Source: Methanomassiliicoccales archaeon
GTDB taxonomy: Archaea; Thermoplasmatota; Thermoplasmata; Methanomassiliicoccales; UBA472
DNA: 33,845 nucleotides
Reading direction: 5' to 3'
Assembly: GCA_026394375.1 (NCBI GenBank)
Contig: JAPKYJ010000003.1
Coordinates: 1 to 33,845, forward strand
The stretch's first letter is position 1. The number at the start of each line of letters is the position of its first letter. Positions 1-33,845 of the stretch are shown here, in pieces. The position numbers were made by a program, and so were the translations under genes. The notes beneath the pieces were generated by a model, which saw only the letters and a program-made list of their open reading frames with translations, made no database searches and had not been told where the DNA came from.

Positions 1-10
1 GGTAAATAGA

Positions 11-913
11 TTAGACCTTAGGGTTTACTATCTTGAATCCCGCCGATGCCAGACATTTAGGCAGTATGCCCAGGATAAGGCACACATATGCTTTCCAACG
101 TTTCCAATCATATGTAAGCGACTTAAGCAAGTATAGCCTACTTGCTTTTCGCTCCCCCAGCCTCAAGTATAGCGTTCCGATACGGTAATAAGAGGCCGCG
201 AGTTCAATTGGATATCGTTCGAAAAGAGAACGATGTTTCTCAGTAATTCGAATAAGCCCATTGACTATTCTTGAAAATTGCCATGTTGTCTGACCTGAAT
301 GACGGTGATAGACGAATAAACAATCTCTGATCAAATCGAATTGGCATACCTTTGCCAATGAAATCCACAGGTCCCAATCCTCTACCTGGTCTTCCATGAA
401 ACCACCGACCTTTTAAATATAATCTCTTTTAATATTTGCACTGCCCATAGCCACGAAATTGTTTGATAGAATTTGGCCGAGCACATTCCCTCTTATTGAA
501 GCAGGATGGCATATCTCCGCGCCGTCCTCCAAGACATCAATCTGACCACAATAGACGACGCCGATATCGTTACTTGCTTGTTTGAACAATTCCATTTGCT
601 GCTCGATTTTTTTTGGCAATAATTCATCGTCATCGTCGAGGAATGACAAATAATCAGCAGTCGTCAGTTTTGCTCCCAAATCGCGGGCAATAGATACATT
701 GCTCTTCCTTCCTGCTTGAAGGAATACTAGCCTATTGTCATTAAGCTCATGAACCAATGCCTCAATATCCGAGTCTGAACCACCATCCACGACAATTATC
801 TCGATGTTCTTGTAAGTTTGCGATGCCGCGCTTTTTATCGCTCGTTTCAATAAGGTTGGCCTATTATACGAAGTAATAACGACTGCAACCTTAGCGTAAG
901 CAATATCTGACAT
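11..913 (-). pseudogene. family 2 glycosyltransferase, interrupted by one in-frame stop
   Basis: Two open stretches (913-413 and 397-11) lie in the same frame and are separated by a TAA at 413-415. The five codons after the stop read KVGGF and continue into EDQVEDWDLW, so joining them restores a normal GT2 protein of about 300 residues. The N-terminal half has the nucleotide-sugar fold start (VVITSYNRPTLLKRAIKSA), a VVDGGSDSD strand and the metal-binding acidic cluster FLDDDDELL near residue 94. The C-terminal half carries the typical EDWDLWISLAK and HSGQTT segments. GT2 enzymes transfer sugars to surface polysaccharides or lipids. A single substitution such as GAA to TAA explains the break. 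TAA is not the pyrrolysine codon, so decoding as Pyl is not an explanation. It may be a recent pseudogene or a sequencing error. Confidence 0.85.
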
Positions 914-1036
914 GATTCAATCCACCAAAGTCAAAGACCAATTAATAAATGGGGAGATTCCCTATTTTGATTTTCTTTTTGACACAGCCGAATTAGAAAT
1001 AGAGGAGCTTAGGTATGGAGCGGTCTGCCCTCGAAC

Positions 1037-1409
1037 GTGCAAGTGAAGCGGAGTCTGGCCAACTCCGCTTATCACGGCGAAGCGTGCCTGGCCGCCGCCA
1101 GGCAGCATGGAGCGACGCCGCTCCATGGCATCAAGAAGAACGCTCGTCATTTCGCGAAACCGGAGACAATGTATCAGAAGATGGCCTCGTTCTGGCAGCA
1201 CTGGCCGAATCGTGCTGCCGAACTGTACGGCAAGCGCAATCATGCTGAGACGACCTTCAGCATGATTGGAGCGCTGCTCGGATATCCTCTTCGATGTCGG
1301 TCGGAAAACGGGTCGAAGAAATGAGGTTCGGTCTAAGATCGCTCTGTTCGATCTAATTCAGCTGGCTATGCGAGTGGAGTTCTGGTCCTGAGAGTTTTGC
1401 AACAGGGCC
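1037..1409 (+). mobile_element. IS transposase 3' remnant with right terminal repeat
   Basis: The reading frame from 1037 encodes the C-terminal part of a DDE transposase of IS4/IS5 type (NSAYHGEACLAAARQHGATP, then GKRNHAETTFSMIGALLGY with the catalytic Glu of HAET). It stops early at 1324 because of a one-base insertion near 1317-1321. The +1 frame then continues NEVRSKIALFDLIQLAMR to the true end at about 1391. The remnant ends in GAGAGTTTTGCAACAGGGCC (1390-1409), the same terminal sequence found in inverted orientation at 3422. The N-terminal two thirds are missing, so the copy is dead. No left terminal repeat is visible upstream of 1010. Confidence 0.85.
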
Positions 1410-1515
1410 AACAAAGCCTGATTCCATTGCAATGGGATAGGTAGTTCTTATTGTTTCAATGACCCCCCAACTGTATGAATCCGATATTGTATCAATCCAA
1501 ATTCCCGTTGCAAAG

Positions 1516-2073
1516 TCAAAGAAATCCGAATTGGCGGATATCCTGGACGACCCTATCTACGGCCCGTTCAAGGTCCTTGTAATTCTTTGCCCCCGTCATT
1601 ACCATCTTCCCGGAGTTGAACAGGAGACAGACAACATTAGGATCTCTCAATCTATAGACAAGGCCTGGAAATTGTTCTGGCTCATACTCTGTGTCTTCAA
1701 GACCCAAAGATACTTTTAGATTTGTTAGATTCAAGGCGCAACCGACATCGTATACCGCAACCAGATTTTGTACGATGATTTCGGGATCAGAATCGACAGG
1801 GATGCCTAACTTGTTTAAAAGAATAGCGAATCTTCGTATTGCTCTTCGGACTTCTTCCAGACTTTTACCACCGACGCAATTAGCCTTCCCGCTTCCGAAA
1901 AGGAGAATTACAGTCTTCAGGTCGCTGAGTCGGTAAATGAGGCCAGGGAATCGTTCAGGGTCGTATTCTGATCCTGTAAGTTTCTCGGCGACCGTGCATA
2001 AATCAAGTTCTTTCGCAAATTGCGTCGAAGCCACAATATTTACTACTCGTGGTCTGGTTTCGATTGCATTCAT
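1516..2073 (-). CDS. tbp: TATA-box binding protein (TBP)
   Basis: The 185-residue product has the two-fold repeat of archaeal TBP. Repeat 1 runs from about residue 9 (RVVNIVASTQFAKELDL, YDPERFPGLIYRL, ILLFGSGKANCVGGKS). Repeat 2 runs from about 100 (VQNLVAVYDVGCALNLTNL, YEPEQFPGLVYRL, CLLFNSGKMVMTGAKNY). TBP binds the TATA box and recruits TFB and RNA polymerase. Length and motifs are normal and the frame is intact. The gene lies alone between two IS remnants with accessory-type neighbours downstream of its promoter side, so it may be a supernumerary TBP rather than the housekeeping copy. That cannot be decided from this window. The start ATG at 2073 is directly followed by the conserved core. 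Confidence 0.95.
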   Translation of the reverse strand: MNAIETRPRVVNIVASTQFAKELDLCTVAEKLTGSEYDPERFPGLIYRLSDLKTVILLFGSGKANCVGGKSLEEVRRAIRRFAILLNKLGIPVDSDPEIIVQNLVAVYDVGCALNLTNLKVSLGLEDTEYEPEQFPGLVYRLRDPNVVCLLFNSGKMVMTGAKNYKDLERAVDRVVQDIRQFGFL

Positions 2074-2164
2074 GATATTCCAAGAGAATACCTATTGACG
2101 GTACGAAGAAATAGCTATGTGAAGCGTGTTGCATTAATGCCAGTGAAAGGAGGGTGCGGCATTC

Positions 2165-2192
2165 GCCTTATCGCCTGGGATGGCGATAAGGC
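2165..2192. repeat. perfect 11-bp inverted repeat (hairpin)
   Basis: GCCTTATCGCC (2165-2175) and GGCGATAAGGC (2182-2192) are exact complements around a 6-base loop TGGGAT. The hairpin lies in the 309-base gene-free stretch between TBP (divergent side) and the RHH protein gene, next to four copies of TTTAGGTGCA. No run of T follows, so a classical terminator is unlikely. A protein-binding site or part of an origin is possible. Confidence 0.7.
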
Positions 2193-2212
2193 ATTTGGGA
2201 TAACGAAGGCTT

Positions 2213-2391
2213 TGCACCTAAATCCCGTTTGGCACTCCACTTTAGGTGCAGGGCGCGGAGTTTAGCAAGAAGGCGAGGAAGCTCTCGTCGGGGTTCCTGC
2301 TACTGGCTATCATGAGGGTATGAACTCGAAGGTATTACTGCTAAGAGGTTCATCCCCGCGACTTTAGGTGCAACCTATCCCTTTAGGTGCA
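2213..2391. repeat. four copies of a 10-bp motif TTTAGGTGCA
   Basis: The motif occurs directly at 2241-2250, 2363-2372 and 2382-2391 and inverted (TGCACCTAAA) at 2213-2222. The last copy overlaps the stop codon of the RHH/coiled-coil gene. Four exact 10-mers in 180 bases are unlikely by chance. Such spacing resembles iterons or operator arrays for an RHH-type regulator. The function is inferred, not shown. Confidence 0.6.
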
Positions 2392-2907
2392 AAGCCGCTT
2401 GTCTGGCTGCTTAAGCAGGCCCAATTCCTTGCTTAAGTCGTACTCGACCGACTGCTTGCAGCCCGGACACTTGCCCTTGAACACTCCGGTCCCGATGCGC
2501 TTCTTAAGGTCGGCCAGGCTTCCATTAAGCGTGTCCCGCTCGGCCTCAAGAGCGTTGTACTTCTTGACCAGGGCGTTGTACTGCCCGACCAGCTCGGCCA
2601 CTCGCTTTTCCAAGGTCGGAATCTTCGCCAGCTCCTCGGTGATTCCGGCCGGAAGGACGGTCTGTTCAACGATCTTCAGAGGCGGCCGCGCAGCGAGGAC
2701 GTAGGCCGTCCAGGCGGGCACAGTCATCCCATTTTTCGCCGCTTCTTCGCTGAGCGAGCGGCGCAAGCCCACGGGGATCCAGAACTGCAAACGCACATCC
2801 TTTTCCGCCGCACTTTCAGGCCGCGACGGTCGCGCCGCCGCGGCCTCTTCAATCATCGCGGCGACTATTTCGGGGCTCGGCGTTTCATCCAGCTTGAATC
2901 TCCTCAT
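2383..2907 (-). CDS. RHH-like, coiled-coil protein with CxxC motif
   Basis: The 174-residue product has a segment resembling a ribbon-helix-helix DNA-binding unit at about 38-75 (VRLQFWIPVGLRRSLSEEAA then GMTVPAWTAYVLAA). A heptad-rich coiled coil follows at about 95-135 (LEKRVAELVGQYNALVKKYN), then a C-terminal CPGC motif near 148. This looks like a DNA-binding protein that dimerises through the coil. Specific function is unknown. A TATA-like sequence (TCTTATACG) sits about 25 bases before the ATG, suggesting a very short leader. Its stop codon lies within a copy of the TTTAGGTGCA repeat, so it may bind those sites, but this is speculation. Confidence 0.75.
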   Translation of the reverse strand: MRRFKLDETPSPEIVAAMIEEAAAARPSRPESAAEKDVRLQFWIPVGLRRSLSEEAAKNGMTVPAWTAYVLAARPPLKIVEQTVLPAGITEELAKIPTLEKRVAELVGQYNALVKKYNALEAERDTLNGSLADLKKRIGTGVFKGKCPGCKQSVEYDLSKELGLLKQPDKRLCT

Positions 2908-2925
2908 GGGACGTCACAGAATCCC

Positions 2926-2944
2926 CGAAGCGTATAAGACTTCG
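2926..2944 (-). promoter_or_regulatory. TATA box inside a short inverted repeat
   Basis: On the minus strand the TATA-like CTTATACG is flanked by CGAAG (2926-2930) and CTTCG (2940-2944), which are complements. It lies 19-37 bases upstream of the ATG at 2907. The arrangement suggests a promoter with an overlapping operator, possibly for autoregulation by the RHH-like product. Confidence 0.4.
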
Positions 2945-2990
2945 CGTTCCCGACCCCCACGAGGCGGGAAAGCGGGCTCCCTGCGCTCCC

Positions 2991-3374
2991 TCAGCCAGTT
3001 CCGGGGCGGTTCGTCAGCCTACGGTGGCCACAGGTCTGACAGTGCATCCAGCCAGTGAATTGCCCGTTTCTTCTGCCTTCGGTGTACAACGCGCCCTGCT
3101 TGTCCGAGGCACCGCACATCAGACAAGTGGACATCAGCCGGCTCACCTCTTCGTCGTCTATGAAACCATCGTCCCCGAGGACCGCGATTATCTCTACAAG
3201 CAGGTCGTAGAGCGCATCGACCTTCACGAAGCTGCCTAGGGCGCCCGAGCCGGCGTCCGATCCTGTGACGTCTCGACTCATGCAGGAAGGGCATCTCCGC
3301 CTCCCGTCCGAAGTTCTTTCCTTCCGGGATTTCCAGGCGTGTCCGCATTTCCCGCATTGTAGTTCAATCGACAT
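2991..3374 (-). CDS. small protein with two zinc ribbons
   Basis: The 127-residue product has an N-terminal zinc ribbon (CGKCG at residues 7-11 and CPSC at 28-31), a helical middle (VDALYDLLVEIIAVLGDDGF), and a second ribbon (CLMCG, then CQTCGHRRL near the C-terminus). Such proteins often bind nucleic acid or act as adaptors on archaeal plasmids and viruses. No family is recognised. It reads toward the RHH/coiled-coil gene, 83 bases away, and the two may be one transcription unit. AT-rich sequence upstream of the ATG (about 3385-3420) can supply a promoter. Confidence 0.75.
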   Translation of the reverse strand: MSIELQCGKCGHAWKSRKERTSDGRRRCPSCMSRDVTGSDAGSGALGSFVKVDALYDLLVEIIAVLGDDGFIDDEEVSRLMSTCLMCGASDKQGALYTEGRRNGQFTGWMHCQTCGHRRLTNRPGTG

Positions 3375-3421
3375 ACCTAGTTAATAACATAGACCTATCA
3401 AGTTAATAATAATACTACATA

Positions 3422-3665
3422 GGCCCTGTTGCAAAACTCTCAGGACCAGAATTCCTTACGCATAGCCAGCTGAATTAGGTCGAACAGAGCGAGCTTGACT
3501 CGAACCTCGTTTTTCCGGCCTTTTTTCGAGCGACCTTTCCAATCCATTCACCTTTCTAAGCAACTGGCGATATGGATTGGCCCACATATATAGATTTTGA
3601 TAACAATATAGATAACAAAGGATAAATATGCTCAAGAGACCGGTTCAGAGTTTAGCAACAGAAGC
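3422..3665 (-). mobile_element. internally deleted IS copy (same family as 1037-1409)
   Basis: GGCCCTGTTGCAAAACTCTC at 3422-3441 is the exact inverse of the IS end at 1390-1409. Reading the minus strand from about 3545 gives the transposase C-terminus (RKNEVRVKLALFDLIQLAM, then EFWS and stop). At 3646-3665 a degenerate version of the opposite end (CAGAGTTTAGCAACAGAAGC) is present. The copy therefore keeps both ends but has lost most of the transposase, leaving about 244 bases like a MITE. The far end is imperfect, so that boundary is less certain. Confidence 0.7.
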
Positions 3666-3777
3666 AACGAGATCGGCGGTCCTGCTGTACCTCCCTTCGG
3701 CCCTAGGACGTCTTGCGTAACCGCTTGCGCAAGGCAAGTGCCTGTTCTCCTATGGGATTCCATGCGTTCTGCTGGGA

Positions 3778-4707
3778 ATGATGATTTATAGAGGGATGGA
3801 AATCTACATCCCCGTGCGCTTCAAGACCTGGATGATCGAGATCAGAGCCCCGTTCCTCCTATTGCCTGTCATATTGGCGGCGGTCGGGAGCGTCCTTACC
3901 ATAGATGACGGTCATTTCGATGTCCTGAACTTTACCATATTCACATCTATCCTCGTCCTGCTTCACATCAGTGTCAACACGCTGAACGAATATCTCGACC
4001 ACAAGACGGAGATCGACATGCATACCAGGCGGACGATGTTCAACGGTGGGAGCGGGATTCTCCAGGCAGGAACGCTCCAGCCACAGGAGGTATTAACCGT
4101 CGCCCTCGTTTGTTTCGTGCTCGCCGCGCTGCTGAGCGCCTACCTTATCGTTGCGGTATCCTGGCTCCTCATGCTGATAATCGTCCCAGGGATGCTGTTC
4201 GTGCTTTTCTATACGCAGATCTTCGCGAGGAACATGCTTGGAGAGGTCGCAGCCGGTCTTGGTCTCGGATTCCTTCCAGTGATCGGGGCATACCTCGTCC
4301 AAATACAGGATTTCCCTCTGTCCCTGATGCTCCTGGCGATCACTTCAGGTATCCTTACATTCAACCTTCTGCTTCTCAATGAGTTCCCTGACGTGGAAGC
4401 GGATAAGATCGGCGGAAGGAGGAACCTCGTCATATCACTGGGCAGCAAGAAAGCAGCTTGGCTTTACCTCGCCGGGACGGTCGGTGCTTACGGCATAATC
4501 CTTGCTGGAATTGCACTTTCGGTGTTTCCGTTGCTCGCGGCCATCGCCCTCCTCACTCTGCCGTTCGCCTTCAAGGCAGTCCAGGGGGCGTTCGGGGGGG
4601 CTGAGCAGACATCGACCTTCCTGCACGCGCAGAAGGCTAATGTCCAAGTCGTGCTGATCACCCAGATATTGTTTGTCATCGGGTTCGCAGTCGCTCTCGC
4701 GGTCTGA
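3778..4707 (+). CDS. UbiA-family prenyltransferase (MenA-like)
   Basis: The 309-residue polytopic membrane protein carries both Asp-rich motifs of UbiA enzymes. The first is NEYLDHKTEID (N70, D74, D80) and the second is NEFPDVEAD (N201, D205, D209), followed by GGRRNLVISLG. About eight to nine hydrophobic segments are visible. The family condenses a polyprenyl diphosphate with an aromatic or glycerol acceptor. The pattern resembles 1,4-dihydroxy-2-naphthoate prenyltransferase, but the archaeal family also includes geranylgeranylglyceryl-phosphate and other transferases, so the substrate is open. ATG 3778 is used. ATG 3796 (MEIYIP) is an alternative. It stands alone, downstream of the IS remnant. 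Confidence 0.9.
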   Translation: MMIYRGMEIYIPVRFKTWMIEIRAPFLLLPVILAAVGSVLTIDDGHFDVLNFTIFTSILVLLHISVNTLNEYLDHKTEIDMHTRRTMFNGGSGILQAGTLQPQEVLTVALVCFVLAALLSAYLIVAVSWLLMLIIVPGMLFVLFYTQIFARNMLGEVAAGLGLGFLPVIGAYLVQIQDFPLSLMLLAITSGILTFNLLLLNEFPDVEADKIGGRRNLVISLGSKKAAWLYLAGTVGAYGIILAGIALSVFPLLAAIALLTLPFAFKAVQGAFGGAEQTSTFLHAQKANVQVVLITQILFVIGFAVALAV

Positions 4708-4718
4708 GTTGGGCCAAG

Positions 4719-4730
4719 CGGCTATAGCCG
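4719..4730. terminator. 12-bp palindrome after the UbiA gene
   Basis: CGGCTATAGCCG is a perfect palindrome 12 bases after the stop codon of the prenyltransferase gene. It could be a weak stem at the transcript end, but it has no loop and no T-run. From 4731 to 5387 no convincing gene is visible. That stretch holds a GC-rich patch (4850-4925) and the long palindrome at 5004-5057. Confidence 0.25.
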
Positions 4731-5003
4731 TACACGATTGCTAATATCATTACCAGCAGCGTTCAGTCTCAATATGGTGATTAGCGACGTCGCAATGTGA
4801 AGCCCATCTATGTACCTAGGCGCTCCCTTAGTGCCGCAGATCGTTATGCATAGCGCGCGGCGAACGCCCGAGATAGCCGGAGGCGGCGACCGCCCGACCA
4901 GCGGAGGCCGAGGACCAGCGTGTCCAGACGCTTAATTACCCTCTTTTGACCCGCACCATGTTGAAGAGAATCCACATTCTCAGTCGCTCAGAAGAGTGAA
5001 AGT

Positions 5004-5057
5004 ACTGGATATGGTTGATGGTGGGTCTGCCCGAACTCAACAGACAGACCCATCCAG
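5004..5057. repeat. long palindromic element, copy 1
   Basis: The element starts ACTGGATA and contains GTGGGTCTG. TGGGTCTG (5022-5029) pairs exactly with CAGACCCA (5045-5052), and CTGGAT (5005-5010) can pair with ATCCAG (5052-5057). The left half is nearly the same as in copy 2 at 8688-8741, while the right half differs yet still pairs. Neither copy lies in a gene. It could be a structured RNA, an interspersed palindromic repeat, or the end of a lost transposon. Confidence 0.6.
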
Positions 5058-5387
5058 CACGACGATTCTCTGCTCGGAATTAAGGAGGAAATCCTGTCAA
5101 CTCCCAGATGACCGAAACTGATTACTGGACATTTTCAGGAAACCCCTTACCCCTTCTCTTCTTTCTAACTCTTCTAACCAATCTAACTTCTAATCATCAT
5201 TATCTATCGTCTGGGCAGGGAGTGCGTCCGTTAGTTAGATGAGCAGTCAAATGCTCCGAAAACTAACGCGAAAAAGGAAACCCTTGAGATGCCGGTTTCG
5301 GTAATCTCCTCCAAGGTACAGAATGATGGCAAGCAAGGCCACAAACGAGATAATCAATGCAGACGCTTCATGAGCTGAGGCGATTGC

Positions 5388-5498
5388 GTGAAGAGAACAA
5401 GCAAGTATCTGCTACTCGGTGCCCTCGCCGTCGCTCTAATCGTCATAGGAGTGATCTGGTACTTGATTTATACAGGGCATACAGGGCCCAACGGCTGA
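5388..5498 (+). CDS. 36-residue single-pass membrane peptide
   Basis: A GTG start at 5388 opens a 36-codon frame. It has a positively charged N-terminus (VKRTSKY) and a hydrophobic helix (LLLGALAVALIVIGVIWYLI), and ends YTGHTGPNG. GAGG at 5377-5380 is a plausible ribosome site 7 bases upstream, and a TGA lies in frame just before it. It has the form of a membrane microprotein, or of a signal peptide left from a lost gene. No family is recognised and the evidence is only composition and frame. Confidence 0.4.
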   Translation: MKRTSKYLLLGALAVALIVIGVIWYLIYTGHTGPNG

Positions 5499-5556
5499 GC
5501 ACCACTCCCGAATCACTCCCCCGATGACCTCGTATTCGGGCTCGATCCAAGCGGTT

Positions 5557-5730
5557 CTAGCCGAGCCCCGACATGGCGGTCCCGATGCCCGAAACGAAGA
5601 TGGCAATGGCGCGTCCATCGGACATGTTTTGACAAATTATCACCTCTTGGAGCAAGTACCTGTGGTCCATCAACTCCTTCTCCATTGCCTTGAGGACCTC
5701 AACGACATCGCCCGAGACCTCATGGGTCAT
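5557..5730 (-). CDS. 57-residue protein of unknown function
   Basis: An ATG at 5730 opens a 57-codon frame (MTHEVSGDVVEVLKAMEKEL at the start). The N-terminal half is an amphipathic acidic helix, and a hydrophobic C-terminal segment (IAIFVSGIGTAMSGLG) follows. It begins 46 bases after the stop of the 5777-6106 gene on the same strand, so the two probably form one operon. It ends with TAG. The frame beyond that stop shows no protein-like continuation. No family is recognised. The tail may associate with membrane. Confidence 0.5.
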   Translation of the reverse strand: MTHEVSGDVVEVLKAMEKELMDHRYLLQEVIICQNMSDGRAIAIFVSGIGTAMSGLG

Positions 5731-5776
5731 TCAATCATCTCTCGCTTCATCTGAGAATAGCGGACGATTGGGTCGT

Positions 5777-6106
5777 CTACGTGATCTCCCTGTTGTCGGG
5801 CTTTTTCGCCTGGGGAAGCTTCCTCAACCTCGCAGGCGACCTTATGCTGAACTGGACATTCGGCTCAAAGTTGTAAGCCGGTTCGCCGGACATGGGGTTG
5901 TTCTCATTCAGGATTCGGTACGCCCTCATGAGCGTGATCCGCATCCTGACCTCGGTTCCGTCGCTTAGCTTGGCGATAATCCATGGGTCGTTTTTCTGCT
6001 CCACCAATACCTCGACGGCATCCTTGATGACACCATTCACATTTAGCTGGATGATGTCCTCAGCCGGTTCTTGCTGTTTCTCCTGGGGTTTATCTGCCAT
6101 AGGCAT
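5777..6106 (-). CDS. conserved-looking small cytoplasmic protein, unknown function
   Basis: The product of 109 residues (from ATG 6106, MPMADKPQEK) has a polar N-terminal tail and then alternating strands: DIIQLNVNGVIKDAVEVLVE, NDPWIIAKLSDGTEVRMRIT, PNVQFSIRSPARL. This looks like a small beta-rich fold. No family is recognised. The frame extends upstream to 6208, but that extension runs through a TATA box, a palindrome and a hairpin, so the start at 6106 (or 6100) is preferred. The TATA box is at 6146-6156, giving a leader of about 20 bases. The 57-residue protein gene follows on the same strand. Confidence 0.7.
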   Translation of the reverse strand: MPMADKPQEKQQEPAEDIIQLNVNGVIKDAVEVLVEQKNDPWIIAKLSDGTEVRMRITLMRAYRILNENNPMSGEPAYNFEPNVQFSIRSPARLRKLPQAKKPDNREIT

Positions 6107-6131
6107 CGTGATATAGAATGGATGTGGGCTA

Positions 6132-6156
6132 AAAAGGATTCCTTTTGAGATATAAT
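6132..6156 (-). promoter_or_regulatory. TATA box with overlapping operator-like palindrome
   Basis: On the minus strand GATTATATCTC (6146-6156) is a good TATA element about 40-50 bases before the ATG at 6106. Just downstream, AAAAGGA/TCCTTTT (6132-6146) forms a 7-bp palindrome with a 1-base centre, placed where a repressor would block TFB or RNA polymerase. The core GGATTCCTTTT recurs at 8937 and 9098. Confidence 0.5.
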
Positions 6157-6191
6157 CCCCCCACTTCACGTCAACAATACTGGCTTGCGAC

Positions 6192-6223
6192 AAAGGGAGG
6201 GTAGTCAATCAGCCCCTCCCTTT
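6192..6223. terminator. 10-bp stem hairpin, terminator-like
   Basis: AAAGGGAGGG (6192-6201) and CCCTCCCTTT (6214-6223) are exact complements around a 12-base loop, with T-rich sequence at the plus-strand end. The site lies between the aquaporin gene and the promoter of the 5777-6106 gene. It could end minus-strand transcription coming from the aquaporin, though it is 250 bases beyond that stop codon. The remaining gene-free sequence to 6477 shows nothing else clear. Confidence 0.45.
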
Positions 6224-6477
6224 TGCTTTGCCGTTGAAGGTACTAACCACCAGCTCCTTGTCCATCGGGAGAAGGTGGTGCGTTGTTGGATGTTGGCTTC
6301 AAGCGGTTACCGTCATGACTTCTTCTTTCTGCGAAACAGCATGAATCCGCCGACGCCTTTGGGGTGGAACCGCAGAGCCCCCTCATCCTGATGGAATCGG
6401 CCTGGCGGTCCTAAAGGATCTCTCGGATGGAAGGAGGCTGGGCCAGGAGCGAGAATAGGAGGAGCTTCTCGGCGAGT

Positions 6478-7266
6478 TCATTTCTGAGTCGAATCCTTCG
6501 GGCATTCGTAGGGAGAGCACTTCTCCGTCCTCGGGCCAGCCTCCATCGCAATCGCGATAGGCTTCTTGGGTGGGCACTCGAACGGGTCGCACTTTTCCTT
6601 CAGCTTGGTTGGGAACATGATTCCGAACACGTAGGCGGCGCCGAGCGCGCCAATGACCTCGGCGATCACGAACAGCGCGGCCCAGCAGGGGGCGATCCCG
6701 CAGATGGCATAGGTGAACATACGTGCGAAGGAGACCATGGGGTTGGCGTACATGGTGCTAGCTGTGGTGATTAGCATGCCACCGACAACGAATCCCACTG
6801 AGAGCCCGGTATGCTTGGAGCTCCCTCTCACGCATCCGATGATGACCCCGATCAGGATGAACGTGCCAATGAACTCGGCGAAGACCTGACCGTAGTTCTT
6901 GACATTCCCAGAGACGGTGATGATGGTCGAGTCATAATCGAAGAACATGAGCCCAACGACCAATAGCCCAATGAAACCGCCCGCTAATTGAGCGATGATG
7001 TAATAGCTCGCCTTTCTCGGGGCAATCTGCTTGGCGGAGAGCAATGCCAGCGTCACCGCAGGGTTGAAGTGAGCCCCCGAAATGGAACCAAACGTCTCTA
7101 TCAATGCGAAAAGGACCATGGCCACGGCGACTGCGTTGATGAATACGGCGAGCGCGATCGTGGCACCAGGCAATGTCATGGGAAGGATGGTTGAGCCGAT
7201 GGCCACCACGACCAGGAACAACGAACCCATAAACTCGGCCAATAAATTCTGTTTGAGCGTTGGCAT
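6478..7266 (-). CDS. aquaporin / MIP-family channel with Cys-rich C-terminal tail
   Basis: The 262-residue product has six predicted membrane helices and both pore boxes. The first is SGAHFNPAVT (NPA 68-70) and the second is ANPMVSFAR (175-182), where the usual NPA is NPM. The second box and the following MFTYAICGIAP resemble the MIP subgroup found in some arsenic operons (AqpS-like), by recollection of that family. MIP proteins conduct water, glycerol or small solutes such as arsenite. A 40-residue cytoplasmic tail holds two similar motifs, CDPFECP (226-232) and CSPYECP (250-256). ATG 7266 is chosen because GGAGGAGAG precedes it. The gene is divergent from the CobW-type GTPase. Confidence 0.9.
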   Translation of the reverse strand: MPTLKQNLLAEFMGSLFLVVVAIGSTILPMTLPGATIALAVFINAVAVAMVLFALIETFGSISGAHFNPAVTLALLSAKQIAPRKASYYIIAQLAGGFIGLLVVGLMFFDYDSTIITVSGNVKNYGQVFAEFIGTFILIGVIIGCVRGSSKHTGLSVGFVVGGMLITTASTMYANPMVSFARMFTYAICGIAPCWAALFVIAEVIGALGAAYVFGIMFPTKLKEKCDPFECPPKKPIAIAMEAGPRTEKCSPYECPKDSTQK

Positions 7267-7459
7267 ATTCTCTCCTCCTCGGCAGGCCTTCATGCCCGCT
7301 GAGGGGCCAAAATGTAGTTTGAATATAAATATTTGATAATAAACTCAAATAATTGATGATTCGAAGGAAATGTGTATCCCATCATGCAATCTATCCAATA
7401 TTTGAGAACGAAATAAAATATTAATAAATACACTCAATTTAAGGGCAGAGGAGATTTCC
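7267..7459. promoter_or_regulatory. shared divergent promoter region, aquaporin / CobW-type GTPase
   Basis: This 193-base AT-rich region separates two divergent genes. For the aquaporin, AAATATTTATATTC (about 7322-7335, minus strand) is a candidate TATA box. For the GTPase, AAAATATTAATAAATA (about 7415-7431) is another. Ribosome sites are GGAGGAGAG (aquaporin side) and GAGGAGA (7448-7454, GTPase side). Co-regulation is possible. Confidence 0.5.
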
Positions 7460-8545
7460 ATGACAACGAGGATCACGATAGTCGGGGGGTTCCTGGGAGC
7501 TGGGAAGACGACCTTGATCACCAAGATAGCGAAGACCATGATCGAGGGCGGGAAGAAGGTGGGCATCATCATGAACGACCAGGGGACGGACCTGGTCGAC
7601 AGCCAGTATTCGTGCCTTCAGGGCATAGACACCTGCGATGTGCAGGGTGGCTGCTTCTGTTGCCGCTTCCCTGATTTCATGAACGACGCCAAAGGCCTGA
7701 TCAATAAGTCCAACCCCGACATCATCATCGCGGAGCCGGTTGGCAGCTGCACGGACCTCCTCGCCACGGTCATCGGTCCTTTGAAGGTGGTCTACGCCGA
7801 AGCCTTCTCGGTCGCGCCCTTGATCATCGTCATGGATGCCTCCAGAGCGGTCACGGAGGGCTTCTCTCCGGAGTCGCTCCGTGGCTACCTGCGGCGCCAT
7901 CAGATCGAGGAGGCGGAATTCGTCGTGCTCTCCAAGGTAGACCTGGTCCAGGGGCCCGAGGTCAAGCAGATAAGCAAGGCCATCCATGAGATCAATCCCA
8001 CGGCCAAGGTGATCCCCTACTCTTCGGTGAGCGGGGAGGGTTTCGACAAGATCCTGGCCATCGTGAACTCGAAGAAGACGAGCAACCGCTCGCCGAAGGA
8101 CATCGACTATGATACCTACGCCAAAGCGGAGGCGGAGCTGGGCTGGTACAACGGCAAGGTCGCGTTCATGGCGGAGGGGAAGGTCGACGCCTACGACCTG
8201 ACCACGAAGATACTTCGCCGGGTCGCTTCCAACTACTCTCCCTCGGACATAGCCCATACTAAAGTGATGATCGTCTCCGAAACCAACGCCGTCAAGATGA
8301 GCCAGGTGGGGCCTAGTCTCAGCGTTGACGAGGTGAAGGGCTCCAGGAACGCCGAGGGCAAGGTGGAGATGTTCGTCAACGCCCGCGTCGTCTCCTCGCC
8401 TGAGAAGCTCAGGGACTCGGTGCGAGAGGCAGTCAACTCCACGCTTAAGGAGAAAGACCTCGTGGCGAGCGAGTATAAGGACGACTGCTTCTCGCCCTCC
8501 CCGCCCAAGCCCTACTACCGCATTACCAAGAAGGGAGGGAGCTGA
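7460..8545 (+). CDS. CobW/P47K-type G3E GTPase
   Basis: The 361-residue product has the Walker A loop GGFLGAGKTT (residues 9-18), a CXCC metal-binding motif in GGCFCC (63-68), the switch/Walker B region AEPVGSC (91-97) and the base-recognition motif SKVD (158-161). The C-terminal half (from about 220) is less typical and ends with a Pro-rich CFSPSPPKPYY segment. G3E GTPases deliver metals or help mature metallo- and corrinoid enzymes. The cysteine motif suggests Zn, Ni, Co or a similar metal, but the target cannot be named. GAGGAG lies 6-12 bases before the ATG. It is divergent from the aquaporin. Confidence 0.9.
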   Translation: MTTRITIVGGFLGAGKTTLITKIAKTMIEGGKKVGIIMNDQGTDLVDSQYSCLQGIDTCDVQGGCFCCRFPDFMNDAKGLINKSNPDIIIAEPVGSCTDLLATVIGPLKVVYAEAFSVAPLIIVMDASRAVTEGFSPESLRGYLRRHQIEEAEFVVLSKVDLVQGPEVKQISKAIHEINPTAKVIPYSSVSGEGFDKILAIVNSKKTSNRSPKDIDYDTYAKAEAELGWYNGKVAFMAEGKVDAYDLTTKILRRVASNYSPSDIAHTKVMIVSETNAVKMSQVGPSLSVDEVKGSRNAEGKVEMFVNARVVSSPEKLRDSVREAVNSTLKEKDLVASEYKDDCFSPSPPKPYYRITKKGGS

Positions 8546-8687
8546 GGGCGGAGGCCCATGGAACTTGCCCTATTTCGGGTATATGCTCACTTTTGAGGAC
8601 ATCGGAATAGGACGAAACCTCTTCCCTCCCTTTCTCTGATCGCATAGACGAACAGGATTCCCCAGGATCAATTTCAGGAGTGGAATC

Positions 8688-8741
8688 ACTGGATACGGAT
8701 AGTGGTGGGTCTGTCCGGGCCCACTATCTTAACTATCCAGT
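8688..8741. repeat. long palindromic element, copy 2
   Basis: Two nested exact stems are present: ACTGGATA (8688-8695) with TATCCAGT (8734-8741), and GATAGTGG (8698-8705) with CCACTATC (8721-8728). The left half shares ACTGGATA, GG and GTGGGTCTG with copy 1 at 5004-5057, in the same order and spacing. It lies in the gene-free stretch 8546-9160, which also holds a 12-bp palindrome TTTCAATTGAAA (8756-8767). Confidence 0.65.
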
Positions 8742-8936
8742 CTTTCATTTTATGATTTCAATTGAAAATGAATGAGTCTGACTTATTCTGCGGAACACAG
8801 AACCGACTTTATCCAATTTCACTGAAAAAAATCATTTTCTTCAACCCGGTTCAAATTGGAGTGTGAGCCTGGTTCATTGTAGATGAAATACCAAGAACGG
8901 CAGGCGGCACAAGTGACTTTATGTTAGGCGTGCAAG

Positions 8937-8962
8937 GGATTCCTTTTTCTCATAAAAAGGAA
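8937..8962. terminator. AT-rich hairpin, terminator-like
   Basis: TTCCTTTTT (8940-8948) and AAAAAGGAA (8954-8962) pair exactly around a 5-base loop CTCAT. It may terminate a transcript or serve as a protein site, because the same 13-mer GGATTCCTTTTTC (here at 8937-8949) recurs at 9098-9110. No gene is seen between 8546 and 9160. Confidence 0.4.
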
Positions 8963-9160
8963 GGATTTGCGCACCTTATCACGCGTTTTTAGAGGCTAGG
9001 ACAGATCCAATAGTCTGTTTCTGATTCTGGCCAGTCGCTTTCGGATATCTTAATACTCAGCCTGCAGACTCAAGAAAATCGAAGGAAATTTTGCGTTGGA
9101 TTCCTTTTTCAACTGTGGCGCTTTCAGATTGTCCAATCAAAGAAAAGGAGGTGATAAGGA

Positions 9161-9340
9161 ATGGCGACGGAACGCATCGAACTGAGACCCCCTATGGCCG
9201 AGTGGCTGAAGGATTACGCTGATACGATGGGAGTGACCCTCCAGGAGCTGGTGACCCACATCCTGCTCCGCTATCGGGAGGAGTTCGAATCCTCGGATGA
9301 GCTCGAAGACGAGTCCGAGGACGATGAAGACTCAGAATAG
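9161..9340 (+). CDS. 59-residue RHH/CopG-like protein with acidic tail
   Basis: The ATG at 9161 is preceded by a near-perfect ribosome site AAGGAGGTGAT (9145-9155). The product begins MATERIELRPPMAEWLKDYA and continues with GVTLQELVTHILLRYREEF, which resembles a short ribbon-helix-helix unit (strand, helix, helix). It ends in a run of Glu and Asp (residues 42-59). RHH proteins bind operators as dimers. The acidic tail could mimic DNA or contact a basic partner. It stands alone on the plus strand. From 9341 to 9567 nothing else is seen. Confidence 0.75.
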   Translation: MATERIELRPPMAEWLKDYADTMGVTLQELVTHILLRYREEFESSDELEDESEDDEDSE

Positions 9341-9567
9341 TAGGCAGACCTCTCGCTTTGTATACTGCCAGCGACGGCTGGCTGTTTTCATTTTCTTCAT
9401 CCGTGACAAAGACAAAACGCTTGCACAGCTGCATGGAAACCGCAAGAGAATGCAACTCTGGCGCTGAATTTCCTCCACGTCGACGATCTGGTCGCCATAC
9501 TGAACCGCCAGTCAATTCCACTGTCATGGGTTCTTGACAACCCGTCCAAAACCTGGAAGCTCCACTG

Positions 9568-10083
9568 CTAGCTCTGGGAATCGCCTTCAGGATGCTCGCT
9601 CCCGCATGATGAGCAGAAGCGACCAAGGGCCATGCTCGCACCGCACGAGGGACAGAATCTTCCAGGCCGGGGCTTGTCTTGCCCAGACCCGGCCACCTGC
9701 TGCACCCTGGTCTTGGGAATCGAAGCGACGCTGGCAGCGACTTGCTGCTGCAGGCGGGAGATCTCCGACTCCAGCACCGCCTTGTGCTTCTCCGGGGCAT
9801 CGCCCAGGCCCAGCCAAACGCTGGCAACGATGTCGTACTCCACGTAGATAGAAACCCTGCCGCCCAGATCCTTCATCGTCACGCTCAGCTTGGTGCTCAC
9901 GTCATTGGTCTTCAGACCGAGGACCGTTCCTCCCACGTTGCCTCTTGAACCCGTCAGGCGGACTGGAGCGGCGGATGAATCGAGCACGAATCGCTCCCCG
10001 GCGTAGAACGCCCGCACGGCCTCGTAGATCGCATTCCCAGGCCCTTCCGCCTCGAATGCCCTGCCCACCTTCAAACCGCTCAC
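9568..10083 (-). CDS. unknown protein with C-terminal zinc ribbon
   Basis: A GTG start at 10083 overlaps the stop of the upstream gene (GTGA), giving 171 residues. The N-terminal 110 residues are mixed alpha/beta (VRAFYAGERFVLDSSAAPVR, KLSVTMKDLGGRVSIYVEYD). A coiled coil follows at about 108-128 (KAVLESEISRLQQQVAASVA), then a zinc ribbon with CPSCG and CSSCG near the C-terminus. Translational coupling implies that it works with the exported protein encoded upstream. No family is recognised. Cytoplasmic location is likely, as no signal peptide is present. Confidence 0.75.
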   Translation of the reverse strand: MSGLKVGRAFEAEGPGNAIYEAVRAFYAGERFVLDSSAAPVRLTGSRGNVGGTVLGLKTNDVSTKLSVTMKDLGGRVSIYVEYDIVASVWLGLGDAPEKHKAVLESEISRLQQQVAASVASIPKTRVQQVAGSGQDKPRPGRFCPSCGASMALGRFCSSCGSEHPEGDSQS

Positions 10084-10907
10084 CTCCTGCTTTTCCGACC
10101 TAGGAAAATGCCGGCCGCGATTCCGACGACCGCCGCCCCGCCGCCGACGCCCAGGATCGTCGCGGTCTGATCGGATGCGGGGGCAGTTTGGGCGACCACC
10201 TCCACGTTCGCCGTCGGGGTACCTTCGAGCGGGAACGTGCCGAGCGAGAACGAAGCAACGACGTAGGACGACGGCTGGCCGATGAGGGAGAGAGCGTAGG
10301 CGATGGGCTCGGCGAATCTGAGCACGTAGCCACACGAGATCGCGTAGCTCAGACTGGCCGAGACGGAGGCCGATTCCGTACCGGTCACCGTCATCTTCAC
10401 CTGCTCCCCGCCCCACTCGGTCCAGGACAGAGACGTCCGATCGAGGTTTCCCGACGTGGATGTCAGGCTCGCCTGCAGAGTTCCGACGACGTTGACGTCC
10501 AGGAAGACGATGTTCTGGAACAGGCTGAAGGAGGTGATAGTGCGACTTCCGATCGGCGTGTCGTAGGCGGGGATGGTGACAACCCAGACGCCAGTACCCG
10601 CGGTGAGATTCACGATGCTCGTGACTACACTGGGAAGCGGAGCACCGCTCTCGCTGAAGAGCTTAAGCAGGTTCACGTGCAATGACATCGGCAGAGGGGA
10701 AGGCGCGAACTGTATCTCCACCTGATCCCCCTTCCTCACCAGGGAATGCTGCGGGCCATAGTCCATCACGAGCCCGAACGACGCACTGACCCCCCTCACC
10801 TCGGGCGTCGTGAATGTCGACGTGATGCTTGCTGCGCTGGCGTTACCAGGGACAAGCAACACGGCCACCAGTACGACGCTGGCGATCATCGGGAGACATC
10901 TGGACAT
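10080..10907 (-). CDS. exported, membrane-anchored surface protein, unknown function
   Basis: From ATG 10907 the 275-residue product has a signal peptide (MIASVVLVAVLLVPGNASA, cut near ASA). A beta-rich extracytoplasmic domain of about 210 residues is rich in Ser, Thr and Val. A C-terminal helix (GGAAVVGIAAGIFLG) is followed by RKSRR, a stop-transfer anchor. An ATG at 10949 would add a charged N-terminal stretch that is odd for a signal peptide, although AGAGGTCGG precedes it. It is the first gene of a two-gene unit with the zinc-ribbon protein and lies divergent to the AbrB regulator 140 bases away. No enzymatic motif is visible. Confidence 0.75.
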   Translation of the reverse strand: MSRCLPMIASVVLVAVLLVPGNASAASITSTFTTPEVRGVSASFGLVMDYGPQHSLVRKGDQVEIQFAPSPLPMSLHVNLLKLFSESGAPLPSVVTSIVNLTAGTGVWVVTIPAYDTPIGSRTITSFSLFQNIVFLDVNVVGTLQASLTSTSGNLDRTSLSWTEWGGEQVKMTVTGTESASVSASLSYAISCGYVLRFAEPIAYALSLIGQPSSYVVASFSLGTFPLEGTPTANVEVVAQTAPASDQTATILGVGGGAAVVGIAAGIFLGRKSRR

Positions 10908-11049
10908 GCCTCTATGAATCGAACCCGACCTCCGTTCCCGTTCCTCCATACTACCGACCTCTAGACAATGTGATTAGGGGTATTCCTGTATCCTTACTTC
11001 ATTGTTTCCTTGATTATTATTATGCTTGGAATCGAGATATCAATGGTGC

Positions 11050-11235
11050 ATGAGCGATGGGCATGTGGCGGAAGCCAGGATCACGGCGAAGGGCCAGGTG
11101 ACGATCCCGAAGAAGATAATGGAGATAATCGGAGCCGAGGAAGGCGACTATCTCCTGTTCTTCCAGGAAGGCGGGAAGGTAACCATAGAGGCGGGCCGGC
11201 TCGCGAGCAAGCAGAAAAGGGAAGCTAAGAAGTGA
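11050..11235 (+). CDS. AbrB/SpoVT-type DNA-binding protein
   Basis: The 61-residue product carries the swapped-hairpin AbrB signature ARITAKGQVTIPKKIMEIIG followed by EEGDYLLFFQEGGKVTIEA and a Lys-rich tail. Such proteins are dimeric transcriptional regulators or antitoxins. No toxin gene follows within 800 bases, so a regulator is more likely. The start ATG 11050 (MSDGHVAEAR) is preferred. An upstream ATG at 11026 is possible. A TATA-like TTATTATTATG (11003-11014) lies about 40 bases upstream. The short region to the divergent surface protein gene suggests that it may control that unit. Confidence 0.85.
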   Translation: MSDGHVAEARITAKGQVTIPKKIMEIIGAEEGDYLLFFQEGGKVTIEAGRLASKQKREAKK

Positions 11236-12043
11236 GGGTAGAATGCTGTCTTCCGCTCCCCACCTTTCAATCGCAGATCACCATTGAGCGGCACAACACA
11301 TCATCCATGACCGAGATGATTCTTTGCCTGCAAAATTCAGATGGACCCGCCCGCACTCTGCTGCTCCCTTAAGCACAGCTGCTTGCGTCGAAGCAGTGAA
11401 CCCCTCCCTTCTTTTTTGATAACGAAAAAAGTGACTTAAGAGCAGGAATAAGAGCCAAATCTTGTGACGTTAAGTGGATATCGCTGTCACTTGGCATCCC
11501 GGGACTCTCAAGAACCCCCTAGCCCCGGGAGTCCATCGAGCCTTTTCTGGGTTTCTTGCATCCCGGGGCGCGTTACATGATTCCCGGCCCCCTCCCGGCG
11601 CAACCCGGCCTCCTCAGAGAGCTTCGGACTCTCGGGAGGACTCTCGGGCTTCCTCTCAGGTACTCCCGGCATAACGAATGTTTCTATTCCCGAGCTTGCT
11701 CACCCCGCTCGTGCGCCGGTGCCCGCAGTGGAATCAAGGGAGGATATGATCAAGAAACCTGTAAGCGCGGCTACATTCAAGGGGCATAGGATAAGCATCT
11801 TGCCGTGTTGTAGCTCCCAGACAAGGACAGAGACGTCAAAGAAAGCGAATCCCGTCTGCTTAAGGCACGTCTATTGAGAGTGAATGCCCCTAAGAGCTTA
11901 CAATTCAAACGTGACAGCTCATGAACTCAAAACAGAATGTAAGCATGATCTTCGGCGATCGAAGGATTGGTTTCAAATCGCCGCCCTCGCACTACGGTTC
12001 GTCGGTGCTCCAAGAAGGAAGGGAATTGCCCGTGCAAGGCACG
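11236..12043. other. gene-free, repeat-rich stretch
   Basis: No convincing gene is seen in these 808 bases. From 11500 to 11670 the sequence is full of CCCGGG, CTCTC and GGGAGTCC pieces. It includes a tandem repeat of GGACTCTCGGG with period 12 (11626-11648) and an inverted pair GGACTC/GAGTCC (about 11506-11534). Open frames here encode only Ser/Arg/Pro-rich low-complexity sequence and are not listed. Confidence 0.5.
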
Positions 12044-12289
12044 ATGAAACTCAGTACCGAAGCGTACAAAAGGCTCGCGCACCGAGCAATCGACGCAGAG
12101 ATTCGCCCGAGTGAGCTTCTTGATGCGATCATCTTGTACGCGGATTGGGAAAAAGACCTTCCTGCGCTCGTATCGCGGATAGAAGCGGCCCGCACCACCC
12201 CTGAGAGTTCTCCTGAAAGAAAGCCTGAGAAAACTCCTGAGAGTGCAGACCACCTGAGAGAACCTGAGAAATCCCTGAGAGCGACCTGA
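12044..12289 (+). CDS. RHH/CopG-like protein with repeat-encoded tail
   Basis: From ATG 12044 the 81-residue product starts MKLSTEAYKRLAHRAIDAEI and continues RPSELLDAIILYADW, which fits a ribbon-helix-helix unit. The last 35 residues are low complexity (TPESSPERKPEKTPES) because the coding DNA is made of CCTGAGA repeats. The frame is open upstream to 11921, but that part looks non-coding. RHH proteins often bind short repeats near their own gene, so the repeat array that overlaps its 3' end is a candidate target. This is inference. Confidence 0.55.
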   Translation: MKLSTEAYKRLAHRAIDAEIRPSELLDAIILYADWEKDLPALVSRIEAARTTPESSPERKPEKTPESADHLREPEKSLRAT

Positions 12290-12358
12290 GAGTGCAATGC
12301 GGGGGAAATCTCTCAGGAGCGCCTCGATTCTCTCTCAGGGACGCGGGGTTCCTGAGAA
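12200..12358. repeat. array of about ten CCTGAGA heptamers
   Basis: CCTGAGA (often CCTGAGAG) occurs eight times directly between 12200 and 12358 and twice as its complement (TCTCAGG near 12310 and 12332). Spacing is irregular, 10-25 bases. The array spans the end of the RHH-like gene and the start of the next open frame. It is too irregular for CRISPR. It could be an operator or iteron cluster, or decayed low-complexity DNA. Confidence 0.6.
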
Positions 12359-12545
12359 TGCCGAGCGTACTCGACCGTCTAAGACGGCGGCAACCCCGAT
12401 CAAACATGGAGGAATTATAGCACCCGTCGAAGTTCCGAGCTACAAGGAAGCGGCTCCGAAACCCGAGCAAGCGCCGCTTAAGCAGGAGGAAGCACCCTCG
12501 GCCCCGCCGAACGAGGTTAAGCAGCGCACTGCAGTTCGGGGGTAG
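12297..12545 (+). CDS. Pro/Glu-rich low-complexity open frame, doubtful
   Basis: An 82-codon frame begins in the repeat array. Its last 45 residues (VEVPSYKEAAPKPEQAPLKQ and similar) have the composition of a flexible tail rather than of random translation. It lies in a +1 frame relative to the RHH-like gene, so it could be the rest of that protein after a frameshift. It has no recognisable domain and no ribosome site. Confidence 0.25.
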   Translation: MRGKSLRSASILSQGRGVPENAERTRPSKTAATPIKHGGIIAPVEVPSYKEAAPKPEQAPLKQEEAPSAPPNEVKQRTAVRG

Positions 12546-12755
12546 CATACAGAATGTGAGCAGCGTTCATTGTTCACCGGCAAGCAATCAGAGCGCCTTC
12601 TTGCCTGCATTTGAGGCTTAAGCCCGCCCGCCCGCTCAGGCAGGCAGATGTACATTCTTGTTCATTGAGCAAGGGACCTTGCTCCAAGAACCCGGCTGTT
12701 GCGGCAGAATTGAAGCCTAGACAGGGCCGTTAGCCTCCGTTCACTTCTCCATAGG

Positions 12756-12974
12756 TCTCGGTAACGAAAGTATCGAAAGGAGTTGAGCCCCGATCGAGAG
12801 CGATCGGACAGGCCGATGTTCTCCACTCTGCTCGGTAAGTTCTCGGTATTTCTCGGTATTTCTCGATTCTTAGAGTTCTCGGTTCTTTTCTCGATTTTTC
12901 TTTCCTCTCTGCTCGGTTCTCTGTTCGACACATCTCGGCTCTCCTGCGCAGCGCTCTGCGAAACCGTTCTCGGG
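12756..12974. repeat. array of TTCTCGGT-like octamers
   Basis: TCTCGGT or TCTCGAT occurs about nine times between 12756 and 12974, densest at 12836-12900 (TTCTCGGTATTTCTCGGTAT followed by TTCTCGATTC). Open frames on both strands here only translate the repeat and are not listed. The rest of 12546-13095 shows no gene. Together with the CCTGAGA array this makes an unusual repeat-rich zone of about 1.5 kb. Confidence 0.6.
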
Positions 12975-13095
12975 CTTCCTGTGATATCAGAAGAAATTCA
13001 CCTGAGAAATCGAACGATGCGTGTTTGAATTTGGCGGTAGGGGACGAACGACCCGCGCTCGCATCGTCATGATTGTCTGACTCTGCTGCTTTTCT

Positions 13096-13287
13096 ATGAC
13101 TCCCAAGGGTGCAGCTAGCGGGCGCGAGGAGCGCAAACTATATCTTAAGCCTCTTGGGAACGGAATGATCGTATGCAAACGTAGAGGTCTCGATGCCGCA
13201 TTCTCAGAACTCGTTTACCTACGGGCCCGAGATAAAATATGGACCTATGAGGCAAAGGTCTTCCGCCGGGGATCGCGCCTCCAATGA
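13096..13287 (+). CDS. 63-residue hypothetical protein, doubtful
   Basis: An ATG at 13096 opens a 63-codon frame. The translation (YLKPLGNGMIVCKRRGLDAA, VYLRARDKIWTYEAKVFRRG) has a mixed, basic, globular composition, unlike the repeat-derived frames upstream. It has no clear ribosome site and no recognised domain. It may be a remnant. It converges with the gene at 13297-13593. Confidence 0.3.
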   Translation: MTPKGAASGREERKLYLKPLGNGMIVCKRRGLDAAFSELVYLRARDKIWTYEAKVFRRGSRLQ

Positions 13288-13296
13288 CTAGGATGG

Positions 13297-13593
13297 CTAA
13301 TCGCCCCCATCCATCTCCGCGAACAGCTGCGCGATCGTGGGCATCTCCTCCTCCGCCCTCCCCCGCACCATGAAGAATAAGAACTCGCCTTCATCGATGG
13401 ATATCTTCATGAGGCTGACCAAGAACTTCTGGTCGATCCCTTCCTTCGTCCGGAGACCGACCCCCATTCGATGTACCATTCCGTCGGGTGGGAGAGCCTC
13501 CAGCATGCCCTTCAGAATTCGCATCAACGCCAGCACTCTTCTTGCCGCAATGAACGACTCTTCGTTTGTACGTTTCACTGCCGATTTTTCCAC
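13297..13593 (-). CDS. small hypothetical protein
   Basis: A frame of about 98 codons encodes FIAARRVLALMRILKGMLEA, then MGVGLRTKEGIDQKFLVSLM and EGEFLFFMVRGRAEEEMPTI. This is a compact alpha/beta pattern with a C-terminal acidic helix. The frame is open to an ATG at 13662, but the TATA-like CCTTATATATTC at 13635-13645 lies inside that extension. A GTG at 13593 (VEKSAVKR) or 13578 (VKRTNEES) is therefore a better start. No family is recognised. It is divergent from the histidine kinase. Confidence 0.6.
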   Translation of the reverse strand: MEKSAVKRTNEESFIAARRVLALMRILKGMLEALPPDGMVHRMGVGLRTKEGIDQKFLVSLMKISIDEGEFLFFMVRGRAEEEMPTIAQLFAEMDGGD

Positions 13594-13794
13594 CGGAAAC
13601 GGAAATGAGCCTTGCCAGCCTCCCGCCGCGGGTATTCGAATATATAAGGATATGTATAGCATGCTCTAGAAGGATTCATTAGTTGCTAGGGGGAGGTCTT
13701 CACGGCCTAGGAAGGCGAATTTGAAGAGAAAGCTGGCGAAATCATCAATCCGGACCGCGAAGGGGTCGGGGAGCAACCCAGCGCGAAGGCGGCA

Positions 13795-15819
13795 TTGAGT
13801 CCATCCAGATTTAGTCACGGCTTATCCCTGGCATTTGCCGTCGCCGCTTCCGTGGTCATCTTCGCGATAGACCTTGTCACGCCACTCGGTCTGGGCGTGA
13901 GCATGCTCTACATCGCGCCGGTGCTGATCGTGTCGCGCCTGGGCCGCCTGAGGCCTCTCCTGGCGGTCTGCGTCCTCTCGTCCTCCATGGTGATCACCGC
14001 ATTCTTCTTCAAGTCCGCGACCTTTCCGAACGCCGTCCTCATCGCCGAGGTCAACCGGGCGGTCATACTGGGCGCGATCTGGGTCACCGCCGAGCTCTCG
14101 TACACGGCCGAGCGGGCGTCGGCGCGGCTGCTCGAGACGAAGAGCGAGCTCCTCCGGACCAGCGAGGATCTGCGCGGCCGGGTGGAGGTGCGGAGCCGCA
14201 AGCTGAGGGAGGTGGTGGCCCAGCTGACCCAGGCCAAGGCGGAGCTGGAGCAGAGGGTGGCGGAGCGGACGGCAGACCTGACCAATGCCAACGCGGCCCT
14301 CTCGGAGCAGAGGGAGCGGCTGGCCATAACCCTGGCGAGCATGGGCGACGGGGTCATCGCCACCGACGACGCCAAACGGGTCACGTTGATGAACGGCGTG
14401 GCGGAATCGTTGACCGGATGGAAGGCCGAGGAAGCGATGGGCGTGGACATCGCCGAGGTCCTCGTATTGGTGGACTCCCGGCGGCGGGATAAGGTCGCCA
14501 ACCCGATGGTCGAAGTCCTGGCGTCGGGCCAGAACGTGGAGCTGGCCAGCGACGTTCTCCTGCTGGCGCGCGACGGGAGGGAGGTGCCGATCGCGGACAG
14601 CGCCGCTCCTGTAAGGGACGGCGGCGGTGCGGTCGTGGGCACGGTGTTCGTGTTCCGCGACATGACGCAGCAGCTGAGGAGAAATGAGGAGATGGAGCGC
14701 GCCAGCCGGCTCGATTCCATCGGGCTGCTGGCGGGAGGGATCGCGCACGACTTCAACAACCTGCTCACAGTCATCGAGGGCAACCTGGCCCTGTCCCGGC
14801 TCGCCGGGCATCCCGCGAGGGCCCAGGAGAGGATATCCGAGGCGGAGAGGGCGGCCGAGCGTGCGAGGAGCCTGACGAAGCAGCTGCTGACCTTCTCCGA
14901 GGGCGGGGAGCCGGTCGCGGAGGCCATCGACACGGCCGCCCTTCTAAAGGAGGTCTGCGCCCTCGCCCTCTCGGGCTCCAATGTTAAGTGCAAGGTCGGA
15001 GTCGAACCGGGCCTGTTGCCGATCCTGGGCGACGGGGGACAGGTGGCGCAGGCGCTGAGCAACGTGCTCATCAACGCCAGGGAGGCGATGCCCGGGGGCG
15101 GCGTGGTCATGATCGAGGCCGCGAACCTCACCGCCGGTCCGGGAGCGCAGGCCCTCCTGCCCGAGGGGCGGTACGTCAAGCTGTCGTTCAGGGACCGGGG
15201 CGGGGGCATACCCAAGGACGCCCTGCCGCGGGTCTTCAACCCCTACTTCAGCACCAAGGGCGAGGGGCGGGGGCTGGGGCTGGCGGTCAGCCACTCCATC
15301 GTCACCCGGCACGGGGGGCGCATCGCCATCGAATCGTCGGTGGGCGCGGGCACGGAGGTCACGATCACCCTCCCGGCCGCGGACGGGGCGCCCGAGGTCA
15401 AGGGGGCGCCGGAGATGTTCCCCGCCGCGGAGAGGCGCCGGATCCTCTGGATGGACGACGAGGAGATGATCCTGGACATGGGCGGGGAGATGCTCACGGT
15501 CCTGGGGTACGAGGTGCGGACCGCCCCCGACGGCGCCGAGGCCGTGAGGATCTATGAGGACTCGAGGCGCTCGGGCGCGCCCTTCGACGCGGTGATCCTC
15601 GACCTGATGGTGCAGGGCGGGACGGGGGGCAGGGAGACCATCGAGATGTTGCGCGCCATCGACCCGGAGGTGAGGGCGATCGTCTGCAGCGGCTACTGCA
15701 ACGACCCGGTGATGTCCCGGCACGCGGAGTACGGGTTCGCCGCCGCGCTGCCCAAGCCGTTCCGGATGGAGGAACTCTCCAAGGTCATCCACGAGACCGT
15801 CGAGCGGCGGGCAGGCTGA
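13795..15819 (+). CDS. hybrid sensor histidine kinase with PAS and receiver domains
   Basis: The 674-residue product has about four membrane helices (residues 10-100), then a coiled coil (105-178) and a PAS domain (178-292). The HisKA box LAGGIAHDFNNLL carries the phospho-acceptor His318. The ATPase domain has N427 in NVLINARE and the G2 box GRGLGLA at 491-497. The C-terminal receiver has acidic D554/D555, phospho-acceptor D603 and K654. It senses an unknown signal at the membrane and relays phosphate internally. No separate response regulator is nearby. The likely start is TTG 13795, as no ATG or GTG lies in a better position. It is very GC-rich with bacterial-style architecture, so acquisition by transfer is plausible. 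Confidence 0.93.
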   Translation: MSPSRFSHGLSLAFAVAASVVIFAIDLVTPLGLGVSMLYIAPVLIVSRLGRLRPLLAVCVLSSSMVITAFFFKSATFPNAVLIAEVNRAVILGAIWVTAELSYTAERASARLLETKSELLRTSEDLRGRVEVRSRKLREVVAQLTQAKAELEQRVAERTADLTNANAALSEQRERLAITLASMGDGVIATDDAKRVTLMNGVAESLTGWKAEEAMGVDIAEVLVLVDSRRRDKVANPMVEVLASGQNVELASDVLLLARDGREVPIADSAAPVRDGGGAVVGTVFVFRDMTQQLRRNEEMERASRLDSIGLLAGGIAHDFNNLLTVIEGNLALSRLAGHPARAQERISEAERAAERARSLTKQLLTFSEGGEPVAEAIDTAALLKEVCALALSGSNVKCKVGVEPGLLPILGDGGQVAQALSNVLINAREAMPGGGVVMIEAANLTAGPGAQALLPEGRYVKLSFRDRGGGIPKDALPRVFNPYFSTKGEGRGLGLAVSHSIVTRHGGRIAIESSVGAGTEVTITLPAADGAPEVKGAPEMFPAAERRRILWMDDEEMILDMGGEMLTVLGYEVRTAPDGAEAVRIYEDSRRSGAPFDAVILDLMVQGGTGGRETIEMLRAIDPEVRAIVCSGYCNDPVMSRHAEYGFAAALPKPFRMEELSKVIHETVERRAG

Positions 15820-16168
15820 CGATCCGCGGGTAGATGCCGGCGATGAGTAACACAATCACCGGCTGGAATTCTGGAGGCCTCGTATTCCCCGGAGCAATAC
15901 GGTGGGTCGGCCTCTGCGACGTTACAGCCTTTCCTTCATAATGTCGCAGAACCCTCAATATCATCTGTGGTTTCCAACGCTGAGGTGGCCGCGAATGACT
16001 AAGAGATGCAGTACCAATGTTACCCGATGGGAACCGACGAGCAAATATTAATAGCCTGGACGGGATAGTTTGCCCTGTGGCGATGCATTGCCAACCGGAT
16101 GCCTTCGCCATGCATGATGCAGGAGAGGATCAGCGTCACTTCGCCCGGGCATTTGATGGGAAGGCGAG
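15820..16168. other. gene-free stretch with a distant TATA box
   Basis: These 349 bases hold no convincing gene. AAATATTAATAG (16036-16047) is a good TATA element, about 120 bases before the ATG at 16169. This would give the next gene a leader of about 95 bases, or the box may serve a small unrecognised RNA. Confidence 0.4.
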
Positions 16169-17308
16169 ATGCGTTGTATGTTGGAGTGGGGCATTTTGAA
16201 AGTCCGTACGAAAGTGGAATCCCTTGATGCCGAGATGGCATTCAGGTCGATGAATGTCACGCTGGGAGACACAGAGTTTGCGACGCCGATCAAGGCTTCA
16301 AGAGCCGAGGCGTCGGTGGGCCCAGTCAATGAGATATTCAGGGAGCTGGACAAGGCAACGCTGGATGCCATCGTAAACAGCACAAAGACAGAAACCCTCG
16401 TGGCAGACCAGATTCTCAGGAAACAGCGACCTGGACTCAACCTCTTCTTCGTGCAATACCCTGATTTCATCGCACCCTCTGTCAAGGAAATGGGGGCGCT
16501 GGCCGACATACAGTACCAACGCAGCGACGTTGTGATCACACCTCTGTTTCCTGGTATCGGCAGAACTCGCGTCGGAGACGCCATCAGCGATGACTTGGTC
16601 CTATGGAACTCAAGGTTCATCGACGAGGTGGAGACTCTCAATAACAAGACGATAGTCGGAACGGTACCGATCTTCGCCAACCGCTTCGTTCTGAAGACGG
16701 TCGTAGACGCCCTTGTAGATCGGGGTGTCGTTCATTTCGCCATCGACATGCAAGGCAGGGTCTTTCAGGATACCTGGATGAGGGCTTTCCTAAAGATACT
16801 GAAAGCACACCTGCTTACGGACACCTCGATGCTTTATCTGATCAATGCCCGAGAGGGGATGCTCTCACAGAAGGCCGAGGAGGTTCTCGCCAAAGACTTC
16901 ATCACCCCTGCATACAGCGTCGATGTGATAGGTCACAACCACGTCGCACCGCCTGGGATGGCTAGAATAGCCGATTCACGGAAACCGAGACCCCCTCCGC
17001 CGCCGCCATCGTGGAGAGAGTTCTCATCGGCAACATACGGATACAGGAGAATCCCCCTGAACCCCGTGGCAGCGAAGTATGGGGTCTCGATCGATCAGGC
17101 CCGAGCCCTGATCAAAGGCAGGAACATATCAAAACAATATGGGGAGACCCTCGTGATGCAGCAAGCGCTGGCTGAGGCGGGGACGCTCCTTCCACACATA
17201 GGAAAGAAGAAGATGGTCACCGCGAAGCTCCTGGAGTCCCTCAAGAAATTCAGGAGGGAGACGCTCGAGAGCGAACGGATTAAGCAAACCAGCCTTTTCG
17301 ACATCTAG
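16169..17308 (+). CDS. unknown protein, TIM-barrel-like pattern with proline linker
   Basis: The 379-residue product is not a family I recognise. From about residue 60 to 275 it shows repeated strand-helix units (LNLFFVQYPDF, SDVVITPLFPG, KTIVGTVPIFANRF, GVVHFAIDMQGR, TSMLYLINAREG, TPAYSVDVIGHNHVAPPG) that suggest a TIM barrel. A linker RPPPPPPSW follows, then a helical, basic C-terminal region of about 90 residues that may bind nucleic acid. The start could also be ATG 16178 or a TTG near 16196. It is convergent with the PIN toxin gene, and the two stop codons overlap in CTAG (17305-17308). A role linked to the toxin-antitoxin pair or another defence function is speculative. Confidence 0.85.
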   Translation: MRCMLEWGILKVRTKVESLDAEMAFRSMNVTLGDTEFATPIKASRAEASVGPVNEIFRELDKATLDAIVNSTKTETLVADQILRKQRPGLNLFFVQYPDFIAPSVKEMGALADIQYQRSDVVITPLFPGIGRTRVGDAISDDLVLWNSRFIDEVETLNNKTIVGTVPIFANRFVLKTVVDALVDRGVVHFAIDMQGRVFQDTWMRAFLKILKAHLLTDTSMLYLINAREGMLSQKAEEVLAKDFITPAYSVDVIGHNHVAPPGMARIADSRKPRPPPPPPSWREFSSATYGYRRIPLNPVAAKYGVSIDQARALIKGRNISKQYGETLVMQQALAEAGTLLPHIGKKKMVTAKLLESLKKFRRETLESERIKQTSLFDI

Positions 17309-17844
17309 TTGGCCAGCCTGTTTAGTATGTCCTTCGAACATCTGAAGGAACTTCTTCTGAGGTCAGAGCAGACCAATAGTCTCTCCTCCGGGGTTATGGA
17401 GCCAGTCTCTGCGAGGCGTAAAATCAGACCGATTGTCCCCGTGTGCTCAAGGGAGAGTCCCCTCACGCCAAAAGCTCCCTTGAGTTCCGAATCTTCAAGC
17501 AGCTTCGGCAAGGATCTCCTCATCCTGCCGTCGTCCGTGACGAAGAAACAGCGATGACCCTCAGCTGAGAAGACGGTCACTGCAAGGAGAAACGAGGAGA
17601 GCTCGCCCGTGTGCAGGTAAGGGTATCTGTTGCTCAGATAGGTCAGAAGATGCTCACGCGCTGGATGGGTGTTCCGCAGCACAGCGATCCCCCGAAGCAA
17701 TGTTTCAGCATGAAATGACTTGGCCCGCCCGAGTTCTTCTCGGACCTCTTCGCTGATGACCACCCGATAGCGTCGAGTGCAAGGAGGCAAAAGCGCGACG
17801 CTCCTGATTTCGCGAGTCATCGCCGAAATGACGGTGGCATCCAC
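17305..17844 (-). CDS. PIN-domain ribonuclease toxin
   Basis: From GTG 17844 the 179-residue product begins VDATVISAM with the first catalytic Asp (D2), then has SEEVREELG (30-38), TGELSSFLLAV with E81, and FFVTDDGRMRR with D104/D105. This is the usual acidic layout of PIN nucleases (COG2405-like pattern). The C-terminal 60 residues form an extra helical part. It starts 11 bases after the stop of the fused antitoxin gene, the classic toxin-antitoxin order. PIN toxins cleave RNA, and the antitoxin blocks them until it is degraded. GTG is the first possible start that keeps the VVDATVIS motif. Confidence 0.8.
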   Translation of the reverse strand: MDATVISAMTREIRSVALLPPCTRRYRVVISEEVREELGRAKSFHAETLLRGIAVLRNTHPAREHLLTYLSNRYPYLHTGELSSFLLAVTVFSAEGHRCFFVTDDGRMRRSLPKLLEDSELKGAFGVRGLSLEHTGTIGLILRLAETGSITPEERLLVCSDLRRSSFRCSKDILNRLAN

Positions 17845-17855
17845 GACCTTGGCTG

Positions 17856-18458
17856 TTATTGAGACCGCCAGCAGATCCCCTTCTTCTCGATGAGGGCGGC
17901 GAAACTGTCTTGATCCATGTCAGCGATCTGCGCCGCCTTCGCGATACTGATCTTGCCTTTCCGGAGAAGGTCCGCGGCGTAGTCCTTCCGGCTACGTTTC
18001 AGTTCGTCCCACTTCGTGGACTCCGCGATGTACTTTGGATAGCAGGCATAGACGAAGGTCATGATCTCTTCGTCGGGGAGGTCATTGATGAACTGCTTGA
18101 AGTCCTCGATCGTCCCCACGAGCTCTTTTCTTGGCTTCAACTGGTGGAACAGTTCCCGCCCATTCACAGTGAGATTGTACGCCGAGCCGCTTCGCGAGAC
18201 GAGACCCGCCGAAACCAGCTCTTCCAGGACGCTCTCCACAGTTTCGCTGTAGGGGCCTAGGAGATGCGGTTCATAGTCCAGCAGCTGGCCAAGATCTTCG
18301 AACACGTTTGAAACCAGGAAAAGGAGCTTCTGCAGCTTCACCTTGCTCCTCAGGGGCTCGCCGAGAGCCCCGATGGCGAAGAGCAAAACCTTATCCTCGT
18401 CGTTCAGTTGCTCAATGTAATTGCTCGCTATCGTACCACTCCCGACAATATAGGTCAT
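17856..18458 (-). CDS. fused antitoxin: YwgA/SocA-like domain plus UPF0175-like domain
   Basis: The 200-residue product has two parts. Residues about 20-150 (RSKVKLQKLLFLVSNVFEDLG, DYEPHLLGPYSETVESVLEE, LVSRSGSAYNLTVNGRELF) resemble the YwgA / SocA-antitoxin (Panacea-type) fold. Residues about 158-198 (KDYAADLLRKGKISIAKAAQ, then IADMDQDSFAALIEKKGI) match the UPF0175 pattern, an antitoxin family usually paired with PIN toxins and normally a stand-alone protein of about 80 residues. The fusion precedes the PIN gene by 11 bases. A TATA-like TTAAAATC lies about 20 bases before ATG 18458, consistent with a leaderless transcript. Domain calls are from pattern recognition. Confidence 0.75.
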   Translation of the reverse strand: MTYIVGSGTIASNYIEQLNDEDKVLLFAIGALGEPLRSKVKLQKLLFLVSNVFEDLGQLLDYEPHLLGPYSETVESVLEELVSAGLVSRSGSAYNLTVNGRELFHQLKPRKELVGTIEDFKQFINDLPDEEIMTFVYACYPKYIAESTKWDELKRSRKDYAADLLRKGKISIAKAAQIADMDQDSFAALIEKKGICWRSQ

Positions 18459-18825
18459 GACTTGGGTTAGATTTTAACTCTGGGGAGGCCGAAAGTGACT
18501 CACCCGCACGGGAATGATACGGGCCATGGCAATATGAAGGACAAACCTGCGAACAGCCAACCTCAAGCCGACCACCATGGGCAAGTCATGAGATCATCTC
18601 CTGATTCGCATATGCCCCGACAATCCAGGGTCTCGCGCTCAGGAACAGCCCGGAACCGCGTCCTGGCTGCCAATCCGCGAGTAAATGTCGATGGAGGGCC
18701 ACGCGATTGGCGGCCGAAGCTCCAGAGGAGGACGTCGACGATAGGGAGGTTGGTTGTAGCGGAGGGAGCGACGATGAGTTCGGAAGGGCGCTAGGCTTCT
18801 CCTCGAGGCACTTCAGATGAAACCA
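18459..18825. other. gene-free stretch
   Basis: A 99-codon plus-strand frame (18495-18794) is rich in His, Gln, Ser and Arg with no domain, no ribosome site and no partner, and is judged non-coding. I see nothing else in these 367 bases. Confidence 0.4.
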
Positions 18826-19083
18826 CTATTTGAGCAATGACTCCATCTGTGAGGTCCACTCCTCAAACTGCTTGGCCATCTTCCTCTCAAGTTCCCTCTG
18901 GATTTCTCCTCTTCTTTGCGCCATCTCACTGCGCAAGGCCTCCCCCTTCTCTTCTATTTCCTTGCGTTGCTGCTGCACGAGCTTGGCAAGTGCGGCATTG
19001 AACCCTTCTCGCGCTCTTTGCAGTCTTGCATCGACATCTTCCGTAGGATTTGCCAAATAGTCACCCTTGGCTATCATGCCCAT
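18826..19083 (-). CDS. 85-residue coiled-coil protein
   Basis: After a short N-terminus (MGMIAKGDYLANPTEDVDAR) the product is one long charged helix (FNAALAKLVQQQRKEIEEKG, RSEMAQRRGEIQRELERKMA) ending MESLLK. This is a classic coiled coil of about 60 residues. It starts 20 bases after the stop of the 239-residue helical protein gene, so the two form an operon. A structural partner role is likely. No family is recognised. Confidence 0.65.
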   Translation of the reverse strand: MGMIAKGDYLANPTEDVDARLQRAREGFNAALAKLVQQQRKEIEEKGEALRSEMAQRRGEIQRELERKMAKQFEEWTSQMESLLK

Positions 19084-19102
19084 GCTGCTAGAAATGCATT
19101 CT

Positions 19103-19822
19103 TCATTTCGGATGCCGATTGATGGGTGGCCCTGTGGCCGCGTCTCTCAATTCCATCCGTATCCTTCCGTCCAATCTATTGATCTCCTCTTGGAGTCGCT
19201 CGAGCTCCGTTAGTTCAGACATATGGGTCTTGACCACCTTGTCATGGAAGCGGGTGAAGAAACCTCCAATCAACTTGAAATGCTCCTCGGCCATCTCGAG
19301 CAGTCTCACTTCCTTTCCAGCGTTTCGCAGGAACTTCTTGCTTCCAGCGTTCCAACTGTCCGCTTTGAGCAGCCCCTCCACGCTCAGCACGAGGTCTGTA
19401 GTTGTCTGGTTCCCTTCCCTCTCGAACTTCATGACACTGCCAATCGGAGGGATGTCCCGGTGCATGCAGAAATCGCTCAGGTCCTTGACGAAGGCCCACA
19501 GAGGGGATTCCGACAGACGGCCCGTTTCTTCTTCATAGACCTTCAGCAGGCTGGCATCTGTTTCCTTCTCAGAGAAGCGCTGGATCTGATACCTCAATGC
19601 CCTCGTCGCCCAGAGATAGTTGTTCAGGTGTCGCAGGGTAAAAAGCCAGAAGGATTGCATTCTCTCCGGGTGGTTTCGATCGAGCAAGGGAATTGCCACC
19701 TCAGGATTTGAGAAGGAGGCTAACTGGTCTCGAAGGGACTTGAAGTTGAGCACAACAATCTCGAACCCTCGCCTGAGATTTGCCAGCCTTCTGTAGACCT
19801 TCATCCCTTCGGATGATTCCAT
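19103..19822 (-). CDS. 239-residue all-helical protein, unknown function
   Basis: The product is almost wholly alpha-helical, with Trp/Leu-rich segments (MQSFWLFTLRHLNNYLWATR, SPLWAFVKDLSDFCMHRDIP) and a C-terminal coiled coil (LTELERLQEEINRLDGRIRM). An internal start at 19804 (MKVYRR), preceded by CGAAGGG, is possible. It heads an operon with the 85-residue coiled-coil protein. Its 5' end abuts the degenerate integrase at 19826, head to head, so it may have been carried by the older element or may mark the chromosome side of that scar. No family is recognised. Confidence 0.65.
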   Translation of the reverse strand: MESSEGMKVYRRLANLRRGFEIVVLNFKSLRDQLASFSNPEVAIPLLDRNHPERMQSFWLFTLRHLNNYLWATRALRYQIQRFSEKETDASLLKVYEEETGRLSESPLWAFVKDLSDFCMHRDIPPIGSVMKFEREGNQTTTDLVLSVEGLLKADSWNAGSKKFLRNAGKEVRLLEMAEEHFKLIGGFFTRFHDKVVKTHMSELTELERLQEEINRLDGRIRMELRDAATGPPINRHPK

Positions 19823-19825
19823 TTT

Positions 19826-20326
19826 TTGGCCGAGGGCGAGCGATCGTACGGAACCGCAAGGGACACCGCCATTCAGCCTGACGGTATCCCTTTCTTGAAG
19901 AGGTACGTCAAGGCAAGGAACGAAAAGTTGGCTGTTGAGTACTTGACCAACGTTGAAGCATTATTTCCCGCGATCCAGGACATTCAGAAACGCGGGGATG
20001 GCTACTTCGCATGCAACAGCCTGACCAAACTGAGGGCGAGGGTTACCGAGGATTCGGGCATCATCTTCGACTTGAGGGCGTGTCGCCGTACCTTCGGACA
20101 AGAGAATGTCAATATGGGCGTACCTTTGGACGCGGTATCTCGTATGATGGGGCATTCTAGCACTAAGACCACTGAGAAGTACTACTGTCGGAAAACGAAC
20201 GACTCGGCGATCCTTGAGGCTCAAAAAATATATGCAAATGCAAGCAAGCCCCAAGAGATAGCCAGATGTCAGGAGCCGAATTATACCCCTTCTGAGAAAA
20301 AATCTTGGTTGCCTGGATATTGCTGA
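19826..20326 (+). pseudogene. C-terminal remnant of a tyrosine integrase from an older insertion
   Basis: The 166-residue translation matches the C-terminal part of the intact integrase at 29557-30771, beginning where that protein reads KGEGTYGRPRE (here EGERSYGTARD). Shared blocks are SNSLTK, LRACRRTFGQ, GHSSTKTTEKYYCRK and EAQ. Identity is clearly partial, so this is a separate, diverged gene and not a duplication made by the present element. The N-terminal half with the first catalytic Arg is missing. It ends at the 16-bp left attachment repeat, in the same orientation as the intact integrase relative to its att site. This fits an older element that used the same tRNA. Confidence 0.85.
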
Positions 20327-20340
20327 AGTGCGGGCGTCGG
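20325..20340. repeat. left attachment site (attL) core
   Basis: GAAGTGCGGGCGTCGG is identical to 30721-30736. It directly follows the old integrase remnant and overlaps its stop codon. Beyond it lies element DNA (CCCGCGATTCC). Confidence 0.8.
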
Positions 20341-20623
20341 CCCGCGATTCCGACTCAATCCAGAAATACATTTCTTGAATTCAATAAATGGTTTTCCGCC
20401 CTCGATACGTCCAGCAAACCCGTTCCCGATCTTGAGGGAAACGCTTTACTCTCTTTTTCCTTCTTCCTTTTTTATGGCCTCAGAAAACTCGAAACGGATG
20501 CTACCCTGCCCCTGTGATACGAAGCATCGTAAGAGGCGTGCTCCGGCCATCGAGTTCCAATGGGCGCTCGTCTGGCTAGCCTTGAGGGACTGACAGCCCC
20601 CCTTTCTTAATGAGAGAGAGCGA

Positions 20624-20715
20624 GCCAGGCATCCCTTGTGCCTTTCATAGCCAGGCATTGAGCCGACCGAAGCCGAGCGAAGGCCAGATGGTCATTGTGC
20701 CCTCGATAGCCAGAC
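20624..20715 (+). repeat. imperfect 33-bp direct repeat near the left end
   Basis: Two units (20624-20656 and 20683-20715) share GCCAG, TTGTGCC and ATAGCCAG at identical internal spacing (offsets 0, 12 and 23), with diverged bases between. They lie 280-375 bases inside attL, in the gene-free left end (20341-20771). They could be arm-type integrase sites or binding sites for the AbrB-like protein encoded next to them. Confidence 0.6.
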
Positions 20716-20771
20716 GTCTCCTCGCGCGCGCGATGCGGCCTCGAAGAAGTAAAATAATCTGCGAGGCGCGC

Positions 20772-20951
20772 TTAAAGGACCCTCTTCTCGGCCTTCACGA
20801 TCACGTCGCCGGCCTCGTTCAGGTAGTACATCGCCTTGCCCCCGATCTCCGCCTCTAAGGTCTTCACGACGTCCTTGGTCAACGTGACGCGGTACTTCTC
20901 GCTGATGTTGCTGGTTCCCAGGAACCTTAATCTATCCTTGCTCGGTGCCAC
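20772..20951 (-). CDS. AbrB-like small DNA-binding protein
   Basis: From GTG 20951 the 59-residue product reads VAPSKDRLRFLGTSNISEKY then RVTLTKDVVKTLEAEIGGKA and DVIVKAEKRVL. This fits the AbrB/MazE-type swapped hairpin (RVTLTKDV plays the part of QVTIPKEV). GGGAGAG lies just before the start. The TATA-like ATACTTATATC (20990-21000) lies about 40 bases upstream. Longer frames to 21269 only read the complement of the next gene. It is the leftmost gene of the element and divergent from 21050-21532, so it may regulate that pair of promoters. Confidence 0.7.
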   Translation of the reverse strand: MAPSKDRLRFLGTSNISEKYRVTLTKDVVKTLEAEIGGKAMYYLNEAGDVIVKAEKRVL

Positions 20952-21049
20952 TTCTCTCCCAACCCTTACAAGTGTCAACGGTATCACCAGATATAAGTAT
21001 TCGGTAGCGCCTGTGTTACTCGTAGCACCATCGCTACGGACGTGGAACC

Positions 21050-21532
21050 ATGAAAAAGGAGATCGAGGACATGAGCGACGAGTATCTGCAGGGCGTTGAG
21101 GACTGCGCGAACTTCGTCTATAGCTGGATCGAGGAACACAAGGAGCTGAACAAGCTGAGCGATATGCTGATGGACATGAGGGGAAGCATCTCTGAGGAGC
21201 GGTTGGCGCGGTTCCCAGATGTGATCGGGTTCGAGGTGCAAGAAGCGCCCTACGCGCCCGAGTATGCAACCACCCTGCAAAGAAGTGAGATCATGGCGGA
21301 AGAGGAAACCCCGATGAGGATTGACATGACCGATCTCAAGGCCATGCAGCTGCTCGATATGCTGATCGACGCGGGGACCGTTTCGATCGGCGCAGACAAG
21401 GCGGAGAAGTGCCCGGTGATCAAGATGCTTTACGACGTCAAGGAGCAGCTCAGGGAGCGGCTGAACCACGATCTCGCCGTGGAGTTCCAAATCCGCCCTG
21501 CAGAGTGCAATGGCTGCGAAGAGCGCAACTAG
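21050..21532 (+). CDS. 160-residue acidic helical protein, unknown function
   Basis: The product begins MKKEIEDMSDEYLQGVEDCA and is mostly helical and acidic (SWIEEHKELNKLSDMLMDMR, MTDLKAMQLLDMLIDAGTVS). It ends with a CNGCEERN tail that includes a CxxC. No family is recognised. It is the only well-supported plus-strand gene in the left third of the element and shares an upstream AT-rich TATA-like segment (20991-21003) with the divergent AbrB-like gene. Confidence 0.7.
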   Translation: MKKEIEDMSDEYLQGVEDCANFVYSWIEEHKELNKLSDMLMDMRGSISEERLARFPDVIGFEVQEAPYAPEYATTLQRSEIMAEEETPMRIDMTDLKAMQLLDMLIDAGTVSIGADKAEKCPVIKMLYDVKEQLRERLNHDLAVEFQIRPAECNGCEERN

Positions 21533-21656
21533 CCCGACCTCCGAGTGTACGCCAACGACGACCTTCCCCGCGCCGGCACGGGATGCACGCCGGCACGCCA
21601 ATTTTCCTCTCAGGGTTTGCGATGCCTTTTTCACCATCCCTGCGGCTGTCTTCTTC

Positions 21657-21791
21657 ATGAACGATGCGCAACAGCAGGGCGAGGGTCCGGACGCGCCTCA
21701 AGAGCCTAAGCGCAAGGATTCGAGCATCGCCAAGGAGATGTTACAAATGGAGTCTATGAACTGCAGGAGGCGCTTACGCGGCGCCGCGTAA
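21657..21791 (+). CDS. 44-residue frame ending in a palindrome, doubtful
   Basis: ATG 21657 opens MNDAQQQGEGPDAPQEPKRK followed by DSSIAKEMLQMESMNCRRRL. The composition is protein-like, but there is no ribosome site or domain. Its stop codon is part of the perfect palindrome at 21774-21791. Confidence 0.3.
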   Translation: MNDAQQQGEGPDAPQEPKRKDSSIAKEMLQMESMNCRRRLRGAA

Positions 21792-21953
21792 TCGACCCCC
21801 TCCTCGATGCACAAATGTGGTTATTTGCGCGCAAATAATCAAGAGCGGTCCGGATGGTCCTGTCGGATGATCAGGGGCGGCCCTCGTCGTTCCTAGGGGC
21901 CTTTTCCGCCTATCGGACGCCCTCGACCTCTCTTTCTACACGGCGCCGTGTAA
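21774..21953. repeat. cluster of three perfect palindromes, candidate origin or centromere
   Basis: TTACGCGGCGCCGCGTAA (21774-21791), TTATTTGCGCGCAAATAA (21821-21838) and TACACGGCGCCGTGTA (21937-21952) are all perfect palindromes. The first and third share a common form, YTACRC-GGCGCC-GYGTAA, 163 bases apart. The region is otherwise gene-free and lies at the 3' end of the leftward operon. Since the element encodes a ParB-like protein and a replicative helicase, these are the best candidates for parS-like sites or an origin. This is inference. Confidence 0.7.
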
Positions 21954-21969
21954 ACCGTGCCTTGGATCT

Positions 21970-22431
21970 TCAAGATGGAGGGGACAGCGTCAGGATGGTA
22001 CGGCAGCGCGATCCTTTCGCCCTGCACTCCTCGCTCTCGCACTCCCTCAAGTCGCCGCCGAGCTCGAGCCCCTTCCCGCAGCCGTCGGCCGAGAGGATCC
22101 TCCCCTCCTTGTCCTTGACGACGATGAGGTAGCACGAGCCCAGCAACCAGGCGCGCGGGTCCTCCTGTCTCCACTCCGGCGAATGGAGCTCCTCGCGCCG
22201 CCCGGTGAGGACGTGGCGGTCCTCCCCCTTCACGAGCGCGCAGCTCAAGCAGGTCTCCGCGTCGCGGATCCTGCCGCACGGGGGCGCGAGATGATGCTCC
22301 TCTCCCCTGCTGCCTAGGTAGATCGGTGCTTGATCCAGTCCGAAGATCACGGTGCACTGGTGATCGTCCGTCTTCTCGCCCGCGTGCAGTTCCGTCTCCA
22401 GCTTCTCGAGGCGCATCTCGATCCCTTTCAT
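21970..22431 (-). CDS. Cys-rich protein, unknown function (paralogue of 22428-22658)
   Basis: From ATG 22431, which overlaps the previous stop as ATGA, the 153-residue product has an N-terminal helix (MRLEKLETELHAG). It has nine cysteines at 26, 52, 61, 64, 100, 118, 131, 136 and 143, including CLSC. A strand-rich part (LLGSCYLIVVKDKEGRILSA) follows. Its start, with helix, C(T)VIF, D and a later CxxC-LV, mirrors the shorter upstream protein, so the pair look like paralogues. Zinc binding is likely. It is the last gene of the leftward operon. Confidence 0.65.
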   Translation of the reverse strand: MKGIEMRLEKLETELHAGEKTDDHQCTVIFGLDQAPIYLGSRGEEHHLAPPCGRIRDAETCLSCALVKGEDRHVLTGRREELHSPEWRQEDPRAWLLGSCYLIVVKDKEGRILSADGCGKGLELGGDLRECESEECRAKGSRCRTILTLSPPS

Positions 22432-22658
22432 GCCTTCCCTCCGTCCACGTCGATCATGCGTATCCGCGTCTTGTCCCGATCGGGCACGAGGCGGCAGTCC
22501 CCACACTCATGCAGGTCCTCGGAGAGCTCCCTGCCTTTCGGGCACTTCGGGATCTCGGTGAGATGTCCGTCCTCGGCCTCGTCGACGAACAGGACGCAGC
22601 GCCCATCCCCAGGCGCGAGCTCCTCCTCGACGCGGCCGATCCTCTCTTTCAGCCCCAT
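22428..22658 (-). CDS. 76-residue CxxC protein
   Basis: From ATG 22658 the product reads MGLKERIGRVEEELAPGDGR, then CVLFVDEAEDG, KCPKGREL, ECGDCRLVPD and an Asp-rich end. Four cysteines (in RCV, KCP and CGDC) could bind one zinc. It starts 5 bases after the stop of 22664-23011 and overlaps the next gene by ATGA, so translation is coupled. It resembles the N-terminal part of the following protein. No family is recognised. Confidence 0.65.
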   Translation of the reverse strand: MGLKERIGRVEEELAPGDGRCVLFVDEAEDGHLTEIPKCPKGRELSEDLHECGDCRLVPDRDKTRIRMIDVDGGKA

Positions 22659-22663
22659 CGCGA

Positions 22664-23011
22664 TCAGTCTCCGGGTCCGCGATGCGCGGTTGTCGAATTT
22701 CCGATAGGCGCTTCCAATGCGTCCCAGGCGCGGCCAGCGAGTTCCTTGTCGTTGATGATCAGCCGAAAGATCCTGCTCGAGGCGTCGACCTTCGATCGGT
22801 CTTCCTTGCCCGTCCATCCGGCGAGCCTGAGGAGATCCTCGTGGGCCTGCGGATCGTCGAACGCCCGCCTCGCTAGCTCCCTCGCCTCCGGGTCCTCGAG
22901 GAAGGCGCGTTCCCGCTCCTCCTCGAGCCGGCGGGCCGCTCCGACGTCCTGCCGCTCCGATTCGTCCCGCAACACGCGCTCCACGCTCCCGACCCTGTAC
23001 TCCATGCTCAT
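22664..23011 (-). CDS. 115-residue charged helical protein
   Basis: From ATG 23011, overlapping the previous stop (ATGA), the product begins MSMEYRVGSVERVLRDESER. It is rich in Arg and Glu and helical throughout (RLEEERERAFLEDPEARELA, SSRIFRLIINDKELAGRAWD). No domain is recognised. It belongs to the tightly coupled leftward operon. The longer frame to 23263 runs out of phase through the upstream gene and is not used. Confidence 0.65.
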   Translation of the reverse strand: MSMEYRVGSVERVLRDESERQDVGAARRLEEERERAFLEDPEARELARRAFDDPQAHEDLLRLAGWTGKEDRSKVDASSRIFRLIINDKELAGRAWDALEAPIGNSTTAHRGPGD

Positions 23012-23457
23012 CTCCTCAACTCCTTCACCATCTCCTCGAGCTCGCAGATCCTCTTCTCGAGGTCGGAATGTTCGATCGTCGTCCTCAGCACGTTGGCCAT
23101 GCTCGATAGGGCAGACAGCTTCCTCGCCGAGACCTTGCCCGCCGCGCCCGCATTGAAGAGGATCGAGGCGGCCTTGCGGAGCTCCTCGAGGGACGTTATC
23201 GGACGGTCGACCCAATCGGCCAGGCCGTCGTGCGAGTTCGCCTTCCGCCCGCCGTTCTTGCACGACCTCACGCGCTGCGCCACGATCTCCGGCCGCTTAT
23301 CATGGTAGTAGCAGAGGGCCGAGTCCTTGAGCGCGTAGGCGCGGCAGCCAGCGCCATTAGCGGAGACGTGGGAACAGCGCTTCCTCTGGGGCTCTGAAAG
23401 TGGCGGTTTCCTCGCGTCGTCCCCTGGGTCCTGATCTGCCACGTCTTCACCATCCAT
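23008..23457 (-). CDS. zinc-finger protein of the C-x9-C-x10-C-x2-H type with coiled coil
   Basis: The 149-residue product has CSHVSANGAGCRAYALKDSA followed by LCYYH: C28, C38, C49 and H52. This is a zinc-finger pattern common in small phage and mobile-element proteins, some near terminase or nuclease genes. A helical part follows (SLEELRKAASILFNAGAAGK), then a C-terminal coil (HSDLEKRICELEEMVKELRR). DNA binding is plausible. Between 23458 and 23594 only a doubtful 33-codon TTG frame (after GGGGAGGG) is seen, overlapping this start. Confidence 0.7.
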   Translation of the reverse strand: MDGEDVADQDPGDDARKPPLSEPQRKRCSHVSANGAGCRAYALKDSALCYYHDKRPEIVAQRVRSCKNGGRKANSHDGLADWVDRPITSLEELRKAASILFNAGAAGKVSARKLSALSSMANVLRTTIEHSDLEKRICELEEMVKELRR

Positions 23458-23594
23458 CTAGCTCGATGAGGCCGCCGCCCCCGTCAAGAGGAAAGGAAGG
23501 AGCACGAGGGCCATGGCGCTGGGGCGATGACCGGCCAAGACCTTTCAAAGCTGTACCCTCCCCACTGTCTCCCGGAGGCGGACGGTCTTCAGAT

Positions 23595-24125
23595 CTACGC
23601 CCCTGCCTCCTCGTCCTCGGCGGTCTCGGCGCTCGCCTTCTGTGCGATCAGCTGCCTGATCGGCGCGCCCATCGTGAGCTTGATCTCGTACCGTGCCCCG
23701 CACTTGCAACCATACTTTCCTTCGACCGTTGGATAGGGGTTCGTGATCAGGATGACGGTCGACTCCGTGCTGGTGTAGTAGATGCGAGCCTCTTCCTGCT
23801 CGGCCATCACGATCATCTGCCTGAACTCGGGGATGGTCTTCTGGCACGCAGGGCACCGGATCTCGTCGAAGTCTTTGATCCCGGGCCGCTGCATCTCGCC
23901 ATCGATGAAGAACAGCATCCTGGCGTTGTAGGCGTTCAGCAGCCGTTCCTTGATGAGCCTGACCCTCTCCCGCTCGTTCTTCTCGAAGGCCGCTTCCTTC
24001 TCCCATTCGATGCGTTCCCTGGCCGCCTGCGCCTCGTCGAGCCGCTGCTTCCCTACCTGCTCCCGGGTGATCCCCTTCTCCTTCAGGATCTGGTCGAGGA
24101 CCTGGGTATCGGTCGCCCTGATCAT
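23595..24125 (-). CDS. coiled-coil protein with zinc ribbon, unknown function
   Basis: The 176-residue product has an N-terminal charged helix of about 65 residues (RLDEAQAARERIEWEKEAAF), then a CPAC (91-94) and CKCG (140-143) pair, which form a zinc ribbon with an inserted beta segment (EARIYYTSTESTVILITNPY). It ends in an acidic tail. The start ATG overlaps the stop of the preceding gene by ATGA. No family is recognised. Nucleic-acid binding or an adaptor role is possible. Confidence 0.7.
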   Translation of the reverse strand: MIRATDTQVLDQILKEKGITREQVGKQRLDEAQAARERIEWEKEAAFEKNERERVRLIKERLLNAYNARMLFFIDGEMQRPGIKDFDEIRCPACQKTIPEFRQMIVMAEQEEARIYYTSTESTVILITNPYPTVEGKYGCKCGARYEIKLTMGAPIRQLIAQKASAETAEDEEAGA

Positions 24126-24616
24126 TCGGAATCACGCTCCTCCAACGATTGGGTGCGAGCGTTCCAGGCCATGACCGTCCTCGGCCCGAACTCCTTCTCG
24201 ATCGATTCCCTGTCCAGGGGGAGGCCGTTCTGTGAACTGACAGTCTGCTTGAGATCCTCCCACGCCGCGGGACTGCTCATCTGGCCGTTCACCGCAGCGG
24301 AGATCAGCGATGCCGCATACGTCGCCGGCCGCAACACGTTCAACTCCGCCTGCGCGTATAGGGCGGCGAGATCGTCATCGGAGATCGTCACCGAGACACT
24401 GACCCCGCGCTTGCTGGACGGCGAAGCCTCCGTAGTCCTGTTCGCGTTCATTGCGGCGTTGATGGCGCAGACCAATCCAGGAACGCGCTTCGACGCCCTG
24501 ATCATCAGAGCCAGCGAGGCACTGGCATTAGTCAGTGGTTTCAGGCCGTTCTTCTGAGCTTGCTCCTTAAGGCGGTTGTAGTCGCTCGACGCGAGCGTAA
24601 GGCTGATTTGTCCCAT
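24122..24616 (-). CDS. protein with two tandem RHH-like segments
   Basis: The 164-residue product contains two similar strand-helix-helix blocks: ISLTLASSDYNRLKEQAQKN followed by NASASLALMIRASK (4-44), and VSVSVTISDDDLAALYAQAE followed by RPATYAASLISAAVNG (72-112). Each resembles one ribbon-helix-helix protomer, so one chain could form a complete DNA-binding dimer. It heads the leftward operon. A TATA-like TTTATCCC (about 24639-24646) and a direct repeat of CAATGC lie before the ATG. It is probably a regulator. Confidence 0.65.
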   Translation of the reverse strand: MGQISLTLASSDYNRLKEQAQKNGLKPLTNASASLALMIRASKRVPGLVCAINAAMNANRTTEASPSSKRGVSVSVTISDDDLAALYAQAELNVLRPATYAASLISAAVNGQMSSPAAWEDLKQTVSSQNGLPLDRESIEKEFGPRTVMAWNARTQSLEERDSE

Positions 24617-24651
24617 GCCAACGCATTGAAAGGCATTGGGATAAATGGAGA

Positions 24652-25587
24652 CTAACGAGCCTGGTTGTTATCGACTCGTTGGATCAACATCTCATTTCGC
24701 TCCTTCTCCAGCAACTCCGCTCCGAAGATCTCGATCAGTCGTCCCTCGACGTGATCGCGTATCTCCGGCGACGATGCCACTGCCATCATAGCTGAGTAGG
24801 AGTCAACCACATCCTTGCCCGCCCAATAGAGGACTTCTTTGCACAGAGCGGCGCGCGTCCGTTTCAAGAGGATCATAGGCGTCAGCAACTCCCAAGGCTC
24901 GGGAGACCACCCCTCTTCGTAAGTGCCCAGGATCAGCCGGTAGAATGTCATCCACCTCGCCCTTCCCTTCTTGCTTCTGGCGTGTTCAATTCGCCTGGAT
25001 GTGACCTTGAGAATACCGACTTCCACCAATGCATCGACCGCTCGCTGGAACTGCATGTCGGACGCAAATTCTGACCTCATCATTGCCTGAGCTTCATGGA
25101 TCCTGGAGATTGAATAGAGGCGAGTCCGGGGCACCCAGCCATCATAGAGCATGGTCCGCATTGTCGGTGAAACGCCTTCTGGTGGTGTCCTTGTCCGCGA
25201 TTCCTTGAAGATGATCCTAGCCAGCTTGACATCCTTCTTCCTCTCCTTCTGTCCGCGGGAGGTCTCAGACTCGTATCTCTCGAGCTTGCGGTCAAGGAGC
25301 ACGCAGCGGGCGAATGCATTATCGACCTCCTCCCATGTCTGCGTCGTGGCGTTCCATCGATCGGTGCTCCGAACAACGAGAGCATGACCTGGGAGATTGC
25401 AGCGGGATGGAGCCTTTCCAGGAGATTTCCCTTCCTCGAAGTCCGTCAGTTTCTTGATGAGGGCCTCCTTATCCATCTTGAATAGCTCGAACAACTCGCG
25501 CTCTCCGTTCCCATGGAGCCATCCGATCGGACACAGTCGCTTTACCCAATTCCATTCCTCCTCCACTTTGTCAGATGTCCTCTTCAA
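24652..25587 (-). CDS. 311-residue protein, winged-helix-like, unknown function
   Basis: The product is basic and helical. A segment at about 175-215 (FQRAVDALVEVGILKVTSRR) looks like a winged helix, and the region around 120-165 (KERKKDVKLARIIFKESRTR) is rich in Lys and Arg. No catalytic motif is visible. It is transcribed leftward from the central control region, divergent from the RHH regulator and the ParB operon. By position it could be a replication initiator or a transcription regulator, but I do not recognise a family. Confidence 0.75.
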   Translation of the reverse strand: MKRTSDKVEEEWNWVKRLCPIGWLHGNGERELFELFKMDKEALIKKLTDFEEGKSPGKAPSRCNLPGHALVVRSTDRWNATTQTWEEVDNAFARCVLLDRKLERYESETSRGQKERKKDVKLARIIFKESRTRTPPEGVSPTMRTMLYDGWVPRTRLYSISRIHEAQAMMRSEFASDMQFQRAVDALVEVGILKVTSRRIEHARSKKGRARWMTFYRLILGTYEEGWSPEPWELLTPMILLKRTRAALCKEVLYWAGKDVVDSYSAMMAVASSPEIRDHVEGRLIEIFGAELLEKERNEMLIQRVDNNQAR

Positions 25588-25607
25588 AGGCCGGCCCCCT
25601 GCATTTG

Positions 25608-25643
25608 ACTAACGTTTTCGTTAGTGATTCGTCCTATAATAAA
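25608..25643. promoter_or_regulatory. central control region with operator-like palindrome and TATA box
   Basis: ACTAACG (25608-25614) and CGTTAGT (25619-25625) are exact complements around TTTT. CCTATAATAAA (25633-25643) is a TATA box for the rightward operon, about 33 bases before ATG 25676. The palindrome sits between the divergent starts at 25587 and 25676. ACTAACGA also appears at 24651-24658, beside the end of the leftward gene. Confidence 0.65.
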
Positions 25644-25675
25644 CCCTTGTCCGATTGGTCCGTCGAGGCGGGCAA

Positions 25676-25870
25676 ATGACAGAAAGAAGAGTCTCCTTCG
25701 GATGTTCCTTGAGAGCGGACTTGCTGGCTAGAGTGGATGCTGGGAGAGGACTGATTCCTCGCTCAAGATATATCGAGCATCTCCTCGACAAAGCATTGGA
25801 AGACGAGGCGGGGGGATGCATCGAGCCGCACGCGCGATCTAAAGTGCGGCCGAAGGGGGCGTCCCCATGA
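25676..25870 (+). CDS. RHH/CopG-type regulator, first gene of the rightward operon
   Basis: From ATG 25676 the 64-residue product reads MTERRVSFGCSLRADLLARV then RSRYIEHLLDKALEDEAGG, a typical ribbon-helix-helix layout (strand RRVSFGCSL, helix, turn, second helix). Such proteins repress their own operon. The 18-bp palindrome 50-68 bases upstream is the obvious candidate operator. The stop codon overlaps the ParB-like start (ATGA), so the two are translationally coupled. Confidence 0.75.
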   Translation: MTERRVSFGCSLRADLLARVDAGRGLIPRSRYIEHLLDKALEDEAGGCIEPHARSKVRPKGASP

Positions 25871-27261
25871 TCACGCACAAAAGCACGGCCGCCACCGAGG
25901 AGGAATCGCTCGAACGGTTCTATAACACGGTCGCAAAGTACGGGCACACGAAAGACGAGTTCACCATCCTTAGCATAAAGAAGGACGGCCGGGGCACGTG
26001 GACCATCTCGTACGAGCGTGCGCGGAAGCCCTCCACCGAATTGCCGAACGCGCAACTCTGCGATGCATGCCGGGCCTGGAATCCCAATAAGGGGTGTTCG
26101 GAAGGCAGCCGCCCAGGGACCTGCGGGCACAGCATCACTATCAGCACTGCGGCGACGTCGGAGAAGAAGCCGATCATCTCAGCGCCGGCGCCCGCACCAC
26201 CGCCGACCGTGGATCAAGTCCCGGTCGAGCTCCCCCTGTCGGCGATCGTGATCAGCGGCCGCAACCCGAGGAAGCACTTCGACAAGGACAGGCTGCATGA
26301 CCTGGAGGAGTCGATCAGGGCGCATGGCGTCGTTCAGCCGATAGTGGTCAGGAGGAAGGGCTCGAAGTACGAGCTCATCATCGGCGAGCGGCGCGTCCTA
26401 GCCGCTAGGGATGCCGGCCTGCAGAAGATCCCGGTCATCGTCCGCGAGTTCTCCGACGCGCAGCTGCTCGAGGTGATGCTGGTCGAGAACCTGCAGCGCG
26501 AGGACCTTGATCCGATCGAGGAGGCGGAGGCGATCAGGCAATTGTTGGAGGATGGTCATCTCACGCAGACGGAGCTCGGAAGGCGTCTCGGCAAGAGCCA
26601 GGATTGGATCTCCCTTCGGCTTCGCCTCTTAGAATGCCCCGAGGAGCTGCGTTCCCTCGTTACGAGGCGCCTCGTAGAGCCTTCGGCCGCGGCCGACGTC
26701 TTGGGCAAGCGCGACGATCCCGCCTTCCCGACCCTCATTCAGGCACTGCGAGAGGAGGCTGAACAGCACGGCAAGGTAACGCAAGCAAGGACCCGGGAGC
26801 TGATCAAGGGAACGATCCCGACAGCGCCATCGCCCCCTATAGTGAAGGAGTCCGAGCCTGCGGAGGACAAGGAGGCCGACTCAGAAGCGGAGCTAGTTGA
26901 GAAGGAGAGGCTGGCCCAGATCGACAGCAGATCTGAATCATATGAAAATTCATATGAAAAGCCCGAGCCAGCATCCGCGATGCCTCCCAGGGAGTCAGTC
27001 TTACCTACTGAGTTACCTACGGACCTACCTACCGAGTGCCATGTCCTCAGCTGCGGCGAACAGACCGAGCCCGGCGGCCATTGGTGCTCCGAGCATCTGA
27101 CGCCGGAGAGCAGGAAGCCCAAGGAGACGGCCGAAGAACCCGACCCCAACGAACGCCGCATCGTCACGCGAGCGCAGTATGCCCTGCAAGGCCGGAGGCT
27201 CTTCCTGAATCCAGGCGATGAGAGGCCACCGAAGTTCGAGGAACTGCCGGAGGTGCTCTGA
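25867..27261 (+). CDS. ParB-like protein with extra zinc-binding modules
   Basis: The 464-residue product has a ParB/Spo0J nuclease-like (CTPase) domain at about 118-215: SGRNPRKHFD, GVVQPIVVRR, IGERR and VMLVENLQREDLDPIEEA. A helix-turn-helix follows (LTQTELGRRLGKSQDWISLR, 232-251). Two additions are unusual. One is an N-terminal Cys cluster (C65, C68, C77, C86 with H88). The other is a C-terminal C391-x4-C396, C407-x2-H410 motif after a Pro/Thr repeat (LPTELPTDLPTE). ParB proteins bind centromere sites and spread on DNA using CTP. No ParA-type ATPase is encoded in the element, so it may act in partition without ParA, in replication control or as a regulator. Confidence 0.85.
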   Translation: MITHKSTAATEEESLERFYNTVAKYGHTKDEFTILSIKKDGRGTWTISYERARKPSTELPNAQLCDACRAWNPNKGCSEGSRPGTCGHSITISTAATSEKKPIISAPAPAPPPTVDQVPVELPLSAIVISGRNPRKHFDKDRLHDLEESIRAHGVVQPIVVRRKGSKYELIIGERRVLAARDAGLQKIPVIVREFSDAQLLEVMLVENLQREDLDPIEEAEAIRQLLEDGHLTQTELGRRLGKSQDWISLRLRLLECPEELRSLVTRRLVEPSAAADVLGKRDDPAFPTLIQALREEAEQHGKVTQARTRELIKGTIPTAPSPPIVKESEPAEDKEADSEAELVEKERLAQIDSRSESYENSYEKPEPASAMPPRESVLPTELPTDLPTECHVLSCGEQTEPGGHWCSEHLTPESRKPKETAEEPDPNERRIVTRAQYALQGRRLFLNPGDERPPKFEELPEVL

Positions 27262-27305
27262 TGGCGATGGCTGTCTACCTCGAACCCCAAGGGGTGCGGC
27301 GATGA
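27261..27305 (+). CDS. 14-codon coupling frame
   Basis: A tiny frame (MAMAVYLEPQGVRR) starts in TGATG at the end of the ParB-like gene and stops in ATGA at the start of the next gene. Both junctions overlap, so ribosomes could pass through it by re-initiation. It may be only a translational bridge. Confidence 0.3.
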   Translation: MAMAVYLEPQGVRR

Positions 27306-27496
27306 AGCGCCTCATCATCGAGCTGGAGGATGAGGACTACGCGGTGATCGAGAAGACCTGCAAGGAGGGCAACATGAGCATGGATCACTATGTGGGGGTC
27401 CTCATGCGATTCGTAGTTGCGTTCCTTGGAGGGCGGGCTCCGGAGTTGCCTGAGATCTGCATTGCGCCTGACAGCGAGAGACGCGAGGGGACGTGA
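27302..27496 (+). CDS. 64-residue RHH-like protein
   Basis: The product begins MKRLIIELEDEDYAVIEKTC and continues with MSMDHYVGVLMRFVVAF, which fits strand-helix-helix of the RHH fold. A short acidic/basic tail follows. The ATG overlaps the preceding tiny frame. It sits inside the rightward operon between the ParB-like and helicase genes. Exact role is unknown. Confidence 0.6.
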   Translation: MKRLIIELEDEDYAVIEKTCKEGNMSMDHYVGVLMRFVVAFLGGRAPELPEICIAPDSERREGT

Positions 27497-27500
27497 TCCG

Positions 27501-27716
27501 TTGAGGCCAGAGCGAAGTGAAGAACTGCGGATCCTCATCGGCGAGACGCTCGGCGGACGAATTAGGAAGAGGGCGGCTCAGCTCGGCGTCTACCCGGGCG
27601 ACTACGCGAGGGAGCTGCTGATCCGGGCGGTCGACAAGGACCTGCGCCGCGACATCACCGCCGCGTGCCTGTTGAAGGATGGACGGCCATCCTGCGGGAA
27701 GACGCGGCCCGACTGA
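27501..27716 (+). CDS. 71-residue RHH-like basic protein, TTG start
   Basis: A TTG at 27501, 5 bases after the previous stop, opens LRPERSEELRILIGETLGGR then IRKRAAQLGVYPGDYARELL. The helix-turn-helix spacing (AAQLGVYPGDYARELLIRAV) resembles RHH regulators. GAGGGGACG precedes the start. The longer frame upstream overlaps the previous gene out of phase. It is probably another small DNA-binding protein of the operon. Confidence 0.55.
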   Translation: MRPERSEELRILIGETLGGRIRKRAAQLGVYPGDYARELLIRAVDKDLRRDITAACLLKDGRPSCGKTRPD

Positions 27717-27733
27717 TTCTCGGAGGCGATCAG

Positions 27734-27910
27734 ATGGACGGGAATATCGAGAAAACGAGGACGCGGAAGCCCCGGGCGACCGTGTATCTGGCTGACGATC
27801 GGGCCTATGAGGAGATCCTAGAGCTCCTCCGGGCGAGGGTGTTCATCGTGTACACGAAGACCGCGAGCACGACGTGCCATAAGCTCGTGATCAAGGAGGA
27901 GGGATTCTAG
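27734..27910 (+). CDS. 58-residue basic protein, unknown function
   Basis: From ATG 27734, with GGAGG 9-13 bases upstream, the product reads MDGNIEKTRTRKPRATVYLA then DDRAYEEILELLRARVFIVY and KLVIKEEGF. It is a small alpha/beta protein with a basic N-terminus. It ends with TAG immediately before the helicase start (TAGCATGG). No family is recognised. Confidence 0.6.
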   Translation: MDGNIEKTRTRKPRATVYLADDRAYEEILELLRARVFIVYTKTASTTCHKLVIKEEGF

Positions 27911-27911
27911 C

Positions 27912-29339
27912 ATGGTCATCCTGAGAGACCGCGACTTCAATGGCGAGATCTTCAACATCCCCGAGCTCAAGGAGAACCTGTACTTCCCGGATCCGAGGAC
28001 CGTCGCAAGGGAGGACAGGAAGGCGAAGCTCGAGGTCAACCCCAAGGGCGTCGCCAACGTGATCCTCGACCGGTACCGCATGGTCACGCTGATCGACTCC
28101 GGCGAGATGTTCTGCTACGAGGATGGCGCCTACGTTCGCGGCGCGGAGGCCCTGGTGCAGAACGCCTGCGAGATGATGCTCGGTGAGGGCGCCTCCAACC
28201 ATATCGTAAAAGAGGTCCTCGGGCATGTGCAGCGGTCGACGCCGTTCGACCGGGCGCTCGCCCTCGATGGCACGAAGCATCTCTGCCTCTCCAACGGGAT
28301 CCTCGACGTCCTGAGCGGGGAATGGCGCGACCATACTCCGGACGACGTTTTCTTCATGCACATGCCAGTGACCTACAATCCCCAGGCGACGTGCCCGAGG
28401 ATCGACGGGTTCATCTCCCAGGTCTTCGCCGAACCCGACCGCGAGCTCGCCTACGAGATGATCGCCTACACCCTCGTGCCCGGTTACCCAATCCAGAAGG
28501 CCTTCGCCTTAGTCGGATCCGGGAACAACGGCAAGAGCACCTTCCTTGGCCTTGTCCGGGCCTTCCTCGGCGCGGGGAACATCTCGACCAACTCGCTGCA
28601 GGACCTCGACGAGAACCGCTTCTCAGCCTCCGCCCTCTACCGGAAGAAGGCGAACATCTGCGCCGACCTCAGCAGCCGAGAGCTGCACAGGACAGCGATG
28701 TTCAAGGCCCTCACCGGCGGCGACCGCGTCCGTGCCGAGTTCAAGCACGTCGACGCCTTCGAGTTCGAGAACTCGGCGAAGCTCTTCTTCTCGATGAACC
28801 AGGTCCCGCTGAGCGTCGACGACACCGAGGCGTTCTACCGGCGGTGGATCCTCATCGACTTCCCGTTCAGGTTCGAAGGGAGCAACCTGAACCTGAACAA
28901 GCTCGCGGAGATTACCACTGGCCCCGAGTTCTCCGGCCTGCTGAACAAGTGCCTGGAGCTCATCCCCAAGATCCTAGAGCGCAAGGGCTTCACCAACATG
29001 GAGACGACGGACGCGGTCAGGCAGAAGTACGTCCGCATGTCCGATTCGGTCTACTGCTTCGCTGAGGAGCAGCTAGAGGCCCTCCCCGGGGCGTGGGTAT
29101 CGAAGCGCGAGCTCTACGCCCGATACCTTGAGTGGTGCCGCTCAACGCGCGTCCCGGCCGTCAAGGAGCGCAAGTTCAAGGCCCGCCTGCTTGAGAACAT
29201 CCCCTCCGTCGCGGAGGGGCGGCAGAGGGACGAGGAGGGGCACAAGGTGCACGTTTGGGAGGATGTCCGCCTCAAGGGGGCCGACGAGATCGCGGAGGAC
29301 GAGAAGGCGCGACAGTCCGAGATGGGGGACTTCCCATGA
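27912..29339 (+). CDS. SF3 helicase, D5/P4 primase-helicase type (no primase domain)
   Basis: The 475-residue product has a D5_N-like region before the ATPase. It then has Walker A GSGNNGKST (202-210), a Walker B-like ANICADLS (248-254), sensor LFFSMNQVP (N296) and an arginine-finger region YRRWILIDFP (309-318). A winged-helix part follows near the C-terminus (SKRELYARYLEWCRSTRVPA). Such proteins unwind origins of viruses and plasmids. The usual N-terminal primase module is absent, so a primase must come from the host or an unrecognised gene. It is translationally coupled to the next gene (ATGA). Confidence 0.9.
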   Translation: MVILRDRDFNGEIFNIPELKENLYFPDPRTVAREDRKAKLEVNPKGVANVILDRYRMVTLIDSGEMFCYEDGAYVRGAEALVQNACEMMLGEGASNHIVKEVLGHVQRSTPFDRALALDGTKHLCLSNGILDVLSGEWRDHTPDDVFFMHMPVTYNPQATCPRIDGFISQVFAEPDRELAYEMIAYTLVPGYPIQKAFALVGSGNNGKSTFLGLVRAFLGAGNISTNSLQDLDENRFSASALYRKKANICADLSSRELHRTAMFKALTGGDRVRAEFKHVDAFEFENSAKLFFSMNQVPLSVDDTEAFYRRWILIDFPFRFEGSNLNLNKLAEITTGPEFSGLLNKCLELIPKILERKGFTNMETTDAVRQKYVRMSDSVYCFAEEQLEALPGAWVSKRELYARYLEWCRSTRVPAVKERKFKARLLENIPSVAEGRQRDEEGHKVHVWEDVRLKGADEIAEDEKARQSEMGDFP

Positions 29340-29560
29340 TGCGCCGCCGATCGAGTCTCAAAGGTGGTCCAACAGCCAGACGTTCAAAGGACCAGGTATC
29401 CCACCCTCTTTCACACTGCACGCGCAAGAGAGAGAAAGGACTTAGAGTAATAGTGGGCGGGAAGGTGGGTTATCCGGTCCTGCCGACTGCTGGCCCTTGG
29501 ACCGGATTCGCGGACCTCATCAAAGCTTCACCGATCGAGGGGGCGGACTCTCAGGGATGA
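29336..29560 (+). CDS. 74-residue basic protein between helicase and integrase
   Basis: ATG 29336 overlaps the helicase stop (ATGA), and its stop TGA overlaps the integrase ATG (ATGA at 29557-29560). Double overlap in a tight operon strongly supports a real gene. The product is basic at the N-terminus (MMRRRSSLKGGPTARRSKDQ) with a short beta/alpha C-terminal part (LRVIVGGKVGYPVLPTAGPW). By position and charge it could be a recombination directionality factor, but no family is recognised. Confidence 0.6.
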   Translation: MMRRRSSLKGGPTARRSKDQVSHPLSHCTRKREKGLRVIVGGKVGYPVLPTAGPWTGFADLIKASPIEGADSQG

Positions 29561-30771
29561 CGAGCTCCGCCGCCGTGCCCGCCGGACTGCAGTTAAATAC
29601 GCTGCAGGCGCATCTTCTCCCTGAAAGGAGGAGCTATGCCGCGATCGGAGTTCGCGGCGAGCTGCTCCCCGTGGTCGAGAGGCGCAAGCCCGGGCCGAAG
29701 CGGGGCGTGCTGGACGTGAGCCGGTACCCGTTCATGGCCTGCGCGAACCGCTACCTCGACGAGGTGGGGCCGGCCTATTCGGAGGCGACGGTCAAGGAAC
29801 TGGAGCGGAGGTTTCGGCGCATGGCGAAGGACTTCAGGACCCTCATGGAGGCGGGCAAGGTCGAGAGTGATCGCCCGGACCTGATGAAAGAGAAGGAGGT
29901 CCTGGCGTACATCGGCCTGATGAGAGGCAGGAAGCTGGCCGAGAGCGGGATGGCGCACAACCTGTCGGCGCTGTCCGGGCTGCTCATGTACAACAACAAC
30001 ACGGCGGTCGAGCGGACCCGGAAGCGCTTCCCGCAGATCTTCCCGAAGCGCAAGACGGTGAGGAAGGACCCGATCAGGCAGGACGCGGCGGCAAGGATCA
30101 TCGAAGCGGCCGCGGGCGCGAGCGATTGGAGGCGCCTGCAGGCCTACGCCCTGGTCGTCCTGGCCCTGTGCACCGGCCTGCGACCGAAGGAGCTCCGGCT
30201 GGCGGAGGCGGAGGACATGGACCTCAAGCTGCACACGCTCGGCGCGAAGCACGTGAAGGGCGAGGGCACGTACGGGCGGCCGCGGGAGGTCCCGATCCGT
30301 CCGGAGGGATGGGCCACGATCGAGCGCTACATGAGGATGAGGGACGAGATCGTGGCCGAGAAGGCCCCGGGCAACCCGGCGCTCTTCCCCGCCTTAGGCG
30401 ACGCCGGCGGGGATGGGTTCTACGCCTCCAACAGCCTCACCAAGGTCAAGGGCATCGTCGAGGACGAGCTGAAGGTCAGCTTCGAGCTCCGGGCCTGCAG
30501 GCGGACCTTCGGACAGGGCTGCGTCGACGAGGGCATGTCGATCGAGGGCGTCTCGGTCCTCCTCGGGCACGCGACCACCAAGACCACGGAGAGCTACTAT
30601 TGCCGCAAGCGATCGGACGTAGCGATCAGGGAGGCTCAGGCGCTGTGGAACGCGCCGCTGCCTCCGGGCGCAAAACCGCCAACATTGAATTCTAGAAACG
30701 GACCGTCTGGCTTGAGCAGGGAAGTGCGGGCGTCGGGATTTGAACCCGAGTTTCAAGCTTGGCAAGCTTGA
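29557..30771 (+). CDS. int: tyrosine recombinase (integrase) of the element
   Basis: From ATG 29557 the 404-residue product has a SAM-like core-binding domain (60-165) and a catalytic domain. The catalytic domain has Arg I in CTGLRPKELRLAE (R209), the box II variant LRACRRTFGQ (R-x-x-R in place of H-x-x-R), GHATTKTTESYY with H338, and the nucleophile Y347 or Y348. The longer frame from 29497 is disfavoured because the ATGA coupling marks 29557. The last about 15 residues (from codon 390) are read antisense through tRNA-Gly, so the C-terminus is supplied by the host tRNA gene. It catalyses integration into and excision from that tRNA. Confidence 0.92.
   Translation: MTSSAAVPAGLQLNTLQAHLLPERRSYAAIGVRGELLPVVERRKPGPKRGVLDVSRYPFMACANRYLDEVGPAYSEATVKELERRFRRMAKDFRTLMEAGKVESDRPDLMKEKEVLAYIGLMRGRKLAESGMAHNLSALSGLLMYNNNTAVERTRKRFPQIFPKRKTVRKDPIRQDAAARIIEAAAGASDWRRLQAYALVVLALCTGLRPKELRLAEAEDMDLKLHTLGAKHVKGEGTYGRPREVPIRPEGWATIERYMRMRDEIVAEKAPGNPALFPALGDAGGDGFYASNSLTKVKGIVEDELKVSFELRACRRTFGQGCVDEGMSIEGVSVLLGHATTKTTESYYCRKRSDVAIREAQALWNAPLPPGAKPPTLNSRNGPSGLSREVRASGFEPEFQAWQA
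30721..30736. repeat. right attachment site (attR) core
   Basis: GAAGTGCGGGCGTCGG repeats 20325-20340 exactly. Twelve of its bases belong to the 3' end (acceptor and T-arm) of tRNA-Gly on the minus strand, the usual target of this integrase class. Confidence 0.85.
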
Positions 30772-30798
30772 GTGATAACCAGTCTACACTACGCCCGC
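30725..30798 (-). tRNA. tRNA-Gly (anticodon GCC)
   Basis: The minus strand folds as a full cloverleaf. The acceptor stem is GCGGGCG/CGCCCGC, the D-stem GTG/CAC, the anticodon stem CAAGC/GCTTG around loop TTGCCAA (anticodon GCC), and the T-stem TCGGG/CCCGA around TTCAAAT. The discriminator is A and CCA is not encoded. The 3' end abuts the integrated element and the tRNA is intact, so integration restored it. A TATA box lies upstream at about 30826. Confidence 0.95.
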
Positions 30799-30825
30799 TC
30801 GAGCATCTGCCCGAATGTGCTAGAG

Positions 30826-30835
30826 TATAATAAAG
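30826..30835 (-). promoter_or_regulatory. TATA box of tRNA-Gly
   Basis: On the minus strand CTTTATTATA lies 28-37 bases before the mature 5' end of tRNA-Gly, correct spacing for an archaeal promoter. Confidence 0.6.
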
Positions 30836-30860
30836 TTTTCAGACGGCCAGCCATGCTTCC

Positions 30861-33479
30861 CTATTTGGAGATGGCGATGAGCATCTCGCCGAGCTGAACG
30901 GTCTCCACCGCCTGTCCGTGCAACGTGAGCTGCTTCAGGAGCTGCACGAAATCGGAGGTGACCTTGGCGCTCGTTCCATCGGAGAGAGGTATCAGCATAG
31001 AACCGGTCTCCATCAGCTCGACTATGTCGTTTGGGCGCAACTGCTTGAGCGCCTCCGTGACCTCTTTCGCCTGCGCCTTGAAGGTCGGCCCGATCTTGGC
31101 CAGCACCGGTTTCACGCCCAGCACCCTCTCCTCCAGGTCCGCTTTGCTGGCGAGCTTGATGGACTGTGCCTTCACCGTCTGAAGGATGTCGTTGCTCACA
31201 TCGGCCATGAGCTCCTCGTTGGCGCCGATGATCTCTACTGAGGCGAGAGTCGCATTCAGAGGCAGCCCGCGCTCCGCCTTCCAATTGCGGATCGCCGCTA
31301 CGATGTCCTTGGCCAGGACGCCCTTCCTCTCCGAGGTGTCGTCGTAGAACACCGGGATGGGCCACTTGCTCACATGGATGCTCTTCGCCCGGTCCATGCG
31401 GACGAAGTTCTCCTGGTATACCTCCTCCGTCACATGCGGCAGCAGGGGCGCCAGCATCTTCATGATGCCCAGGCAGACGGTGTAGAGGGTGTAGCGCACC
31501 GCTTCGTCCTTCAGGTCTTGCGTGCGATGCTTCACCAGCTCGATGTAGTGGTCAGCGAACTCATGCCAGGCGAACTGCTCCACCTCTCGCATGACCTTGT
31601 CGAACTGGTAGTTGTCGTAATAGATCGAGACCTGCTTCAGCGTCTTGGAGAAGCGGCTGAGCATCCATTTGTCCGTGGCCTTGAGGTCGTCGCGCATGTA
31701 AGGCTTGTGCTTGACCACCGTTCCCACGAACTTGCCCATGTTGTAGAGCTTGGTGCAGAGTTTCTTTCCATGCAAGACATCCTTCTCCCGGAAGGCGTTG
31801 TCCTCGCCCAGAGCGCATGTGCACGCAAAATAGCGCAGGGCGTCCGCCCCGAAGCTCTCCAGGATGGGCATGGGGTCGATGACGTTGTTCGACGAGGTGT
31901 GCATGGGCGTGCCGTCCGGCGCCATGATGAAGCCATGGATCATGATGTCGTTCCAGGGCCTCAGCCCGGTGATGAGATGCTCCCGTAGTATGGTGTAGAA
32001 CGCCCAAGTGCGAATGATGTCGTGGGATTGCGGCCTGAGCGACATGGGATAGAGCTTCTGGAATCTCTTCTCATCGCGCATCCAGAAGGTGTTGTACAAA
32101 GGAGAGATGGAGGAATCCATCCAGGTGTCGAAGACATCCTGGCACGGCTTCAACTCTCCGCCGCATTTCGGGCAGCTCTCCACCGGCGGCTTGGAAACGG
32201 TGGGATCGATATAGCAATCCTCTTCCCTTGCAGGTATGACCTGACCACATTTCTCGCATTCCCAGACGGGGATGGGCGTGGCGAAGTACCGCTGCCTGGA
32301 AATGACCCAGTCCCATCCTAGCGAGTTGACCCAATCCTGCAGGCGGACCTTCATGAACTCCGGGTACCAGTGCAGCTCGTCGGCCAGGCGCAGCACGTCC
32401 TGCTTGAAATCCAGGGTCTTCAAGAACCATTGCGGGCGGGATAGGTATTCGATGGGTTCATGGCAGCGCCAGCAGATGGAGACGTTCTGCTCGAGGTCTT
32501 CCTGCTTGAGGACCAGTCCGAGTGCCTTCAGGTCCTCGATGACCCTCGCCCTTGCCTCCTTCACCTTTAACCCCGTGTACTGGCCGGTATGCTCGGTCAT
32601 GTAACCTTGCTCATCGATCGCCTGCTCCAGAGCGAGGTTGTATTGGCGCACCCAATCCAGGTCCCCTTTGTCACCGATGGTGCAGATCATCACCACCCCG
32701 GTGCCGAAGTCTGGGTCCACCTTGTCGTCTGCGACCACCTTGACCTCTCGGCCATAGATCGGCACTGTGAGCATGCGGCCGACAAGGTCTTTGAACCTGA
32801 GATCATCCGGATGAACGGCCACCAGCTGGCATGTGCTCAGCAGCTCAGGCCGAGTGGTGGCGATGAACACTCCCTCTCCGTCCTTCCGTCCGAAGCGGAT
32901 GTAGTTGAGCTTGGTGACGTTGTCATCGTGCTCCACTTCCGCATCCGCCAATGCAGTGATGCAGCGGGGGCACCAGTTGACCGGCGCGGTGCCTTTGTAG
33001 ACCAACCCTCTGTCAAGCATGCGCAGGAAGGTTATCTGTGTGATGCGACGGTAGGAGGGAGCGTCCGTCTGATAGTAGATGGTAGGGTCCATGCAGGTGC
33101 CCAGGACCTCGAACTGCCTCGTCATCTCGGTGATGAACGACTGAGCGAACTCCGAGCACAGCTTGATGTACTCCTGCCGGGGGATGGAGAGCTTGGTGAT
33201 GCCGTACTTCTTCTCCACCTTGACCTCCGTCGGCGTGCCGTTCACATCGAAGCACAGGGGGAAGAAGACGTTGAATCCTCTTTGCCTATGATAGCGGGCG
33301 GCGAAATCGATGAGCGAATAGCCAGTGGCATGGCCGAGGTGCAGGGAGCCGGAGGTGTAGCGAGGGGGATTATCAACGCTATAGACCGGCTTGTCCGAAC
33401 TCGGATCGAAGTGGTGAATCTTCCATTCCTTCCACTTCAACTGCCACTTCTTCTCCGAGATCACGTGGTCATAGGACAT
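30861..33479 (-). CDS. valS: valyl-tRNA synthetase with degenerate KMSKS loop
   Basis: The 872-residue class I synthetase has the HIGH motif as HLGH (47-50). It has an editing domain (GEGVFIATTRPELL, GTGVVMICTIGDKGD), the Val-type WVISRQRYFATPIPVWECEK with a zinc-ribbon pair, and FDTWMDSSISP. The anticodon-binding helices and a C-terminal coiled part follow. It charges tRNA-Val. Where KMSKS is expected (after GFIMAPDGT) the sequence is PMHTSSNN (525-532), so both catalytic lysines are missing. The frame is intact and the rest is well kept. TTTTTATT (about 33508-33516) is a TATA box 30 bases before ATG 33479. The gene follows tRNA-Gly on the chromosome side. Confidence 0.93.
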   Translation of the reverse strand: MSYDHVISEKKWQLKWKEWKIHHFDPSSDKPVYSVDNPPRYTSGSLHLGHATGYSLIDFAARYHRQRGFNVFFPLCFDVNGTPTEVKVEKKYGITKLSIPRQEYIKLCSEFAQSFITEMTRQFEVLGTCMDPTIYYQTDAPSYRRITQITFLRMLDRGLVYKGTAPVNWCPRCITALADAEVEHDDNVTKLNYIRFGRKDGEGVFIATTRPELLSTCQLVAVHPDDLRFKDLVGRMLTVPIYGREVKVVADDKVDPDFGTGVVMICTIGDKGDLDWVRQYNLALEQAIDEQGYMTEHTGQYTGLKVKEARARVIEDLKALGLVLKQEDLEQNVSICWRCHEPIEYLSRPQWFLKTLDFKQDVLRLADELHWYPEFMKVRLQDWVNSLGWDWVISRQRYFATPIPVWECEKCGQVIPAREEDCYIDPTVSKPPVESCPKCGGELKPCQDVFDTWMDSSISPLYNTFWMRDEKRFQKLYPMSLRPQSHDIIRTWAFYTILREHLITGLRPWNDIMIHGFIMAPDGTPMHTSSNNVIDPMPILESFGADALRYFACTCALGEDNAFREKDVLHGKKLCTKLYNMGKFVGTVVKHKPYMRDDLKATDKWMLSRFSKTLKQVSIYYDNYQFDKVMREVEQFAWHEFADHYIELVKHRTQDLKDEAVRYTLYTVCLGIMKMLAPLLPHVTEEVYQENFVRMDRAKSIHVSKWPIPVFYDDTSERKGVLAKDIVAAIRNWKAERGLPLNATLASVEIIGANEELMADVSNDILQTVKAQSIKLASKADLEERVLGVKPVLAKIGPTFKAQAKEVTEALKQLRPNDIVELMETGSMLIPLSDGTSAKVTSDFVQLLKQLTLHGQAVETVQLGEMLIAISK

Positions 33480-33534
33480 AGGTGGGGAAGGGAAATGGGG
33501 AGACGGAATAAAAAGGATTGGATGCGCTGGAAGC

Positions 33535-33845
33535 TCAAGTCTCCCGGCGGTTTCTCTTCCTCTTGGAGATGCGCTCCTCCTTCTTGTCCATCACCCGGGC
33601 GCCCAGCCGGTCCATGAGGTCCACCGTGGCCTTGGCCAGGTTCCAGTCCACCGCACTGCCGATGAACGTTCCATGCTCGGTGATCAACCGGGCGTTCAGG
33701 CTGTACTTGGCCGCGTTGCCGGTGACGTGGTACTTGGTGACGTGCATGGTGAACAGCATAGGCTTGGTCACCTTGGCCGTCTTGGCCAGCCCGTTCTGGA
33801 TCTCTCTCTCCATGACCTCCAAGGAGAAACGGTCCTCCGCCTCCA
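33535..33845 (-). CDS. partial protein resembling ribosome hibernation factor (HPF/RaiA-like)
   Basis: The frame is open to the window edge (AEDRFSLEVMEREIQNG and on), so the start lies outside. The visible 103 residues show a beta-beta-beta-alpha order: LFTMHVTKYHVTGNAAKYSL, then NARLITEHGTFIGSAVDWNL, AKATVDLMDRLGARV and a Lys/Arg-rich tail. This resembles the end of HPF/RaiA proteins (strand, acidic turn, A-x-D-L helix, basic tail), which bind 30S subunits. The match is by pattern only and archaeal members would be diverged. It lies upstream of valS on the same strand, with 55 bases between. Confidence 0.5.
   Translation of the reverse strand, partial: EAEDRFSLEVMEREIQNGLAKTAKVTKPMLFTMHVTKYHVTGNAAKYSLNARLITEHGTFIGSAVDWNLAKATVDLMDRLGARVMDKKEERISKRKRNRRET

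Follow-up and report, generated by a model that had tools for sequence, protein, structure and literature searches.

Cryptic integrated elements described in Thaumarchaeota span 2.6-98 kb and carry varied genes for replication, S3H helicase and RCR Rep among them (PMC6563490). Proviruses that encode pleolipovirus VP4-like fusogens have been reported from Methanomassiliicoccales (cited in PMC10919331). Orphan ParB-CTPase proteins with lineage-specific extensions occur on mobile elements without ParA (PMC12704722). In B. subtilis, the site parS-359 lies inside the parB gene (PMC4442127), and in Noc the Gln that follows GKS reads A1 of the site (PMC7383237). We analyzed a window of 33,845 nucleotides, the whole stretch of archaeal DNA under study, and found an integrative element whose orphan parB gene contains a candidate site for its own product.

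The element was 10,396 bp long and was bounded by exact 16-bp direct repeats at 20325-20340 and 30721-30736. The left copy (attL, 20325..20340, plus strand; core GAAGTGCGGGCGTCGG) was placed by the repeat match and by empty-site alignment across the junction. The identical 16-bp core of the right copy (attR, 30721..30736, plus strand) forms the 3' end of the predicted tRNA-Gly(GCC) gene (30724..30798, minus strand), which is the integration target. In G009 and G003, which represent two other genera, the tRNA-Gly(GCC)/leuS site is present without the window element. When the window flanks were joined (20340 to 30737), they aligned with G009 at 88% identity over 259 bp with two 1-base gaps and with G003 at 73% identity over 457 bp, and both alignments were unbroken across the junction. 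Because the joined flanks align through the junction to unoccupied sites, the repeats are beyond chance; the element is genuine and its boundaries are correctly placed. The original prediction of an element of about 10.4 kb in tRNA-Gly(GCC), bounded by 16-bp repeats, thus agrees with both the repeats and the empty-site alignment. The unoccupied site in the two genera shows the boundaries that it had predicted, and in another genus the same tRNA is occupied by a related SF3-integrase element, a recurrence that it had considered. Its assignment to an archaeal lineage was borne out by mcrA, which is present in the host genome; the host is a methanogen, probably a member of the Methanomassiliicoccales.

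The tyrosine recombinase (integrase) gene (29557..30771, plus strand; PF00589, 1e-10) reads through attR, and in the circular form the frame is predicted to run 405 codons from the ATG and to close on a different tail. Outside the young element, what is left of an older, different integrase, its C-terminal part (19823..20326, plus strand), ends at attL, and in the tree this remnant grouped with the G003 integrase (SH-aLRT 99), apart from the window integrase. Since an integrase stump of an older, different type was left at attL, the tRNA-Gly(GCC) site is a reused integration hotspot. A third copy of the repeat, bounding the older element, was searched for and not found, and the left flank showed no synteny in relatives. 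The stump, the hotspot and the palindromes described below were absent from the original prediction. Across the host family, integrases of the window type adjoin the 3' ends of tRNAs for Gly, Leu, Ala, Pro, Lys, Val and Met, and the replication modules of the elements that carry them are interchangeable; the direct repeats of sister elements measured 18, 19, 16 and 21 bp.

The SF3 (P4-type) helicase (27912..29339, plus strand; TIGR01613, 9e-55) had no primase domain and contained 475 aa, versus open frames of 567-971 aa in most of the stronger class-level relatives. Upstream of this replication gene is a 58-aa protein (27734..27910, plus strand) with relatives at the same position in four or five other elements; its fold prediction was of low confidence, and a PDB search returned no match. 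Three small proteins on the same strand resembled RHH proteins, two of them by eye and with no profile match (27501..27716 and 27302..27496) and the third (25655..25870; PF12651, E 0.17) with a 4-nt overlap with the parB start. The first gene of the divergent operon, on the minus strand, encodes a 311-aa protein with a possible winged helix (24652..25587), for which single-sequence fold prediction was unusable (pLDDT 41) and no homology to the divergent proteins of about 320 aa in sister elements was detectable. A weak 52-aa match of this protein to one in the G005 capsid-gene cluster was judged too short to be of use. The minus strand further encodes a 164-aa protein possibly composed of two RHH-like repeats, by eye (24122..24616), a 176-aa protein with two CxxC pairs that appears zinc-ribbon-like by eye (23595..24125), a 149-aa Cys/His protein (23008..23457) whose homologue in the G003 tRNA-Arg element is 49% identical, a 113-aa protein to which the ORF list and profile scan assigned no family (22664..23005), a small Cys-containing protein with no family assigned in the ORF list (22428..22658), a 153-aa protein with nine Cys in the ORF list (21970..22431) and a small protein that is AbrB-like by eye (20772..20966), whose homologue in sister locus L052 is 34% identical. 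On the plus strand, we also found a 44-aa ORF (21657..21791) and a 160-aa protein that matched DUF2683 below the cut-off (21050..21532; E 0.003).

The original prediction had named an integrase, an SF3 helicase without primase and a ParB without ParA, and these assignments held: PF00589, TIGR01613 and TIGR00180 matched, and profile searches revealed neither ParA nor primase among the element ORFs scanned. The two divergent operons that it described are visible in the ORF list as overlapping or abutting genes. As for its claim of at least five RHH/AbrB-like proteins, the resemblance can be seen by eye, but no profile match was significant (best RHH_3, E 0.17), so the label is by eye only.

The ParB/Noc-type protein (25867..27261, plus strand; TIGR00180, 1e-42) was 40-50% identical to bacterial Spo0J/Noc; Noc was the best NCBIfam model, and a scan of named genomes returned bacterial Noc/Spo0J only. 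It contained the ParB_N CTP-binding domain, a conserved GERR motif and HTH_ParB, together with extra Cys-rich stretches at both termini, the N-terminal one lying in an extension of 116 residues. Of the hallmarks of ParABS, the ParA ATPase partner was absent among the element ORFs scanned, and the ParA-binding motif (L/F/I)G(K/R)G(L/F/I) was not seen by eye. Judged by its motifs, the protein would be an orphan ParB/Noc-type CTPase clamp.

The palindrome TACNNGGCGCCNNGTA had three matches in the 1.73-Mb genome, all three of them inside the element, which makes up 0.6% of the genome. Candidate parS 1 (21774..21791; TTACGCGGCGCCGCGTAA) overlaps the stop codon of the 44-aa ORF, candidate parS 2 lies at 21937..21952 (TACACGGCGCCGTGTA), and candidate parS 3 (26661..26676; TACGAGGCGCCTCGTA) lies within parB with codon 268 (Arg) at its centre. 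Between candidates 1 and 2 we found an unrelated, perfect 18-bp palindrome (21821..21838; TTATTTGCGCGCAAATAA), which is possibly a second operator or an origin element. Three palindromes of at least 16 bp within 200 bp occurred in none of 300 Markov-model sequences.

Comparison of five parB genes (window, L256, L260, L261 and L276) revealed perfect palindromes centred on the identical nucleotide. In the four genes from outside the window, which belong to two tailed-virus-type contigs and two provirus-like elements, the palindromes were 14-18 bp long and differed in sequence. Given the protein and codon usage, the chance probabilities were 0.0094, 0.0008, 0.0032, 0.047 and 0.0005, respectively, and the joint probability of the observed lengths at the exact centre was about 5e-13; these values somewhat overstate the case because the palindromes had drawn attention to four of the five genes ahead of the formal test. 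L276 was found afterwards by ParB similarity and is the sole independent confirmation. Among about 90 control parB genes, a single palindrome of at least 14 bp lay near the site, with a common centre not established, and the L266/L247 ParB of the same order had no embedded palindrome. An IMG/VR search for more tailed-virus ParB relatives gave only distant ones that lacked the motif region. The L261 site is exactly the Noc NBS ATTTCCCGGGAAAT (PMC7383237, PMC8429893), and the L260 site contains the parS core TTTCACGTGAAA; among nine genomes searched, these two sites were present only in the two with these parB genes, in 2 and 3 copies. L256 has one copy of its site in a 6.4-kb contig. Position 1 was A in each of the five embedded sites, and Gln followed GKS in each of the five ParBs. 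Regarding the Noc specificity residues Q173/K179/K184/R201, residue 173 was Gln and residue 179 was Arg in the four ParBs aligned. In place of the Arg at 201, which in Noc reads C6, these had Ser or Gly, yet the L261 site has C6; site recognition is therefore not fully explained by known rules.

The embedded palindrome might simply follow from the protein sequence (II-S/R-R-E/R-I) and have no function in the DNA, given that the conserved amino acids allow a CG-centred palindrome and that 14 bp near the centre is reached in 3-5% of synonymous versions. We consider this highly improbable in view of the joint probability, the presence of the same sites outside parB only in genomes with the gene, and the symmetric synonymous changes between L256 and L276, where Arg-Arg-Arg is kept and CGT CGA is swapped for CGA CGT with the palindrome preserved. 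It is also rather unlikely that the palindromes are operators of one of the element's small AbrB- or RHH-like repressors, with the copy in parB as a downstream operator and ParB bound elsewhere. Several small DNA-binding-like proteins are encoded by the element and two of the three sites are within or border an intergenic region, as such a reading would have it, but the same-codon palindrome recurs in five elements in which parB is the only visible common gene, and two of the site sequences are known ParB/Noc sites.

As to the element itself, a decayed provirus or virus satellite appears improbable. The ParBs most similar to the window protein are of the tailed-virus type and come from the same order, the module is found again in tailed-virus-type and provirus-like elements there and in one IMG/VR tailed virus, and the weak 52-aa match of the 311-aa protein also points to viruses. 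Against this, profile searches of the element proteins scanned found no terminase, portal, capsid, spike or packaging ATPase, no element protein has a hydrophobic segment, and the genes are open and tightly packed, without decay. Neither the terminase, portal and major capsid protein of tailed viruses (Caudoviricetes) nor the VP4-like fusogen, membrane proteins and ATPase of pleolipovirus-like viruses were present. The Pfam/PHROGs scan of the element proteins detected no virion genes, as the original prediction had stated for structural genes, and no conjugation genes were found at the profile level. A tyrosine recombinase and att repeats at a host gene end were present, and the lack of virion and conjugation genes leads us to regard it as an integrative plasmid ("cryptic integrated element"). 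The proposed plasmid-virus intermediate was not upheld: virion genes were not detected, and what the element has in common with viruses is the ParB module. That the type is little known was supported by IMG/VR, which contained no close relatives of the SF3 helicase, the 311-aa protein or the integrase; alignment-based SF3 matches there were only 23-33% identical, and in named phage and plasmid collections the best matches were ordinary P4-type primase-helicases only, at 23-35%. A fixed genomic island, now as immobile as the neighboring stump, is a minor possibility: neither a second copy nor a circle was seen, and the integrase tail runs through attR and no longer has the stop codon found next to att in relatives, but the 16-bp repeats are exact, the integrase and replication ORFs are intact and so is the tRNA.

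We therefore favor, as the likely explanation of the whole, an integrative plasmid-like element with a ParB clamp and candidate sites that include one inside its own gene. The recombinase is expected to act between a 16-bp attP and the tRNA-Gly(GCC) 3' end so that the tRNA stays intact, and the element entered beside the stump of the older integrase. The excised circle may replicate through the SF3 helicase with a primase from the host. The ParB clamp is expected to load on three 16-bp palindromes, two in the convergent spacer (21774-21952) and one in parB, and, as no ParA is encoded, it would serve maintenance, copy control or autoregulation and not ParA-driven segregation. With one site built into parB, protein and address would move together between plasmid-like and virus-type elements. 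It is somewhat less certain, though still reasonably probable, that parB is a self-addressed gene circulating among plasmid-like elements, tailed viruses and provirus-like elements of one order, whose specificity and embedded site co-diverged into several orthogonal ParA-free pairs.

Such a gene would provide a concrete, testable ParB-site system on mobile elements of archaea, whose chromosomes are said generally to lack ParABS. The diverged pairs, one with the bacterial Noc site and one with a parS/NBS hybrid, form a natural series useful for studying the evolution of DNA-binding specificity, and an in-gene loading site would explain how ParB modules work at once after moves between plasmids and viruses. 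The element family also offers candidate integration sites and replicons for methanogens without genetic tools.

Like the cryptic integrated elements of Thaumarchaeota, the window element has a tyrosine recombinase, a tRNA or gene 3' end as target, direct repeats and no virion or conjugation genes (PMC6563490); it differs in its phylum, in its orphan ParB with candidate sites and in the 58-aa protein that recurs upstream of replication genes. As in SSV-type suicidal integration (PMC8371274), the integrase gene reaches across att, but SSV integrases are split into int(N) and int(C), whereas here the ORF stays intact, the catalytic part is unsplit and only the C-terminal tail changes. Provirus-like L260 and L261/L274 of the sister family share this kind of ParB and carry embedded sites; in L260 and L261 an integrase lies at a tRNA, and L260 and L274 look by eye like pleomorphic viruses. 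The window element carries an SF3 helicase in place of a rolling-circle-type Rep and encodes no membrane protein. The orphan ParB-CTPases of PMC12704722 are alike in their mobile elements, lack of ParA and lineage-specific extensions, and the passages considered describe neither embedded cognate sites nor such Methanomassiliicoccales elements. Bacterial ParB/Noc proteins (B. subtilis, Caulobacter) share the ParB fold with GERR and the CG-centred, perfect palindromes of 14-16 bp. The in-gene site of B. subtilis lies elsewhere in the gene than the archaeal embedded site. In contrast to the bacterial systems, those described here belong to archaeal mobile elements, lack ParA and have diverged sites, with the embedded one at a fixed codon after the DNA-reading helices.

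The element was bounded by two copies of a 16-bp direct repeat, GAAGTGCGGGCGTCGG, at 20325-20340 and 30721-30736, and the right copy covered the 3' end of tRNA-Gly(GCC) (30724-30798, minus strand). Repeats of 16 bp within 11 kb were by themselves only moderately unlikely, and exact 14-mers were also present in the region; the decisive boundary test was the empty site, for which the window flanks were joined at the repeat and aligned to relatives. The joined flanks aligned without interruption to two genomes of other genera in the host family, G009 (88% over 259 bp) and G003 (73% over 457 bp), in both of which the sequence left of the tRNA continued straight into the tRNA. The boundaries given in the original prediction are right because the alignments to both genomes were unbroken at the joined repeat. 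The D-arm of the host tRNA-Gly(GCC) was one base longer than that of the relatives (anticodon at 36 vs 35).

This tRNA is an integration hotspot, used at least two times by different integrases. The C-terminal third of another integrase lay left of attL, at 19823-20326, and showed 65% identity to the complete integrase at the tRNA-Gly/leuS site of G003, 77% to the integrase stump at the same site of G009 and only 46% to the element's own integrase. In the tree, the remnant clustered with the G003 integrase (SH-aLRT 99), separate from the window integrase. Very probably, the attL of the young element is the tRNA-proximal end of the older one. Farther out in the left flank (17305-18458), a UPF0175 domain fused to a winged-helix-like domain adjoined a PIN-like ORF (by eye), a possible toxin-antitoxin-like pair.

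Scans of the element against Pfam, PHROGs and NCBIfam, with some small ORFs covered by only part of these libraries, matched only ParB, SF3 helicase and integrase, in agreement with the earlier statement that structural virus genes were not recognisable; no membrane-like segment was found in any element protein. Its gene content indicates that the element is no virus. The predicted lack of a primase and of a ParA partner was also borne out: the window helicase lacked the primase domain found at the N-terminus of related SF3 proteins (475 aa vs open frames of 567-971 aa in most of the stronger class-level relatives), and no ParA was present among the element ORFs scanned. A 52-residue N-terminal stretch of the 311-aa protein (24652-25587) matched the C-terminus of a capsid-gene-cluster protein of G005 (L257, 5363-5521; 36%, E 3e-5). 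Between both divergent operons, an inverted repeat (ACTAACG-TTTT-CGTTAGT, 25607-25624) may be a shared operator.

Residues 117-295 of the window ParB matched bacterial Spo0J, ParB and Noc structures, and the GERR motif was kept. Four perfect palindromes of at least 16 bp were observed in the element vs 0.37 expected. Three of these shared the form TACNNGGCGCCNNGTA (21775-21790, 21937-21952 and 26661-26676), the third lying within parB, and the only three matches to this form in the 1.73-Mb genome were the element's sites. Palindromes were also found in the parB genes of L256, a tailed-virus-type contig of G005 (TATCCGTCGACGGATA), and of two provirus-like elements of the sister family, L260 (TTATTTCACGTGAAATAA) and L261 (ATTTCCCGGGAAAT). 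Upon protein alignment of the four parB genes, the palindrome centre fell in the same column and in the same phase of the codon, directly after the first base of a conserved Arg codon. L276, an IMG/VR tailed virus (terminase, portal and RusA in PHROGs) found afterwards via ParB similarity, carried the palindrome TTATCCGACGTCGGATAA at offset zero from this centre. Between L256 and L276, Arg-Arg-Arg was identical and two codons were swapped symmetrically by synonymous change, and the palindrome therefore survived. When protein sequence and codon usage were kept constant, a palindrome of the observed length at the exact centre had a probability of 0.0094 for the window parB, 0.0008 for L256, 0.0032 for L260, 0.047 for L261 and 0.0005 for L276. 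Among about 90 control parB genes (bacterial, viral and other archaeal), only one had a palindrome of at least 14 bp near the site, its centre not established as matching.

The L261 palindrome was the exact B. subtilis Noc site, and that of L260 contained TTTCACGTGAAA, the parS core, and had A at position 1 (reference sequences from PMC7383237 and PMC8429893). Among nine genomes searched, these two sequences occurred only in the two genomes bearing these parB genes: the G050 element had two copies of its site, and G068 had three, one in parB and two on another contig (L274, C40), beside a Rep gene of the rolling-circle type and ORFs for small membrane proteins. L261 (C41) and L274 were parts of one provirus-like element, labelled pleomorphic virus by eye; neither had matches in PHROGs. 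The Noc residue that reads adenine 1 is Gln173 (PMC7383237). Gln followed GKS in all five ParBs, and A1 was present in all sites; position 201 departed from the Noc pattern, an argument against carrying the known code over unchanged.

The host probably belongs to Methanomassiliicoccales, judging by the mcrA gene of the window genome, kinship groupings and the genome sizes in its family (1.1-2.7 Mb). The element is one member of a modular family, since integrases, repeats, varying replication genes and small proteins recur across relatives. This integrase type was present in 14 of the 22 host-family genomes, and the integrase 3' ends abutted tRNA 3' ends (Gly(GCC, TCC), Leu(GAG, TAA), Ala, Pro, Lys, Val and Met) or else the distal repeat. 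The window genome held a candidate second element, L039 (C19), with 18-bp repeats at 8728 and 13683, one at tRNA-Gly(CCC), and the integrase at the distal repeat; at L040 (C24), a 19-bp repeat of the tRNA-Leu(GAG) 3' end was found at 7767 and 9509, with an integrase stump adjoining the tRNA. A sister element of about 11 kb, L258 (G003, C35, 4133-15237), lay in tRNA-Arg(TCG) with 21-bp repeats, and a relative's element at tRNA-Gly(TCC) had 16-bp repeats. In two genomes, tRNA-Gly(TCC) carried a small integrated element (L046, L050), each encoding a rolling-circle-type, HUH-like Rep (by eye). The replication gene was an SF3 helicase in the window, G003 and G005 and another ATPase in L258 and L052, that of L258 being unrelated. 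The 58-aa protein encoded upstream of the window's replication gene had small counterparts of similar length in the same place in the elements L043, L049, L051 and L052, and L258 probably has a homologue (18% identity); the 149-aa Cys/His protein (23008-23457, minus strand) had a homologue in L258 (49%).

We propose that the element would excise and then replicate as a circle, with ParB clamps loading at the three candidate sites; without ParA, ParB may act in maintenance or autoregulation. parB and its embedded address may have been co-transferred between plasmid-like and virus-type elements. A literature search of partial coverage turned up no earlier description of the element family, nor of ParB sites on archaeal elements of this type, nor of a site kept at a single codon in both plasmid-like and virus-type elements. 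ParBs that lack a ParA partner have already been described from mobile elements (PMC12704722), and parS inside parB is known in B. subtilis (PMC4442127). Integrated elements of this kind are also known, and the window element fits, by gene content, the cryptic integrated elements of Thaumarchaeota (PMC6563490).
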